Positions 1 through 64,000 of a stretch of DNA of 64,000 nucleotides are shown piece after piece. The stretch comes from Nostoc calcicola FACHB-3891 (lineage in GTDB: Bacteria > Cyanobacteriota > Cyanobacteriia > Cyanobacteriales > Nostocaceae), in the NCBI RefSeq assembly GCF_014697355.1, contig NZ_JACJRQ010000016.1, positions 1-64,000 on the forward strand, given 5' to 3'. The notes under the pieces were generated by a model that worked only from the letters and a program-made list of their open reading frames with translations, had not been told where the DNA came from and did not search any database. Both the position numbers and the translations under genes were made by a program. The first letter of the stretch is position 1; each line of letters opens with the position of its first letter.

Positions 1-92
1 TGACGGCTTTCCATACCATCTTTAGCTTGACGGTAATGTTTTTCTAATTCTTCTAGACTTAGATGTGCGGCTACACTAATTCGTTTCGGCAT
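1..92 (-). CDS. IS630-type transposase, N-terminal fragment (runs off window)
   Basis: Reading on the minus strand from an ATG at 92, the frame is open to the window edge and begins MPKRISVAAHLSLEELEKHY, followed by RQAKDGMESR. This is the typical start of the helix-turn-helix (N-terminal DNA-binding) part of IS630/Tc1-mariner-like transposases of cyanobacteria. Only about 30 residues are visible, so neither the catalytic DDE domain nor intactness can be judged. The insertion-sequence end should lie between the ATG and about position 150, where a truncated copy of another repeat begins. It could instead be an isolated IS630-like helix-turn-helix gene. Confidence 0.6.
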   Translation of the reverse strand, partial: MPKRISVAAHLSLEELEKHYRQAKDGMESR

Positions 93-156
93 TGGTCATC
101 TTTGCACTCACTTCTTTTATCGTAAGCGATTACCCGGACATGATATGAAACAGCCC

Positions 157-268
157 TGCTTGTAAAGGGGAGGGAACTGGATTCTTTTTTCCCCCCCAAT
201 ACATCGGGGGGATTAAGGGGGGTAAAGCGTATGTGGGACAAAGGTTTGAGCTTAAGTTGACACCTATG
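157..268. repeat. Truncated copy of the 206-bp element found complete at 27059-27264
   Basis: From about 157 to 268 the sequence (GTAAAGGGGAGGGAACT, then a C-run/G-run hairpin around ATACATCGGGGGGATTAAGG, ending TTAAGTTGACACCTATG) matches the right half of the element at 27059-27264 with few differences. The left half is absent; the sequence to the left is unrelated and adjoins the transposase fragment. The right end matches the right terminal repeat of the complete copy exactly. Confidence 0.75.
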
Positions 269-302
269 GACACAGCAGAAAATCCTGATACATATAGATA
301 AC

Positions 303-330
303 GTAGGGGCGCACAGCTGTGCGCCCCTAC
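303..330. repeat. 28-bp perfect palindrome, REP-like (copy 1)
   Basis: A perfect palindrome whose half is GTAGGGGCGCACAG. It belongs to a family in this window (303, 4659, 8998, 19200, 23969 and a split copy at 27040/27283) with arms of the form GTAGGGGCGNNN. The preceding TGATACATATA is also shared with the copy at 4659, so the repeated unit is longer than the palindrome. It lies downstream of polA and could act as a bidirectional terminator, but has no T-run. Confidence 0.8.
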
Positions 331-473
331 CGAGGTATCTGTATCAATTTTAAAGTGAAATGGTATCACGCCTGTTGCAATCTGCTGTAGTAGCCTAGCA
401 CCGCTTACCCGTGTACTCCTAAATTTCGGAACGTTTAGCCATTCACCAGCCCGTTATAATCCCGCAATTCAAC

Positions 474-3395
474 TTACTTCGTCTCCATCCAATTTTCACC
501 TGCACGCGCATCCACCACCAATGGTACACTTAACTGTACTGCGTTCTCCATCACCGATTTAATTTGCGGTTGTAATTCTTCCCACTCATCAGGAGGAATT
601 TCAAATACTAATTCATCGTGAACTTGTAACAACAAACGCGCCTGATATTTTTGCAAAACTTGATGGAGTCGCACCATCGCAATTTTGATAATATCAGCAT
701 TGGAACCTTGAATTGGTGCATTAGCAGCAGAGCGTAGTAAACCTGCATCATAAGCACCTAAATTCTTCAATTTACTCAATTCAATATCTTCTGGATTGCT
801 GCCTTTTAATCTTCGTAAACTGTTGTTGGTAAATTCAAAATAACGACGACGACCGAGAATAGTTTCTACATAACCTTGAGATATCGCTTCTTTTTTTACT
901 CCCTCCAAATAAGCAAAAACTTTGGGATATCGTTCATTAAACCGCTTAATGAACTCGTTGGCAACACTCTTATCTATTCCAGTTGAACGGGAAAACCTTA
1001 GAGAACCCATTCCATAAATCACGCCAAAATTAATAGTTTTTGCTACCGATCGTTCTTCTGATGTGATATTCTCTTTCTCAAACACTAATCGCGCCGTCAC
1101 AGTGTGAACATCTTCATTTTGCCGATATGCTTCCACTAATATCGGCTCTTGACTCAGATGAGCCAAAATTCGTAATTCAATTTGGGAATAATCAGCAGCC
1201 ACCATTAACCAACCAGGTTCCGGCAAAAATGCCTTGCGAATTTGGCGACTAAAAGCTGTACGAATGGGTATATTTTGCAAATTTGGATTAGAAGAAGATA
1301 ACCTGCCCGTTGATGTTGCTGCTTGATTAAAATCAGTATGCACCCGTTGAGTATCTGGACGCACCAATGCAGGTAATGCATCTACATAAGTAGACTTTAA
1401 TTTAGATAAAGTTCGATACTCAGTTATCGTCTCAACAAATCCAGTTTGATCGATTTCTTGGAGCTTTTCTAGCGTTGCTGCATCTGTAGAATAACCAGTT
1501 TGAATTTTCCGAGAATATTTGGTGCTTAAACCCAATTTTTCAAACAATATTTGGCTCAATTGTTTAGGAGAACCCAAGTTAAAATTTTCTCCAGCAATTT
1601 CTATTGCTTTCTCTTTTAATCTGGCTAATTCTGTTTCTAAATGCTGCGAAAGTTCTTGTAAATAAGCTGAATTAATGCGAACGCCCGTGTATTCCATTTG
1701 CGCTAAAACTGCTTCTAGTGGCTGTTCTACTTCCACTAATAGCTTAGATAAAGTTGGAATTTCCTCCAGTTCTGCACGTAATTTCGGCACTAAACCAAAG
1801 GTAGAATAAACATCCATACCGCAGTAATCTGCTACTGCTGGAATATCTATATCAGCAATGGTTTTACCTTTTGGAACTAAATCTAAATAACTTTTCGCCG
1901 TTAATCCCAAATATCGTTGTGCCAAATCCATTAAATTATGACTAGAATCTGGATTTAGCAGGTAACTTGCCAACATTGGATCGAATACCACTCCATTCAA
2001 GTTAATTCCTTGACACTTGAAAATTAAGCGGTCAAACTTGGCATTTTGTAAAGTTTTGGGATAATCAGCACTTTCAAGAATTGGGCGTAGTGCTTCTAAC
2101 ACCACATCCTTATTTAAATTTTCTCCACTTTTGTGACCAAGAGGAATATAAGCTATTTCATCTAATTTCGTTCCCCAGCAGCAACCAATCCCTACTAACT
2201 CAGCATCTCTTGGTTCTAAGTCTGTGGTTTCAGTGTCCCAAGCAACGGGTATTTCAGAACTAGTGAATTTCTGCAAAGTTTCTACTAATTCAGTCAGTTT
2301 GTCTTCGGTATTAATGATGCGTGGTTGGATTACTGACGCGGGCTTTTGTTGTACAGCTTGTGTTTCAGCAAAACTAAAAAATGAAAGGTCTGGGTCTTCA
2401 AATTCGGGTTCTGTATCTGATATTTCTGTTTTTGCTGTTTCTTCAACTTGGCCACCAAAGCGTTGCTGTAGGTCGTTTATTTTACCTAAAAACAATTTAA
2501 ATTCTAATTTTTCTAAAATTGGTGATAAGACGCTTGTATCAAATCCTTTTAATTTAGAAGCTTCTAAATCAAACTCTAGAGGAACATCCAAAACTATAGT
2601 TGCCAAATATCGAGACTTCTGGGCGTCTTCTTTACCCGCTGCCAATTTTTTCTGATTCGCGCCTGTAATTTCATCTAAAGCAGCATAAATATTGTCAAGG
2701 GAACCATAGGTATTTAGCAACTGTACTGCTGTTTTTTCTCCAATTCCTTTAACCCCAGGAATATTATCTGATTTATCACCACAAAGTGCTTTGAAATCAA
2801 CAATTTGCGAAGGTAAAACGCCCAGCTTTTCTTTAACTTGCTCTGCCTCAAATTCAGTGATGCTATTTGTAGAACGCTTTAAGGCATCTGGGCTAAAATT
2901 TAGAACAGTGATTTCTTTCTCGGCATCTATCAATTGAAATAAATCGCGATCGCCAGTGAGAATCTTTACCCTATACCCAGCAGCCGTTACTCGTTGTGCT
3001 AAGGTTCCCAAAACATCATCTGCCTCGTAACCAGGAGCAGTGTAAATTGGTAGATTCAAACCATTGAGTAACTCGTGTAGATTTTCTAAGTCCGGGATAA
3101 AGTCTTCTGGTGTTTCTTTGCGATCCGCTTTATATGTATCATCCGCTTCGTGCCGGAAGGTTGGCAAACCCAAATCAAAGGCTACAGCCATTGCCTGGGG
3201 CTGTTGTGTTCCCATTACCTCAAGTAGACACTTAAGAAAACCAAAACATACACTCGTAGGAATCCCCGCTTTTGTACGTAGTCCTCCATCTCGCCCTTTG
3301 GCAAAAGCAAAGTATGAACGATAAGCCAGGGAGTGTCCATCTACGAGAATGAACGTCGGACGTGTTGGGGTTGTAGTAGCAGTAGTTTGAGACAT
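474..3395 (-). CDS. polA: DNA polymerase I
   Basis: DNA polymerase I (973 aa) for repair and Okazaki-fragment maturation. Three domains are visible. The N-terminal 5'-3' nuclease has FILVDGHSLAYRSY near residue 15, GYEADDVLGT, LTGDRDLFQLI and a helix-hairpin-helix GVKGIGEKTA. The 3'-5' proofreading domain keeps its DEDDy residues: DTETTD near 385, NAKFD near 452 and YCGMD near 523. The polymerase domain has motif A DYSQIELRIL near 735, the O-helix RSVAKTINFGVIYG near 785 and motif C QVHDELVFE near 925. Retention of the exonuclease residues suggests active proofreading, unlike Taq Pol I. It is slightly longer than the E. coli enzyme because of the linker around residues 310-370. It is divergent from the next gene, with a 222-bp shared upstream region. 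Confidence 0.97.
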   Translation of the reverse strand: MSQTTATTTPTRPTFILVDGHSLAYRSYFAFAKGRDGGLRTKAGIPTSVCFGFLKCLLEVMGTQQPQAMAVAFDLGLPTFRHEADDTYKADRKETPEDFIPDLENLHELLNGLNLPIYTAPGYEADDVLGTLAQRVTAAGYRVKILTGDRDLFQLIDAEKEITVLNFSPDALKRSTNSITEFEAEQVKEKLGVLPSQIVDFKALCGDKSDNIPGVKGIGEKTAVQLLNTYGSLDNIYAALDEITGANQKKLAAGKEDAQKSRYLATIVLDVPLEFDLEASKLKGFDTSVLSPILEKLEFKLFLGKINDLQQRFGGQVEETAKTEISDTEPEFEDPDLSFFSFAETQAVQQKPASVIQPRIINTEDKLTELVETLQKFTSSEIPVAWDTETTDLEPRDAELVGIGCCWGTKLDEIAYIPLGHKSGENLNKDVVLEALRPILESADYPKTLQNAKFDRLIFKCQGINLNGVVFDPMLASYLLNPDSSHNLMDLAQRYLGLTAKSYLDLVPKGKTIADIDIPAVADYCGMDVYSTFGLVPKLRAELEEIPTLSKLLVEVEQPLEAVLAQMEYTGVRINSAYLQELSQHLETELARLKEKAIEIAGENFNLGSPKQLSQILFEKLGLSTKYSRKIQTGYSTDAATLEKLQEIDQTGFVETITEYRTLSKLKSTYVDALPALVRPDTQRVHTDFNQAATSTGRLSSSNPNLQNIPIRTAFSRQIRKAFLPEPGWLMVAADYSQIELRILAHLSQEPILVEAYRQNEDVHTVTARLVFEKENITSEERSVAKTINFGVIYGMGSLRFSRSTGIDKSVANEFIKRFNERYPKVFAYLEGVKKEAISQGYVETILGRRRYFEFTNNSLRRLKGSNPEDIELSKLKNLGAYDAGLLRSAANAPIQGSNADIIKIAMVRLHQVLQKYQARLLLQVHDELVFEIPPDEWEELQPQIKSVMENAVQLSVPLVVDARAGENWMETK

Positions 3396-3617
3396 AGCCC
3401 TATTTTAGCCAGAAGCTTCGTTATTTAGATCTTGCATCAGTTCCTGTATTAAAATTTGTCTCACCTGGAATTGCTTTTTTAATAAAACTTCATACATACC
3501 GCTAAAAAGGTACATTTGTCAAAGGAACTTGGACATAAAAACTTTACATAAATTTACGTATATTTATCAAGCCTAGAAGCAAAACTTCAAAGTTAAAAAT
3601 AAGTTAGTAATCCCGTA

Positions 3618-4346
3618 ATGATTCGTTTCAAAAAAGCATCTTCCATCATGACAACAAAACTATTCAAGACTCTAGGCGCTGCCACAACTTTAGCAGGAAT
3701 TGTTGCAACTTCTGGAGTGGCTAATGCAGCTTCTCTCTCGTACACAAGCTCTAGTAATTACGAGTTTACAGATATTATTGATGCACCTTTGAGTGTCCAA
3801 AAATTTGACTCATCTTTAGGCACACTTCAAGGTGTAACAATAGAATTTACTGGCGACGTACTTGGAAATGCAGGTTTTGAAAATAGGAGTCCAACTGCGA
3901 GTCAGGTGACGGTAAATCTTGCTAGTCAATTCAGCTTACAACTAAATAATCAGTCTTTGTTGGCACTTAATCCACAATATACTTCCAGTTATCAAGTTGC
4001 CAAATACGATAACATCATTGACTATGGTGGTACATCTGGAAAGACTCTTTCTAATTTAACTGCCACACAATCTGGTACTCAGTCTTTTACTGATTCCCAA
4101 TTCTTGCAGTCTTTCATTGGTAATGGCAACGTAGACTTTTTGTTCTCAGCTATAGCTAATTCATTAGTTACAGGATCTGGCAACATGAGATCCTACATTG
4201 ATACATATGCCAAAGCAGGTATCAAAGTAACTTATGACTATAAGTCTGTACCTGAAGCATCAACTACTCTTGGAATTGGTTTAGTTGCTGGGCTTTGTCT
4301 GTTGTCACAACGCAAAAAAAGCTGGATCAAGGTGATAAATTCATAG
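3618..4346 (+). CDS. PEP-CTERM-type exported protein
   Basis: Exported protein of unknown function (242 aa; 232 if the internal ATG at 3648 is the start). An N-terminal signal peptide is visible (MTTKLFKTLGAATTLAGIVA, cleavage likely after SGVANA). The body is Ser/Thr/Asn-rich and predicted to be beta-rich. It ends with a sorting signal: VPEASTTLGIGLVAGLCLLS followed by QRKK, i.e. a PEP-like motif, a hydrophobic helix and a basic tail, as in PEP-CTERM proteins processed by exosortase. The motif reads PEA rather than the usual PEP. The repeat-free middle resembles choice-of-anchor type domains of cyanobacterial PEP-CTERM proteins; that assignment is tentative. A strong terminator follows at 4415, so it is probably monocistronic. 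Confidence 0.8.
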   Translation: MIRFKKASSIMTTKLFKTLGAATTLAGIVATSGVANAASLSYTSSSNYEFTDIIDAPLSVQKFDSSLGTLQGVTIEFTGDVLGNAGFENRSPTASQVTVNLASQFSLQLNNQSLLALNPQYTSSYQVAKYDNIIDYGGTSGKTLSNLTATQSGTQSFTDSQFLQSFIGNGNVDFLFSAIANSLVTGSGNMRSYIDTYAKAGIKVTYDYKSVPEASTTLGIGLVAGLCLLSQRKKSWIKVINS

Positions 4347-4414
4347 ATTTTAGTTGAATAGGTAGATTTTTTATTCTATCTATCAGTCAAGTTATCTAAC
4401 TTAAATGTAAATCC

Positions 4415-4441
4415 CCGATTCTTTCGAGAATCGGTTTTTTT
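4415..4441 (+). terminator. Rho-independent terminator after the PEP-CTERM gene
   Basis: Perfect 8-bp stem CCGATTCT / AGAATCGG with a TTCG tetraloop, followed by seven T residues. It lies 69 bp beyond the stop of the upstream plus-strand gene. Confidence 0.9.
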
Positions 4442-4658
4442 GTTGGTAGATTTAGAAGGCTATTCCCAATCCAAAATTTAGCTTAAAAAAGGGAGTAGGG
4501 GAGGAAACCTTTTTTATATTTGGTGGTTGGTTTTTCCAATTATGGACTGTCTTGAAACAAAGTTCAGATCGGAGGAAACTTCCGAACCGACTTTGTGCTG
4601 TGTCGCTAACGCAAGCCTTCTACTATTTCACGAAAATCTTGATACATATAAATTTACT

Positions 4659-4686
4659 GTAGGGGCGAACGGCCGTTCGCCCCTAG
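4659..4686. repeat. Palindromic REP-like repeat (copy 2)
   Basis: A 26-bp perfect palindrome (half TAGGGGCGAACGG) at 4660-4685, preceded by TGATACATATA as in the copy at 303. It sits inside the apparent upstream extension of the HAD reading frame, which argues for the downstream start of that gene at 4752. Confidence 0.8.
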
Positions 4687-4751
4687 TTTTTGCAAAATCT
4701 AAAATCCAAAATGGTATAACCTCTAACTGGAACTTTAAATCTAGGGGATTT

Positions 4752-5588
4752 ATGCAGGAAGCATCTGCCAAAGATATTAAACTACTGGTTGTAGACATAG
4801 ATGGCACGATCGCCGGACACTCTAACACCATCAGCGAACCTGTAAAGCACGCGCTGATTGCAGCACAAGCACAAGGCATTCCAGTGGCGATCGCTACAGG
4901 TCGTATGTATCGTTCAGCCTTACGCTTTCACCAAGAAATTGGCTCTAAATTGCCATTAATGGCTTATCAAGGAGCCTGGATTCAAGACCCCACTACCCAA
5001 AAAATTCATCGCCATTTAGTGGTTTCTAGAGAAATTGCCCACCAGCTAATCGATTATTTTGAACAGCCTCAATTGCGGCAGCTTTTATCTGTCCACTTTT
5101 ACATCAATGACCAACTCTATGTCCGCGAAATAACCAAAGAAAGCGAAATTTATGCTGGGCGTTCTGGTATTATTCCGATTCCCGTCGGTGACTTGCGCCA
5201 AGTCTTAACGAATGAACCGACAAAAATTCTGGCTTTGTGTGATGACACAAATTTTATCAGCGAAGTATTGGGGAATTTGCGCCGTCAGTACACACCCGCT
5301 GAACTTTATTTAACAACATCTGTTGCTACCTTCCTAGAAGCAACTAACCCTTCTGTAAATAAGGGGACAGCTGTACGTTACCTAGCCGAAGAATTGCTGG
5401 GATTACAATTAGCCAACGTCATGGCTATTGGTGATAACTTCAACGATCTGGAAATGCTAGAGTGTGTTGGTTTTGGTGTAGCTATGGGAAACGCACCAGA
5501 ACCAGTGCAAGCGATCGCTCAGTGGGTAGCTCCTAGCGTAGAGGAAGATGGAGTAGCTGTGGCGATCGAAAAATTTTTGCTTCAATAA
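4752..5588 (+). CDS. Cof-type HAD-family phosphatase
   Basis: HAD-superfamily hydrolase of the Cof subfamily (278 aa), which dephosphorylates small phosphorylated metabolites; the substrate is not predictable. The HAD motifs are in order: VVDIDGT near residue 14 (nucleophile Asp and acid/base Asp), IATGR (motif II), K in NKGTAVRYL (motif III) and GDNFNDLEML (motif IV). The large region between motifs II and III is the C2-type cap. The frame is open upstream to 4527, but that part contains a palindromic repeat and AT-rich filler, so the ATG at 4752 (MQEASAKDIKLLVVDIDG) is preferred. The gene is isolated; neighbours give no functional hint. Confidence 0.88.
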   Translation: MQEASAKDIKLLVVDIDGTIAGHSNTISEPVKHALIAAQAQGIPVAIATGRMYRSALRFHQEIGSKLPLMAYQGAWIQDPTTQKIHRHLVVSREIAHQLIDYFEQPQLRQLLSVHFYINDQLYVREITKESEIYAGRSGIIPIPVGDLRQVLTNEPTKILALCDDTNFISEVLGNLRRQYTPAELYLTTSVATFLEATNPSVNKGTAVRYLAEELLGLQLANVMAIGDNFNDLEMLECVGFGVAMGNAPEPVQAIAQWVAPSVEEDGVAVAIEKFLLQ

Positions 5589-5737
5589 CAGCACTTTTTC
5601 AAACCTAACCCATATCAATCAGAAAGGACACCGACGACTGGCCGTGTTTCGTCTCGGTGCCCCTGCTGGTTCGCTCCTCACACAAGAGCTAATGTAGCCG
5701 AGGTGATGCATTGAGTCAATAGCTGTAATGAAAGTTT

Positions 5738-6664
5738 TTATAACTCCAATGGGGCAAAACTTCCCAGGCTTTCCTCTAGCACAAATTTTAATACTGATTG
5801 AGTAGCCATAAGCAATCCCAGCCTAGCTTGGGCTAACTCTGGTGACATCATTTTCACTTCACCCCAAATGCGACAATTACACCAGAAGTTTTCAAAAGCT
5901 TGGCTTAAATTCAACGCTGCTTTTTCCCATTTTACAGAACCCCTAATATCAGGACACTCTATGTTGTCTACCACCCCCACTAACTCCCTAATTAGACGAC
6001 GTTCATCTGGGTGATTTAGCCACAATTTTCCATCGCAGTTGATCCAAGGTATGGGGTTGGGGGAAATGACACTCCAAAAACTTGGACTACTATCTGCCAG
6101 TGGTTCTCGAAGTTGAATCAATCCCTCCCGGTGAGCCAGCAGCACTATTGAACAGCAACGCGCATGGGCATATTGAATAGGGAATAGGGTATTGGGCATT
6201 GGGCATGGGGCATTGGGCATGGGGCATTGGTTATTAATCTCCCTCATCTCCCTCATCTCCCTCATCTCCCCCATCTCCCTCATCTCCCCCACTCCCCACT
6301 CCCCCTTCCCCTCTACCAAACTTTGTAACCAAGTCGCCAAGCTTGAGTCAGTCAATTCAAAATTTATCCAACCAGGGGGAACTATTTGCACGTTAAAAAC
6401 CCCTCCACAGGTTGCTGATAAATTAAGGGCGATCGCGTTGGCAACGTCCATTGCTTTTCGATTCTGAGAGTTTGACACTCGCAATGCCACACCAGAGGTA
6501 TACAAAATTTTGCGATTATTTCTATCTTTGTGTAGAGTAATTTTTTTATTTTCTATGTATTCATTTTTTGTAGTTTCAGTATTAATACTTAATAATTCGC
6601 TTAAACACTTATCTACTAGCCGCTTAAATGATATATACTTGAGTGTTTGTATTTCGTAAGACAC
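5738..6664 (-). CDS. ArgRS-derived protein: N-terminal recognition-like and DALR domains, no catalytic core
   Basis: A 308-aa protein that looks like the two ends of arginyl-tRNA synthetase joined together. Residues about 50-115 (SQNRKAMDVANAIALNL, then VQIVPPGWINFEL) resemble the ArgRS N-terminal Add-1 domain. From YAHARCCSIVLLAHREG (about 165) to the end it resembles the ArgRS DALR anticodon-binding domain. The Rossmann catalytic domain with HIGH and KMSKS motifs is missing. Cyanobacteria are known to carry stand-alone DALR-domain proteins of unknown role. Residues about 119-163 are low complexity (GEMREM repeats, then CPMPN repeats). They are encoded by a tandem repeat and a GGGCATGGGGCATTG repeat that also occur between genes, placed exactly at the domain junction. 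tRNA binding is an inference. Confidence 0.72.
   Translation of the reverse strand: MSYEIQTLKYISFKRLVDKCLSELLSINTETTKNEYIENKKITLHKDRNNRKILYTSGVALRVSNSQNRKAMDVANAIALNLSATCGGVFNVQIVPPGWINFELTDSSLATWLQSLVEGKGEWGVGEMREMGEMREMREMREINNQCPMPNAPCPMPNTLFPIQYAHARCCSIVLLAHREGLIQLREPLADSSPSFWSVISPNPIPWINCDGKLWLNHPDERRLIRELVGVVDNIECPDIRGSVKWEKAALNLSQAFENFWCNCRIWGEVKMMSPELAQARLGLLMATQSVLKFVLEESLGSFAPLEL
6239..6318. repeat. CTCCCTCAT tandem repeat inside a coding sequence
   Basis: About six to seven imperfect units of CTCCCTCAT followed by CCCCACTCCCC-type sequence. The same unit occurs between genes at 24333-24390 and about 43350-43380. Here it is in frame within the ArgRS-derived gene. Its 9-bp period keeps the frame open and gives the repeated GEMREM residues. 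Confidence 0.9.
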
Positions 6665-6926
6665 GCAATATTACGTAAATAGATTTGTAAAGTATATTTG
6701 TTAATTTGCTGTCACCTGTCTCCGGATATAGGTTTAATGTAGATGAAGAAAAATGAGAGTAGGATAAAATTTGATGAATATTCGATGAATAGTGAGTAAA
6801 TTTTACTACCATCATTGTACAGTAGGAAGTATAACAAAAGAGTAGAGAGTAATTCTTTGCTTTCTATTCTTTAGATGGCTGGCGCTGTTAGGCGTTAAGC
6901 CTCCATCGCCAACACAAAGACACTCC

Positions 6927-7697
6927 TTGCACCTTTCGATCACGTCTTTGTCTTCAGCCGAACGCTCTTTGTTACCTATGCAATCTCCATCTTCTTTTTC
7001 TGAGGCATCACGGCCTTTTTTGACTTGGCAACGGATTCTTGACTGGGCTCAGGAACACTACCGGTGCCGCACCTTTAGCAAAGATGAGCGCATTCCAGCC
7101 CGACCTGGATTGCTATATTTGGTGCAAAGGGGTGCAATCCGTATGGTAGGAACCGCCCAGGTTAGTGCGACTGCGAGCCAGCTAACATCTCGACGAATCA
7201 ACAGAACTCCAGAAGAAGCGTTCTTGGGTTTTGTTGGAGCGGGACAGCCATTTGAAATTGTTGCTCAGTCACCATTCACACTCCAGGCTTACGCCCATGT
7301 TGACCAAACTGCGGTGCTGTGGATGTACTGGCACGACTTAGACAACTGGCCTCACTTCCGCCGGGAAGTTATGGATGCCTTTAGATACCAGCACCAGCGT
7401 AAGCTGCTGTGGCTGAGTGCCTTGGGACAACGCCGCACAATTGACCGACTCTTAGGATTTCTCACATTGTTGATTGAGGAATATGGAGAGCCGGCGATGA
7501 GCGACACCGATCCGGATGTAATTCGCGGCTATTGTCTACCTTTTCCCCTTACTCATGCCCAAATTGGTAGCGCGATTGGTTCAACTCGTGTTACCGTCAC
7601 CCGCTTAATGGGCAAGCTGCGTCAACGTGGCTTAATCCTCACCCAAGGCGATAATCTTATTTGCTTACCAGCAGAGTCGATTAATAGAGCCGGCTAA
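6927..7697 (+). CDS. devH: Crp/Fnr-family transcriptional regulator, DevH-like
   Basis: Crp/Fnr-type regulator (256 aa; an internal ATG at 6978, MQSPSSFSEA, is an alternative start). The N-terminal two thirds form a cNMP-binding-like beta domain (LLYLVQRGAIRMVG near residue 70, GFVGAGQPFEIV near 110) without a clear cyclic-nucleotide phosphate-binding cassette. A long dimer helix follows, then a C-terminal winged helix-turn-helix (LTHAQIGSAIGSTRVTVTRL near 213) close to that of NtcA. The symbol rests mainly on context: in Anabaena sp. PCC 7120 devH, needed for the heterocyst glycolipid envelope, lies beside the rbcR, ndhF and ndhD genes found downstream here (gene order from memory). Another NtcA paralog cannot be excluded. 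Confidence 0.75.
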   Translation: MHLSITSLSSAERSLLPMQSPSSFSEASRPFLTWQRILDWAQEHYRCRTFSKDERIPARPGLLYLVQRGAIRMVGTAQVSATASQLTSRRINRTPEEAFLGFVGAGQPFEIVAQSPFTLQAYAHVDQTAVLWMYWHDLDNWPHFRREVMDAFRYQHQRKLLWLSALGQRRTIDRLLGFLTLLIEEYGEPAMSDTDPDVIRGYCLPFPLTHAQIGSAIGSTRVTVTRLMGKLRQRGLILTQGDNLICLPAESINRAG

Positions 7698-7774
7698 AGC
7701 GCAGTTCAGAGGGGCGATTTCCGCCACTCTGTCTGAGTGCGAGTCGCTCCACCTCACGGTCGGCGATCGCAGTG

Positions 7775-8821
7775 TCAGCGAATTTTGACAAACCCAGCTT
7801 GGGTAATCAGTTCCTGCCCCTGCTCAGTCAGCAGTAAGTTGGCGTAAGCGACACCTGCTTGCTGCTCAGTCTGACCATTCTGTTTGACCACCACAAACAG
7901 ATTGCGGGTAATTGGGTACTTTCCTGATTGAAAAGCCTCAATGTTCAACTTGTTCCGTTTACCAGGACATTCAGACGGGAGGACAAATGGTTCTTGGTAG
8001 GGAGCAATGTATTGCCCTTGTTTGCGCCCCAACGGCAAGGCTCTAATGGAACATTGAGGAATCACCTCTGGGGCAGAAGCGTAGTAAATGCCACCAGGAC
8101 TACCAGCCAATTTTTGCAAGGCTTGGGTGGTTGTGGAGATAAATTCCACATCGGAGCTGAAAGCTTGACCACCCAAGATGTCTTGGACAAAAAGTTCTAC
8201 TGTGCCGCCATCAACAATCCGGCGAGAATAAGGCTTGATTGGGATATTGGAACCGCCCACCTGGCTCCAATTATTAATTTTTCCAGTGTAAATTGACTTT
8301 AACTGGTCTACCGTCAGTCCTGGGATGTTGAGGTTTGGGTTAACTGCAACTGCCAAACCATCAATTGCCACAGGAATTTGTTTCAAAGTGAATCCACGCT
8401 GTTGGGCGCGGCTAAATTCCGGATCTAAGATTGGTCGAGAAGACTGGGCAAAAGCTAATTGACCATCTATTAGCGACTGAATGCCAGTACCGGAACCAGG
8501 AGATGCATTGCTGGGTTCTACATAACGCAGCCTAAATTCTCCTCGCGCTGCTTGAATTGCTGGGTCAACTATTAATCGAATTGGTGCCCAAGATGTACTG
8601 CCTCCGTAATTGAATAATCCTGTAGGAACATCCTGGACTGAGGCGAAATTCCTGCCATTGGGTTGTCCTGATGGGGGTTTGGGTGTGTTGGTGCTACGAG
8701 AATTAATTTGATTTAGGTCAACACCAGATTTTCTGCTGAACCACCAAAAACCGCCAGCTATTAACCCAACTGTAATTAGGATAGATAAAACAAGAATAGG
8801 TATTTCATTTTTTTGGGACAT
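7775..8821 (-). CDS. Membrane-anchored PstS-like substrate-binding protein (copy A)
   Basis: PBP-like (PstS type) substrate-binding protein, 348 aa. Residues about 7-30 form an uncleaved membrane anchor (MSQKNEIPILVLSILITVGL, ending in FWWF), followed by a Pro/Asn-rich linker. The binding domain starts near 65: FNYGGSTSWAPIR, PGSGTGIQSLIDGQLAFAQS, IPGLTVDQLKSIYTGKINNW and a C-terminal ANLLLTEQGQELITQAGF. These are the features of phosphate/tungstate-type PBPs, but no Pst permease is nearby. It is strongly similar along its length to the protein at 10838-11917 and shares its anchor with the unrelated PBP at 9223-10623. A sensory rather than transport role is inferred from this and from the kinase upstream. 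Confidence 0.85.
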   Translation of the reverse strand: MSQKNEIPILVLSILITVGLIAGGFWWFSRKSGVDLNQINSRSTNTPKPPSGQPNGRNFASVQDVPTGLFNYGGSTSWAPIRLIVDPAIQAARGEFRLRYVEPSNASPGSGTGIQSLIDGQLAFAQSSRPILDPEFSRAQQRGFTLKQIPVAIDGLAVAVNPNLNIPGLTVDQLKSIYTGKINNWSQVGGSNIPIKPYSRRIVDGGTVELFVQDILGGQAFSSDVEFISTTTQALQKLAGSPGGIYYASAPEVIPQCSIRALPLGRKQGQYIAPYQEPFVLPSECPGKRNKLNIEAFQSGKYPITRNLFVVVKQNGQTEQQAGVAYANLLLTEQGQELITQAGFVKIR

Positions 8822-8997
8822 GACAAATTTTCCCCGCGTCCTTTTAATATAAATGCTTGATAGGTGCTTGCTACTTGAGATTGTATTTGGACAACGGGTA
8901 TTTTATTAGTAAATTTTAGATTTTAGATTTTGGATTTTGGATTAAAAAGACAAAAGACTAAAAAGGGCAGTCATTTGTAATTTGTCAAAAGCTACGG

Positions 8998-9025
8998 GTA
9001 GGGTAGCACAGCTGTGCTACCCTAC
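8998..9025. repeat. 28-bp perfect palindrome, REP-like (copy 3)
   Basis: Perfect palindrome with half-site GTAGGGTAGCACAG, a variant of the family at 303. It is followed 15 bp later by the older CAATAC element. Confidence 0.78.
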
Positions 9026-9040
9026 GAATTGTCTATACTC

Positions 9041-9175
9041 CAATACAGTTCAGTTAAGTATTTCTTCCTTTTCTTTGCGTTCTTCTCTGACGAGACGCTG
9101 CGCGAATGCGTCCTTTGCGGTTTGTTAAAAAAATTGACTTTTACAAAGAGTTTTAGCCTTGACTGAACCGTATTG
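9041..9175. mobile_element. CAATAC-type miniature element, older copy
   Basis: Starts CAATACAGTTCAGTTAA and ends TTGACTGAACCGTATTG, giving an imperfect terminal inverted repeat of about 15 bp. The flanks GTCTATACTC and GCCCATACCA match at only 6 of 10 positions, as expected for a decayed target duplication. The interior resembles 22688-22830 and differs from the 125-bp copies. Confidence 0.65.
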
Positions 9176-9222
9176 GCCCATACCATACGCAATTGCAAAC
9201 CGCCATAATGACGATCTTCCGA

Positions 9223-10623
9223 TTATTTCACTGGTTCAAAATCATACCCAGTACGAGAGCGAGAGCCAGGAACGATTTTTACAAGTTGGACTGGGGCAGT
9301 GCGATCGCCTGATGCTAAAAACCGAATTGTACCAGAAGCACCAGTGGCAGAAAAGTCAGAGGATAAGAGTGCTTTTTGGACTCCAGATCGTGTGGGATTG
9401 CGTTCTAAGGCGGCAATCAGAGCTACTGTAGCATCATAACTCAGGGCAGTTCGCCAACTCACGTCACCACCCCATAACTGCCGGGATTTCTGAGGAAAAT
9501 CTGACATTGGATTGCCCTCAATATGCCAGGGAACTGCTACTATCATGCCCACGGCTTGATCCCTGCCAATTTCTAAAGTTTTAACGGTGTAAATATTATC
9601 TCCCCCCAGAAGTGTTAGCTGTTTCTGGTTAACCTGAACCACCTGCAACGCTTTATCTTGAGTCTTAGTGTTGGGAACTAACATCAACACTTCTGCACCT
9701 TGTTTAATAGCTTGTTCTACACTTTTAGCAGCACTAAAATCTGCTTGGGATAAGTCAAATTCACTTGATACTTGTCCACCCTCCAGGGAAACAGATGAAA
9801 CAAATTCAGACTTTAAAGACTGGCTATAGTTACTTTCAGAATTAAAGAAAACCGCTGCATTTTTTTTCTGTAAAGTTTTCACCATGTAATTGGCTAATGT
9901 TCTGGCTGCCATGAAATCACTAGGAACTGTCCGAAAAACATAGCGGCTAAAGTTAGAAATTTTCACAGAAGTACTGGTAGGAGAAATGGCTACCAGTTCT
10001 CCGGCATTGTAGACTGTGCCTGCGGCTAAGGTGGTATCGCTGGCATTAGGACCGACTACACCGATTACTTGGGGATTGTTAACTAAGTTGGAAGCGATTT
10101 TTTGAGAGATTTCTGGATTATTATCATCATTAGCTATCCCTACTTTCAATGGCACATTCTTAATTCCTCCAGAAGTATTAATAGAATTTTGGGCTTGTGC
10201 AATGCCACGTAAAATTTCTAGGGAAGTATTAGGATCGGTACCTATTGGTACTGAGCCAACAATAGTATAGCTTTGAGAAGTGCCAATCCGGGCATTATTC
10301 AGATATATCAGTGCCTCTGGATCGTTTGGTCGCAGTTTAAGTGATGTTTGGAAACTAGCGATCGCCTTATCATAACTTTTAGCCGCGATCGCTTGTACTC
10401 CCTCTTTTTTTGCCGGATCAATTTCACCTGGAATTAAAGTTTTTTCGCCAAAACTAATGCGGTCTTCTAATGGTAGATTGCTCGCTGGTTCGGCCGTTTT
10501 TTGAGTAATAGTATTACTAATATTGATCCCATTTCTAGTAAACCACCAAATACCAGTACCGACTATTCCAACTGTCAGCAACAGAGCCAATACTAAAACT
10601 ACGGTTTCATTCTTTTGTGACAT
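9223..10623 (-). CDS. Membrane-anchored TPR plus LivJ-type substrate-binding protein
   Basis: A 466-aa protein with three parts. An N-terminal anchor (MSQKNETVVLVLALLLTVGI, ending in WWF) is nearly the same as in the two PstS-like neighbours. A TPR-like helix pair follows at about 75-115 (KSYDKAIASFQTSLKLRPND). The rest is a type-1 periplasmic-binding fold of the branched-chain amino-acid/LivJ class at about 135-466 (LKVGIANDDNNPEISQKIA-like strand, VIGVVGPNASDTTLAAG, ISPTSTSVKISNFSRYVFRT, ALSYDATVALIAAL). There are no LivHMGF transporter genes beside it. The shared anchor on a different PBP fold suggests that the three proteins are used in one membrane system. The ligand is unknown. Confidence 0.82.
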   Translation of the reverse strand: MSQKNETVVLVLALLLTVGIVGTGIWWFTRNGINISNTITQKTAEPASNLPLEDRISFGEKTLIPGEIDPAKKEGVQAIAAKSYDKAIASFQTSLKLRPNDPEALIYLNNARIGTSQSYTIVGSVPIGTDPNTSLEILRGIAQAQNSINTSGGIKNVPLKVGIANDDNNPEISQKIASNLVNNPQVIGVVGPNASDTTLAAGTVYNAGELVAISPTSTSVKISNFSRYVFRTVPSDFMAARTLANYMVKTLQKKNAAVFFNSESNYSQSLKSEFVSSVSLEGGQVSSEFDLSQADFSAAKSVEQAIKQGAEVLMLVPNTKTQDKALQVVQVNQKQLTLLGGDNIYTVKTLEIGRDQAVGMIVAVPWHIEGNPMSDFPQKSRQLWGGDVSWRTALSYDATVALIAALERNPTRSGVQKALLSSDFSATGASGTIRFLASGDRTAPVQLVKIVPGSRSRTGYDFEPVK

Positions 10624-10837
10624 GAATAAAATTTAATAAAATAAAAATGTTTATTATTTAATTTTTTTAAAGAATTCAGGAGTCATAATTCAGAATAATT
10701 ATATAATTAAGCGTACTATATATATCTTATTTTTTAATTTTCTTAAAATTACCAAGCTTAGTATCTAAGTTTTATTAAATTTTGACTACTGACTCCTTAC
10801 TGAATTCTGAATTCTGAATTCTGACTCCTGACAATAA

Positions 10838-11917
10838 TTATTTGATTCTGACAAATCCAGCCTTTTCAATAAATTCTTGACCTTGAGGTGTCAGCAGCCA
10901 ATTTCCATAAGCTTCTCCAGCTTGCTGATCTGTTTGATTATTCTGTTTAACGATGACAAATAAATTCCGAGTAATGGGATATTCACCACTACGAAAAGCC
11001 TGACTATTTAACTGATTACGTTTATTAGGACATGCCGATGGAGAGACAAAAGGTTCTTGATAGGGAGGTACAAATTTATCGCTTGTGCGTGCTATTGGTA
11101 GGGACTTAATCATACACTGGGGTACAATTTCTGGGGCAGAACCATAGTAAATTCCACCAGGATTTGCAGATAATTTTCGCAGGGCTTCAGTGGTGGTGTC
11201 AATATAGTTAACGTTGACACCAAAATCCTCTTTATTGAGAACATTCTCTACAAAAAACTCTACTGTCCCTCCAGCTTCTTTGCTGCGAGTGTAGACTGTA
11301 ATTGGTAAATTTGTTCCACCTACTTCTTGCCAGTTAGTAATTTTACCTGTATAAATATCTTTCAGTTGAGTGACAGTTAAACCAGGAATATTGAGATTGT
11401 GATTAACTGCGATCGCAATTCCATCAATCGCCACCGGAATTTCTTTTAAACTAAATCCTTTTTGTTGAGCTTCTATATTTTCTTGGGCTTTGACTGAGCG
11501 AGAAGATTGGGAAAAAGCTAGTTGATTAGCTATTAACATTTTAATCCCAGTGCCAGATCCTGGTTTTTCATTAATTGGTTGAATGTAACGTAAACTAAAT
11601 TGAGGGCATAGCCTTAGCAATTGGGAATCTACATCTTTACGAATAGGCGCCCAGGTTGTGCTACCACCATAATTGAATGTCCCCTGTGGGAGGTTTGGCA
11701 CCTCACATTTGCTATTAACAGGAGTGGGATTGCTAGTATTGCCATTCATCGACTGGTTCGGAACAGAAATAGGATTGCGCTGATTGCTATTCGCCGATTG
11801 ATTACCAATATTTAATTGCGCCCACCGTTCCATAAAAAACCATAAGCCACCAAAGATTAAACCAATGGTGATGATAACGGCTAAGAAAAGACTAAGCGTT
11901 TCGTTTTTCTGAGACAT
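10838..11917 (-). CDS. Membrane-anchored PstS-like substrate-binding protein (copy B)
   Basis: A 359-aa paralog of the protein at 7775-8821. It has an N-terminal anchor (MSQKNETLSLFLAVIITIGL, ending in GGLWFF), a long Asn/Ser/Pro linker to about residue 75, then a PstS-type binding domain (FNYGGSTTWAPIR, PGSGTGIKMLIANQLAFSQS, IPGLTVTQLKDIYTGKITNW, TPQGQEFIEKAGFVRIK). Its start lies only 26 bp after the stop of the upstream Ser/Thr kinase gene on the same strand, so the two are very probably co-transcribed. Transport partners are absent. A ligand-sensing subunit for the kinase is a plausible inference. Confidence 0.85.
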   Translation of the reverse strand: MSQKNETLSLFLAVIITIGLIFGGLWFFMERWAQLNIGNQSANSNQRNPISVPNQSMNGNTSNPTPVNSKCEVPNLPQGTFNYGGSTTWAPIRKDVDSQLLRLCPQFSLRYIQPINEKPGSGTGIKMLIANQLAFSQSSRSVKAQENIEAQQKGFSLKEIPVAIDGIAIAVNHNLNIPGLTVTQLKDIYTGKITNWQEVGGTNLPITVYTRSKEAGGTVEFFVENVLNKEDFGVNVNYIDTTTEALRKLSANPGGIYYGSAPEIVPQCMIKSLPIARTSDKFVPPYQEPFVSPSACPNKRNQLNSQAFRSGEYPITRNLFVIVKQNNQTDQQAGEAYGNWLLTPQGQEFIEKAGFVRIK

Positions 11918-11943
11918 AGATAGGTGTTAGCACCAGGAGTTTT

Positions 11944-13341
11944 TTAAAGTATGAGAGATAGTAATTTATAAACTAGTCGAAATATCGCTGTCAGGGAAAT
12001 AGCTACTAAGCTGCCTGCAACTGCTAAAACAACTACTGACTGAATATCAAGACTTCCTTGTAAAAAGGGTAGAAAAAAAATAATAGCAAAAGTAATTGCT
12101 GGAATAATTAATAAATCGAACTTTTCAATCCACCGTCTGGTTTGGGCAAATATCAGTATCCCCAAAATTAGGGATGCAACAGTTAAAGTGATGATTGGTG
12201 ATTTTACTAGACTGAAGAGGGCGATCGCTATCAATGCACCCTCAAATCCACTGAAAGCGGCTCCCCCCAATAATTCCAATGTCGAAAACGTTGGTTTAGT
12301 TGCTGGAGTACGGCGAACAGGAGGACTAGAACTTTGAGGTGATTGTGGCGGAAGTGTTGCGGAGGGGGAATTAATTTGTGTCGCGGCTAGAGGCGGTGAG
12401 TTAAGTGCATCTAGGACTTCTTGGGCTGATTGGAAACGTTGATTTGCAGCAGGTAGAAGCATGTTGTCTAAAATGCTAGCAAGGCGAGGGTTGACATTCA
12501 CTTGCATTCGCCATTTCCACTGGTTGCTATAGGCATCAAACAATTGAGTTGCTTCTTTATCCGTCAATAAGGTAATCACAGTTACAGCCAAGGCGTATAA
12601 ATCCGTAGATGGAAATACTTGACCACCAGTCATTTGTTCCGGTGGTGCAAATCCCATAGAATAAATTCCTGTGGAAGAAGCTGCACCTGATGCAACATTT
12701 GCTACTTGCTTGACTGCGCCAAAATCTAGGAGGAAGAGTTTGCCATCACGACGACGCATGATATTAGAAGGTTTGATATCTCTGTGGATGATGCCTTTTT
12801 CATGGACAAACTTGAGTACCTTCAAGATTTCTTGCAACAGTTCTAACACTTGTTGTTCAGAAAACTTTCCCTGTTGAGCTAATTCTTCTTCTAAGTTTTG
12901 CCCATCAATATATTCTTGTACTAAGTAAAAAAATTGGTCTTGCTGTCCTGGTTGCAAGCTATTAACTATTACTGGAAAAAAGGCAAATAAATCAGGAATT
13001 TGCTCGTGTTCGTTGCCTATTTGGGCTAAAACTTCTGCCTCTCTCTCAAACATTATCTGTGCTTGGTGCAATTGAGTCGAGGTTAAATTTCCCGCTGGTT
13101 GAAACTGCTTAACTACGCATTGACGCATTCCAGGAATTCGGCGATCGCGTGCCAAAAATGCTGCTCCAAATCCACCTCTACCCAACAACTTGATGGTCAC
13201 ATATCGCCCATCAAGTAACAGTGGCATACCACAACTAGTACAGTACTTTTGCTGCGTTGTTTTCAGGGTTGTAATATCATCTAAATCGGCAAAATAGTTT
13301 TGTGGGCGTGGGCAACGTGGGCGAGTACAGTAAACTTCCAT
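11944..13341 (-). CDS. Zinc-ribbon Ser/Thr protein kinase with C-terminal membrane segments
   Basis: Eukaryote-type Ser/Thr kinase, 465 aa. An N-terminal zinc ribbon is formed by four cysteines (C5, C10, C34, C37: CTRPRC and CTSC). The kinase domain spans about 48-320, with a glycine loop LGRGGFGAAFLA, VVK lysine, HRDIKPSN near 187, LLDFGAVKQV near 205 and FAPPEQ; all catalytic residues are present. A Pro/Ser-rich linker follows, then a hydrophobic C-terminus (about 360-465) with three to four predicted membrane spans and no extracytoplasmic sensor domain. It is the first gene of a minus-strand run whose next three genes encode membrane-anchored binding proteins, so they may supply the missing sensor. 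Targets are unknown. Confidence 0.88.
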   Translation of the reverse strand: MEVYCTRPRCPRPQNYFADLDDITTLKTTQQKYCTSCGMPLLLDGRYVTIKLLGRGGFGAAFLARDRRIPGMRQCVVKQFQPAGNLTSTQLHQAQIMFEREAEVLAQIGNEHEQIPDLFAFFPVIVNSLQPGQQDQFFYLVQEYIDGQNLEEELAQQGKFSEQQVLELLQEILKVLKFVHEKGIIHRDIKPSNIMRRRDGKLFLLDFGAVKQVANVASGAASSTGIYSMGFAPPEQMTGGQVFPSTDLYALAVTVITLLTDKEATQLFDAYSNQWKWRMQVNVNPRLASILDNMLLPAANQRFQSAQEVLDALNSPPLAATQINSPSATLPPQSPQSSSPPVRRTPATKPTFSTLELLGGAAFSGFEGALIAIALFSLVKSPIITLTVASLILGILIFAQTRRWIEKFDLLIIPAITFAIIFFLPFLQGSLDIQSVVVLAVAGSLVAISLTAIFRLVYKLLSLIL

Positions 13342-13653
13342 TTTCGTGATTAGTCATTAGTCAAAATAATTCGTAATTGATAATTCGCAATTCGTTTAGC
13401 TTACAGAGAAACTAAATTTCTTTATCAAGAACAGGAAACTTTTTCTTTATGTTAAATCCCTAGCTTGTCTACAGCACTTGGGGTAATAATTACGAATTAC
13501 GAATTACGAATTATTTGGTCATTTATAAAAAACAAATGACATGGACGCTGGAAGGGCGATTTTTCCTACTCCTGAGTGGAAGGAGGCTACGCCTTCGCGC
13601 AGCGTGTCGCAGACAAGCGTCCTGTAGGTAAGGTTAGGACTAATGACCAGATT
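13342..13653. other. Intergenic region with short direct repeats
   Basis: Contains repeated AATTACGAATTACGAATT and GTAATTGATAATTCGCAATTCG, plus a GC-rich piece (GGCTACGCCTTCGCGCAGCG) of a kind seen at several other sites (for example 15960 and 22745). No gene is supported. Confidence 0.6.
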
Positions 13654-14667
13654 TTAGTCTTCGCCGCCAGAGGTGGGCGTTGCTATATCCAATGTAGTTA
13701 GGACTATGTTTTTTTGTGTCAATGTTAACACATCTTGGTTCCATCCAGGGTTAGCAAACTGGGGCAAAATTTCTTGACTAAAGGCTTCTGCGGCTTTGGA
13801 TCTATAGCGATTGGGATTAAAAATCAGCCATAGCGTCCGTTTGACGACGACGCTTTCAATGTCGGCACAGTGGAGAACGCCCATTTGTAGTTCCTTGGCG
13901 ATCGCGCTAGTGGAGACAAATGCAGCTCCCAAACCAGATTGCACAGCATTTTTAATTGCTTCAATGGAATTTAGTTCCATTTCAACTTTAAAACGCCTGG
14001 TATCAATTTCACAACGTGCTAAAACTTGGTCAATTACTTTGCGGATTGTCGATTGGGAATCTAAAGCAATGAATTGTAATTTATATAGGTCTTCTTTTTG
14101 GATTTTTTCAAGTTTGGCTAAGGGATGAAAGACGGGTAAAATCAGTGCTAGTTCATCTTCAGCGTAAGGAATAACTTCCAAAGATTCTGCTAGTTCACTG
14201 GGAATCTCACCACCGATGATGGCGAGATCGACTTGTCCGTTAGCGACACTCCAAGCAGTGCGTCGAGTTGAGTGGACGTGCAATTGCACTGCCACATCTG
14301 GATATCTTTGTCGGAACATACCGATCATTCTGGGCAAAAGATAAGTGCCAGTGGTTTGAGAAGCACCGACAATTAAAGTACCGCCTTGGAGATTTTGCAA
14401 ATCCTCGATGGCGCGGCAGGTTTCCTGACACAAACTGAGGATTTTTTCGCCGTAGCTTAAGAGTAGATGCCCAGCTTCGGTTAATTGGGCGCGTCGTCCT
14501 CCACGATCGAATAAAGGAACATCGAGCTGCCGTTCGAGATTTTGCACTTGCAAGCTGACGGCAGGTTGGGAGACATAAAGACTATCAGCAGCGCGCTTGA
14601 AGCTCCCTTCTACAGCGATCGCTTTGAGGATACGTAACTGATCTAAAGTGAAAGGAAGGTCAGACAT
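13654..14667 (-). CDS. rbcR: LysR-family regulator, RbcR/Ycf30 type
   Basis: LysR-type regulator (337 aa from the preferred start). It has an N-terminal winged helix ([20 protein letters not shown], then [18 protein letters not shown]) and a linker helix, followed by a two-lobed effector domain ([47 protein letters not shown]). This pattern matches the cyanobacterial RbcR / chloroplast Ycf30 group that activates RuBisCO operon transcription; CmpR and NdhR are more distant relatives. The frame extends to 14709, but [14 protein letters not shown] at 14667 is the family start. It is divergent from the NnrU-family gene, and the 213-bp shared upstream region could carry an autoregulatory LysR site. 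It precedes ndhF, as remembered for other Nostoc-type genomes. Confidence 0.88.
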
Positions 14668-14880
14668 AAGGCTCAACCCACAAACTTTGAAAGGAGCGGA
14701 TGTAAGCAAGAAATCACCTTTGCCAGCAATGGGCTAGGTATGATTTGTTGCATCTTAAACTTTAAGGCTTGACTCGAAAAAGACAGTAGCACAACATCTT
14801 GACTAAAGTCCCCTTTTGAATACTTTGTGGTATTGGTTGTACTGAATTCAGTTTTCTTTAAATTACTTCACCCGTGTATT

Positions 14881-15603
14881 ATGATGCCGATTTCATGGTT
14901 GACACCCAGTCATTTTGTCATACTGGGGTTAGAAATAGTTTTTGCGATCGCTCACAGTGGAGGCGCTGCTTTGCGCCCAAGGGCAGAAAAATACATTGGG
15001 CCGAGGCTTTATCGTATTCTTTTTGCATTAGTCAGCCTACCATTGGCTGTAATCTTAATTATTTACTTTTTTGGGCATCGCTATGATGGTTTGCAACTTT
15101 GGCAGGTACAGGGAGTGCCGGGAGTGCGAGAAGTTGTTTGGGTACTCTCAGCAATCTCGTTTTTGTTTTTATATCCTGCTACCTTCAATCTACTAGAAAT
15201 TGCTGCCATTCAAAAGCCTGAAGTTCATCTCTACGAAACAGGAATTATTCGGATTACTCGTCATCCCCAGATGGTAGGACAAATAATTTGGTGTATTGCC
15301 CACACTCTCTGGCTGGGTACTACTTTTACCCTTGTAACCTCCATAGGGCTGGTATTACATCACTTGTTTGGGGTTTGGCACGGCGATCGCCGCTTGAGCT
15401 TACGCTATGGAGAAGCCTTTGAAATCGTCAAACAGCGGACTTCAATTATTCCCTTCAAAGCAATTATTGACGGACGTCAATCTATCAAATGGCAGGAATT
15501 TTTCCGGCCTGCCTATTTAGGAGTTGCGATTTTTGTAGGTTTGCTTTGGTGGTCGCACCCTCTATTGCTGGAAGCAACTGGTAGGATAAGATGGGGATTC
15601 TAA
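14881..15603 (+). CDS. NnrU-family membrane protein
   Basis: A 240-aa integral membrane protein with about six hydrophobic spans, of the NnrU family. The family includes plant 15-cis-zeta-carotene isomerase (Z-ISO) and a bacterial protein linked to nitrite/nitric oxide metabolism. Conserved-looking residues include the early AHSGGAALRPRAEKYIGPRL, the RITRHPQMVGQIIWCIAHTL segment (histidines that could bind heme) and HHLFGVWHGDRRL. The frame can be opened upstream from a GTG at 14827, but the tandem ATGs at 14881/14884 (MMPISWLTPSHFVIL) fit better. Its role in carotenoid isomerisation is possible but not shown. It is followed by a 700-bp gap. Confidence 0.8.
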   Translation: MMPISWLTPSHFVILGLEIVFAIAHSGGAALRPRAEKYIGPRLYRILFALVSLPLAVILIIYFFGHRYDGLQLWQVQGVPGVREVVWVLSAISFLFLYPATFNLLEIAAIQKPEVHLYETGIIRITRHPQMVGQIIWCIAHTLWLGTTFTLVTSIGLVLHHLFGVWHGDRRLSLRYGEAFEIVKQRTSIIPFKAIIDGRQSIKWQEFFRPAYLGVAIFVGLLWWSHPLLLEATGRIRWGF

Positions 15604-16320
15604 CCGATCCCCAGTATCAGCATAAAATTCAAAGTCGATGAAAATTTCAGCTTATCAATTGCCCCCGAATCAATGTACGATAAATTCAAACATTTATTCA
15701 GTGGGGGTGCATTCAGTAAAATTGAAATTTTATATGGGTAGGTGTTGGTCAGTTGTCAATTCTGGGGAGTAAACCACGGATTCAGTTTCAATTAAGAGGC
15801 AGCGTCAGCAATCAGGAATTTAACGTCCAAAAAAGCCACCGTGAAAGTTGTGTAGGCTTTTTGAACCCAGACACATGAACGCGCTAAATTTATGTATAAA
15901 TTATTCTGTGTCTTCAAATTGCTCTCCTGAAAGCAGCAATGCCTAGATTGGGCTTTCCTTCGGAACGCTGCGCGTAGCTCGCTTCTCGGTAGGAGTACGC
16001 CAACGCTATTCACTGACTTACTAATCTTTCACCCAACCACTGCTAAGCAATGAATTCTAGTTACTGAGTCAAATCAATCACACTATTAATCATTGCTTGG
16101 CAAATAGTCCTCAGCCCCCACTTGAGTAGTAAAGAAAAACAAACGATTTCCTTATTAAATCCTCTAACTTTTAGTTATGGAGTTCTACTAAGCTACGCCA
16201 CTGGTTAGACATTTGGAGACCAAATGACCGCAGTGGCTCCTCCGGACTCGAAATTCAGCACTACTGAATTCAATGCAGATAGCTAGTTTGATATAAAAAC
16301 CCTATAATCCAAGAGGCGTC
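15604..16320. other. Intergenic region, no supported gene
   Basis: AT-rich with a GC-rich repeat piece near 15955-16000 (GAACGCTGCGCGTAGCTCGC) related to those at 13590 and 22745. The short open frame at 15792-16013 on the minus strand crosses this repeat and has no protein-like features. No RNA gene or promoter was recognised with confidence. Confidence 0.5.
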
Positions 16321-16707
16321 ATGGTGTTGTCGGTTAGTGAGCGGACATTTACTCAAGAAGTTTTAGAATCTCAAATTCCTGTTTTAGTTAATTTTGAAGC
16401 CCCTTGGTGCGGGTTGTGTCGCGTTATCCACCCACTTTTGTTGCAATTTCAAGCCCAATGCGGGGATGAAATTAAATTGGTGGTGGTCAACGCCGATCAA
16501 AATTTTAAATTGTCTACTACTTATAGGCTCAAGTCACTGCCCACTTTACTATTGATTGAAAATGGCGGCATTCGCCATCGCTTAGAAGGTTTTCGTGGCA
16601 GAGAAGATTTACGTCTAGCCTTAGAAGACATCAAAGTCAGCTACAGCAGTTGCCCTAAAATCTACAAGGGTTCCAAAACGGTTGACTTGGAGTGTCGGTC
16701 AGCTTGA
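16321..16707 (+). CDS. Thioredoxin-fold protein
   Basis: A 128-aa single-domain thioredoxin with no signal peptide, so it is cytoplasmic. The redox site is W29-C30-G31-L32-C33 (WCGLC) rather than the usual WCGPC. Loss of the central proline normally alters redox potential and stability of the reduced form. The rest is standard (VLVNFEAPW strand, VVVNADQNF, cis-proline in KSLPTLLLI, glycine-rich LEGFRGREDL). A C-terminal extension of about 20 residues has two more cysteines (SSCPK and DLECRSA). It sits between the rbcR/NnrU pair and ndhF1. Its partner proteins are unknown. Confidence 0.88.
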   Translation: MVLSVSERTFTQEVLESQIPVLVNFEAPWCGLCRVIHPLLLQFQAQCGDEIKLVVVNADQNFKLSTTYRLKSLPTLLLIENGGIRHRLEGFRGREDLRLALEDIKVSYSSCPKIYKGSKTVDLECRSA

Positions 16708-17084
16708 TTGTCATTGGTCATTGACCAAAACAATTCCTCTTTTCCGAGTTCTGAATAAAGAAGTGGGATTCCCCACGGGCTAAATGCCCCGCTACCGCTA
16801 ACAGCATGGGCTAAATGCCCCGCTTCGCTAATTGCACCGCTTCGCTAATTGCACTCAAAAACTCCTGAGAGGCATTGGACATTGGTTAGGACTCATCATT
16901 TAACCAAAGATAAATGACAAATCACCAATGACTAATGACAAAGGACTAATGACGAAATCTAAAACCATGCTTAATACCCCACCCAATCAGCTTTGGGTGG
17001 GTTATTTTATCCTAAAGGGTGTGTGTCACAATTGTTAACAGTTCCGACACGCTAGTCAAGAATTCTAAAATGTAGGCGTCAGTG
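16708..17084. other. Intergenic repeats upstream of ndhF1
   Basis: Two copies of GGGCTAAATGCCCCGCT (about 16777 and 16809) and two of CGCTTCGCTAATTGCAC (about 16823 and 16838) lie in tandem. They are followed by TGACAAATCACCAATGACTA-type short repeats and the terminator at 16978. The remaining 75 bp must hold the ndhF1 promoter or leader. Confidence 0.6.
16978..17008 (+). terminator. Putative terminator upstream of ndhF1
   Basis: Stem CCCACCCAA / TTGGGTGGG with a six-base loop, followed by TTATTTTAT. It is 270 bp past the thioredoxin stop and 76 bp before ndhF1, so it should insulate ndhF1 from upstream transcription. Confidence 0.65.
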
Positions 17085-19193
17085 ATGGAAGTAATCTATC
17101 AGTATGCCTGGCTGATTCCGGTGTTACCTCTTTTCGGGGCAATGCTGGTCGGTCTAGGGTTAATCTCGTTGAATCAGGTGACAAACGGCCTGCGGCAGCT
17201 GAACGCTGTAGTGATTATCTCCCTAATGGGAGCGGCTATGGCGTTGTCGTTTGCTTTGTTATGGAGTCAAGTTCAAGGACATCCAACTTACACCCATACC
17301 CTGGAGTGGGCTGCGGCAGGCAATTTTCACCTGAGCATGGGCTACACTGTTGACCACCTGACAGCCCTAATGCTGGTGATTGTCACAACAGTAGCCTGCT
17401 TGGTCATGGTTTATACCGATGGCTACATGGCTCACGATCCCGGTTACGTGCGGTTTTATGCTTATCTCAGTTTATTTGGCTCTTCAATGTTAGGTTTGGT
17501 GCTTAGCCCCAACCTAGTACAGATTTATATATTCTGGGAACTTGTTGGAATGTGTTCCTACTTGCTGGTCGGCTTTTGGTACGATCGCAAGTCAGCAGCA
17601 GATGCCGCTCAAAAAGCATTTGTAACCAACCGCGTGGGCGACTTTGGTCTTTTGTTGGGAATTTTAGGGCTGTTCTGGGCAACGGGAAGCTTTGATTTTA
17701 ACATTATGGGCGATCGCCTCGCCCATCTCGTGGAAACAGGTAGTATCAGCAATTTTCTCGCTGTCCTGTTTGCGATTTTAGTTTTCCTCGGCCCAGTGGC
17801 GAAATCGGCCCAATTTCCTCTGCACGTCTGGCTACCAGATGCAATGGAAGGCCCCACCCCCATTTCTGCCTTGATTCACGCGGCAACAATGGTGGCAGCA
17901 GGTGTTTTCCTGGTAGCCCGGATGTACCCAGTATTTGAACATGTCCCAGCAGCAATGAACGTTATTGCCTTTACTGGGGCATTTACAGCGTTTTTGGGGG
18001 CAAGCATTGCCATTACCCAAAACGACATCAAAAAGGGCTTGGCTTATTCCACCATTTCCCAACTCGGTTACATGGTGATGGCAATGGGAATAGGTTCCTA
18101 CAGTGCTGGACTATTCCACCTGATGACCCATGCTTATTTCAAAGCGATGCTGTTCTTGGGTTCAGGTTCAGTCATTCACGGTATGGAAGGTGTCGTCGGT
18201 CACGACCCGGCTTTAGCCCAAGATATGCGGATGATGGGAGGACTGCGGAAGTATATGCCAGTTACGGCAACTACCTTTTTGATTGGTTGCTTGGCAATTT
18301 CTGGTATCCCCCCCTTCGCTGGGTTCTGGTCAAAAGATGAAATTTTGGGGCAAGCTTTTCAAGCTAACCCATTCCTCTGGTTGATTGGCTGGCTAACCGC
18401 CGGGATTACTGCTTTTTACATGTTTAGAATGTATTTCATGACATTTGAAGGCAAATTCCGGGGTAATGACGACAAAATCAAGGAAAAACTCAAGAAGGCA
18501 GCGACAATCGTCCTGGAATTAGAGTCAGAAGAACCAGTGCCGAATTTTGGCCCTGGGGCAATGAAAAAAGGAGAATTGGCGGCAACTAGTGGCCACCATG
18601 ATTCCCATGACTCCCATGACTCCCACGGACATCACAGCGACTCCCCTCACGAGTCGCCGTGGACAATGACTCTGCCTTTAGCAGTTTTGGCAGTACCTTC
18701 GATTTTGATTGGTTTGGTAGGAACTCCCTTTGCCAATTACTTCGAGGAATTTGTCTTTCCTCCCACTGAAACCCTCTCGGAAGTTTTAGAAAAAGCTGCC
18801 GAGTTCGACCCGACAGAGTTTTATATTATGGCGGGTGCTTCAGTGGCAATTTCCGTGGTTGGCATTACCTTGGCTTTGTTAATGTACTTGCGGGGTAAGA
18901 TTGACCCAGCTGCGATCGCTGCTAAAATCAAACCACTTTACGAGCTATCCCTCAATAAGTGGTACTTTGATGACATTTACCATCGTGTTTTTGTCCTGGG
19001 CTTGCGTCGCGTGGCTAGACAAGTTATGGAAGTTGACTTCCGCGTTGTCGATGGTGCCGTTAACCTCACAGGCTTTTTCACCCTCGTCAGCGGCGAAGGT
19101 CTGAAATATCTAGAAAACGGTCGCGCTCAATTTTATGCCTTGATTGTGTTTGGGGCTGTTTTGGGTTTAGTGATTGTTTTTGGTGTGACCTGA
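17085..19193 (+). CDS. ndhF: NAD(P)H-quinone oxidoreductase subunit 5 (NdhF1)
   Basis: NdhF/NuoL subunit of the thylakoid NDH-1 complex (702 aa), an antiporter-like proton-pumping subunit used in respiration and cyclic electron flow. The proton-antiporter core is obvious: HLSMGYTVDHLTALML, PNLVQIYIFWELVGMCSYLL, LHVWLPDAMEGPTPISALIH, KGLAYSTISQLGYM and ISGIPPFAGFWSKDEIL, with about 15 membrane helices and a C-terminal lateral helix. It resembles the NdhF1 rather than the CO2-uptake NdhF3/F4 type. A histidine/aspartate-rich insert (HDSHDSHDSHGHHSD, about residues 505-520) lies in a loop. The ATG at 17085 is chosen over the adjacent GTG at 17082. Confidence 0.95.
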   Translation: MEVIYQYAWLIPVLPLFGAMLVGLGLISLNQVTNGLRQLNAVVIISLMGAAMALSFALLWSQVQGHPTYTHTLEWAAAGNFHLSMGYTVDHLTALMLVIVTTVACLVMVYTDGYMAHDPGYVRFYAYLSLFGSSMLGLVLSPNLVQIYIFWELVGMCSYLLVGFWYDRKSAADAAQKAFVTNRVGDFGLLLGILGLFWATGSFDFNIMGDRLAHLVETGSISNFLAVLFAILVFLGPVAKSAQFPLHVWLPDAMEGPTPISALIHAATMVAAGVFLVARMYPVFEHVPAAMNVIAFTGAFTAFLGASIAITQNDIKKGLAYSTISQLGYMVMAMGIGSYSAGLFHLMTHAYFKAMLFLGSGSVIHGMEGVVGHDPALAQDMRMMGGLRKYMPVTATTFLIGCLAISGIPPFAGFWSKDEILGQAFQANPFLWLIGWLTAGITAFYMFRMYFMTFEGKFRGNDDKIKEKLKKAATIVLELESEEPVPNFGPGAMKKGELAATSGHHDSHDSHDSHGHHSDSPHESPWTMTLPLAVLAVPSILIGLVGTPFANYFEEFVFPPTETLSEVLEKAAEFDPTEFYIMAGASVAISVVGITLALLMYLRGKIDPAAIAAKIKPLYELSLNKWYFDDIYHRVFVLGLRRVARQVMEVDFRVVDGAVNLTGFFTLVSGEGLKYLENGRAQFYALIVFGAVLGLVIVFGVT

Positions 19194-19199
19194 TTTTCA

Positions 19200-19225
19200 T
19201 AGGGGTGGGCAGCTGTCCGCCCCTA
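19200..19225. repeat. Palindromic REP-like repeat (copy 4)
   Basis: Imperfect 26-bp palindrome TAGGGGTGGGCAG / CTGTCCGCCCCTA just beyond the ndhF1 stop. It belongs to the family at 303, with two G-T type mismatches in the arms. Confidence 0.7.
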
Positions 19226-19356
19226 CATTATTTCTTGTCTCACGCACAGGCGCAGAGAGTATTTGAGAGTTGCTTCTAAAAAGATCGCAATATTTTTTAA
19301 TATTAAGAGATAAAAAACGGGTTTAATATTCCAATCAAGTAGAATTTGTTGAATTT

Positions 19357-19716
19357 ATGAAATTCTTTAAAAGCTATAGAAATTTGTTAACTCTTCAATC
19401 AACTTGCTGGAATAAAACTAGGGTGATTAAACAATCTCAACAAATAAAGCAGTTTTTACACCAAAAGCTTGGCAGAATATTCTCCACCGCTACTCTTGTA
19501 ATGTTGCTAGCACTTTTATCTGGATTAAGATCAGTACAGCCAGCACTAGCTCAAACTCCCGCCGATTTGCACTACATCATCCAGATAATCTGAGTTCGAC
19601 GTAAAAAAAACGGTGAATATTATTTAAGTGATGCAGTTACCTAACAGGTTTTATAAAAAGCAGAGTTAGCTATTAATAATGGAGCAGAATTAAAAATTAT
19701 TAGATATGCAGCTTAA
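19357..19716 (+). pseudogene. Small exported protein, inactivated by in-frame stops
   Basis: An ATG at 19357 opens a frame with a long basic N-terminus, then a hydrophobic stretch (TLVMLLALLSGL) and an ALA-type signal cleavage site (SVQPALAQ), then ADLHYIIQII and a TGA at 19591. In the same frame the protein-like sequence continues (VRRKKNGEYYLSDAVT), is broken by TAA at 19642 and 19654, and ends KAELAINNGAELKIIRYAA with a final TAA at 19714. The three interruptions with no frame loss are the mark of a gene decaying by point mutation. The intact product would have been a secreted protein of about 116 residues with unknown function. It could still yield a 78-aa truncated product. Confidence 0.6.
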
Positions 19717-19927
19717 TTTTCTTATTCGCGTCTCTGTCACCATTCATGAAGCTAATGATACAGACATTGTTTTATCAGAGTTTTGAGATGGCGTTTGAAG
19801 GGAGGTGTAAACCGAACTTCTGTCATAAATTTAGGCTGTGATATCGTCCCAAAGCTCTGAAACTGGGAAAGTTTGTCCTGCTGCTGCTTGTCGTATTAGT
19901 CCCTTTACAATAACTAGGTTTACACGA

Positions 19928-20122
19928 TCACTGACTATTTTTGCCCCGTCTGCTCCAACGTTTTGTTAGACTCTGCTTTGGCGGTAATTTGACGATTTCC
20001 CAGCCACTTTCAACTTGCTGTTTCTGTAAATCCGCAAAAATTGCGTCCAAGTTATAGTTGAACGACTGAGCATATTCTTCACGAATTCGGTGAATTTCTT
20101 CAACAATTTCATCTTCCAACAT
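19928..20122 (-). CDS. Probable antitoxin partner of PIN protein
   Basis: A 64-aa charged protein (MLEDEIVEEIHRIREEYAQS, then NYNLDAIFADLQKQQVESGW). Short proteins with this IHRIREEYAxxFNYD pattern are commonly encoded next to PIN-domain genes in cyanobacteria and are presumed antitoxins. The gene starts 2 bp beyond the stop of the PIN gene on the same strand, so translation is probably coupled. No DNA-binding fold is recognisable. Confidence 0.65.
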   Translation of the reverse strand: MLEDEIVEEIHRIREEYAQSFNYNLDAIFADLQKQQVESGWEIVKLPPKQSLTKRWSRRGKNSQ

Positions 20123-20124
20123 TA

Positions 20125-20469
20125 TTAATCTCCCAAAAGTTCATAAGGTGTACAAAGGATTGGTAGCTCATAATCAAAATCAAGACTAATCTGTGCTAAC
20201 TTTCCCTGAATTTGAGCATTGGCAATATGTTTACAGTTCCACGTTAACAGATAATCTAAGCCGTGAACGGTAGCTGTTGCAATATGAATAGCATCGATAT
20301 CAGCTTTTGGTGGAAGATTACTACGAGCAAGGAACTGTGCAGCTAAGTCTTGCACAGCCTGATTGATTTCTAGTAATTGAAAACCACGAAGTATCTCTAT
20401 ACGTTGAGTAGCAACTTCCGTATCTCCCTTGGCTACTTCATTAAGAACTGCCTGGGATGTGTAAAGCAC
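20125..20469 (-). pseudogene. PIN-domain (VapC-like) protein lacking its N-terminus
   Basis: The visible 114 aa correspond to the C-terminal three quarters of a PIN nuclease: TSQAVLNEVAKGDTEVA (second acidic residue), KADIDAIHIATATVHGLDYL (third and fourth acidic region) and LLTWNCKHIANA. A normal PIN protein begins with a strand ending in the first catalytic Asp, about 25-30 residues earlier. Here the only start is a GTG directly before LYTSQ, and the upstream frame (QPISSSLLV, then stops at 20506 and about 20530) does not encode that strand. The toxin is therefore probably inactive. A truncated but functional variant is less likely. Confidence 0.65.
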
Positions 20470-21029
20470 AAGTAAGCTTGAAGAAATGGGTTGTATTTTC
20501 GTTCGTCATGGTGGCAAACATGATTGGTATCAGATCTGATTTTCAATTTGTGCCATTATCATAGGGTTGTTTCTCCTCTCATGCTTTTTGCACCAAATCG
20601 CTTTTTTGGAAAACCAGCAAACAGCATGATGTATTTTTAGCGATCGCCTGGGTTGGGCTACGCTGTCCCGTCGCTAGAATTCTAGTTTAGCGGCTTTGTT
20701 GAGGGTCAATTTTTGACTTGACCGTGCCGATTTTGGATTTTAGACTTGGATTATTTCGGTAATTCTGCTGTGAAGCAAGCTACATGCCCCGCACTTCATG
20801 GGCAGAACAAATCCAAAATCCAAAATTTAAAATCCAAAATTGCTTGACTGGGGGTATCCTAATCCACATTCCGCACTCCCAAGTGTCAAAATAGACTCCC
20901 AAGAGAAAAAATCGGGGATTGCCGATTTAATTAAATCAACCTAACGAGGAAGAGCAAATCCCCAAAAAGCTGTTAGTTAATAACTAGTGACTTTTTGCCA
21001 AACATGATTTTGATAGCAGACAAATTGCG
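20470..21029. other. Intergenic region upstream of ndhD1
   Basis: Holds the ruined 5' side of the PIN gene, then an inverted pair of ATTTTGGATTTTAGACTTGG (about 20730) and AAATCCAAAATCCAAAATT (about 20812), a GCGATCGC octamer near 20640, and the ndhD1 leader. No gene was found. Confidence 0.5.
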
Positions 21030-22607
21030 ATGAATACAGCTACTTTCCCCTGGCTGACGACGATTATTCTGTTTCCGATAGCGGCGTCACTACTGATTCC
21101 CATCATCCCAGATAAAGACGGCAAGACAGTGCGCTGGTACTCCCTGATTGTCGGGCTGATAGATTTCGCACTGATTGTTTACGCTTTTTATACTGGGTAC
21201 GATTTTTCCAATCCAGATTTGCAGTTGGTGGAGAGTTATCCCTGGGTACCACAACTCGATTTGAATTGGTCGGTAGGGGCAGATGGCTTGTCCATGCCTC
21301 TGATTATTTTGACTGGATTCATTACCACGCTGGCGATTTTAGCAGCTTGGCCTGTAACCTTCAAGCCCAAGCTATTTTACTTCTTGATTCTGGCGATGTA
21401 TGGCGGTCAAATTGCCGTGTTCGCCGTCCAGGATATGCTGCTATTTTTCCTGGTGTGGGAACTGGAACTGGTGCCGATATACTTTCTGCTGTCGATTTGG
21501 GGAGGCAAAAGGCGACAATACGCAGCGACTAAATTTATTTTATACACCGCTGGCGGTTCGCTGTTTATTTTGCTGTCTGCCCTGACAATGGGATTTTACG
21601 GCGATACGGTGACGTTCGACATGCGATCGCTCGCCCTCAAAGATTTCGCCCTGAATTTCCAACTTGCCCTCTATGCTGGCTTCCTGATTGCCTACGCCGT
21701 CAAGTTGCCGATTATTCCCTTGCACACCTGGCTACCTGATGCCCACGGTGAAGCTACAGCCCCTGTGCATATGTTATTGGCAGGTATTCTCCTAAAAATG
21801 GGCGGTTACGCTCTAATTCGGATGAATGCCCAAATGCTGCCTGATGCCCACGCTTATTTTGCCCCTGTGTTGATCGTTTTGGGGGTAGTTAACATCATCT
21901 ACGCTGCCCTAACATCCTTTGCCCAGCGCAACCTCAAGCGAAAAATTGCCTACTCCTCAATTTCTCACATGGGCTTTGTCACCATTGGGATTGCTTCCTT
22001 TACCGATTTGGGATTAAGTGGAGCAGTTTTGCAAATGGTTTCTCACGGGTTAATTGGGGCGAGTTTGTTCTTTCTCGTAGGTGCAACTTATGACCGGACA
22101 CACACCCTGATGTTGGATGAAATGGGTGGTGTCGGTAAGAGAATGCAGAAAATTTTCGCCATGTTCACCGCCTGTTCAATGGCATCTTTGGCGTTGCCAG
22201 GAATGAGCGGTTTCGTAGCAGAATTAATGGTATTTGTTGGTTTTGCGACTAGCGATGCTTATAGCTCTACCTTTAAAGTTATCGTAGTCTTCTTGATGGC
22301 AGTTGGGGTGATTTTAACTCCGATTTATCTGCTGTCAATGTTGCGAGAAATTTTCTACGGTCAAGAGAACGAAGAATTAGTTTCTCACCAAGCTTTGATA
22401 GATGCTGAACCCCGTGAAGTATTTATTATTGCCTGTTTGTTAGTGCCAATTATTGGTATTGGTTTCTATCCGAAACTGCTCACTCAAATGTACGACGCCA
22501 CAACTGTACAATTGACAGCAAGATTGCGTAATTCGGTACCGACATTAGCACAACAAAAACTAGAAGTACCAAAGGTTTCTTTGAGTGCGCCGGAAATTGC
22601 AAATTAG
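21030..22607 (+). CDS. ndhD: NAD(P)H-quinone oxidoreductase chain 4 (NdhD1)
   Basis: NdhD/NuoM subunit of NDH-1 (525 aa), the second antiporter-like proton channel, about 14 membrane helices. Landmarks: [40 protein letters not shown] (conserved Glu of helix 5), [38 protein letters not shown] and [17 protein letters not shown]. It fits the NdhD1 type that partners NdhF1 in respiration and cyclic electron flow. It is 1.8 kb from ndhF1; the gap is filled by the pseudogene and toxin-antitoxin remnant. In the Anabaena order I recall, ndhF and ndhD are adjacent, so that filler is probably a later arrival. Confidence 0.95.
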
Positions 22608-22984
22608 ATAGCGATCGCTAATTTCAATTAATACTGCTTTTGGGTGGGTTTTGTACCTGCCCTTTTTTTGTCATTGGTCATTTGCCCCAATACAGTTGAG
22701 TTAAGCATTTCTTTCTTCTCTTTGCGTCCTTAGCGTTCTTTTCTACGAGATGCTGCGCGTTGGCGGAAGCCTCTCGTTCGCTGAAAGCGTCTCCTAGAGA
22801 AGAGAAGGCGGTTCGTTAAAAATTTTTACACTTGGAATTATGTTTAAATACTGAGGATAAGGACACACAGCGATGTCTCCGACGAGCTATGCCTACGCTC
22901 AAAATAGTTTTTGATTGTTACTATGCGATCGCACATCAATGATTTTCTACAATCTATTTAGAATCAGATGTAGCAAAACCCGTA
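22608..22984. other. Intergenic region with CAATAC-type element remnant
   Basis: A left end CAATACAGTTGAGTTAA at 22688 and interior resembling 9041-9175 continue to about 22830. A GC-rich block (GAGATGCTGCGCGTTGGCGG and on) is embedded. No matching right end (GTATTG) is visible, so this copy is truncated. Confidence 0.6.
22688..22830. mobile_element. CAATAC-type miniature element, truncated copy
   Basis: Shares the left end and much of the interior (AAGYATTTCTTYCTTYTCTT, TTTGCGTCCTTAGCG, GCGGTTYGTTAAAAA) with 9041-9175, but lacks a right terminus and a detectable target duplication. Confidence 0.5.
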
Positions 22985-23731
22985 ATGTTAAACTATAATC
23001 CGCTGCACTGTTTGCCTTCTTCCGAAGAACTACCAGACTCAGATGATACTCCTGTGGATAATGAACTACAAAATTCAATTCCTGGCCTACTAAAAACTAT
23101 ACTCGCTTTAGCTTGGTGCGATCGCTGGGATTGGTTTTTTGGCGTCAATATGGGTATTTATTATCACCCAGACAAACCAGCGATCGTCCCTGATGGGTTT
23201 CTCAGCTTAGGAGTCCAACGTTTCATTGATGTAGGCAAAGCCTTCTCCCAAGGATTAGACTTACGCCTGAGTTATGTATTGTGGGAAGAAAAAAAGCTGC
23301 CAATTTTAGCACTAGAAGTTGTTTCCCAAATTCATCGAGGAGAATACACTACCAAGAAAGAATTCTATGCCAAGGAATTAGGAATTTTATACTACGTTGT
23401 GTACAATCCCCTGCGGCGCAAAAAGTCGCCCTTGGAAGTATATCGCTTAGTTGATGGGGAATATACTTTAATGTCAGGAAGCCCTGTTTGGCTACCAGAA
23501 ATTGGTTTAGGAATTGGGCGAGAACGAGGAATTTATCAAGGTATAGCGCGGGAGTGGTTGTATTGGTATGACGAGGAAGGACAGAGATTGCTGACACCAG
23601 AAGAACGCATCCGAGAACTGGAAGAACGCGCAGCTTTTGAAGAACAGCGGCGCGTGGAATCAGAACAACGGGTAAAAATCTTGGTGGAAAGTTTAAAAGC
23701 CTTTGGTGTCGATCCAGAAACTTTAGCGTGA
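22985..23731 (+). CDS. Uma2-family (DUF820) putative endonuclease
   Basis: A 248-aa Uma2/DUF820 protein, a PD-(D/E)xK nuclease-like family greatly expanded in cyanobacteria and of unknown role. The likely active-site pattern is visible: PAIVPDGFLSLG (Asp), LALEVVSQ (Glu) and YTTKKEFYAKELGILYYVVY (Lys). The C-terminal 45 residues form a charged coiled coil (ERIRELEERAAFEEQRRVES) as in many members. The start ATG lies directly after an AT-rich leader. Monocistronic. Confidence 0.85.
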   Translation: MLNYNPLHCLPSSEELPDSDDTPVDNELQNSIPGLLKTILALAWCDRWDWFFGVNMGIYYHPDKPAIVPDGFLSLGVQRFIDVGKAFSQGLDLRLSYVLWEEKKLPILALEVVSQIHRGEYTTKKEFYAKELGILYYVVYNPLRRKKSPLEVYRLVDGEYTLMSGSPVWLPEIGLGIGRERGIYQGIAREWLYWYDEEGQRLLTPEERIRELEERAAFEEQRRVESEQRVKILVESLKAFGVDPETLA

Positions 23732-24041
23732 AAATTACAGCAGAATTCAGAATTCAGAATTCAGACAGGCTTTATCCCTGGCTACCAGACTTAATTTGTG
23801 TACTTCACTTTCCTGGAAATCTGCTGTGCGATCGCCTAAACTCCACCATTAATGTCAAATTAAAACATCAGTTAAAATGTCAAGTAACCTAAAGGCATAT
23901 ATTACTTGAAATTTATTTCAGTTTAGAGACTTCCAAAAAATAAATTATCCCAAATTATTTGTACATTTGTAGGGGCGCATAGCTATGCGCCCCTACGACG
24001 GGGTATTTTTTTAACTCGAAGTCCCTTATCTGTTTAGGTAA
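23732..24041. other. Intergenic region
   Basis: Contains GAATTCAGAATTCAGAATTC direct repeats at about 23743-23764 and the palindrome at 23969. No gene was recognised. Confidence 0.5.
23969..23996. repeat. 28-bp perfect palindrome, REP-like (copy 5)
   Basis: Half-site GTAGGGGCGCATAG, almost identical to the copy at 303 (CACAG changed to CATAG, with the compensating change in the other arm). Confidence 0.8.
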
Positions 24042-24296
24042 TCAAGACACATCATCTTCTAGTTCCTGGATTTCCTGTAATGTTTGCCAGCCAGCTTGCC
24101 ACTGGGAGTTATCTTGTAATAATTTGGCATTTATCCAAAAACGAACTTTGGGATCGCAGGCAGCCACCATTTCAGCGTATACCCACTTACTCTGATTTTT
24201 ACGGTTGACGACTTGGAAGTGTCTCCATCCGTCAACTTTTTGGTGTGCTGTCCACTTAGAACCGAGTAAGTAAGGAAATTTTTGTTTTTTTGTCAT
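24042..24296 (-). CDS. TIGR02450-family small Trp-rich protein
   Basis: An 84-aa conserved protein (MTKKQKFPYLLGSKWTAHQK, then VDGWRHFQV and KWVYAEMVAACDPKVRFWIN). This pattern of tryptophans with K-rich ends matches the TIGR02450/DUF2389 family found in cyanobacteria and some proteobacteria. Function is unknown. The start is the ATG directly after a TCATTAGTCATTAGTCATT-type repeat. It may be transcribed after the next minus-strand gene (24447-24830), 150 bp upstream across a tandem repeat. Confidence 0.8.
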   Translation of the reverse strand: MTKKQKFPYLLGSKWTAHQKVDGWRHFQVVNRKNQSKWVYAEMVAACDPKVRFWINAKLLQDNSQWQAGWQTLQEIQELEDDVS

Positions 24297-24332
24297 TAGT
24301 CATTAGTCATTAGTCATTTGTTATTGGTCATT

Positions 24333-24390
24333 CCCCTCATCTCCCTCATCTCCCTCATCTCCCTCATCTCCCTCATCTCCCTCATCTCCC
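24333..24390. repeat. CTCCCTCAT tandem repeat
   Basis: Six to seven near-perfect copies of the 9-mer between two minus-strand genes. The same unit is found inside the coding sequence at 6239 and at about 43350. Confidence 0.9.
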
Positions 24391-24446
24391 GGTTGGTGAG
24401 CGAAGTCGAACCACATCTCCCCACTCCCCACTCCCCACTCCCACAA

Positions 24447-24830
24447 CTAATGCGTCACCAAATCACCGTTGCGGGTAAACTTTTGACAATTCAACTCACT
24501 ATCTTGCTGGACACATAGGGAAAACCATCTGATATGACTCCAACAGGTGTTGATGTTGTTAGTAATTTTGCGCTTTTTCTTGGAAAGGCGTTGCCTGACA
24601 ACTTCATTAGGGCAAAGAATCTCCAAAGTACCGAAACCATCTTCGTGATTGACAATCCGAAACAGGCAGTCTTGCAACATAGCACGACTGCTGCTGTCAA
24701 AGAAACGCTTAAATCGCTGTAGCTTTTCCCCTTCAGTCATTTTGCTGATGGGTTTTATTTCAAATAAATCCTCATCCTCTAAGTCAAAGTCATCATCCTC
24801 AAAGTCGTAGGGGTCAATCATTTTCAGCAT
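24447..24830 (-). CDS. Conserved hypothetical acidic protein
   Basis: A 127-aa protein with a very acidic N-terminus (DPYDFEDDDFDLEDEDLFEI), then MTEGEKLQRFKRFFDSSSRAML and a compact region (FRIVNHEDGFGTLEILCPNE). Either of two close ATGs (24830, MLKM; 24821, MIDP) may be the start. No known domain is recognised. The composition and conserved-looking core suggest a real gene rather than a chance frame. The C-terminus has three cysteines. The gene lies between repeat-rich segments. Confidence 0.65.
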   Translation of the reverse strand: MLKMIDPYDFEDDDFDLEDEDLFEIKPISKMTEGEKLQRFKRFFDSSSRAMLQDCLFRIVNHEDGFGTLEILCPNEVVRQRLSKKKRKITNNINTCWSHIRWFSLCVQQDSELNCQKFTRNGDLVTH

Positions 24831-25026
24831 CCACTAGGCGACCTGGAATTATGGTAACTCTGTCTGGGGACAGGGAAGGTTTATTTAGAGGGAAGGAAGA
24901 TGGGGAGTGGGGAAACAAGGGGATAAGGGGACAAGGCGACTTAAGTGAAAACTTGCAACAACTCTTTCCCCTTGTCCCTGTTCATAAGGCAAAAGGGCAT
25001 CTAATCCCAGAAGCTGAACTTCGTTA

Positions 25027-26373
25027 CTAGACTGATTCATTTATGAAGTTTTGGCTGTTAAGAGTACTAGGTAAATGTATCCCCAGAAATAATATGATAG
25101 TTGCCATATAAGATATGAGAGACATCCATAAGAGTTGGTTATTGTGAAAGTACCAAGCTGTAATCGCAAAGGGGACAAAACCGAATCCAAAAGCAAATAA
25201 AACCGCGTTACGTAGAATTACACCCTCTTTTAGTCCGATGAAATAACCTTCCAGCATAAAGGCAATAGCAGTAAATCCTAAAAGAGGTAGTAACCAGATA
25301 CTATAGCTAGCAATATGTTTGTTCACCTCTGTGTGATTGGTTAACAGTCCAAATACTGCATCTGGAAACAGAATAGAGACTGCGGCAAAAGCTAGTGCAA
25401 TGAATAAACTGGTTAATATGGAAACAGTTAGCAGTAAAGTCATCTGTTGTTTAGCCCCTTGCCCGTAAAAGTTTCCAGTCAATGTTTCCGTTGTCATTCC
25501 TACACCTTGAACTGTGAATTGGCTCAAGAGAGCAATCTGTAAAAGTAAACCGTTTTCTGCTAGAGTTGCCGTTCCTATGGCCGCACTGATGTTAGTAAAG
25601 ATAGCGTAAGTAGAACTTAAAACTAAGAACCGGATGAAAATATTACTTTTGAGTACGACAATCTCTTTAAGGGCTATCCAATCAAAAACTTCTTTCAAAA
25701 TGGCTGGTAAACTTTTCCAAGAAATACTGAAGCCAACACAAATTAAACCAGCTATTAGCGCTAGATATTGACTGATAGCTGTTGCCAATCCGACGCCCAT
25801 ACTGTCCCAACCTAATATCGAGATTACTACATAATCCAGCACTATATTAGAACCATTACCGATGAGAGATATTAGTAGTACGATATTATTCATCTCTTGT
25901 CCCATAAACCAACCAATCAAAACAATGTTGAGCAAGACAGCAGGCGCTCCCCAAATCCTGGCGTAGAAATAATCAATTCCAGAGCTTTCAATTTCTGAAG
26001 AGCCACTGAGAATAGTAAATCCAAATTTTTGTAATGGGTATTGTAGTAACAAAATTAGTAACCCAATTCCCAAGGCAATTAAAGCACTTCGGATTCCTAC
26101 TAAAAGTACTGTTTTTGGGTCATCAAATCCAACCGCTTGTGCAGTCAGGGCATTGACACTGGCGCGTAAAAATTTTAATACACGGTAAAGATAGTCAAAG
26201 AGGATAGTTGCCAAGATAACTCCCGCCAGGTGACGAATATCTGCCAAATGCCCTAGAAATGCAATATCAACTATACCTGCTAAAGGGATCATCATATTGG
26301 CAAGTACACTTGTGCTTGCCAGTTTATAAAAACGCGGCAATAGGTTGTACTCAGTTGGAATCGTAAACGTCAT
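25027..26373 (-). CDS. MATE-family efflux transporter
   Basis: A 448-aa polytopic membrane protein with 12 predicted helices in two six-helix halves, as in MATE (DinF-like) transporters that export organic cations or metabolites by Na+ or H+ antiport. Family-like segments include the N-terminal LASTSVLANMMIPLAGIVDI with AFLGHL, the paired NALTAQAVGFDD, and FMGQEMNNIVLLISLIGNGS. The start ATG (MTFTIPTEYN) precedes the first helix. The substrate is not deducible. A long, repeat-filled gap lies upstream. Confidence 0.88.
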   Translation of the reverse strand: MTFTIPTEYNLLPRFYKLASTSVLANMMIPLAGIVDIAFLGHLADIRHLAGVILATILFDYLYRVLKFLRASVNALTAQAVGFDDPKTVLLVGIRSALIALGIGLLILLLQYPLQKFGFTILSGSSEIESSGIDYFYARIWGAPAVLLNIVLIGWFMGQEMNNIVLLISLIGNGSNIVLDYVVISILGWDSMGVGLATAISQYLALIAGLICVGFSISWKSLPAILKEVFDWIALKEIVVLKSNIFIRFLVLSSTYAIFTNISAAIGTATLAENGLLLQIALLSQFTVQGVGMTTETLTGNFYGQGAKQQMTLLLTVSILTSLFIALAFAAVSILFPDAVFGLLTNHTEVNKHIASYSIWLLPLLGFTAIAFMLEGYFIGLKEGVILRNAVLFAFGFGFVPFAITAWYFHNNQLLWMSLISYMATIILFLGIHLPSTLNSQNFINESV

Positions 26374-26651
26374 AAATTGCCTCGTTTCATATCATCTGTA
26401 AGGATTTCAGTGGCAAAACTTGGATAATCAATTGTGACGGAAAATAAATATTTATCATTTTTTAGACAAATTTAAAAAATGATAAATATTTATTATATAT
26501 AAAGTACTCTATAGCACTTAAATTTACATATTTATTGGCGATGCCTGCGGTATACGTGGCGTCACTTTTGAAGACAAAGTTTCATTATTTGAAAACCTAA
26601 AAATTTCTGATGCTTTTGGTCAATTTACGAAGGGTTTTACCCCTTACCCTT

Positions 26652-26886
26652 AGAGGGTGTTTGAAAAGTGGTCGGCTGTAATTTTAAGCACTTCTAGATC
26701 CCCCCTAACCCCCCTTAAAAAGGGGTGAACCGGAATCAAAGTCCCCCTTTTTAAGGGGAGCCAGTGCGGTGTTGGGGGTTTCCCCCATGAGCAACTGGCG
26801 TGGTTTCCCACATGATCAACTGGCGTGGATTTAGGGGGATCTAAAACGTTTTGCTACCGACCAGAGGACTTTTAAAACATCTTCTT
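26652..26886. mobile_element. Foldback/MITE-like element
   Basis: The inner arms TAGATCCCCCTAA (26695) and TTAGGGGGATCTA (to 26843) are perfect inverted repeats. Outside them the flanks are also imperfectly inverted: GTGTTTGAAAAGT, GGTCGGC on the left against CCGACCAG, ACTTTTAAAACATC on the right. Inside are further C-run/G-run hairpins and a duplicated GCAACTGGCGTGG. No clear target duplication was found. Confidence 0.55.
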
Positions 26887-27058
26887 AAAAGCTTGACTTT
26901 GCGTTGTCTACACGCCCTAGAATAAATTACTTGTTCATATGCCAAGTGCATTTTAACCGATTTGGGATATGAACAAAATGGGGCTGAGGGTTATGACCCC
27001 ATATTAGAGCAGTTTTCATCTATTTGAACCACATCTGTCGTAGGGGCACAGCAATGCT

Positions 27059-27264
27059 CAGGGGTGTCAACTTAACGTGAAACCCTTGTGAAGACGTGAT
27101 ATTGAGTTCATTCACTTACGGTTAATCACCGTGTTACCCCACCCTAACCCTCCCCGATGTAAAGGTGAGGGAACTAAATTTCTTTTTCCCCCCAATATAT
27201 CGGGGGGATTAAGGGGGGTAAAACGTATGTGAGACTAGGGTTTGAGCTTAAGTTGACACCTATG
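27059..27264. mobile_element. 206-bp miniature element with terminal inverted repeats and 9-bp target duplication
   Basis: Left end CAGGGGTGTCAACTTAA and right end TTAAGTTGACACCTATG form a 17-bp inverted repeat with two mismatches. AGCAATGCT occurs immediately on both sides (27050-27058 and 27265-27273). Removing the element and one AGCAATGCT rejoins a member of the GTAGGGGC palindrome family. A right-half copy lies at 157-268. It is non-coding, so it presumably moves with a transposase supplied elsewhere. Confidence 0.78.
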
Positions 27265-27594
27265 AGCAATGCTGTGCCCTTACCGCGTGGTCTATTTACC
27301 TGAAAATAGCTGTAATTCGCCAACAACATCATTTATTTATGGGGTTTCCCTTTTATTCTCTGGAAGTCCCCTAGATGCTCGTACATCTTTGCAGTGGTGG
27401 AACTTATTAATGTCTAGAAAAATGTTTGTACATGAAGCAACAGGTGACGAAAAACCAGCAAGGGCGGTAATACTACTACTCTACAAAGACGTGAAGACCG
27501 ATCCAGCTAAGGGCTTACCTGTTTTTACAATATCTTTATCAGAGAATATTGCTCTGTGTGCCTTGTCCCCCTAAAGTGGTTTATCGAATAGCTT

Positions 27595-30213
27595 ATGCAA
27601 CCTACTAATCCAAACCAATTTACGGAAAAAGCCTGGGAAGCGATCGCCCACACGCCGGATATTGTCAAGCAATATCAACAACAGCAAATTGAAAGCGAAC
27701 ATTTGATGAAAGCACTGCTAGAACAAGATGGACTAACCAGCAGTGTTTTGACGAAAGCCAGTGTTAACTTGCAAAAACTCCGCGATCGCACCGATAATTT
27801 TATCCAACGTCAGCCGAAAGTCTCTGGTAACAGCACTTCCGTATACTTAGGACGCAGCTTGGATACACTCCTAGATCGCGCAGACGGTTATCGCCAGGAA
27901 TTTCAAGACGAATATATTTCAATTGAACATTTATTGCTGGCTTATGCTAAAGACGACCGCTTTGGCAAAGGTTTATTTCAAGAATTCGGTTTAGACGAAA
28001 AGAAACTAAAAAATATTATTAAACAAATTCGTGGGAGCCAAAAAGTGACCGACCAAAATCCAGAAGGCAAATATGACGCACTGGAAAAATATGGGCGTGA
28101 CCTCACGGAAGCAGCCCGTAAAGGTCAACTCGATCCAGTGATTGGGCGGGATGACGAAATTCGTCGGACTGTGCAAATTCTCTCTCGCCGGACTAAGAAT
28201 AACCCTGTATTAATAGGCGAACCAGGTGTTGGTAAAACTGCGATCGCTGAAGGATTAGCACAGCGCATTATCGCTGGTGATGTTCCCCAATCCCTCAAAG
28301 ACCGCAAGTTAATTGCTTTAGATATGGGTGCTTTAATTGCGGGGGCAAAATTTCGAGGTGAATTTGAAGAACGTCTAAAAGCAGTATTAAAAGAAGTTAC
28401 CGAATCTGGTGGGAATATTGTTTTATTTATTGATGAAATTCACACCGTTGTCGGCGCTGGTGCTACCCAAGGCGCGATGGATGCTGGTAACTTGTTAAAA
28501 CCAATGTTGGCGCGGGGTGAATTGCGCTGTATTGGGGCGACAACTTTGGATGAATATCGCAAATATATCGAAAAAGATGCCGCACTAGAAAGACGTTTCC
28601 AGCAAGTTTATGTGGATCAGCCCAGTGTTGAAGATAGTATTTCGATTTTGCGCGGCTTGAGAGAACGTTATGAAAACCACCACGGGGTGAAGATTTCCGA
28701 TAGCGCTTTAGTTGCAGCGGCGATATTATCAAGTCGTTATATTAGCGATCGCTTTTTACCAGATAAAGCCATTGACTTAGTAGATGAAGCCGCTGCTAGA
28801 TTAAAAATGGAGATTACCTCCAAACCAGAAGAACTCGACGAAATTGACCGCAAGATTCTGCAATTGGAAATGGAGAAGTTATCGCTCCAAAAAGAAAGTG
28901 ATGCCGCTTCTCGTGAACGTCTCGAAAGACTAGAAAAAGAAATTGCTGACCTCAAAGAAGAACAAAGTACTCTCAACGCCCAATGGCAATCTGAAAAAGA
29001 TATTATTGACAAAATTCAGTCCGTTAAAAAAGAAATTGAAGGGGTGAATTTGAAGATTCAGCAAGCAGAACGCGACTACGATCTCAATCGGGCTGCTGAG
29101 TTAAAATATGGAAAATTAACTGATTTACATCGCCAATTAGAAGCAGTAGAAAGCGAATTAGCAAACGCCCAAAGAAGCGGCAAATCTCTGTTGCGCGAGG
29201 AAGTTACCGAAGCTGACATTGCCGAAATTATTTCTAAATGGACAGGAATTCCCATTAGCAAGTTAGTGGAATCAGAGAAAGAAAAACTGTTGCATTTAGA
29301 AGATGAATTACACCGCCGCGTGGTTGGACAAGAAGAAGCAGTCACAGCTGTAGCCGATGCAATTCAGCGATCGCGTGCTGGATTAGCCGATCCCAATCGC
29401 CCCATCGCTAGCTTTATTTTCCTGGGACCCACGGGTGTAGGTAAAACCGAATTAGCAAAAGCTTTGGCGGCCTATATGTTCGACACTGAAGAAGCACTGG
29501 TGCGAATCGATATGTCGGAATATATGGAGAAACACGCCGTCTCAAGGCTGATCGGTGCGCCTCCAGGATATGTAGGTTATGAAGAAGGGGGACAACTAAC
29601 CGAAGCGATTCGTCGTCGTCCTTATGCAGTGATTCTCTTTGATGAAATCGAGAAAGCACACCCCGATGTATTCAATATCTTCCTGCAAATTCTTGATGAT
29701 GGTCGTGTCACTGATGCCCAAGGTCATAAAGTGGACTTCAAGAACGCTATTATCATCATGACCAGCAACATCGGTTCTCAGTACATTCTCGATATTGCCG
29801 GCGATAACGCACACTATGACGAAATGCGCCGTCGAGTGATGGAGGCGATGCGAAATAGCTTCCGTCCAGAATTCCTCAATCGGATTGACGAAATCATCAT
29901 CTTCCACGGTTTGAATAAAAAGGAATTGCGCCAAATTGTGCAATTGCAAGTGGAAAGACTACGGAAAAGACTTGGCGATCGCAAGATTTCTCTCAAACTC
30001 TCCGATGTTGCTCTTGACTTTTTAGCTGAAGTGGGATATGACCCCGTATATGGGGCGCGTCCACTAAAACGAGCGATTCAGCGGGAGTTAGAAACCCAAA
30101 TTGCCAAAGCCATACTACGCGGGGAATTCAACGACGGTGACACCATCTTTGTCGATGTGCAAAATGAACGTCTTTCCTTTAGTCGTTTACCAGTTGAGGT
30201 ATTTACTGGCTGA
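27595..30213 (+). CDS. clpB: ATP-dependent chaperone ClpB
   Basis: ClpB disaggregase, 872 aa, a hexameric AAA+ protein that works with DnaK to rescue aggregated proteins. The N-domain double repeat is at about 1-150 ([20 protein letters not shown]). AAA-1 has Walker [16 protein letters not shown] and Walker [15 protein letters not shown]. The coiled-coil middle domain spans about 400-530 ([20 protein letters not shown]). AAA-2 has [15 protein letters not shown] and [14 protein letters not shown], with arginine finger region [10 protein letters not shown]. The full length and M-domain separate it from ClpC/ClpA. The ATG start is preceded by an AT-rich leader. A terminator lies at 30433. Confidence 0.97.
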
Positions 30214-30234
30214 TACGATTTTGGATTTTAGATT

Positions 30235-30396
30235 TTAACGTGAGTTCGATGAACCTCTCCCCAACCCCTCTCCGGCTCGGAGAGGGGCAGAAATATTTTT
30301 AGTTTCCAACAACAAAAAAATTAGGGTTTCAAAGCCTCTCTCCCTGTGGGGGAGAGGTTTGGAGAGGGGTTTTTAGAGCCGTCGAACTCACGTTAA
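30235..30396. mobile_element. 162-bp MITE-like element with TTAACGTGAGTTCGA ends
   Basis: Perfect 15-bp terminal inverted repeats (TTAACGTGAGTTCGA at 30235; TCGAACTCACGTTAA to 30396). The flanks share ATTTTAGATT (30225-30234 and 30397-30406), a 10-bp candidate target duplication extendable to 12 bp by ambiguity with the element end. The interior contains CCTCTCCCCAACCCCTCTCC and its inverted GGAGAGGTTTGGAGAGGGG. It sits 22 bp past the clpB stop. Confidence 0.75.
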
Positions 30397-30432
30397 ATTT
30401 TAGATTTTGGATTGTCAAAGAGTGTCCAATGC

Positions 30433-30472
30433 AAAAACGCAAAGTTAAGCTAGAGCTTCTTTGCGTTTTTTT
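30433..30472 (+). terminator. Terminator downstream of clpB
   Basis: Stem AAAACGCAAAG / CTTTGCGTTTT with a loop containing AAGCTAGAGCTT, itself able to pair, followed by T residues. It is separated from the clpB stop by the 162-bp inserted element, which has pushed it about 220 bp downstream. Confidence 0.8.
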
Positions 30473-30513
30473 GTGAAATATTTTTTACAAAAGACAAAAG
30501 ACTAATGACTAAT

Positions 30514-30638
30514 CAATACGGTTCGGATAAGCAGTATGAACTTCCCTTGTGGTCTGGGAAAAGGTTAAGGGGTAAGGGGTAAAGGATGTATTTGAAACCT
30601 TTCCCCTTTCCCCTTTCTCCTTTAACCTAACCGTATTG
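30514..30638. mobile_element. 125-bp CAATAC miniature element, copy 1
   Basis: Begins CAATACGGTTCGGATAAG and ends TTAACCTAACCGTATTG. Perfect 10-bp direct repeats AATGACTAAT lie at 30504-30513 and 30639-30648. The interior has a G/A-rich arm (AAGGTTAAGGGGTAAGGGG) and a C/T-rich arm (CCTTTCCCCTTTCCCC) able to fold back. It is nearly identical to 39800-39924. Confidence 0.88.
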
Positions 30639-30698
30639 AATGACTAATAACTAATGACACTCTCAAGTAAAAAATGTACAATTTGGCTGTATATTTGC

Positions 30699-31256
30699 TT
30701 ATTGGTCTTTACAAAGCACTTGTCGCATTTTACGCATATTCGCTGGTAACTCTAAGTTCATTGCTTGTTGAATGAAAATTGATGGAATTGGGATATTAGG
30801 CGTAGCTTGCACAGTATAAGCGAGTAAGGTGCCATTACCGCAATCTTTGAGTTCTAAACGAGCGTTAAAGTCCTCAAAAGTCCCTTTTTCCATGCGAAAT
30901 TGGATTTGTTGCCCCAGCACTTCTACAACATTCAGGTAAATTTCCACTTGAGCAGTGAAAAAGAAGAAAGCTTTTTGTGCTGCTTGATACAAGCGTTTGA
31001 CTTCACCTCTATGTACTACCTCGCTCTTGGTGATATCGGGAAAATATTGCACCCAGCGGGGGTAATCGGTTAATTGCTGCCAGACTTGCGATCGCACCAT
31101 CGGCAAATACATCCAAGCTGTGACAGCCCCACCACAGGCTTTGTGCGATCGCGTTTCTACTAAAATTTCACCCTCTACCAGCAACCTTTGCTTGTCTTGA
31201 CTCCAAGCCATATTTGAACCTGCAATAATTGAGTTTAAAATATCAGACGCAGACAT
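30699..31256 (-). CDS. SRPBCC-family (START-like) lipid/cofactor-binding protein
   Basis: A 185-aa protein of the SRPBCC/polyketide-cyclase (COQ10-like) fold, which binds a hydrophobic ligand in a deep cavity. Matching features: WMYLPMVRSQVWQQLTDYPR near residue 45, the PDITKSEVVHRGEVKRLYQA strand region, YLNVVEVLGQQIQFRMEKG, and the C-terminal helix QQAMNLELPANMRKMRQVL. Cyanobacteria have several such proteins of unknown ligand. ATG start at 31256 (MSASDILNSI). It stands alone between repeat-rich gaps. Confidence 0.8.
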   Translation of the reverse strand: MSASDILNSIIAGSNMAWSQDKQRLLVEGEILVETRSHKACGGAVTAWMYLPMVRSQVWQQLTDYPRWVQYFPDITKSEVVHRGEVKRLYQAAQKAFFFFTAQVEIYLNVVEVLGQQIQFRMEKGTFEDFNARLELKDCGNGTLLAYTVQATPNIPIPSIFIQQAMNLELPANMRKMRQVLCKDQ

Positions 31257-31723
31257 AATGATTTCAGTGACCCCTCAGCTCATCCACCTAACAACCTTAA
31301 ACTACAAGCTATCAAAATTTAATTTAGCTCCAACCCACTAAATTTTAGTTCCAGTTTAGTACTTGTTTTTTCCGGAAACAGTAATTTTTTGATAATTATT
31401 TCAGTCAGTTTACTAGGAAAACTGTATTTCCGATCACAATTAACACAATCAACACTTAAGTAAAAGTTTATCAAAGCAATACTCGTAAATAAAAAATGAA
31501 GTTTTTAACAGCTAAAATGGCACAAATACCACCTAATATCAAGCAGCAGAAACAATTCTAGAAATTTTCCCAGTATAAATTTTCGTCCACCTTTGTCTAC
31601 TGATGGTAGTCAGCGTCTGCTAATTTCTGCGTGTTATTTCTGATGAAACTGCAACTTCATTGGATCTTAATACCTGAATGTCAACACTAAGTGTAATGTC
31701 TGTTGAGTCGAGAGGAAAACTAA
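31257..31723. other. Intergenic region, no supported gene
   Basis: AT-rich and shared by a divergent pair (SRPBCC gene leftwards, small membrane gene rightwards), so it should contain two promoters. There is a clear Shine-Dalgarno-like GAGAGGAAAAC just before the GTG at 31724. No repeat was recognised. Confidence 0.5.
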
Positions 31724-31918
31724 GTGAGTCAATCTTCTTTAAATCGTAGATTAATCCAGATTTTCGGTATCCTTCTGGGTATGAGCGTAGCTGTCTGGGT
31801 ACTCAGAGGCTTTGGGATTCTGACTTTTATTCCGGGTGGAATTATTTGGCTACTCTTACTGGGGGCGATCGCGATCGGGATTATTAGTTATGCTCAAAGA
31901 ACTTGGTGGCGTTTTTAA
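31724..31918 (+). CDS. Small membrane protein, conserved hypothetical
   Basis: A 64-aa protein starting at GTG, with a good GAGGAAAAC ribosome site 6-14 bp upstream. Two hydrophobic segments form a helical hairpin (IFGILLGMSVAVWVLRGFGI and GGIIWLLLLGAIAIGIISYA), followed by a short basic aromatic tail (QRTWWRF). Proteins of this length and pattern are widespread in cyanobacteria without known function. The next gene, scpA, is 160 bp downstream on the same strand across a GGGCATTGG/CCCTGCTCC repeat block. Confidence 0.7.
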   Translation: MSQSSLNRRLIQIFGILLGMSVAVWVLRGFGILTFIPGGIIWLLLLGAIAIGIISYAQRTWWRF

Positions 31919-32077
31919 TCATTGGGCATGGGGCATTGGAAGAAGCAGGGGGGCAGGGGGCAGGGGGCAGAGGGGAAGATTTTCTCCCCTGCTCCCTGCT
32001 CCCTGCTCCCTCATCTCCCCACTCCCTCTGTTATCTTTAGATTTTTCAACTCTGATTAATTAACTTAGTACCTGCGG

Positions 32078-32923
32078 ATGGAAGCTTCCGAGCTGTTAGA
32101 AACAATTACACTGCTGATTCATCAAGCCGAGCAGGGGGAAATTGACCCTTGGGATGTCAAAGTCATTGAGGTGATTGACCGTTACTTAGAACTAATGGCA
32201 CCACAAACAATAGGAAAAGGCTATGAAACAGATTTGTCTCAATCTGGACAAGCCTTTTTATCAGCATCAATGCTGGTGTTATTCAAGGCAAATACTTTAA
32301 TGCAATTGTCAATAGTAGAAGATACACACGATGGTGTAGTAGATGATGCTCTATTGCTAGATGAAGACGGTGTATCACATCACGGTCATCGCCTACCATT
32401 AGAACGGCAATTGCGTCGTCGTCCGGCGGCAATGCCACCGCCAAAACGCCGAGTAACTCTGCAAGAGTTAATCGAGCAATTACAAATTATGGCGAACCAG
32501 CTCAAATTTGTAGAGAAAACCAGCAAACCTATCCGTCCCAGGCGTCAGCCTAGCATCCAAAGTATGCGGCAGGCTCTGGAGTTAGCTCACCAGGAAAATC
32601 TGACAGAAGTAGCAAAAGAACTAGAGCAGGTGTTGAAATTATCGGCAAAAGAGCTATCTTTAGGACAAAATTGGTTGAATTTGGAAGAACTTGTGCAGTT
32701 GTGGACTCAAACAAAACAATCGTCTCAAAACGGTTCTGGACACGACTCTGAACACAGCCATCTAGTTAGCGTTTTCTGGGCACTATTACTACTATCGGCT
32801 CAATCCAAAGTAGAGCTATTTCAAGAGGAATTTTACAATGAAATTAAAGTTCGCTTACTTACAGATTCAATTAACAATTCCCAACCCTGTGAGCATCCAA
32901 TCAACTCAGGAAGCCAAAACTAG
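32078..32923 (+). CDS. scpA: Segregation and condensation protein A
   Basis: ScpA kleisin (281 aa), which bridges SMC heads with ScpB in chromosome condensation. The N-terminal domain is typical: LLETITLLIHQAEQGEIDPW, DVKVIEVIDRYLELM, and the helix AFLSASMLVLFKANTLM. The middle has RRRPAAMPPPKRRVTLQELI with IEQLQIMA, and the C-terminal winged-helix part is HLVSVFWALLLLSAQSKVEL. The acidic loop and middle linker are longer than in Bacillus ScpA, as in other cyanobacteria. No scpB or smc lies in the window. ATG start. Confidence 0.9.
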   Translation: MEASELLETITLLIHQAEQGEIDPWDVKVIEVIDRYLELMAPQTIGKGYETDLSQSGQAFLSASMLVLFKANTLMQLSIVEDTHDGVVDDALLLDEDGVSHHGHRLPLERQLRRRPAAMPPPKRRVTLQELIEQLQIMANQLKFVEKTSKPIRPRRQPSIQSMRQALELAHQENLTEVAKELEQVLKLSAKELSLGQNWLNLEELVQLWTQTKQSSQNGSGHDSEHSHLVSVFWALLLLSAQSKVELFQEEFYNEIKVRLLTDSINNSQPCEHPINSGSQN

Positions 32924-33040
32924 CTCTACAGATAATTGACAGATTTTTGCTTGCGCCTCAAAATCCGAGTAAATTGAAAAGATAAGCGATCGCTTGTCAT
33001 CTAAGTGTACCTATGGTTGCAATAACCACTAAATTACTGT

Positions 33041-33064
33041 TATCCCTGTTTGGAGGGATATTTT
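33041..33064 (+). terminator. Possible terminator between scpA and the nucleotide-sugar gene
   Basis: Stem TATCCCT / AGGGATA with a six-base loop followed by TTTT. It is short and weak. Confidence 0.45.
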
Positions 33065-33139
33065 AAAGCAGAAATAAAACTGATGATTAAGTATCACTCA
33101 ATGAAAGTAAACTGGCTTGTGGTTGAGGAATAAACTTTT

Positions 33140-34309
33140 ATGAAAGCGATGATTCTCGCGGCTGGCAAGGGTACTCGCGTGCGTCCAATTACGTACACTA
33201 TGCCCAAACCGATGATGCCCATCCTGCAAAAGCCAGTGATGGAGTTTTTGCTGGAACTGTTACGCCAACATGGATTTGACCAGATTCTTGTCAACGTTAG
33301 TCATTTAGCTGAGGAAATAGAAAACTATTTCCGTGACGGTCAGCGGTTTGGTGTACAAATTGCCTATTCTTTTGAAGGTAAAATAGACGACGACGGTAAA
33401 CTCGTCGGTGAAGCCATTGGTTCTGCTGGAGGAATGCGGCGCATTCAAGACTTTTCACCGTTTTTTGATGATACTTTTGTCGTGTTGTGCGGTGATGCTT
33501 TGATTGACCTAGATTTAACTGCCGCAGTTAAATGGCATAGAGATCAAGGGTCGATCGCTACTATTATTACGAAATCTGTGCCCAAGGAAGAGGTTTCTAG
33601 TTACGGCGTAGTTGTTACCGACGAAGATGGTCGCGTTAAAGCTTTCCAAGAAAAACCTTCAACTGAAGAAGCCCTCAGTACTAACATCAACACTGGTATT
33701 TATATCTTTGAACCAGAGGTATTCAATTATATTCCCTCTGGCGTGGAATACGACATTGGTAGCCAATTGTTCCCCAAACTAGTGGAAATAAAAGCTCCTT
33801 TTTATGCCATCCCTATGGACTTTGAATGGGTAGATATTGGTAAAGTACCAGACTATTGGCGGGCGATTCGTGGTGTACTGCTGGGTGAAATCAAAAATGT
33901 GCAAATTCCTGGTCATGAAGTCGCCCCTGGAATCTACACTGGCTTAAATGTTGCCGTCAATTGGGACAAAGTGGATATCACAGGCCCTGTTTACATTGGT
34001 GGGATGACAAGAATAGAAGACGGAGCTAAAATCGTCGGTCCAGCGATGATTGGCCCCAATTGTTGGATATGTAGTGGCGCAACGGTAGAAAATAGCGTGA
34101 TTTTTGAATGGTCACGCCTCGGCCCGGGAGTCCGTTTAGTGGATAAGCTGGTGTTTGGACGTTATTGCGTTGATAAAACTGGCGCTGCAATAGATGTTCA
34201 AGCCGCAGCTTTAGACTGGCTGATTACCGATGCTCGTCAGACAGTACCATCCCATACCCCTGTTGAACGACAAGCAATAGAAGAATTGCTGGGGACAAGC
34301 GTGAATTAA
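33140..34309 (+). CDS. NDP-sugar synthase (mannose-1-phosphate guanylyltransferase-like)
   Basis: A 389-aa sugar-nucleotide pyrophosphorylase. The nucleotidyltransferase domain (about 1-235) begins with MKAMILAAGKGTRVRPITYT (signature loop; KPMMPILQKPVMEFLLELL) and has VVLCGDALIDLDL (metal-binding GD) and FEWVDIGKVPDYWRA. A C-terminal hexapeptide/left-handed beta-helix domain follows (VYIGGMTRIEDGAKIVGPAM, CWICSGATVENSVIF). The architecture fits GDP-mannose or glucose-1-phosphate transferases of polysaccharide synthesis; the nucleotide and sugar cannot be assigned. The downstream 265 bp is a tandem-repeat array. Confidence 0.85.
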   Translation: MKAMILAAGKGTRVRPITYTMPKPMMPILQKPVMEFLLELLRQHGFDQILVNVSHLAEEIENYFRDGQRFGVQIAYSFEGKIDDDGKLVGEAIGSAGGMRRIQDFSPFFDDTFVVLCGDALIDLDLTAAVKWHRDQGSIATIITKSVPKEEVSSYGVVVTDEDGRVKAFQEKPSTEEALSTNINTGIYIFEPEVFNYIPSGVEYDIGSQLFPKLVEIKAPFYAIPMDFEWVDIGKVPDYWRAIRGVLLGEIKNVQIPGHEVAPGIYTGLNVAVNWDKVDITGPVYIGGMTRIEDGAKIVGPAMIGPNCWICSGATVENSVIFEWSRLGPGVRLVDKLVFGRYCVDKTGAAIDVQAAALDWLITDARQTVPSHTPVERQAIEELLGTSVN

Positions 34310-34316
34310 AATGAAA

Positions 34317-34580
34317 AGTTAGGAGTTAGGAGTGAGGAATAAAGTTAGGAGTTAGGAGTTAGGAGTGAGGAATAAAGTTAGGAGTTAGGAGTTAGGAGTG
34401 AGGAATAAAGTTAGGAGTTAGGAGTTATGATTTTTATTCCTAACTCTTAACTCTTTAAAAGTGAGGAGTTCGGAGCTATGATTTTTATTCTTAACTCCTA
34501 ACTCCTAACTCCTAACTCTCAACTCCTAACTCCTAACTCTCAACTCTTAACTCCTAACTCCTAACTCCTAACTCCTAACT
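34317..34580. repeat. AGTTAGG / CCTAACT heptad repeat array, foldback
   Basis: The left half consists of AGTTAGGAGTTAGGAGTGAGG units (period 7 with interruptions GAATAA). The right half is the inverse CTCCTAACTCCTAACT. Left and right halves can pair into a very long hairpin. The right end overlaps the last serine codon and TAG stop of speA. This resembles the short tandemly repeated repetitive (STRR) sequences known from heterocystous cyanobacteria. Confidence 0.9.
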
Positions 34581-36593
34581 ATTTAAATACGTATATCTTC
34601 TGAGACTCTGTTCGTAGGTTTGTAGGAGTCGCTGAGACTCTGCTAGGGTAATGCGCTTTTCCTCTAAGGCTTTCTCACAGCGCTGGCGGATGTTTTCCAC
34701 CATATCTTCGGAGTCATACTGGACGTAACTCACTACTTCACTCATGGTGTCGCCTTTGACTACGTGTTCGATTTGGTAGCCTTTAGGCGTCAGTTGGATA
34801 TGAACGGCGTTGGTATCGCCGAATAAGTTGTGTAAATTACCCATGATTTCTTGGTAAGCTCCATTAAGGAACATGCCCAAATAATAGGGTTCTCCTGCTT
34901 TGTAAGGGTGCAGTTCTAAAACCGATTTGACATCGCGTAGGTCAATAAAGCGATCAATCTTACCATCACTGTCGCAGGTGAGGTCTGCTAAAATCCCCCG
35001 CCGCGTCGGTTCTTCATCCAAACGGTGGATTGGCATGATGGGGAATAGCTGATCGATCGCCCAGCAATCTGGTGCTGATTGAAACACTGACATATTAACG
35101 TAATAGATGGAAGCCATGATTTTTTCTAGGTCTTCCAGTTCATCTGGTACGTATTCTTGCTGTCTAGTAATGTTCAAAATCTTTTGACAACAAGCCCAGT
35201 AAAGCCGTTCGGCTTTGGCTCGTTCTCTGAGGCGTAAAATTCCTAAGTTAAAGCGGCTGATGGCTTCTTCTTTGAATTGTGCCGCGTCGTGGTATAGCTC
35301 TTGGTAATTTTCCTTGTTGATGGATTGGTAGCTTTCCCAGAGGTAATTAATGATTGGGGATTCTCCCTCTTGTGGTGGCTCTGGCGTATCTAGTGGCACG
35401 TCACTAGTACTGAGAACATCGAAAATCAACACTGACTGATGGGAAGCGATCGCTCGTCCACTTTCACTAATCAGTGTTGGTACGGGAATTTGCCGTTCAG
35501 CACAGGTATCTTTTAACTCTGCCACAATATCGTTAGCATAGTTCTGCATGTTGTAATTTTTCGATGCGTAGAAGTTGGTTTGGGAACCGTCGTAATCTAC
35601 ACCCAAGCCACCACCGACATCGAGGTATTTCATGTCTGCCCCCAACATTGCCAATTCCACGTAAATGCGGCTGGCTTCCTGAATGGCATCTTTAATCACA
35701 TTAATGGCAGAAATTTGTGAGCCAATATGGAAGTGCATCAACTGCAAAGAATCCAGCAAATTAGCATCGCGTAGCTTGTCAACTGCCTCGATCACCTCAG
35801 GCATAGTCAAACCAAATTTAGCGCGATCGCCACTGGAAGTTCCCCAACGTCCCATACCTTGGGTACTGAGTTTCGCCCGAACCCCCAAAATCGGCTTAAT
35901 ACCTAACTGGCGGTTGGCAGCAATCACCAAATCCACCTCTTCAATCTGTTCTAAGACGATGATTGGTGTTTGCCCTAGTCTTTGGGCTAACATTGCTGTT
36001 TCAATGTATTCTTGGTCTTTGTAGCCGTTGCAAACTAACAATGCTCCTGGTGTATCCAAGACAGCCAGAGCAATCATTAATTCTGGCTTGGAACCGGCTT
36101 CTAAACCAAATTGATGGGGCTTGCCAAATTTGACTAAATCCTCAATCAAATGCCGTTCTTGGTTGCACTTAACAGGAAACACACCACGGTAGACACCAGG
36201 GTAGTTGTAACGGGCGATCGCTTTGGCAAAACAAGCGTTCAACCGCTCAATCCGATCTTCTAAAATATCGGAAAAGCGAATTAGCATGGGTAGTCCCAAA
36301 TTGCGCTGCTTCAAGGCGTTGACTAATTCAAACAAGTCCAGAGAACCCCCGCGATCGCCTTTAGGGGCAACAGTAATGTGACCGGCAGCATTAATGGAAA
36401 AATAAGGTTGTCCCCAACCTTCAATGCGATACAAAGATTCGCTATCCTCAATTTTCCAGGAGCGAGGTAAATCTCCTGTGGTAGTACTCGGTGGCAACAG
36501 CTTTTTTTGCTTATGATTTTTCACGTCAGATTTTTGTCCATTGGACGGTAGTAGTACCACCTCGTCAGATGTAGCAGTTGACTCAACACCCAT
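34575..36593 (-). CDS. speA: Biosynthetic arginine decarboxylase
   Basis: PLP-dependent arginine decarboxylase (672 aa), which makes agmatine for polyamine synthesis. Fold III decarboxylase features are clear. The PLP lysine is in YRGVFPVKCNQERHLIEDLV near residue 145. The barrel has LQLMHFHIGSQIS and KYLDVGGGLGVDYDGS; SESGRAIASHQSVLIFDVLS and the specificity-type helical insert follow; DLTCDSDGKIDRFID is the second active-site region. The length matches the family (about 630-680). The C-terminal Ser and the stop codon are supplied by the adjoining heptad repeat array. The N-terminal 45 residues are a poorly conserved charged extension. Confidence 0.95.
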   Translation of the reverse strand: MGVESTATSDEVVLLPSNGQKSDVKNHKQKKLLPPSTTTGDLPRSWKIEDSESLYRIEGWGQPYFSINAAGHITVAPKGDRGGSLDLFELVNALKQRNLGLPMLIRFSDILEDRIERLNACFAKAIARYNYPGVYRGVFPVKCNQERHLIEDLVKFGKPHQFGLEAGSKPELMIALAVLDTPGALLVCNGYKDQEYIETAMLAQRLGQTPIIVLEQIEEVDLVIAANRQLGIKPILGVRAKLSTQGMGRWGTSSGDRAKFGLTMPEVIEAVDKLRDANLLDSLQLMHFHIGSQISAINVIKDAIQEASRIYVELAMLGADMKYLDVGGGLGVDYDGSQTNFYASKNYNMQNYANDIVAELKDTCAERQIPVPTLISESGRAIASHQSVLIFDVLSTSDVPLDTPEPPQEGESPIINYLWESYQSINKENYQELYHDAAQFKEEAISRFNLGILRLRERAKAERLYWACCQKILNITRQQEYVPDELEDLEKIMASIYYVNMSVFQSAPDCWAIDQLFPIMPIHRLDEEPTRRGILADLTCDSDGKIDRFIDLRDVKSVLELHPYKAGEPYYLGMFLNGAYQEIMGNLHNLFGDTNAVHIQLTPKGYQIEHVVKGDTMSEVVSYVQYDSEDMVENIRQRCEKALEEKRITLAESQRLLQTYEQSLRRYTYLNS

Positions 36594-36824
36594 TTCTTCC
36601 TAACCTCTGTGTTTCACCCACGAATTAACAATTTAGCGCATTCGTTTCAGAACCGATATGCACCCAAGGTTAATTTCTGGGATAAACTCTGATTGGTCAA
36701 GAGTCATCTGTCATTTGTCATTTGTCATTACTCATCAGTCATGAGTGCAAAACCCTTAGACAAAGGACAAAGGACAAAGGACAATTGACTAGATAAAAAC
36801 TTTATTAAGCTTTGGGAGATAGTA

Positions 36825-37274
36825 ATGGAGCGCACATTCTTAGCAATTAAGCCTGACGGAGTACAACGCAAATTAGTCGGTGAAATTATCCGTCGCTTTG
36901 AAACTAAAGGTTTTACCCTAGTTGGTTTAAAGTTCCTGAAAGTCAGTCGGGAATTGGCTGAACAACATTACGATGTTCACAAGGAACGTCCTTTTTTTGG
37001 TAGCTTAGTCGAATTTATCACTTCCGCGCCCGTGGTAGCGATGGTGTGGGAAGGAGATGGCGTCGTTGCAGCTGCGAGAAAAATCATTGGTGCAACAAAC
37101 CCGTTAACAGCCGAACCGGGAACAATTCGCGGCGATTTTGGCATTAATATTGGTCGTAACCTAATCCACGGTTCCGATGCTCAAGAAACCGCCCAACGTG
37201 AAATTGCTCTGTGGTTTAAGGATGAAGAATTAGTCAATTGGCAACCGCATTTAACACCCTGGTTGCACGAGTAG
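36825..37274 (+). CDS. ndk: Nucleoside diphosphate kinase
   Basis: Nucleoside diphosphate kinase (149 aa), which balances NTP pools by a phosphohistidine intermediate. It begins [20 protein letters not shown]. The active-site histidine is in [20 protein letters not shown], and [20 protein letters not shown] is the nucleotide-binding region. The length is standard. The upstream 200 bp has repeated TCATTTGTCATTTGTCATT and GACAAAGGACAAAGGACAA blocks. A tandem GACGCGGTGACG repeat follows the stop. Confidence 0.97.
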
Positions 37275-37382
37275 GAAAGGCAAAGAGGACGCGGTGACAG
37301 GGAGACGCGGTGACGCAAAGAAAGAAGAAGATGCTCTTAAAGAATTCTCCACGTCCCCGCGTAAGAGCGTCCCCGCGTCTTC

Positions 37383-38120
37383 TCACTTCGGTACTTCAGT
37401 TTTTTCTGGTTCTGGTTGGGGTATTTCTGCTTGAGGTGATTCGATGCCAACACGCTTGGAAAATCCCCAGCCTAAAATTAGGAAGATGGCAGTAATCATT
37501 ACCCATTCTGGTGGGACTAAATTATCGTTGACTACTTTTAACAAAAGTCGCAGACCTACGAAAGCTACAGTTATATAGCCTGCATCTTCTAGATTTTCAT
37601 ATTCGTCTAGCCAACGGATAAACAATCCCGCCATGAATCGCAGCGTAATAATACCGATTGTGGCACCCGTAAGTACTAGCCATTTTTCTTGAGAAACAGC
37701 GATCGCAGTTGTTACGCTATCCAACGAAAATGCTAAATCTGTAAATGCAATTACGGGGATCGCTTGCAATAAGGAATTAAAACGCGGTCCATGATGATGA
37801 TCGTCCTTACCTTCTTCTGAGGTAAAGTGTTGGAATACCAGCCAGAGCAAGTAGGCAGCGCCCAGTAATTCAAATTGCCAGAATTGTTGCACCCAAGTGG
37901 CGGTAAGAATTAGAGTGATTCGCAACACGTAGGCAACAACTAAACCAAAGTTCAAAGCTTTACGCTCAAGTTCTTTGTCTTCTAGCCCTTGGGCGATGGC
38001 AGCCAGGGCGATGGCATTGTCAGCAGATAGCACCGCCTCTAAAAATATCAGTATCAGCAGGACTATCGGGGCTTCAACGCTGAAATGAAAGTGGAGGTAA
38101 TCAAAAATTCGGTCTAGCAT
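37383..38120 (-). CDS. TerC-family integral membrane protein
   Basis: A 245-aa TerC-family protein (seven predicted helices). Membrane carboxylates typical of the family are present: LIFLEAVLSADNAIALAAIA near residue 22 and AFTDLAFSLDSVTTAIAVSQ near 128, the paired acidic motifs thought to bind metal ions. Relatives act in manganese export or metal loading in bacteria and in thylakoid assembly in plants; which applies here is unknown. The His-rich loop EEGKDDHHHGPRF lies between helices 3 and 4. The C-terminal tail (about 225-245) is rich in Pro and Glu. Convergent with ndk, 108 bp apart. Confidence 0.87.
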   Translation of the reverse strand: MLDRIFDYLHFHFSVEAPIVLLILIFLEAVLSADNAIALAAIAQGLEDKELERKALNFGLVVAYVLRITLILTATWVQQFWQFELLGAAYLLWLVFQHFTSEEGKDDHHHGPRFNSLLQAIPVIAFTDLAFSLDSVTTAIAVSQEKWLVLTGATIGIITLRFMAGLFIRWLDEYENLEDAGYITVAFVGLRLLLKVVNDNLVPPEWVMITAIFLILGWGFSKRVGIESPQAEIPQPEPEKTEVPK

Positions 38121-38695
38121 TCCAAGTTTCTCAAGCAGGAAAAAATTAAAATTTGACAGGAACAGAGATTTTATTATTCAACAGCGCAGTAAATTACCAC
38201 TTTAATCCAGCTTAACGTGGTTATGGTGCATTCTAAAGAGGGTTAAGTTGGTGCGTTCCCCAAAAGGGTTGCCGCAGGCATCGCCGTGCAACTGAGGTAT
38301 TTTTAGTGTAAGTCAATACACCAAAAATTTTAATATTCGCTAACATACGTCACGACTCTAGCGAATTGAATCAGGAACGACTTGCTCTGGTTGATAAATA
38401 ACCGCAGAATGCTCTACTTACCCGCTGGCACATTTATTCCAAAGCAATCCGAATTGAAATGTCAGAAAATACGGAGATTAAAAGCACCTATTTATAAGCT
38501 TTTCAGCTATTTTCTTTCTCACGAATGATTCAGGATTGCTATATCGTATCAAGTCCGGCTAATTTAGTTATGATTCCCGAATCTATGCAGAAACCCAAAA
38601 ACCCTTCTCCTCTGCCCCCCTGCCCCTCTGCTGCCTCAATAATAAGTCTTTAGCCGGACATAGCACCATGTCCGCCTAGTCACTGCTGCCACTAT
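38121..38695. other. Intergenic region leading into the methyltransferase remnant
   Basis: AT-rich upstream part of the TerC-family gene, a C/T-rich block near 38600-38636 (CCCTTCTCCTCTGCCCCCCT) and a TAGCCGGACATAGC pair. No gene was found. The methyltransferase homology starts at about 38696. Confidence 0.5.
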
Positions 38696-39243
38696 AATCT
38701 GGCTCGACTACCAACCCCTACTGAGTGGGTGAAAATCAGGCGTATTCGTGTCAAAAATTCAGTAACTACAGTTTGTTGGTTATCTAAAACACCAAATCCT
38801 AAACCAAATAACAAAAAAGTTTTAAAACCCCATAGCCAAAGTATCAAGCAATTACTTAAAAATGGCTACAAGGCCAAAATACGTCCTCAGTGGACATGAT
38901 AATTTTTGACAAATTTCAAAAAGATAATCAAGGTGCAATTCCAGCAAATTTGATTGAAATTGCCCATAATAAATCGAATAGCGCTTATTTACAACGTTGT
39001 AAAACAGCAGAAACTAGACCTCATCCAGCACGTTTTTCTCAAGGGTTCACTGAATTTTTCATCAGATTTTTAACCGATCGAGTTGATATAGCATTAGATC
39101 CATTTGCAGGTTCTAATACAACTAGTTTTGTTGCTCAGACTTTCAAACGCCGATGGATTTGTTTTGAAATTAATGAGGATTATCTAATGGAAAGCCGTTA
39201 TCGTTTTAGTCAAGATTCAGATTACCTGAAGAGTGGCGAATGA
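38696..39243 (+). pseudogene. Site-specific DNA methyltransferase, C-terminal remnant with frameshifts
   Basis: Frame 1 (38696-38896) reads NLARLPTPTEWVKIRRIRVK, NSVTTVCWLSKTPNPKPNNK and on to KNGYKAKIRP, then meets TGA. The homologous sequence resumes in another frame at about 38908 with DKFQKDNQGAIPANLIEIAH. It continues through HPARFSQGFTEFFIRFL to the AdoMet-binding motif ALDPFAGSNTTSFVAQTF and ERRxICFEINEDY-like end. Together these form the C-terminal half of a beta-class N4/N6 amino-methyltransferase. The N-terminal half with the DPPY-type catalytic motif is absent, and the join needs two single-base insertions around 38888 and 38907. The gene is therefore dead. No cognate restriction enzyme is nearby. 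Confidence 0.75.
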
Positions 39244-39289
39244 AAAGTGAGGAGTTAAGATTTATAACTCATAAATAATAACTACTCAC

Positions 39290-39484
39290 TTAAATTTCTC
39301 CATTCACTTGCATTTGATGAACTTGATCTGCTAACTCTTGACGACCCTGGTCATCTAGTTTATCAATCGCTAACATCCCCATAAGAATAACTTCTTTCAG
39401 GGTCAAACGTGTCGAATGTGCCTGTTTTTGCACAATCTCCTTAATAATGGGACTAACACCAATCGCTGTACTAGCTCTAGCCAC
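39290..39484 (-). CDS. Small hypothetical protein
   Basis: A 64-aa protein from a GTG start (ARASTAIGVSPIIKEIVQKQ, then TRLTLKEVILMGMLAIDKLD and a Gln-rich tail). Its mostly helical, charged pattern could be a small DNA-binding or antitoxin-like protein. No family is recognised. Convergent with the methyltransferase remnant 46 bp away. Moderate support only. Confidence 0.4.
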   Translation of the reverse strand: MARASTAIGVSPIIKEIVQKQAHSTRLTLKEVILMGMLAIDKLDDQGRQELADQVHQMQVNGEI

Positions 39485-40049
39485 GGAAGAAAAAACGCTA
39501 ATGATTCAGCCTAAATCTTAGCACTTCCAATGAAGTTATTCTCTATAGTTAAAACTTAATTCAAATGTGTTTCAACTCATACTTCTAGGAGCAAACATAA
39601 ATTTGAAATTATGTACATAGAGAACTACAACAGAAATACACAGTATTATCCTTTCTGGAGAAAGAAAATTTTTATCTAACCCTCAATCATCCCATAAAAC
39701 TTAAAAACCAACTTTTGGATGAACATAAATTTAATTATTGTCACACTAATATTACAAGTATATTTTTTGACGGTGGTATTCAACCCTCCAGAGCTATCCC
39801 AATACGGTTCGGATAAGCAGTATGAACTTCCCTTGTGGTCTGGGAAAAGGTTAATGGGTAAGGGGTAAAGGATGTATTTGAAACCTTTCCCCTTTCCCCT
39901 CTCCCCTTTAACCGAACCGTATTGAGAGCTATCCCAAACCGACTTGAAAGCATAACTTTTTTTGAGCGAGTTCTCGAACTTGTAGTGTTTTTAAGTGAAG
40001 CTGGCTAATTGAGGTATGATATCAACACCATCAACAAGTACCTTTTCGA
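39485..40049. other. Intergenic region containing a CAATAC element
   Basis: AT-rich. Holds the 125-bp mobile element at 39800-39924 and nothing else recognisable. Confidence 0.6.
39800..39924. mobile_element. 125-bp CAATAC miniature element, copy 2
   Basis: Perfect 13-bp terminal inverted repeats (CAATACGGTTCGG / CCGAACCGTATTG) and perfect 10-bp direct repeats AGAGCTATCC on both sides (39790-39799 and 39925-39934). Nearly identical to 30514-30638. Confidence 0.92.
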
Positions 40050-40262
40050 CTATTCCTCTAAAATTTCCACTAAGTCTTCGATAGTCACCTCAAAGGTGCG
40101 AGCCAATTTATGAATAGCAGTAAAGTCAACTGTTGTCATAGCTCGACGACGAGCATAACTTCTAACTGTGCTGTAAATTACCCCAGAACGCTCAGAAACT
40201 TCCTTAAGTGTCCATCCCTTCTCTTGTGCTAGTTCTCGAATCCTCAATCTGACTAATCCCAT
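40050..40262 (-). CDS. XRE-type helix-turn-helix regulator
   Basis: A small Cro/C1-type DNA-binding protein of 70 aa from the ATG at 40262 (GLVRLRIRELAQEKGWTLKE); upstream ATG/GTG starts at 40280 and 40286 add 6-8 residues. The helix-turn-helix is WTLKEVSERSGVIYSTVRSY. The C-terminal ARTFEVTIEDLVEILEE is the usual end of this family. Such proteins are often antitoxins or autoregulators. No toxin gene adjoins it; the nearest gene is the small protein at 39290. Confidence 0.8.
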   Translation of the reverse strand: MGLVRLRIRELAQEKGWTLKEVSERSGVIYSTVRSYARRRAMTTVDFTAIHKLARTFEVTIEDLVEILEE

Positions 40263-40286
40263 ATTTGATAACTGATGCATTTGCAC

Positions 40287-40953
40287 CGCTCAATTTCATA
40301 TGAGAATTGACTCTCACCGGGCTGAAGCCAGGGTGATTCAAACTGTTACTCTGAACAAGGCTAAAGCCGTGGTTCTGGGTTTTTTAGAGTTATTCTTCTA
40401 GAGAAAAACTCTCTATGGCACAGTCGAAATTTCCCTACCAATGGATTTTTAGGGATTTACTTCGGGGTTTTCGGCATTTTTATGATAAAAAAGCGATCGC
40501 CTCTTGGTTGATTAAACTCTTATGCGTTCGCGAAGTGACTCTGAAAGAGTATCGCCACAATTTACTGAAATCTGTAAAGCTGAAATCAAACGGTTATCCC
40601 CTATATTAGCAACGTCAAAAGCAAAAACCTCTACCCTCAGAGCGTCAAAAATCATCAAGTAATGGGCAAGTTTGCAGTCACTGGCAATATTTGTCACAAC
40701 AAACTCATAGAAAGTCACCCTTTGGTCAAAATACTCCTGCGAGTAAAAGTATTCTCACAAATCGCGCTTATATACCACCGGGAAAACCCTACTTTAAAGA
40801 GATCGTAAATTGTCCAATATAATCTCGCGAACACGCTTTACAGAACTATACAGTGTAAATAAGAATAATAATTTGACCTAAGTAAAATTTTCCTGAATAC
40901 AGGCAACTAATGCTGTCATAAGGAAAAGCAGTGAGTAGAGGAGAGACAAAGCG
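40287..40953. other. Intergenic region, no firmly supported gene
   Basis: Contains a palindrome-like CCGGGCTGAAGCC / GGCTAAAGCC repeat near 40318-40370. A short open frame at 40415-40609 has no family features. The AT-rich leader of the SGNH gene follows. Confidence 0.45.
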
Positions 40954-42018
40954 ATGAGGGACCCTTATCTGTTGGCAGCAGGCTTGTTAACAGGATTGGC
41001 AATACCAGCATCGGCTCTTCCACATCTGTCGATTATCCTGCCAGAAAATTCTAGATTTCTGTGGGATTTAAAACAGGGTTCGCAGACAATAGTCAGTACA
41101 AAAATTATCAACAACGTCGATCTTTCCTTACCAGAACTCAGCGGCCAAGCGCTGCAAACTTTAGAAAGTTCGCAGTCAACAGCAGATGAGCAAAACATCA
41201 AGAGTGTTGATTCCTTACCAGAACTTAGTAGCCAGGAATTACCGACTCCAACAGAGTCATTACTCAACTCAAAAGCCCAAGCAGCTACTATTTCACTGAC
41301 ATCTGGCAATCAACTTTACTACCAAAGATTGGCAGCTCTGAAAACAGGTCAGATTTATACACGCGGGGATAGTGATAATCTGCGATCGTTGTGGGAGTCA
41401 ATCAAGAAACGTCAACTAACTTATGAAGACTGGAAAAGTTTACTAGCTTTAGAAGCCAGAGCCATCGCCCAAGGTCAAGGTGCAAATCATCTGAGTATCT
41501 TAGTTGGCGATTCTTTGAGCATGTGGTTTCCTCGAGAAAAATTGCCTGCTGGAAAATTATGGCTCAATCAAGGTATATCTGGAGATACTTCCGCCGGCGT
41601 TTTAAGAAGATTGGGGGCATTTTCCGCAACTCGGCCGGATGTAATTTACATTATGGCTGGGATTAACGACTTACGAAAAGGCGATACCGATCAAGCAATT
41701 TTGCGTAATTATCGCCGAATTGTCCGCCGCTTACGACAAGCTCACCCCCAAGCTCAAATCATTGTCCAATCCATTTTGCCGACTCGACTACCAAAAATTT
41801 CCAATAGTCGCATTCGTCACATCAACACCCAACTAGCTCAAATTGCCAAACAAGAAGGCGCCAATTATCTCAATATCTATAGTTGGTTTACAGATATGGA
41901 AGGCAATTTGCGCCCAGAATTAACTACAGATGGGTTGCACCTGTCGCCAGAGGGTTATGACGTATGGCGATCGGCACTACAGCAGATTGAATACAAGCTG
42001 ACTCAGCGCAAGAATTAA
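40954..42018 (+). CDS. SGNH/GDSL-family hydrolase
   Basis: A 354-aa GDSL-type esterase/lipase of the SGNH fold. The N-terminus has a hydrophobic signal-like segment (LLAAGLLTGLAIPASAL). The catalytic blocks are I ILVGDSLSMWFP near residue 184 (Ser), II GISGDTSAGVLRRL (Gly), III YIMAGINDLRKG (Asn) and V TDGLHLSPEGYDVW near 330 (Asp and His), all intact. Residues about 55-100 contain a duplicated motif (SLPELSGQALQT and SLPELSSQELPT) in a low-complexity linker. The protein is probably exported or periplasmic. The substrate (acyl or acetyl ester) is unknown. Confidence 0.87.
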   Translation: MRDPYLLAAGLLTGLAIPASALPHLSIILPENSRFLWDLKQGSQTIVSTKIINNVDLSLPELSGQALQTLESSQSTADEQNIKSVDSLPELSSQELPTPTESLLNSKAQAATISLTSGNQLYYQRLAALKTGQIYTRGDSDNLRSLWESIKKRQLTYEDWKSLLALEARAIAQGQGANHLSILVGDSLSMWFPREKLPAGKLWLNQGISGDTSAGVLRRLGAFSATRPDVIYIMAGINDLRKGDTDQAILRNYRRIVRRLRQAHPQAQIIVQSILPTRLPKISNSRIRHINTQLAQIAKQEGANYLNIYSWFTDMEGNLRPELTTDGLHLSPEGYDVWRSALQQIEYKLTQRKN

Positions 42019-42366
42019 GCGATCGCAAACAAGTAAAAAGTAAAAACAAAATCCCCATCAATAAATTTAGGTGACTCACAACCCTTATTATTTATTCTTT
42101 ACTTTTGGATTTTTACCAAAAAGGGGAAAAGGGGAAAGGGTAAGGGGTAAAGGAAAAAAAGAGTAAAACTTTTCCCCACACGGTATAAAGCCCCTATTTT
42201 TAAATATGGAGAATATTAAAAGAAGATTTTACCAGACACGTAGTGTGATAAAAATCAGCGTCCATGCTTGAAACCCCTATTTTTAAATATGGGGTTCCCC
42301 TTTCCCCTTTCCCCCTTCCCCCTTCCCCTTCTTCATTTTTTACTTTGCCTTGATAAATCTAAAACC
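42019..42366. other. Intergenic repeats between the SGNH gene and larE
   Basis: A purine-rich block (AAAAGGGGAAAGGGTAAGGG, about 42120-42155) and a pyrimidine-rich block (CCCCTTTCCCCCTTCCCC, about 42297-42330) can fold back. Between them ACCCCTATTTTTAAATATGG occurs twice. This resembles the interior arms of the CAATAC elements, but no termini were found. Confidence 0.55.
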
Positions 42367-43197
42367 CTATGCTTTAACACCCAAAGCTTCCCGATTTAAA
42401 ACTTGATTCAACTTACCGCTACGATAACCTTCTAAATCTAAGGTTACGTAGATAAATCCAAAATTTTGAAATGCGCCAACTAATGTTTGTAAATCCGTAG
42501 TCAACACAAACTCTTTAATTTGTTCTGGTGCTAATTCAATACGTGCTGTATCGCCTTCAGAACGCACGCGTAAATTCTGCCAACCCAGCTTTCTTAAGAA
42601 AATTTCGGCTCTACCAACTCGTTGCAACTTAGCTACAGTAATTTCTTCACCATAAGGAAACCGGGAACTCAGACAAGGTTGAGCAGGTTTATCCCACCAA
42701 GGTAAACCGAGTTGTTGCGAAAGTTGCCGGACTTCAACTTTGGTAACACCCGCTTCTGCTAAAGGCGATCGCGCACCTCTTTCTTTTGCCGCCTGAATTC
42801 CTGGGCGATAATCATGCAAATCATCAGCATTTACCCCATCCACCACATAGGGATAACCCAACTTTAGAGCCAAAGGTTTGAGAGTATCGTGCAATTCACT
42901 TTTGCAAAAATAACAGCGGTTGACAGGGTTAGAAGTGTAATTGGGATTCTCCATCTCGTGAGTTTGGACAATTTGATGCCGAATCCCAATAGTTGCGGCT
43001 TGAATTTTGGCGTCTTCTAACTCTTCTGGTAATAGCGAAGGAGAAACCGCAGTTACAGCCAAAGCGCGATCGCCCAACGCATCATAAGCAATTTTGGCAA
43101 CCAAAGTGCTATCAACGCCCCCAGAGTAGGCAATCAAAGCCTGCTCCATTTCTTCAAATAAAGCTCTTAATTGCTCAAATTTTTCTGTCAGCATCAT
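42367..43197 (-). CDS. larE: ATP-dependent sacrificial sulfur transferase LarE-like
   Basis: LarE family (276 aa), PP-loop sulfur transferases that make the nickel-pincer cofactor of lactate racemase. The ATP pyrophosphatase loop is AYSGGVDSTLVAK near residue 24. The family domain follows (AVSPSLLPEELEDAK, YPYVVDGVNADDLHDYRPG, ARSPLAEAGVTK). Three cysteines are notable: C95 and C98 (RCYFCKSEL) and C175 (PCLSSRFPYG). C175 aligns with the sacrificial cysteine position. The extra pair suggests the cluster-binding, non-sacrificial LarE type (inference). No larA, larB or larC is in the window. The start is either of two adjacent ATGs. Confidence 0.87.
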   Translation of the reverse strand: MMLTEKFEQLRALFEEMEQALIAYSGGVDSTLVAKIAYDALGDRALAVTAVSPSLLPEELEDAKIQAATIGIRHQIVQTHEMENPNYTSNPVNRCYFCKSELHDTLKPLALKLGYPYVVDGVNADDLHDYRPGIQAAKERGARSPLAEAGVTKVEVRQLSQQLGLPWWDKPAQPCLSSRFPYGEEITVAKLQRVGRAEIFLRKLGWQNLRVRSEGDTARIELAPEQIKEFVLTTDLQTLVGAFQNFGFIYVTLDLEGYRSGKLNQVLNREALGVKA

Positions 43198-43315
43198 TTA
43201 TCAACCCTGCCAAAACCCTATATCACCAAACAAATTCTATTGTAGTCATATTAGTTAGGGGGCATTGGGCATGGGGCATTGCGAGTGTGGGAGGTGTGGG
43301 AAGTATAAATTCTCT

Positions 43316-43398
43316 TTCTCCCCACACTCCCCCATCCCCCCACACTCCCCACACTCCCTCATCTCCCTCATCTCCCTCCGCCCCCCACTCCCTACTCC
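43316..43398. repeat. C/T-rich tandem repeats running into a stop codon
   Basis: CCCCACACTCCCC units and then CTCCCTCAT units (about 43350-43378), ending CCCCACTCCCTACTCCCC. The TAG stop of the hybrid histidine kinase (43392-43394, minus strand) lies within this repeat. Confidence 0.8.
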
Positions 43399-45233
43399 CC
43401 ATCAATCGGTTTACTATACTTAGCCACTAAAGTAGCTAAAAGTGGTAAATCAATCGGTTTAGAAATATAGTCATTGACTCCAGCTGCTAGACAAGTTTCG
43501 CGATCGCCTTTCATCGCCATTGCTGTTTGAGCAATCACTGGAATATTTTGATACTGGGGATTTTCTTGTAGTTCCTGCACCAACTTCAGACCATTTCCAT
43601 CTGGCAGGTAAACATCCATTAAAATTACTGCTGGCTCTAGCTGTCTTAAAGCTTCCCACATTTTTGCAGCGCTCTTGACCCAAGTCACTTGATATCCCAA
43701 TTTAGATAGATAAATTTGCATCAAATCACCGTTGGGTAAGTCATTTTCTACCAGCAATATCTGAGGAGACGGACTAGGAGTCACAACCAAATCAGATAAA
43801 AAATATTTTGGTTGCCCTGCTTCCCCTACTTCCCCTGCTTCCCCTGCTTCCCCTGCTTCCCTCAAAGGAAGCACCAGCGTAAAACGCGAGCCACGATTTA
43901 GTTCAGATTCCACTTTCACCGAACCACCATGAATTTCGGCGAGTTTGCGAGTCACAGCTAAACCCAGACCAGTACCTTCAACACCAGCTACAGCGTTGGC
44001 AATTTGGAAATAAGGATGAAACAGTTGAGCTTGGTCTGCTTGGGACATACCAGCACCAGTATCCCAGACTGTAAAATGCACAAATACACCTTCGCAAGCA
44101 ACCTGTAAGCCAACACTTCCTTTGCTGGTGAACTTTAAAGCATTGAAGAGTAAATTCAACAGCATTTGCTTGAGTCGTAAGGGGTCGGCTACTAAAGTTG
44201 TGATGTCAGGGTCGAGTTCTAGGAGTAGTTTCAAACCTTTGTTAGCGGCTTTCTCCTTCACCAACGCTAAAACATTGCTACACAGCAGTGGCAGATCTAC
44301 TGTTTCCCACTGTACTTCCAGCTGGTTAGCTTCAATTTTAGAGAGATCCAAAATATCATTAATCAGAGCTAGCAAGTGCTTGCCACTAGACTGAATGATA
44401 TTTAAATACTCTTGCTGACGTTCTCTACTGGGTTCGTAGCCTTGAGCTAACAGCAAGTGAGTAAACCCAATAATCGAGCTCAGCGGTGTGCGAATTTCAT
44501 GACTGGTGTTTGCTAAAAACTGATTTTTGAGTTGATTAGTACGCTCTAGTTCTTGATTAGAGCTACTTAACTTTTCATACCGTTGCTGCCAAGATACTAT
44601 GTGCCTTAGTTGGATCAAAGCTGTAGTACACTGCTTAGCAGACCTGGCCATCAATTGCGATGCGAGCTGAGCTTGCGATCCTATGAGTGGCTCAGAATCA
44701 GACCCTAGCGATGCCGTGGCAATAACTAGCCAGCCAATGACACCGCCAGAATCATCAGCTAACCGCCAAGCATTCGGTGTTGGTTGATTCTCAAGCTGCT
44801 GCAAATCTTTGAGTTCTATGGTCTGTTCCAATTTCAACGGCAGTTTTTTCCCCGCTGTCAGCGTCACTTCTAACAGTGGAGATTTTGAGCCGGAAAATGG
44901 GGAACGAGAAACATAGCAAACTTTCGCAAATGTTTTGTGTGGCTCAAGCAGAGCGACGCCTACGGCAAATTGGACGAACGCTAGATGACTGGTGTCCACA
45001 GCAGTGTTAATTTCATTGACCACAGTTTGAAAAATTTCTGCTTCTGCGGCTAGTGCCTGTGAGACAGTATTACAAGCAGAAAGCAGGAAATTATTAAGGC
45101 GACTTTGCAACTGGTTTAAGCTTTTCTCCAGCCACAAGTCGGCGCGAAGTTGCTGAATTGTTGTCAAAAGTTTTGGCGTTGCATCTATCTGTGAGTTCTG
45201 TTCTGGTAAGCTTGAATACTGCTGCATGGTCAA
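43392..45233 (-). CDS. Hybrid sensor histidine kinase with C-terminal receiver
   Basis: A 613-aa cytoplasmic hybrid kinase with no membrane helices. N-terminal residues about 20-210 form a GAF-like sensor module (ACNTVSQALAAEAEIFQTVV, GVIGWLVIATASLGS). The HisKA H-box is FLANTSHEIRTPLSSIIGFT near 240. The HATPase has N-box LLFNALKFTSKG, DTGAGM and GTGLGLAVT. A linker of EAGEAGEAGE-type repeats lies at about 465-480. The receiver occupies about 490-610 (LLVENDLPN, phospho-Asp in VILMDVYLPDGNG, Lys in YISKPID). The linker is coded by a TTCCCCTGC tandem repeat, and the last residues (DGE-stop) by another C/T repeat. Target unknown. Confidence 0.9.
   Translation of the reverse strand: MTMQQYSSLPEQNSQIDATPKLLTTIQQLRADLWLEKSLNQLQSRLNNFLLSACNTVSQALAAEAEIFQTVVNEINTAVDTSHLAFVQFAVGVALLEPHKTFAKVCYVSRSPFSGSKSPLLEVTLTAGKKLPLKLEQTIELKDLQQLENQPTPNAWRLADDSGGVIGWLVIATASLGSDSEPLIGSQAQLASQLMARSAKQCTTALIQLRHIVSWQQRYEKLSSSNQELERTNQLKNQFLANTSHEIRTPLSSIIGFTHLLLAQGYEPSRERQQEYLNIIQSSGKHLLALINDILDLSKIEANQLEVQWETVDLPLLCSNVLALVKEKAANKGLKLLLELDPDITTLVADPLRLKQMLLNLLFNALKFTSKGSVGLQVACEGVFVHFTVWDTGAGMSQADQAQLFHPYFQIANAVAGVEGTGLGLAVTRKLAEIHGGSVKVESELNRGSRFTLVLPLREAGEAGEAGEVGEAGQPKYFLSDLVVTPSPSPQILLVENDLPNGDLMQIYLSKLGYQVTWVKSAAKMWEALRQLEPAVILMDVYLPDGNGLKLVQELQENPQYQNIPVIAQTAMAMKGDRETCLAAGVNDYISKPIDLPLLATLVAKYSKPIDGE
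43808..43862. repeat. TTCCCCTGC tandem repeat inside the hybrid kinase gene
   Basis: Five to six imperfect 9-bp units, in frame on the minus strand, encode the EAG repeats that separate the HATPase domain from the receiver. Confidence 0.88.
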
Positions 45234-45554
45234 CTAGACCGCTGAACAAGTTTAGCTTCGCATAAAAATCCGAATAGGATTTTATGTATGTGGGCGGGCA
45301 ATCCTTTTTTATTTATAAACCATAACTTATGGTGTCGGGTTTAGCACCTAAACCACAAAAAAATATTGTATGAAGGACTCACCTAAGAATTCAGGAGTCA
45401 GAATTCAGGAGCCAGAATAGTTAAATAATTACAATAACTTATGATGAATGAACATACTAATCATACTAAACTCCTTACAAATTCTGACTTTTGAGTTCTG
45501 AGTTCTGAATTCTTGCAGACTGACCTAAAATTTTTTCAAAGCAACTTCAGACTT
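45234..45554. other. Intergenic region between divergent kinase and permease genes
   Basis: Contains AATTCAGGAGTCAGAATTCA and GAGTTCTGAGTTCTGAATTC inverted pairs (about 45388 and 45492). The frame of the permease remains open back to 45513 through this repeat, which is why the ATG at 45555 is preferred. Confidence 0.5.
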
Positions 45555-46421
45555 ATGGATACACAATTCGCCCAACTAATCGTCAATGGAATTGCAGTGG
45601 GAAGCATTATTGCTTTAGCCGCAGTTGGACTCACACTTACCTATGGAATTTTACGTCTATCTAATTTTGCTCATGGTGACTTTCTGACTTTAGGAGCTTA
45701 TCTCACTTGGCTGATCGACTCCATTGGAGTCAATATTTGGCTGTCCACGATCCTCGCAGCAGTGGGAACGGTAGCAGCAATGTTGTTATCAGAAAAGTTA
45801 CTCTGGTCAAGGATGCGCTTTATTCGTGCTACCTCCACTACGCTGATTATCATTTCTATCGGACTTGCCTTATTTCTTCGCAATGGAATTATTTTTATCT
45901 GGGGTGGCAAAAATCAAAATTACGATTTACCTGTTACCCCGGCTTTAGATATCTTCGGCTTGAAGGTGCCGCAAAATCAATTATTGGTATTGGGGTTGGC
46001 AGTATTAGCAATTTTGGGGCTGCACTATCTCCTGCAAAACACCAAAATTGGTAAAGCTATGCGAGCAGTCGCCGACGATCTAGACTTAGCTAGGGTTTCT
46101 GGTATCAATGTTGACCGAGTAATTTTCTGGACTTGGCTAATTGCTGGCACTCTTACATCCTTGGGCGGAAGTATGTACGGGTTGATTACAGCCGTGCGCC
46201 CGAATATGGGATGGTTCTTAATTTTACCATTATTTGCCTCAGTGATTTTGGGAGGGATTGGTAACCCCTACGGTGCGATCGCCGCAGCTTTTATCATTGG
46301 CATTGTCCAAGAAATTAGCACTCCTTGGCTGGGTTCTCAATATAAACAAGGCGTGGCACTGTTGATTATGATTTTGGTGCTGCTCATTCGTCCCAAAGGT
46401 TTATTCAAAGGAACTATTTGA
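45555..46421 (+). CDS. Branched-chain/neutral amino-acid ABC transporter permease (LivH type)
   Basis: LivH-type inner-membrane permease (288 aa from ATG 45555, MDTQFAQLIVNGIAVGS), about eight helices. Family segments: ALAAVGLTLTYGILRLSNFA followed by HGDFLTLGAYLT, the cytoplasmic loop KAMRAVADDLDLARVSGINV (contact site for the ATPase), and ILGGIGNPYGAIAAAFIIGI. In heterocystous cyanobacteria the same type (NatD) belongs to the N-I neutral amino-acid uptake system. The genes for the second permease, ATPases and binding protein are not here, so it is an orphan unless encoded elsewhere. It is convergent with psaX. Confidence 0.88.
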   Translation: MDTQFAQLIVNGIAVGSIIALAAVGLTLTYGILRLSNFAHGDFLTLGAYLTWLIDSIGVNIWLSTILAAVGTVAAMLLSEKLLWSRMRFIRATSTTLIIISIGLALFLRNGIIFIWGGKNQNYDLPVTPALDIFGLKVPQNQLLVLGLAVLAILGLHYLLQNTKIGKAMRAVADDLDLARVSGINVDRVIFWTWLIAGTLTSLGGSMYGLITAVRPNMGWFLILPLFASVILGGIGNPYGAIAAAFIIGIVQEISTPWLGSQYKQGVALLIMILVLLIRPKGLFKGTI

Positions 46422-46442
46422 GCAGCACCTATCCACTTCTAA

Positions 46443-46580
46443 CTACTCAATAATGTGGAAATACCAGGCTGCTACCAGGAAATTGATAGCTAACAAGAAC
46501 AGTGCCCAGCCTGTGCGAAAGGCGTAGGGAGGTTTAGCTCCACTGTCAGCAACTGCGGAATTCTTAGCTTTAGCAGTCAT
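46443..46580 (-). CDS. psaX: Photosystem I subunit PsaX
   Basis: A 45-aa single-span protein. After a hydrophilic N-terminus (MTAKAKNSAVADSGAKPP) come YAFRTGWALFLLAINFLVAA and WYFHIIE. This is nearly the sequence of PsaX of thermophilic cyanobacterial photosystem I (TYAFRTFWAVLLLAINFLVA), a small peripheral subunit that binds a chlorophyll at the trimer edge. A clear Shine-Dalgarno AGGAG lies 9-13 bp before the ATG. The gene is too short for usual gene-finding cut-offs. The stop is 21 bp from the stop of the convergent permease gene; lipA lies upstream on the same strand. Confidence 0.92.
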   Translation of the reverse strand: MTAKAKNSAVADSGAKPPYAFRTGWALFLLAINFLVAAWYFHIIE

Positions 46581-46670
46581 AATGCGGTTCTCCTAATGTC
46601 AGGACTTTTTAAGAAATACCAAATTATGTGTACCAATCCCCCAAATTCTTTAGAAATATTTGAAGTTGGG

Positions 46671-46832
46671 GATTGGGGACTGGGAAATGGGGACTGGGGA
46701 CTGGGGACTGGGGCATGGGGCATGGGGTAGGAGGAGCGAGGGGGAAACTAATAACTCCTAACTCCTAACTCCTAACTCCTAACTCCTAACTCCTAACTCC
46801 TAACTCCTAATTCCTAACTCCTAACTCCTAAC
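46671..46832. repeat. GGGGACT and CTAACTC heptad tandem repeats
   Basis: Two arrays in the psaX-lipA gap: GGGGACTGGGGACTGG (about 46675-46715) and CTCCTAACTCCTAACTCC (about 46748-46832). The second has the same unit as the array at 34317-34580. It ends 8 bp before the lipA stop. Confidence 0.9.
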
Positions 46833-46839
46833 TCAGCAC

Positions 46840-47754
46840 TCAAGACCCCACTCCCTCCTCTCCCGCATGATAGGAACTACGAACCAGAGGCCCGGAACGG
46901 ACGTGGCTGAATCCCATTTTCCATGCTAAGGAGCCGAGTCGATCGAATTCTTCTGGAGTCCAATATTTTTGGACTGGTAGATGCTCTAAAGAGGGACGCA
47001 TATACTGGCCGATAGTCAAGCGATCGCACCCCACAGCCCTTAAATCGGCCATTGCTTGGACGACTTCATCGGTAGTTTCTCCGTGTCCCAGCATCAAACC
47101 TGATTTGGTGGGAATTGTCGAATCCAGTTCTTTGACCATAGCTAGCACTCGTAAGGAGCGATCGTACTTGGCTCCCCGGCGCACTGGCCCGGTTAACCGT
47201 CGCACTGTTTCAATGTTGTGGTTGAAACAAGCCACTTTAGCTTTGACAATCATCGCTATCCGCTGGCGTTGGCCCGACTCCCCACTCCCCGCACCACCCC
47301 AAAAATCTGGGGTCAATACTTCAATTTGAGTTTCTGGGTTGAATTGGCGGATAGTGGCGATCGTCTTCACAAAATGCCCAGCACCTCCATCGGGCAAATC
47401 ATCACGGGCTACAGAAGTCAACACCACATAATGTAATCCTAACAGCTGCACCGCCTCGGCTACCTTTTGTGGTTCCTCTAAATCAATAGGCATTGGTGCA
47501 TGACCTTTATCTACTTGACAGAAAGCACAAGAGCGTGTGCAAGTAGGTCCCATCAATAAAAAAGTTGCAGTTTTTTGGGCGTAGCACTCTCCTCGATTAG
47601 GACAACGCCCTTCTTCGCAAATTGTGTGAATTTGGCGCTGTTTAATAATGCGTTGTACGGTAGAGATTTCGCTGGCTTTGCCAATGGGGCGACGCAACCA
47701 GCTAGGCATTGCCATAATTTCAGACTTGAGTTCGGCTTCTTGTGACGAAATCAT
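46840..47754 (-). CDS. lipA: Lipoyl synthase
   Basis: Radical SAM lipoyl synthase (304 aa), which inserts two sulfurs into octanoyl groups on lipoyl domains. The auxiliary 4Fe-4S cluster motif is [12 protein letters not shown] near residue 45. The radical SAM cluster is CTRSCAFC near 72. The C-terminal RSSYHAGE supplies the serine ligand. [13 protein letters not shown] (about 150) is a loop typical of one of the two LipA types in Nostoc-like genomes. The final residues (EEGVGS) and stop abut C/T repeats. An ATG at 47712 ([12 protein letters not shown]) is a possible shorter start. Confidence 0.95.
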
Positions 47755-48061
47755 CTAAAAATCTCCGGGAGTGTCGAAACGGCGTATCTTCGTAAAATGC
47801 GGATGTGCAGTCACGTGGAAAAAAAACTCTTTGTGTGGCCCTGTCCGTGATGCCCTAGATCGAGGCTAAAGCTTTAAATATCACAATGACACAAATTTAA
47901 AAGAACACAAAAAAGTTTTGCAAAACACGTCTAGTAGTGTCATTTATACCGAAATATACTATCCCCCAATTCATAGATATTTTGTATATAGTGGGAGAAT
48001 TCTCAAGGACAATCGGCAAAGCCGCTATTTACACTTAAAGTTTCTGTTAGAGCGAACAGTC

Positions 48062-48724
48062 GTGGCAAGCAATAAAATTTTAGTTATCGATGACACTACA
48101 GTTGTCAGGGTAAAAGTACGAGAAATGTTGCCTCCGGGCAATTTTGAGGTACTGGAAGCAAAAGACGGTGTGGAAGGACTAAATTTCATTCTTCAGGAAA
48201 AACTCAGCCTAATTATGCTAGATTTCCTGTTGCCTAAAATGAGTGGCTGGGAAGTTTTCCAGCAAGTTCAAGCCCACCCAGAGTTAAGGAAAATTCCTTT
48301 AGTGATCATGTCTGGTCGCAAAGAGGAGGTGACTGAAAAAATCCCGGAACCATTTGAATATTTTGAATTTCTGGGCAAGCCTTTCGATCAAAAGCAACTA
48401 ATTGGCGCGATTAAGTTAGCTATGACAAAAGCGAAACAGCCACGCCCAGAACTAGTTGCAGTAGGAGCAGCTGCTGCTAAAAATGGTACTGTCACAACCT
48501 CTAGTGTTACCAGTGCTACGGTAGCTACTTCTAGTGAGACAAATAGCATAGCAACAGCCCCAGCTCCCGCAAATACTACAATACCAAGCTCTACTTCCCC
48601 AGGAGTCTCCCAGGCAGAAATTGAGGCGTTGAACGATAAAATTGCGAAAATGCAAGCAGAAATAGAGGGCTTGAAGAAGCAGCTGACTCAGGTTGTGACT
48701 TTTATTAAACAAAAAATCAAATAA
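48062..48724 (+). CDS. Response regulator with C-terminal coiled coil
   Basis: Single receiver-domain regulator, 220 aa from GTG 48062 (VASNKILVIDDTTVVRVKVR); the frame is open from a TTG at 47918, but that extension is AT-rich and unlike the family. Receiver residues are complete: acidic pair VIDD, phospho-Asp in LIMLDFLLPKMSGWEV near residue 54, Thr/Ser in VIMSGRKEE and Lys in FLGKPFD. A long Ala/Thr/Ser-rich linker follows, then a coiled coil (AEIEALNDKIAKMQAEIEGL). It has no DNA-binding output, so it probably acts by protein contacts. A terminator follows at 48977. Confidence 0.83.
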   Translation: MASNKILVIDDTTVVRVKVREMLPPGNFEVLEAKDGVEGLNFILQEKLSLIMLDFLLPKMSGWEVFQQVQAHPELRKIPLVIMSGRKEEVTEKIPEPFEYFEFLGKPFDQKQLIGAIKLAMTKAKQPRPELVAVGAAAAKNGTVTTSSVTSATVATSSETNSIATAPAPANTTIPSSTSPGVSQAEIEALNDKIAKMQAEIEGLKKQLTQVVTFIKQKIK

Positions 48725-49307
48725 GCTAAAACACATTTAAATTGCATAACTACTTCATCTGACTGTCCTTGGCCATTGGTCAAAGGACAAATGACTAAGG
48801 ACAAACGACAGTCTTCAAGAGAATACGCAAGTTGGACACAAATTAGCTTAGAATTGGCGATCGCTATTATCCTCTGCACCTTCAATTACGAATTAATAAT
48901 TACTAATTACTTGGTCAGGGTGGGAGGATATTATTAACCTCAGTTGCTAGTCTAGCAAAGCATCCCTAGACCCATTAACCCTGCTATGTTCTTTACTTAA
49001 AGAATATGGCAGGGTTTTTGTTATTTATATGATGAATATTTTACAGCAATGCTGATAGTTAATTCCCGCCAAAAAGCGGGCATTTAAAATATTAATGATA
49101 TATATCAGCTATTAATATAGCTGTCAAATCTAACTATTTTATCCTAAAAATAAAGTTTTTATAATTAGAAAATTATAGATAAAACACTAGATTTAAAATT
49201 ATATTTATAAATACAAAGTAAACAAGAATTTTTATATTTTTTGATAACGATAGTCTGAACACGGGAATACTAAGCCATAGAAATAAAAATTATGAGCATA
49301 GGTTGCA
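48725..49307. other. Intergenic region upstream of the giant kinase
   Basis: Holds GTCAAAGGACAAATGACTAA-type short repeats, the terminator at 48977 and a very AT-rich 250-bp leader. No gene was recognised. Confidence 0.5.
48977..49020 (+). terminator. Terminator downstream of the response regulator
   Basis: Outer stem AACCCTGC / GCAGGGTT and inner stem ATTCTTTA-like pairing (TTCTTTACTTAAAGAA), followed by TTTTTG. It is strong in shape but 250 bp past the stop. Confidence 0.75.
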
Positions 49308-52300
49308 ATGTCAGTAGTACTAGATACACTATATGCGTTTCCTGGCTATCGCATCACTGAGCAAATTTACTCAGGCAGCAAAACCTTAGTTTATCGCGGT
49401 ATTAGGGAACAAGACCAAAAATTAGTCGTCCTCAAATTGATGCGAAATGAATATCCTACATTCGGAGAAATTGCCCAGTTTCGCAATCAATATATCATTA
49501 CTAAAAACCTAGATATTCCTGGTATAGTCAAAACGTATAGCTTAGATAATTACCGTAACAGCTACATCCTAGTGATGGAAGATTTTGGTGGCATTTGCCT
49601 ACAAAAATGGCGCCTGGAAGACAAGGATAAGAAAGAAAATAAGATTTTGCTAAATGAGTTTTTCAACATTGCTATTAAAATTGCTTCGATTCTTGAAGGG
49701 CTACACGGCAATCGCATTATTCACAAAGATATCAAACCTGCCAATATTCTGATTAACCCAACCACCAATGAGATAAAAATCATCGATTTTAGTATTGCCA
49801 CACTCCTGCCCAGAGAAATTCAATTTCTCACAAATCCCAATGTTTTAGAAGGCACTCTGGCTTATATTTCGCCAGAACAAACTGGCAGGATGAACCGAGG
49901 TATTGACTACCGCACTGATTTTTATTCTCTTGGTGTCACCTTCTTTGAACTCCTTACCGGACAGTTACCCTTCACCAGCAAAGATCCGATAGAGTTAGTT
50001 TACTCTCACATTGCCAAACAACCGCTAAAAGCCAGCCGGATTAACTCCAATATTCCCGCAGTTCTGTCTGATATTATCAGCAAACTGATGGCAAAAAATG
50101 CCGAAGACCGCTATCAAAGTGTCTTGGGGTTAAAGCATGATTTGGAAGTGTGTCAAAAGCAGTGGCAAGAGACAGGAAATATTCCATCTTTTAAATTAGG
50201 CGATCGCGACATCTCAGACCGTTTTGTAATCCCCGAAAAACTCTATGGTCGGCAACATGAAGTTGAAACTCTACTTGCTGCTTTTGAGCGAGTTGCTAAT
50301 CCCCTTGAATCTGATGCCAGATCCTATTCTGCTGGTTCTGCGTTGGTGCAGCCTCCCGTAGGAAAGGAATATAACTCAGCAGAACTGACACCACTTGCTT
50401 TGGGACAGGAAACCTCTTCAACCCAGTGGCTCCCCAGACGAGTGTCTGCCCCTAGACAGGGGGGAGTGAGAGGCGTAGAAATGATATTAGTTGCGGGTTT
50501 CTCTGGTATTGGTAAAACTGCCGTAGTCAACGAAGTCCACAAACCCATCGTCCGCCAGCGGAGTTACTTTATCAAAGGAAAATTCGATCAGTTTCAACGT
50601 GACATTCCCTTATCAGGATTGGTGCAAGCTTTTCGAGATTTAATCGGGCAACTCCTTTCAGAAACTGATGCCCAAATTCACCAATGGAAAGCTAAGATTC
50701 TCCGGGAATTGGGTACACAAACTCAGGTAATTATTGATGTAATTCCTGAACTCGAACAGATTATTGGCAAGCAGTCTCAGGTTACAGAACTCCGTGGAAG
50801 TGCTGCCCAAAATCGTTTTAATTTATTGTTCAAAAAATTTATTCAAATCTTCACTACTAAAGAACATCCCCTCGTTATCTTTCTCGATGACCTACAATGG
50901 GCAGATACCGCTTCTTTGAGATTAATTCAGTTATTAATGTGTGAAAGTAGCTTGTCTGATATTTCAGAAGAAACAGACGAAATAACTGAAATTAAGAAAG
51001 GTTTATTATTAATTGGTTCCTATCGAGATAATGAAATTTCAAAAGCACATCCGCTTTATTTAACATTACAAGAGATTGAACAAGCAGGCGCAACTATTAG
51101 TACTATTACCCTAGCACCCTTAAATCAGGGTGATTTGAATCATTTAATTGCTGATACTCTTCACTGTCCGGAATTAGTTGCTGTTCCTCTGACTCAGATG
51201 GTGTTTGCCAAAACTAAAGGCAACCCATTCTTTTTTATTCAATTCCTCAAGTCTTTATACGATGAAGGGCTAATTGTATTAAACTTTGATATTGGTTATT
51301 GGCAGTATGATATTTGTAAAATAAAAGAATTAGTTTTGACGGATGATGTGGTAGAGTTTATCGCAATTCAAATAGAGAAGCTACCAATAAATACCCAAAA
51401 AGTATTAAAACTTGCTGCTTGTATCGGTAACCAATTTGACTTAAAAAGTTTAGCGATCGTTCACGAAAAATCTGTAGTAGATACAGCATCAGACTTGTGG
51501 CAAGCATTACTTGATGGACTAATTTTACCACAAAGTGAAATTTACAACATTTTCCCAGCAGATAATACGAATCAAGAGTTAATTGTTCAGGGAATAGAAT
51601 CTACACAGTTTGCAAGTATTAATTTACAAATACCTAAATATAAATTCGTACATGACCGGGTACAGCAAGCCGCTTATTCTTTAATACCCGAAGAACAAAA
51701 AAAGCCAATTCACTTAAAAATTGGGCTACTGTTATTGAGTAATACTCCAGTTGCAGAACAGGAAGAAAGGATTTTTGAGCTTGTTAATCAGTTTAATATT
51801 GCAGTAGAATTCATATCCCATCAAGCTAAGCGAAATGAACTAGCCCAAATGAATTTAATTGCTGGACGTAAAGCTTTAGCATCAACAGCTTATCCAACTG
51901 CGGTTAAATATTTAAGTACCGGCATCCAACTATTGGCAGCTGATAGTTGGGAAACAAAACATCATCTCACCTTAGCTTTATATGAGACTGCTACAGAAGC
52001 AGCATATTTAGCTGGCAACTTTGAACAGATGGAGCAATTAGCAGAAATGGTGCTGGTACGTAAACCACTGCTAGAAAAAATAAAAGTTTATGAAGTTAAA
52101 ATTCAAGCTTATGGAGCGCAGAACCAAGCACTGGAAGCTGTAAATACTGGACTCAATTTTTTGAAACTTTTGGGAGTGGAATTTCCTCAACATCCAAGTG
52201 AATCTGATATTCAGTTAGCAATGGCAGAATTAGCATCAAATCTCAATGGGAGGCATATTCAGGACTTAATTAATCTGCCAGATATGATAGATCTCCAGCA

Positions 52301-55157
52301 AGTAGCAGCTATGCGTATTTTATCGACTATCGCTGCTATTAGTTATTTAGTTACGCCGCAACTTTTTCCGCTAATTTTTCTGAAACAAATCAACATATCA
52401 GTTAAATATGGTAATACTTCCCTGTCTGCTTCTGCTTATGTGAATTATGGTTTAGTACTCACTGGATTGGTGGGAGATATTGAGTCTGCCTATCAATTTG
52501 GCAAACTGGGTATAACTTTAGTGGATAAGTTGAATGCTAAAGAAGTTAAAGCTAAAATTATTCTCGCATTTAATACAACTATTAGGCATTGGAAGGAACA
52601 TACTAGGCAAATATTAAAACCTTTAATGGAGGGTTATTATATTGCAATAGAAACAGGAGATTTAGAATACGCAGCTTATTGTCTTAATGCCTATTCCTAT
52701 TCTGCATATTTTGTTGGTCGGGAACTGACAGAACTAGAGCGAGAGATGGCAACCTACAGTCATGCGATCGCTCAAATTAAGCAAAAAATCGTATTTAACT
52801 GGATTAGTATCCACCGACAAAGTATTTTAAATTTGCTAGGAAATGTATCAAACCCTTGTTATTTAACTGGTGAAGCCTACAATGAAGAAAAAATGCTGTC
52901 GCATTACCTTGAAACCAATGATGTAATGGGAATTTTCTATTTTTATGTGAGCAAAGTACATCTTTGCTACCTATTTGAAAAATACCATTTAGCTTTGGAA
53001 AATGCTACATCAGCAGAAAAATATTTAGATGGTGGAAGAGGGCAGTTAGTTACTCCTTTGTTGTATTTTTATGATTCACTTACACGACTAGCATTATATC
53101 CTAATGTATCCATTTTTGAACAAAACTCTATGATGGATAAGGTTCAAGTGAATCAAGAGAAAATGCACCAGTGGACACATCATGCGCCTATGAATTATTT
53201 ACATAAATATTATCTTGTAGAGGCTGAACGTTGTCGGATTGGTGGTCAATATCTCGATGCAATAGAATTCTACGATCGCGCTATTTCCCTAGCTAAAGAA
53301 CATGAGTATCTGAATGAAGAAGCCCTGGCTCAAGAACTCACCGGCAAATTTTATCTAGGATGGGGCAAACATAAGATTGCCCAAACCTACTTCACAGATG
53401 CTTACTATAGCTATGTTCGCTGGGGAGCAGTAGCCAAAGTTGACGATTTGGTAAAACGCTATCCCCTATTACTCGCTCCGATATTTCAGCAAGAAAAACT
53501 AAAACTGAATATCCACTCCAGCCAAGAAAGTACTTCTTTTAATAAAATATCTCTATCTACTTTAAGCGAACAACAAACTGTAATTGGCTCAAAGACAAGT
53601 ATTTCTGATTCTCTGGATTTAGCTACATTTATTAAAGCATCTCAAGCGCTCTCTGGGGAAATAGAGCTTGAGGGATTGATTTCTACTTTAATGGAAGTCG
53701 CGATCGAAAATGCAGGAGCTTCTAAATGTGCTTTGATTTTAAATGAAGATGATAGCTTATCATTAACTGTGACGGCAGTTTGTTCCAATTCAAATTTTGA
53801 ACATACATACACAGAGTTTCCATCAATTTCTCTAGAATCAAGTTATGATGTTCCCATTACTTTGATTAACTACGTTAAACGTTCCACAGAAATATTAGTT
53901 ATTGATGACGCAATGGCTGTTTCATTTTTAGCATCTGACAGCTATATTATCTGCGAGGAACCCAAGAGTTTATTGTGTATACCTATTATTAATCAAGGGA
54001 ATTTGATTGGTATTATTTATCTAGAAAACAATTTAACGACCGGAGCATTTACACGCGATCGCGTTGAAGTTCTAAAACTACTCACTACCCAAGCAGCAAT
54101 ATCCCTAAAGAACGCTATTCTCTACAAAAATTTGGCACAAGCTAAGGAAAGCTTGGAGAAATACAACCATACGCTAGAGAAAAAAGTCAACGAAAGAACC
54201 CAGGAACTGAACGACAAAAATGAAAGATTACAGCAAGCTATACAGGAATTAAAACGTACTCAAATTCAATTAATCCAAAGTGAAAAAATGTCTTCCTTAG
54301 GGCAAATGGTGGCGGGAATTGCCCATGAAATTAATAATCCCATCAATTTTATTCATGGTAATATTGCTCACGCTAGTGAGTATGTGCAGGATTTGCTGGA
54401 TTTGATAGCTGTTTATCAGCAAGAATACTCTGATTCTTCGTCTGTGGTTGAGGATAAATCTCAGGAAATCGACATAGATTTTCTAGCAGAAGACTTGCCA
54501 AAAGTTCTAGATTCAATGAAGATTGGAAGTTCACGCATTCGCAATATTGTTTTGGGCTTACGCAACTTTTCTCGCCTGGATGAATATGAGATGAAGCCTG
54601 TAGATATTCATGAAGGGATAGATAACACCTTAATGATTTTGCAGCATCGACTTAAGAAAAATAACGATTACCCGGAAATTCAAATCATTAAAGAATACGG
54701 AAATATCCCAGAAGTTACTTGTTACGCAGGCCAGCTTAATCAGGTGTTTATGAATATTTTAAGTAATGCGATCGATGCTTTAGAAGAGTCATTTGTCATT
54801 GGTCATCAGTCATTGATAAATGACCAACAAATAAATTACACCATAGATTTGCAACTATCAGAAGGTCAAGAAAAAATAAAAAATCCTCAAGCAAAAATTC
54901 GCATATTTACTGAATTAACAGATTCTAATACGGTGATGATTAGGATTGCTGATAACGGTTGTGGTATGACAGAACCTGTGCGACAGAAAATTTTTGACCC
55001 ATTTTTTACCACTAAGCCAGTAGGAAGTGGTACAGGCTTGGGGTTGTCAATTAGCTATCAGATTATCGTGGACAAACATAAGGGTAGTTTAACCTGTCAT
55101 TCCATATTAGGAGAAGGGACTGAGTTCGTGATTGAGATACCAATGCAACAAGGATAA
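49308..55157 (+). CDS. Giant Ser/Thr kinase - AAA - GAF - histidine kinase (HstK-type)
   Basis: A 1949-aa multidomain signalling protein. Order: Ser/Thr kinase domain about 12-275 ([19 protein letters not shown] in place of [16 protein letters not shown]); AAA/NACHT-like predicted ATPase about 315-800 ([15 protein letters not shown] near 395; [20 protein letters not shown]); helical TPR-like region about 820-1390; GAF domain about 1430-1610; coiled coil ([20 protein letters not shown]); HisKA-like domain with [12 protein letters not shown] near 1670; HATPase to the end ([21 protein letters not shown]). It is the dual Ser/Thr-His kinase type known from Nostoc. The catalytic Asp of HKD is present. 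Two repeat-derived inserts are visible at 50302-50480 and 54787-54835. The input signal is unknown. Confidence 0.93.
50302..50480. repeat. Repeat-derived in-frame insert in the giant kinase
   Basis: About 55-60 codons (from [13 protein letters not shown] to [10 protein letters not shown]) separate the usual [16 protein letters not shown] from [13 protein letters not shown], which are normally close together in this family. The DNA is GC-richer than its surroundings and carries GGTGCAGCCTCCCGTAGG and CAGTGGCTCCCCAGACG, like repeat pieces elsewhere (CAGTGGCTCCTCCGGAC at 16231). Confidence 0.6.
54787..54835. repeat. GTCATTGGTCAT-type repeat inside the HATPase domain
   Basis: TCATTTGTCATTGGTCATCA and its inverse AAATGACCAAC are the same kind of sequence as the short repeats between genes (for example 36705-36735). 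In frame they encode [13 protein letters not shown] in a loop directly after NAIDALEES. Confidence 0.75.
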
Positions 55158-55340
55158 TTGGGCATGGGAAGAGGACACGGAGAAAGTCTTTCCCCTTCCA
55201 ATTCTCTTTGTCCCCTTGTTTTTCTCATCTACAGGACTTAGGCAAGATATGACCGAAAGCCTTATTCAAGCGTTGCGGTAATTCATCAATTACCGCTACT
55301 TTCGTTATCTTTTGCGTAAGTCTCGATCTAGCTAAAACAA

Positions 55341-55387
55341 AAATTCATCCCACGCTGTTTTACGGGTCAGACATGGGATGAATTTTT
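55341..55387. terminator. Terminator at the convergent gene ends
   Basis: Stem AAATTCATCCCA / TGGGATGAATTT with a 21-base loop, then TT. On the plus strand it terminates the giant kinase. The arm is A-rich on the other side, so it could also work for the P450 transcript. Confidence 0.7.
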
Positions 55388-55406
55388 GGGTGGTAAAATC
55401 CCACCC

Positions 55407-55569
55407 CAATACTTGTCGGGTTTTGGGGAAAAGGGGAAGGTGGGGTCCCCTCTGGGGATAAGGGGCGGGGGAAAGGGGAAAGAAAAAACCTTTAACCTTT
55501 AACCTTTACCCTTTAACCTTTTCCCAAAACCAAATTCCGAGTTGAAAATGCACAAAGCGAGCAGTATTG
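55407..55569. mobile_element. 163-bp CAATAC miniature element, copy 3
   Basis: Begins CAATACTTGTCGGG and ends GCGAGCAGTATTG. Perfect 10-bp direct repeats AATCCCACCC flank it (55397-55406 and 55570-55579). The interior has G/A-rich and C/T-rich arms (CCTTTAACCTTTAACC) that fold back. It is closely related to 62512-62637. Confidence 0.9.
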
Positions 55570-55587
55570 AATCCCACCCCATCTCTA

Positions 55588-56964
55588 TTAGACAGATGCC
55601 AAAGACTCTTGACGCACACAGCGTCGTCCTGTAATTACCATCTTGACTCCACGGGAAGGCGCAAGGGTAAAGCCTCGACGTTGAGGCCGTTCTATCCGCC
55701 GATCGACTAGCGCCAGCTGATAGTTTGACAACACGGTTGCTAATACTAACTTCATTTGAAACATAGCCAAAGCCTCGCCAATACAACGGCGCACGCCACC
55801 ACCAAAGGGCAGAAATTCATAGGGAGAAAATTGGCGTTCTAAAAAGCGCTGTGGTTGAAACTCCTGGGGTTGGGGATATAAATCCTCACGGTGATGGGTG
55901 AGATAAATACTCGGAAGCACTATAGTCCCAGGTTCTAAACAATGTCCCAAGAGTTGAGCAGGTTCTTGCACTACTCTGGGGAAAGAGGATATTAGAAGAG
56001 GGTAAATTCGCAACGTTTCGTTACAAACAGCTGTCAGATATGGTAGTCGGTAAAAGCTCATAGGATCTGGGGAATCGCCGAGAGTGTCTAGTTCTTCGAG
56101 CAGTTTTTCACGAACTAGGGGCTTTTGATGAATCCAATACAATCCCCAAGCGATCGCTGTTGCTGTAGTTTCATATCCTCCAACCATTAAGGTCATCAAC
56201 TGATCGCGCAACTCTCGATCTGTCATTGATTGACCAGTCTCATCCCTTGCCAACATCAGCATAGATAAGATATCGATACGTTTTGGATCGCGTTGCTGTT
56301 TGCGTTCAGTAATTTCACTGTAGATCAATTCATCAATTTGCTGGCGATCGCGGAGAAATTTTCCCCAAGGACTCCAAGCTCCTAAATCCTTTTGCAAGAA
56401 TGAGAAAAACAATAAACTAGAACTCAAAGGAGACCGAAAAAGATCTAACATCTGCAACAATAGATCCTTAAGTTTTTGAAATTTTTCTCCTTCATTCAAA
56501 CCAAAAACAACCTGTAAAATGACTTCCAGGTTTATTTCTTGTGTTAAGTTTCGAGCCAAAAACTGCTGATTTAGTGGTAACTGATTAAAAATTTTTGTAC
56601 ACAGGCTAGAGATTAGTTGACCATAAACTCGCATTCGCTCTCCATGAAAAGCAGGCATCAGAAGTTGTCGCTGTTGTTTGTGATGAGTACCCTCCAGTAA
56701 GGGAAGTGAATATTCTCCTACTAAGGGTTCTCCAATTTTATTTATGTTGCCAACGGCTACAAACTTTTTTCTATCGTTGCCTAGAATTTCCTGGATTGCC
56801 TGGGGATGGCTGACAAATACCACAGTACCGCCAAAACCAACTATCCTACCAGTGAAAATGTCAGGATATTGCTGAGCCGCTTTTTCCATATACCCGATAG
56901 GATCGGTAACCCATTGTAGCTTTTGTAGCGTGGAAGGAGTTTTAATAAGATTAGGTAATGCCAT
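55588..56964 (-). CDS. Cytochrome P450, CYP110-like
   Basis: Soluble cytochrome P450 (458 aa from ATG 56964, MALPNLIKTPSTLQ; an ATG at 57012 adds 16 residues and would overlap the upstream gene). The heme-binding loop FLPFGGGVRRCIGEAL has the axial Cys near 394. The I-helix is MVGGYETTATAIAWGLYW, the ExxR motif NETLRIYP, and the PERF-like region PQRF. It resembles the CYP110 family of heterocystous cyanobacteria. It lies 28 bp downstream of the terpene synthase on the same strand, so it most likely oxidises that enzyme's sesquiterpene product. Redox partners are not encoded nearby. Confidence 0.92.
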   Translation of the reverse strand: MALPNLIKTPSTLQKLQWVTDPIGYMEKAAQQYPDIFTGRIVGFGGTVVFVSHPQAIQEILGNDRKKFVAVGNINKIGEPLVGEYSLPLLEGTHHKQQRQLLMPAFHGERMRVYGQLISSLCTKIFNQLPLNQQFLARNLTQEINLEVILQVVFGLNEGEKFQKLKDLLLQMLDLFRSPLSSSLLFFSFLQKDLGAWSPWGKFLRDRQQIDELIYSEITERKQQRDPKRIDILSMLMLARDETGQSMTDRELRDQLMTLMVGGYETTATAIAWGLYWIHQKPLVREKLLEELDTLGDSPDPMSFYRLPYLTAVCNETLRIYPLLISSFPRVVQEPAQLLGHCLEPGTIVLPSIYLTHHREDLYPQPQEFQPQRFLERQFSPYEFLPFGGGVRRCIGEALAMFQMKLVLATVLSNYQLALVDRRIERPQRRGFTLAPSRGVKMVITGRRCVRQESLASV

Positions 56965-56992
56965 GATTTTTTTTAATTTGATTAAATCTAGC

Positions 56993-57979
56993 TCAAGAAT
57001 TCGCCATCTCATAATTTTGTGTTAGCTCTAGCCTTTCTACACTGTGATAGCGACTTGTCTGCGAATACCAATCATTGTTGCTACGTATCCAGGCGTGCAT
57101 TCCTAATATATATTTTGCAACTTCAGCATCGACTTCTTTTCCAAATGTGGGAATAGATGTTTCTAAATCCATCATTCTTTGTACGGCACTATTGTGCATT
57201 TCTACTACACCCTGAATTGCCTGATTTAGAGAAATCTGGTGTTGATAGTGCAGGACAAATACTAAATTATGAACATCACCACTGGATATTTCTCTAGATG
57301 CAGAAAAGATATCATTACAACAGGCAATAATATGTCCTGTGAGAAATTGCAATTTGAGAATTGTTTCATCTTTTCGTAAAAAATCGGGAATGGTCAAATT
57401 ATGGCAAAATTCAGTCAATGTCAAAAAAGCATCCACACCTATACTTGATTTACGTGTCATGATATAGGCATCCACATCTGGTACAATTCCCTGTGCGCGG
57501 ATGGTTGCTTCATCAGTACATGCCTCTAACCATTCCCCAAAGCTAGTAATGAAATTACGAAACCATGTTAAGCTTCGTCTTGCAAGAATCCTTTCTCTTA
57601 GGTTACTTAAGGCAAGAACAAGGGGTGGATCTTCGCTTGTAACTTCTACCCCATTTAAGATTTCCAGATATCTCTGATTATGGATCTTTAAAACTTCAGG
57701 TTTTTTTCCTAAATCTGACAAATCACATTGATCGTCCCAAAGAAACACCCAGCTTAACCAATCATTTGCAATCTTAAGTTCTTCAAGATCGCTGTCAGGA
57801 TAGGCAGATGCAGCTAATAAAAAGAAATTAGACTTACAAAATCGCTTATAAGTTGATTCATTGGCCAAGAGGTTGAAGCGAAGCACCCATTCAATACCGA
57901 ACTCTTGCAAAACATCAACATGCCGATTGATTTGCATTGCAAATGGACAATACAAAGCAGGAAAAATTAATTCTTTCAT
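56993..57979 (-). CDS. Class I terpene synthase (sesquiterpene cyclase-like)
   Basis: Bacterial terpene cyclase, 328 aa, which ionises a prenyl diphosphate (probably farnesyl) and cyclises it. The Asp-rich metal motif is D82-D83-Q-C-D86 in FLWDDQCDLSD. The second metal motif is N222-D223-IFS-ASR-E230 (NDIFSASRE). The pyrophosphate-sensing Arg-Tyr pair appears as SQTSRYH near the C-terminus. The length and fold match bacterial single-domain cyclases. In Nostoc, germacrene A and selinene-type synthases are paired with CYP110 in the same way, so a similar product is likely. First gene of a two-gene operon. Confidence 0.92.
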   Translation of the reverse strand: MKELIFPALYCPFAMQINRHVDVLQEFGIEWVLRFNLLANESTYKRFCKSNFFLLAASAYPDSDLEELKIANDWLSWVFLWDDQCDLSDLGKKPEVLKIHNQRYLEILNGVEVTSEDPPLVLALSNLRERILARRSLTWFRNFITSFGEWLEACTDEATIRAQGIVPDVDAYIMTRKSSIGVDAFLTLTEFCHNLTIPDFLRKDETILKLQFLTGHIIACCNDIFSASREISSGDVHNLVFVLHYQHQISLNQAIQGVVEMHNSAVQRMMDLETSIPTFGKEVDAEVAKYILGMHAWIRSNNDWYSQTSRYHSVERLELTQNYEMANS

Positions 57980-58604
57980 AGAAAGTCTGTTAGTTAAGTG
58001 TAATGAATAAACATCTGCGATCGGACCACAAAGGCAATAGCCTTTTTCAGAGTCTATGGCAGAGTTTTGCGAAAAAAGTTACTGTAACACCACGTTTTTC
58101 CAAGTATGGAACTTCTACTGACCTCGCTTGTTGCGGTGCGTAAAGGTATTTGAATATTTCAAAACTTACTTGGCTATTGTTCAATATTTTTTAAAAAAAC
58201 ATAACCGTAATTACCTGTAATTATATTTTTTCGATAATAATAGTTACATTTTGTTTATATTCATTATAAATACTATTGACGAATTATAAAAATTAACTTA
58301 TGGCATGGAAAATATTTTTTTGAGCTAGCGCTACTTCTATAAAAAGACAAGGGTAATAACGAATAATTTCAGAAAATAATCTATTAAATTTTGGTAAGAA
58401 CAATAGTTTTGTCTGTGGCGATCGCCCCGTAAAAAGCTATGGGCAATTTGGTATGAAAATGTTGCTGTTATCAGACTTTTGGGAACTATAGAATTGTCAG
58501 ATTGTAAATTTATCAGTCAGTCCATTAAGAAAATAGAGGTGACTTGGTTACAATTCGAGAGTCAATGACAAACAATTAACAAGGAGTAAAATTAATTTAA
58601 ATAC
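57980..58604. other. AT-rich intergenic region between terpene synthase and response-regulator kinase
   Basis: A divergent promoter region of 625 bp, very AT-rich (many A/T runs at 58180-58320), with one GCGATCGC near 58419. No repeats or small genes were recognised. Its length suggests regulated transcription of the terpene operon. Confidence 0.5.
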
Positions 58605-59927
58605 ATGGATGATAAATCAAATATACAAATGTCTAATTTTCACGAAAATAATTTAATTTTAGTGGTTGACGATACTACTACTAACTTAGAAATTGTCTTA
58701 GACATTTTGACTAATGCAGGCTTTGAAGTTATGACAGAAGTTAATGGAGAAAGGGCGCTCAAGCAAGTTGAATCTAGACTACCTGATTTGATTTTGTTAG
58801 ATGTGATGATGCCAAAGATAGATGGTTTTGAAACATGTAAAAAATTAAAACAAAATCCTGAGACCTGTGATATTCCTGTAATTTTCATGACGGGCAATTC
58901 AGATACAGATAGTAAAATAAAAGGTTTAAGTATCGGTGCAGTTGACTACATCACAAAACCCTTTAACCAAGAAGAATTATTAGCTAGAATTCAAACCCAT
59001 ATTCAATTACGAAATCTCACAAAAACTTTAGAAAAACGAGTTGCCGAAAGAACAGCAGCGTTGTCTAAAGCACTAAAAGATTTACAAGAGTCCCAACTCC
59101 AGCTTGTACAGACAGAAAAAATGTCTGCCCTTGGTCAATTAGTTGCAGGGGTTGCTCATGAAATTAATAATCCAGTTGGTTTCATTCATGGTAATCTTGG
59201 TCACGCTTGGGTATATTTCCAAGCCATGACTAAGCTAATTGAGCTTTATCAACACCATTATCCCGATCCAGTTGCAGAAATTCAAGAAGAAATTGCAGCG
59301 ATGGATTTGCAGCATATGCTTTCGGATTTACCTAACTTAATTTCTTCGATGAAAGAAGGTGTTCAACGGATTCGCAACATCAGTACCAGTCTGCGAAACT
59401 TTTCAAGGGCAAATAGCGATCGCAAAGTTTATTGCAACCTTCACGATGGTATTGACAGCACAATTATGATCCTCAAACATCGCTTAAAAGCATCAGAATA
59501 TCGCCCCAATATTGAGGTCATCAAAAATTACGATAATATCCCCGAAATAGAATGCTTCAGCGGACAAATAAATCAAGTATTTATGAATTTATTAGCTAAT
59601 GCTATTGATGCTTTAGAAGAGTCTAATTTAGGGCGTAGCTATGTTGAAATTGAGGCCAATCCCAATCAAATTTGGATTCAAACCAGCCTGAATGAAGATA
59701 AAAATCATGTCTTAATTAGGATTAAAGATAATGGCGTGGGAATGTCGGCTGAAGTCCAACAAAAAATCTTTGACCACTTATTTACCACCAAACCCGTAGG
59801 TCAAGGAACAGGATTAGGACTATCTATTGCTCGTCAAATTGTTGTCGATAAACATGGAGGAACTCTGGAGGTAAAATCATTACCAGGAGAAGGTTCGGAG
59901 TTTATTATTAAGCTTTCAATTGATTAA
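58605..59927 (+). CDS. Receiver-histidine kinase fusion
   Basis: A 440-aa soluble protein with an N-terminal receiver (LVVDDTTTNLEIVLDIL, phospho-Asp in LILLDVMMPKIDGFET near residue 66, VDYITKPFNQEE), a coiled coil (LEKRVAERTAALSKALKDLQ), a HisKA-like domain (H-box LVAGVAHEINNPVGFIHGNL near 180) and an HATPase ([24 protein letters not shown]). Receiver-first kinases usually relay a signal from another histidine kinase. Its kinase core is a close paralog of those at 49308-55157 and 61012-62376. It is divergent from the terpene synthase operon. Confidence 0.9.
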   Translation: MDDKSNIQMSNFHENNLILVVDDTTTNLEIVLDILTNAGFEVMTEVNGERALKQVESRLPDLILLDVMMPKIDGFETCKKLKQNPETCDIPVIFMTGNSDTDSKIKGLSIGAVDYITKPFNQEELLARIQTHIQLRNLTKTLEKRVAERTAALSKALKDLQESQLQLVQTEKMSALGQLVAGVAHEINNPVGFIHGNLGHAWVYFQAMTKLIELYQHHYPDPVAEIQEEIAAMDLQHMLSDLPNLISSMKEGVQRIRNISTSLRNFSRANSDRKVYCNLHDGIDSTIMILKHRLKASEYRPNIEVIKNYDNIPEIECFSGQINQVFMNLLANAIDALEESNLGRSYVEIEANPNQIWIQTSLNEDKNHVLIRIKDNGVGMSAEVQQKIFDHLFTTKPVGQGTGLGLSIARQIVVDKHGGTLEVKSLPGEGSEFIIKLSID

Positions 59928-60385
59928 AAGAGCAAAATTACAGTAAAATTCAGAATTCAGACTGAAAACAAATTTGATATCTGCCTTTGTGACTGAGTTT
60001 TTGTACTTCAATTTCCTGAAATTTACTGTATATCAAGTAATTTATTTTTGGATCGATACCGCAAGTTGATATCAGGAAGAAAATTATGGTTATCAATCGC
60101 TAGTTAAATGATGATGTCAAAAAATAGAAGAAATCGAGAGTATATTCATTAATGACAAAAGCTTGAGGTTTAATGATAATTATTGCCATTCATCAGACGA
60201 GCAAGTATTATATTTTCTCAAGAAAGGGATTATATCTGTTATCGTTTGCATGGTACAGGTTCACAACTGTGGGGTTCTAGGAAGTTGCTGCGGTTTACAC
60301 AATTTTAAACTGGCATAAGTGGTTACTTTACAGGTATTTTTGGGAACTCTATAACTGTAGTTCTAAAGCTGTGTCTTTAAAGTCT
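59928..60385. other. Intergenic region
   Basis: AT-rich, with AAAATTCAGAATTCAG-type repeat sequence just after the upstream stop and an AT-rich leader before the next gene. No gene was recognised. Confidence 0.45.
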
Positions 60386-60928
60386 ATGACAAATTACCTT
60401 AATCATTCTGTAAGTAGCCTGAATCTTCCCTTTGAACGGGATATATTTTTACGTACATTAATCAGAGAATTATCCGGTACATTGCAGGATGTAGTTGGCT
60501 TAGAAGAAGCCTCTGGATTTATTAGCGTAGTTGGTGAAAGGATGGGTAGGCAAATTAACCAAGATTACAAATCTGCCTTGGAAGTCTCAAATCTTTCCCG
60601 AAAGCAAGTAGCTGATGTGTTGGTTGATTTAAAAAAACGAATTCAAGGCGATTTTTATATGATTGAGGAGGATGATGAAAAAATTGTTTTTGGTAACCGC
60701 ATTTGCCCATTTGCCGAAAAAGTCTTGAATCGCCCTGCTATGTGTATGATGACTTCAAACGTCTTTGGAACGATCGCAGCTAATAATCTAGGGTATGCGA
60801 AAGTGGAATTACAAGATACCATAGCACAGGGTGCTTCTGAATGCAGAGTTATTGTTTACTTAAAACTGACTCAAGAGGCAGAAGATGCAGAAGGTCGAGA
60901 ATACTTTAAAGGACTAGAATCTATTTAA
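60386..60928 (+). CDS. Methanogen output domain 1 (MetOD1)-like protein
   Basis: A 180-aa protein from ATG 60386 ([20 protein letters not shown]; a GTG at 60371 adds five residues). It matches the compact MetOD1-type domain found as output of signalling proteins: [40 protein letters not shown] with two cysteines, and [14 protein letters not shown] with a third. The cysteines could bind a metal or act in redox sensing (inference). It lies 83 bp upstream of the PAS-histidine kinase gene on the same strand, which suggests co-transcription and a common pathway. Confidence 0.78.
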
Positions 60929-61011
60929 ACTCTTCAGCACTAAACCAAACCCAGCATACTAGCTCTGGTGCGGATTGGTAAAGTATAGTCCAACTTGAAA
61001 TTGCAAGCCTC

Positions 61012-62376
61012 ATGACTCCTGAACAATTTCTTGAACTTGCCAGAGTTTTACCAGAACCTTTACTTTTGGTGACTAGTGAGGGTCAAGTCTTAGCTACCAA
61101 TCAACCAGTAGCAGATATGCTGAGATTACGCCGTCAGGAGCTGCAAGGGAAAATGCTCTTTGATTGGGTAACTGAGCCTGCCAACGATATTATAAAGTAC
61201 CTGCAAGCTTGTTCTACTAGCAGAGCAATGATTTTAGGTTCTTTAACTTTACGTACAAATGATGGGCAAACATTAATATGTCGCACTCAAGGAGCAGTTA
61301 TTCAACCTTGGTCTCCTGAATCGTTAGCTTTAATTCTTTTGCGCTTAGAAAATAGAAGCTTAGCCAGCAATAATTTCGTCCTTCTAAACCAAAAAATTGA
61401 TGAGTTAGCAAAAGAAGTTCAAAAACGTAAACAGGCTGAATTAGAACTCCAAAAAGCGAATGAAGAACTAGAAATTCGGGTTGAGGAACGTACAACTGCT
61501 TTACAAGAAACATTAAACGAACTACAACTTACCCAAACTCAGCTTATACAAGCTGAGAAAATGTCTAGTTTAGGGCAGATGGTCGCTGGTATTGCTCATG
61601 AAGTTAATAACCCCATCAGTTTTATTTATGGTAACCTTCACTACGCTCATAAATACACTCAGGATCTACTAAATTTGTTGAAAAATTACCAACAAATTTG
61701 CCCCAATCCTCCTCTCGAAATTCAAAAGCAAATAGAAGAAATAGACTTGAATTTTCTGATTCAAGACATAAATAAACTCTTCCAATCTATGACGAGCGGA
61801 ACACAGCGCATTCAAGAAATTGTTCAATCATTGCGAAATTTTTCCAGACTTGATGAAGCCGAACTTAAGCAAGTCAATATCCACGAAGGAATTGATAGTA
61901 CTTTAATGATTTTGGAGCATCGGCTGCAAGCTACACATGAGTGCCCAGAAATCAAGGTCATTAAAAAATATGGGCAATTACCTCATGTGACTTGCTACCC
62001 CGGTCAACTCAATCAAGTGTTTATGAATATCCTTGCTAATGCGATCGATGCACTGGAAAAATCGGCACTCAATGGTCGGTGGTCAGCAGTCAATTCCAAA
62101 ACAACTGACAATCCCCAAATTAAAATTACAACTGAAGTAATCGATGAAAACTGGATAGTGATTAGTATTGCTGATAATGGTTTGGGAATCAATGAAGAAG
62201 TTCGCTCAAAGCTATTTGACCCATTTTTCACTACTAAACCCGTGGGCAAAGGTACTGGGCTAGGTCTATCTATAAGTTATCAAATTATCGTGGAAAAACA
62301 TGGCGGACAACTTAGCTGTTTTTCTACTCCGGAAAAAGGTGCAGAATTTGTAATTAAGATACCTGTTAACTCATAG
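61012..62376 (+). CDS. PAS-domain sensor histidine kinase
   Basis: A 454-aa cytoplasmic kinase. A PAS-like domain occupies residues 1-120 ([40 protein letters not shown]). A coiled coil follows ([20 protein letters not shown]), then a HisKA-like domain with [20 protein letters not shown] near 197 and an HATPase ([29 protein letters not shown]). From the coiled coil onward it is strikingly similar to the C-terminus of the giant kinase 6 kb away, which suggests local duplication. A repeat-like GGTCGGTGGTCAGCAGTCAA stretch codes for the loop after NAIDALEKS. It probably works with the MetOD1 protein encoded just upstream. Confidence 0.9.
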
Positions 62377-62511
62377 TATTTGAGATTTTAAATTTTGGAT
62401 TGTATAGCAAGGGACTGGGGACTGGGGACTGGGTGAAAAGTCTTTTTGTGTCTAAGTTTTATCATCTGTTAATGTCCTAACCATCAAGGCTTTTGCTATA
62501 AATAGTGGTCT

Positions 62512-62637
62512 CAATACTTGTCGGTTAAGGGGAAAAGGGGAAAGGGAAAGGGGAAAGAAAAAACCTTTAACCTTTACCCTTTAACCTTTTCCCAAAACCC
62601 AATTCCGAGTTAAAAATGCACAAAGCGAGCAGTATTG
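62512..62637. mobile_element. 126-bp CAATAC miniature element, copy 4
   Basis: Begins CAATACTTGTCGGTTAAG and ends GCGAGCAGTATTG. Perfect 10-bp direct repeats ATAGTGGTCT lie at 62502-62511 and 62638-62647. The right half is almost identical to the copy at 55407, which is longer by an internal G/A-rich stretch. Confidence 0.9.
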
Positions 62638-62674
62638 ATAGTGGTCTGGATCTCAGTTTAGTGAATCTAAATTG

Positions 62675-62707
62675 AAAAACGCCTGGTTGCTAATTAGCAA
62701 ACAGGCG
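62675..62707 (-). terminator. Terminator of ndhB
   Basis: Long stem CGCCTGGTTGCTAA / TTAGCAAACAGGCG with one mismatch. On the minus strand it is followed by TTTTTC. It lies 40 bp past the ndhB stop. Confidence 0.85.
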
Positions 62708-62746
62708 CTTCTTTAATAGCACAAAGTTTTATTGAGATTCAGATTG

Positions 62747-64000
62747 TTAAATCTTAGCAGTCGAATCAACTGAGGGTTGAGACTGACTTACTGAATCTAA
62801 CTTTGGTGCAAGTCGTAGATTTTGTGCTTGTGCAGCGCTATTGACTGTTGCTTGCAAAATTGCAGTGTGGGAGATGGAATTGTTAGCCAGTGTAAATAGT
62901 GGATTTGACAAAATCCCTCCAATGGAAGTGGCGATTAAAGCGACCACCAAACCAACTTGCAAAGGTCTAAATCCAGGCAAATTCCAACGTATTGGGGGAT
63001 AATTCTTCACTGCATCGGACATTTCATGGGGTTCTTTGACTACCATCATCTTGACTACGCGAATGTAGTAGTAGATGGAGACGACGCTAGTAACTAAGCC
63101 GAGCAAGACTAGTCCATAAAGACCTGCTTGCCAACCAGCCCAAAACAAGTAAATTTTCCCGAAAAACCCAGCTAATGGTGGAATACCGCCCAAGGAAAGC
63201 AGGGAGATACTCAACCCCAGTGTTAGGAGTGGGTCTTTTTGATATAGTCCGGAGTATTCGGCAATCTGGTCGGTTCCTGTCCGCAAGGAGAACAGAATGA
63301 TGCAGGTAAAGCCGCACAGGTTCATGAACAAATAGACCAGGAGGTAAAATATCATGCTGGCGTAACCTGCCTGTGTGCTAGCAATTAAGCCGATCATCAC
63401 AAACCCAGCTTGGGCAATGGATGAATAAGCTAGCATCCGTTTCATGCTGGTTTGGGCGAGGGCGACTACGTTACCCAAAATCATGCTGAGAACGGCCAGA
63501 GCAGTGAAGACAAACTTCCACTCTTCAGCTACAAGGGGGAAGGCTGTTGTCAGCAAGCGGATAGCCAGAGCAAACCCAGCTGCTTTAGAACCCACAGATA
63601 AAAAGGCGATTACTGGGGTGGGAGCGCCTTCGTAAACGTCTGGTGTCCACTGGTGGAAGGGTGCGGCAGAGATTTTAAAGCCAATACCTGCGATCGCAAA
63701 AACCAGGGCAATCACTAAACCTAAAGATTGACCAGCCTTCGCTGTGGCAATGCCAGTGGCGATCGCACTTAGTTCAGTTTGTCCACCTGATAATCCATAC
63801 AGTAATGATACACCGTACAAAAATACTGCTGTACTGGAAGCTCCAATTAACAGGTATTTCAGCGCCGCTTCGTTGGAGCGGGGGTCACGCTTGGTATAAC
63901 CTGTTAGCAAGTAAGAGGATATACTCAGGGTTTCTAGGGAGATGAAAATCATTACCAACTCACTAGCCCCGGATAAAAACATTCCTCCAAGGGTAGCTGT
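62747..64000 (-). CDS. ndhB: NAD(P)H-quinone oxidoreductase subunit 2 (NdhB), 5' end outside window
   Basis: C-terminal part (417 residues visible) of NdhB/NuoN, the third antiporter-like subunit of NDH-1. The frame is open to the window edge ([20 protein letters not shown]), so the Met at 63982 is internal; about 100 N-terminal residues are missing. Landmarks: [80 protein letters not shown] and [20 protein letters not shown]. The hydrophilic tail after residue 370 is Gln/Ser-rich. A terminator follows. It is not adjacent to ndhF1/ndhD1 but serves the same complex. Confidence 0.96.

Follow-up and report, generated by a model that had tools for sequence, protein, structure and literature searches.

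A window of 64,000 nucleotides from Nostoc calcicola FACHB-3891, by which we mean the whole stretch of DNA analyzed, contains four consecutive genes on the minus strand (ORF list) that encode a Ser/Thr kinase and three binding proteins (Table 1). The question raised by this locus is why a kinase should travel with unrelated binding proteins carried on nearly the same membrane helix, an arrangement which suggests a signaling hub with interchangeable sensors. To our knowledge, the activators of cyanobacterial Ser/Thr kinases are poorly known.

Organization of the Locus

Table 1. Features of the kinase locus in the window. The three anchors are themselves among the 55 rows of profile A1, so their E-values are not independent.
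Feature	Position	Strand	Basis or remark
Ser/Thr kinase, 465 aa	11944..13341	-	Pkinase and 4-Cys prefix matches
4-Cys prefix (zinc-ribbon-like) of kinase	13219..13332	-	NF045510, E 9.7e-13 in own-genome search
Four-helix C-terminal membrane domain of kinase, residues 354-465	11947..12282	-	proposed docking part
Anchored PstS-like binding protein A, 359 aa	10838..11917	-	PBP_like_2
Shared anchor, protein A	11819..11917	-	profile A1, E 1.3e-16 (not independent)
Anchored TPR + LivJ-like binding protein, 466 aa	9223..10623	-	Peripla_BP_6
Shared anchor, LivJ-type protein	10525..10623	-	profile A1, E 1.4e-17 (not independent)
Anchored PstS-like binding protein B, 348 aa	7775..8821	-	PBP_like_2
Shared anchor, protein B	8723..8821	-	profile A1, E 1.8e-17 (not independent)
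LysR-type regulator gene, RbcR-like by eye	13654..14709	-	conserved upstream neighbor of kinase

The kinase gene is separated from that of protein A by 26 bp, and the next two intergenic stretches (214 and 401 bp) are long enough to contain promoters of their own; a promoter and terminator scan gave results at chance level. In the ORF lists, inspected by eye, no permease or ATPase gene adjoins the binding-protein genes. An initial reading of this DNA, made from the sequence only, had claimed that such genes are lacking, which holds for the adjacent region but not for the entire window, where a lone LivH-type permease gene is seen by eye at 45513-46421. In 65 of the 78 kinase loci of our order sample, a LysR gene precedes the kinase by no more than two ORFs. 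None of the LysR models scored over its cut-off among the 25 matches listed for the window gene, and no part in the sensing step is claimed for this regulator.

The Kinase and Its Membrane Domain

The kinase matches Pkinase (3.8e-34; Pfam) and the 4-Cys prefix model NF045510 (47.4 bits vs. a cut-off of 24; NCBIfam). An alignment of 45 kinase sequences, including that of the window, shows no variation in the catalytic HRDIK..N and DFG columns and almost none in the prefix cysteines C5, C10, C34, and C37. Because the prefix scores over its cut-off and precedes a Pkinase domain in which the catalytic residues are present, the protein qualifies as a 4-Cys-prefix Hanks-type kinase. Residues 354-465 have no Pfam or NCBIfam match listed. 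Here, AlphaFold predicts helices at 354-379, 382-401, 409-423/425-428, and 433-464, which follow a low-confidence linker (319-351). The zinc-ribbon-like prefix and multi-span C-terminus of a kinase encoded 26 bp from the first binding-protein gene, as originally described, are borne out. Since the loops between the four helices are very short in the model, the kinase would be without a sensor of its own. The 50 Foldseek matches listed for the kinase are all kinases, none of them informative on the fold of the membrane domain. Of the 70 genera sampled from the order, 62, including Synechocystis, have this domain (E up to 0.1; a few matches are weak).

The Binding Proteins

The assignment of two of the binding proteins to the PstS type and of one to a TPR plus LivJ type was confirmed. 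Proteins A and B match PBP_like_2 (1.5e-32 and 8.7e-27, respectively; Pfam), and the scores of the two, 95 and 114 bits vs. a Pfam cut-off of 27, place them in this superfamily. They stay below the curated cut-offs for PstS itself, with 142 and 150 bits vs. 206.6 for TIGR02136 and under 50 bits vs. 205 for TIGR00975. The AlphaFold model of protein A consists of a helix (4-35), a low-confidence linker (36-67), and a PstS fold; its best structural match in Foldseek is 9l8j (Sll0540; 5e-21), and it also matches 4gd5, a structure with bound phosphate. The third protein matches Peripla_BP_6 (1.3e-31; Pfam). Its TPR part is weak by Pfam (19.6 bits vs. a cut-off of 26.8), although residues 83-111 show similarity to a designed TPR protein (E 5.9e-6).

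The Shared Anchor Helix

All three binding proteins start with MSQKNE followed by a hydrophobic helix with a terminal W/F, the anchor consensus being MSQKNETxxLVLALLITxGLxGGGxWWF. To describe them as sharing almost the same 30 residues, as the sequence-only reading did, was generous, since pairwise comparison of the three gives only 15, 17, and 18 identities over 34 positions (44-53%). The likeness nevertheless stands, because these values are well above the 99th percentile (32%; mean 20%, best of 8 offsets) of a control in which the anchor helix was compared with kinase membrane segments. Anchor identity is 0.537 across unrelated folds (1084 pairs from different loci) vs. 0.575 and 0.531 within a fold, and the linker behind the anchor drifts (identity 0.25 and 0.15). 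Gene conversion or concerted evolution among the anchors is unsupported: identity between the anchors of the two types within a locus (P-L; 14 loci with both) was no higher than in permuted loci (1031 of 2000 permutations). The candidate of a chance start motif was rejected with an MSQKN DNA pattern, which gave 14 matches in the own genome vs. 10 for the reversed-pattern control. Four of the 14 start proteins of at least 290 aa, i.e., the three window proteins and C8:139388. The latter bears another helix, of the PPPIVFI type; the list of profile A1 matches lacks it and contains instead a LivJ-type protein at C45 of the own genome. Co-divergence of the anchor with the four-helix domain is weak in partial Mantel tests over 38 loci, with r 0.22 given LysR (16 of 1000 permutations) and r 0.18 given LysR and the kinase domain (56 of 1000).

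Co-occurrence of Anchor and Kinase

A search for the anchor across cyanobacterial genomes showed that the pattern extends far beyond the window. In the order sample of 120 genomes, 86 contain both the kinase membrane domain and the anchor, 3 the kinase alone, 3 the anchor alone, and 28 neither (Fisher p 1e-20, phylogeny ignored); profile A1 was built from kinase-adjacent anchors, partly from the same genomes, which favors co-occurrence in this sample. In a phylum sample of 146 genomes, which partly overlaps the order sample, the corresponding numbers are 40, 4, 2, and 100, and its new genomes, which are free of this construction bias, include 15 with both, 3 with only the kinase, and 2 with only the anchor. 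The kinase domain without a profile-detected anchor is found in G008, G013, G018, G139, and G189. A first kinase search, with a single sequence and E up to 1e-4, left seven anchor-only genomes, in four of which (G036, G072, G078, and G089) a kinase profile recovered the kinase. Three stayed anchor-only: G030, a genome with 61% completeness; G050, whose anchor match is weak (E 9e-5); and G071, where a contig ends 253 bases from the start of the anchored genes. When 23 of the 28 double-negative genomes (21 plus G038 and G083) were searched again with the kinase profile, none was positive. Among 114 family-labeled genomes, 8 of 33 families comprise both double-positive and double-negative genomes, which amounts to repeated joint loss of kinase and anchor. 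This loss is specific, since twelve double-negative genomes retain other 4-Cys prefix matches (2-14 each).

These data bear on the possibility that the helix serves in membrane sorting (e.g., to the plasma membrane vs. the thylakoid) or quality control, as a signal read by a common targeting factor, whilst lifestyle or an old operon keeps the genes together. Helix conservation alone names no partner, the joint absence from 28 of 120 genomes could reflect lifestyle, and many genomes carry the anchor at kinase-free loci. The last point had at the outset been considered adverse to a link with the kinase; however, in almost every such genome the kinase is present at another locus. Besides, a sorting signal should outlast the loss of the kinase, yet anchor and kinase disappear together within families. 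The anchor is also limited to PstS-like or LivJ-like proteins in 30 classified loci, with an NMT1-like+OmpA protein as one further carrier. TPR-LivJ relatives in the kinase-free genomes G056 and G019 carry different N-termini, but these are probably paralogues, since the kinase-bearing G001 holds a G056-like copy besides its anchored protein. On balance, we regard a sorting signal as unlikely.

Gene Order, Unlinked Copies, and Fusions

In 43 of the 78 kinase loci of the order sample, a same-strand binding-protein gene is found among the five ORFs after the kinase, in shuffled order. The other 35 have none in the next five ORFs, 3 of them being at a contig end. In other genomes, such as those of Synechocystis, the genes for the kinase and for anchored binding proteins are both present but unlinked. 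Fusions of a kinase to Peripla_BP_6 occur in the own genome at C73 and C56, the latter scoring under the Pfam cut-off for this domain yet matching the window LivJ protein with E 2e-43, and a kinase-PstS fusion occurs in L091. The one fusion inspected in full, L051, carries by eye another membrane helix; hence, the fusions support kinase-sensor coupling rather than this anchor helix. The own genome yielded just one more four-helix kinase, which is likewise followed by a LivJ-type gene, as is its relative in G214. Thus, the proposal that the common membrane partner of the anchored proteins is this kinase is supported by conserved synteny, by near-obligate co-occurrence independent of linkage, by an anchor independent of the fold, and by kinase-LivJ fusions.

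Alternatively, the anchored proteins may be orphan substrate-binding proteins for ABC importers encoded elsewhere (Pst, Nat), with the kinase phosphorylating or regulating them or the importer and not itself under their control. Binding proteins of such importers are normally free or lipid-anchored, and their fixing by a conserved helix would be unlike that; moreover, permease and ATPase genes are not adjacent, and in the own genome domains of the same kinds are fused to kinase, CHAT, caspase, and AAA domains, which points to sensing. We consider this explanation improbable, even though the PstS-like models score well, if under the family cut-off, and Sll0540 is listed as a potential binding protein for phosphate uptake (PMC3610870).

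That the kinase senses another cue, e.g., redox via its 4-Cys prefix, and that the anchored proteins only scaffold or localize it, is very improbable: the near-invariance of the four cysteines in 45 sequences and the many other 4-Cys prefix matches in the same genomes would fit, but a prefix common to many kinases leaves the anchored partners unexplained, and the outer domains are well conserved order-wide (0.60-0.62), which would be needless for pure scaffolding.

Comparison With Known Systems

The closest analogue is GlnH-GlnX-PknG of Corynebacterium and Mycobacterium, in which a Ser/Thr kinase is under the control of an extracytoplasmic binding protein through a four-helix membrane part (PMC9769921; PMC6069109). 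The genes of that system form one putative operon, and kinase and binding protein are likewise encoded together in the window and in 43 of the 78 loci of the order sample. However, GlnX is a protein of its own and has two periplasmic domains of ~150 residues, whereas the four helices of the window system sit in the kinase itself, joined by short loops; PknG is cytosolic and phosphorylates an FHA protein of the OdhI/GarA type, whereas the window kinase is a predicted membrane protein; and GlnH is a single lipoprotein, whereas the cyanobacterial binding proteins represent several folds on one helical anchor.

Two Synechocystis genomes encode a kinase of 495 aa with this four-helix domain. Its neighborhood, which by eye matches slr1224-slr1227, we take to be that of slr1225/spkF, and SpkF, not SpkC, is presumably the orthologue of the window kinase, with the difference that its anchored binding proteins are unlinked rather than linked. 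In Synechocystis species G036, the anchored PstS-like protein L298 is very closely related to Sll0540 (E 1.4e-141), of which the construct solved (PDB 9l8j), titled a putative phosphate-binding protein, begins behind the anchor. Both SpkF and SpkC were reported to be integral in the plasma membrane (PMC11863333). In the passages available, this 2025 review names no sensor, and the terms "periplasmic" and "substrate-binding" are absent from its main text.

In Group II ECF transporters, different substrate-binding membrane subunits use one module via a conserved helix motif; there, however, the module is an ATPase and no kinase is involved, and homology is not claimed. Binding-protein domains within signaling proteins are likewise found in cyanobacterial orthocaspases fused to Peripla_BP_6 (8) or PBP-like_2 (1), but these are covalent protease fusions, and no shared anchor is described in the available part of that source (PMC8283722). 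A published description of a kinase with anchored sensors as presented here was not found in the open-access literature searched.

A Proposed Kinase With Interchangeable Sensors

The best explanation is a receptor system widespread in cyanobacteria, of which the window shows the version with linked genes. We consider it reasonably probable that a kinase of the SpkF type, so named by its presumed gene order, uses interchangeable anchored binding proteins as sensors, the helix docking and the ligand state setting the activity. The Ser/Thr kinase with its zinc-ribbon-like prefix would be embedded in the membrane through its four-helix C-terminal domain, and PstS-like, TPR+LivJ-like, and, rarely, NMT1-like+OmpA proteins would each bear the same N-terminal helix. 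This helix would remain uncleaved, with the binding domain outside, and may dock physically into the four-helix domain. The ligand may be an anion such as phosphate for the PstS type and amino-acid-like for the LivJ type. As in the sequence-only reading, we infer that the kinase reads the ligand occupancy of the anchored proteins, which could alter its activity in either direction.

There is about an even chance that the system is more generally a shared-subunit receptor, in which a single membrane kinase is the signaling subunit common to a varying group of sensors that have at least two, and probably three, unrelated folds and plug in via a standard transmembrane helix. New inputs would then arise when another binding domain acquires the helix, whether its gene is linked to that of the kinase or not.

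Candidate sensors, a candidate docking helix, and a candidate docking domain can thus be named for a widespread cyanobacterial kinase, including that of Synechocystis. If this explanation is true, proteins annotated as orphan ABC-transporter binding proteins become receptors, and the locus, as a compact case of sensor plug-in via a membrane helix, could show what switches such kinases on.

Anatomy of the gene set and its surroundings

The initial 64 kb of contig C8 of the 9.03-Mb N. calcicola genome contain a gene set (see table) that the sequence-only reading had proposed as a module of a Ser/Thr kinase and three binding proteins with one common N-terminal helix. The system is real and conserved, and the three helices are indeed alike, being identical in pairs at 15 to 18 of 34 positions. 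The kinase (465 aa) has a 4-Cys prefix and intact catalytic motifs. In its predicted structure, a low-confidence linker precedes four C-terminal helices (the four-helix domain), across which neither Pfam nor NCBIfam listed a match. The AlphaFold model of protein A has a PstS-type fold behind a helix (residues 4-35) and a low-confidence linker; Sll0540 of Synechocystis (9l8j) is its top structural match. The closest labelled loci in a contig scan across genomes were from Desmonostoc and Nostoc.

Elsewhere in the window, the terpene-synthase-like and P450 genes possibly form a small terpene cluster. Downstream of the hybrid kinase gene, a response-regulator/histidine kinase gene and then another histidine kinase gene were seen by eye.

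Features of the window and binding-protein domains joined to other domains in the same genome
Feature	Location	Strand	Content	Basis
Four-gene set	window 13341-7775	minus	Ser/Thr kinase, PstS-like A, TPR+LivJ-like, PstS-like B	
Permease gene	window 45513-46421	plus	lone LivH-type permease, no adjacent partners	by eye
Hybrid kinase and following genes	window 49308-62376	plus	1949-aa Ser/Thr kinase-ATPase-GAF-histidine kinase hybrid, then response-regulator/histidine kinase gene and histidine kinase gene	by eye
Terpene-related genes	window 55588-57979	minus	terpene-synthase-like gene, then cytochrome P450 gene	by eye
L047	C8:132000-151000		two CHAT-PstS genes in a cluster	one by Pfam, one by eye
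L003	own genome		binding-protein domain with CHAT	Pfam
L007	own genome		binding-protein domain with caspase	Pfam
L057	own genome		binding-protein domain with AAA_35	Pfam
L054	own genome		binding-protein domain with TPRs; STAND ATPase-like	TPRs by Pfam, ATPase by eye
L051, L053	own genome		binding-protein domain with Ser/Thr kinase domains	Pfam

The shared anchor

A 34-column profile built from 55 of these N-terminal helices (anchors) has the consensus MSQKNETxxLVLALLITxGLxGGGxWWF, in which M1 and L10 are invariant and N5, E6, T17 and W26 are at least 90% conserved. It matched in 89 of 120 genomes sampled from the order of the host. At the 30 loci returned among the matches listed, only PstS-like or LivJ-like proteins carried it; one more cargo type, NMT1-like plus OmpA domains, was found in L312, and others may exist.

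Order-wide, mean anchor identity was 0.575 among PstS-type (n=30) and 0.531 among LivJ-type proteins (n=25), as compared to 0.537 between the two types at different loci (1084 pairs). The linkers averaged 0.25 and 0.15, respectively, and the remainder of the proteins 0.62 and 0.60. No excess likeness of anchors within one locus was found (1031 of 2000 permutations, 14 loci). Since anchors are about as similar between folds as within them, show no within-locus excess and are followed by diverged linkers, these sequence comparisons are explained better by a common outside constraint than by recent copying.

Conservation of gene order

Among 80 loci kept from the contig scan, 29 had the kinase followed by at least one anchored protein, in varied order, in Nostoc, Desmonostoc, Brasilonema, Trichocoleus, Rivularia, Calothrix and Pelatocladus. 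The kinase-free cyanobacterial loci included contig fragments, fusions and unlinked copies, and the lower-scoring loci of the scan were mostly PstS-like proteins from other phyla.

To avoid query bias, the four-helix domain was also searched in the 120 genomes, an even sample of the order, and matched in 93 of them and in 62 of 70 genera (E up to 0.1). Apart from the host, 84 genomes had a match with E up to 1e-4; the neighbourhood of the best match was examined in 80 of them (G029, G031, G053 and G059 were left out), and in 78 of these the kinase ORF included the domain. A same-strand binding-protein gene was present among the next five ORFs at 43 of these 78 loci and absent there at 35, three of which lie at contig ends. 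A LysR gene was located at most two ORFs upstream at 65 of the 78.

Co-occurrence of kinase and anchor

With a single-sequence kinase search (E up to 1e-4), 82 genomes of the order had both components, 3 the kinase only, 7 the anchor only and 28 neither. When the search was repeated with a 54-row kinase profile, four of the seven anchor-only genomes proved to have the kinase, giving final counts of 86, 3, 3 and 28 (Fisher p 1e-20, without phylogenetic correction); this co-occurrence is favoured because the anchors of the profile came from beside the kinase, partly in these genomes. In a partly overlapping sample of 146 genomes of the phylum, the counts were 40, 4, 2 and 100, and its new genomes included 15 with both, 3 with the kinase only and 2 with the anchor only; among these, the kinase match in G165 and the anchor matches in the two anchor-only genomes, G199 and G222, were weak. 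Of the 33 families represented by the 114 genomes (of 120) with a family label, 8 contain both double-negative and double-positive genomes. Another 2-14 matches to the 4-Cys prefix persist in 12 double-negative genomes.

The kinase ORF of G199 stops after 194 residues and lacks the membrane domain. The next gene encodes a PstS-like protein whose anchor misses its GGGFWWF end; possibly, this locus (L360) represents a decay stage of the system. The surviving TPR-LivJ proteins of G056 and G019, which lack the kinase, start with different N-termini and are probably paralogues, as the kinase-bearing G001 also has one like that of G056.

In two Synechocystis genomes, G036 and G078, the kinase is 495 aa long and neighbours purC, and in G078 also an MsmX-type ATPase gene (both by eye), surroundings which we take to be the slr1224-slr1227 neighbourhood of spkF. 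Unlinked to the kinase, G036 encodes an anchored LivJ-type protein (L297) and an anchored PstS-like protein (L298), a close relative of Sll0540 (E 1.4e-141 to 9l8j).

Fusions and other kinase-sensor pairs

PstS-like and LivJ-like domains recur C-terminally in other proteins of the N. calcicola genome (see table), where placing binding-protein folds beside effector domains is a general usage. From the Pfam domains of L051 and L053, a kinase and a LivJ-type domain are therefore covalently joined at two places, the Peripla_BP_6 match of L051 (28.9 bits) being below the Pfam cut-off of 31.7. A kinase and a PstS-like domain are combined in one protein in L091 (Prochloraceae). A second split pair, at contig C56, consists of a 486-aa LivJ-type protein and a 458-aa kinase, which alone in this genome, besides the window kinase, matches the four-helix profile (E 6.4e-15); such a pair recurs in G214.

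Further C-terminal binding-protein domains were seen by eye in L005 and L006. In L047, an MSQKNA-anchored PstS-like gene adjoins a PspA-like gene (by eye) a few kb from the CHAT-PstS genes. A second anchor class, PPPIVFI, is common to one PstS-like and two TPR-LivJ proteins (L008, L362, L364); in L362, the divergent neighbour of the anchored gene encodes a 4-Cys kinase whose C-terminus is hydrophobic. In G187, which lacks the four-helix kinase, a LivJ-type gene is directly followed by that of a 349-aa kinase with a hydrophobic C-terminus (L365). L049 and L139 encode a 712-aa 4-Cys kinase-like protein with a C-terminal PstS-like domain and no Pfam kinase match, which may be a pseudokinase receptor; in L049, a zinc-ribbon+FHA gene follows (by eye).

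Proposed mechanism and relation to known systems

The sequences show the anatomy, shared anchor, synteny, co-occurrence and fusions. In the predicted topology of the kinase and the anchored binding proteins, the anchor would dock onto the four-helix domain of the kinase, and the ligand state of the binding proteins would control the kinase. By analogy with the known families, the PstS-type pockets suggest an anion as the ligand and the LivJ-type pockets an amino-acid-like compound. The nearest known logic is that of GlnH-GlnX-PknG (PMC9769921). No description of the system was found in the open-access literature searched. The system is rated as belonging with the binding-protein-controlled Ser/Thr kinases, as a new form of them; a bolder reading, as a shared-subunit receptor, is plausible. 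Since Synechocystis has the kinase and unlinked anchored proteins, genes for testing the proposed mechanism already exist in a model strain.
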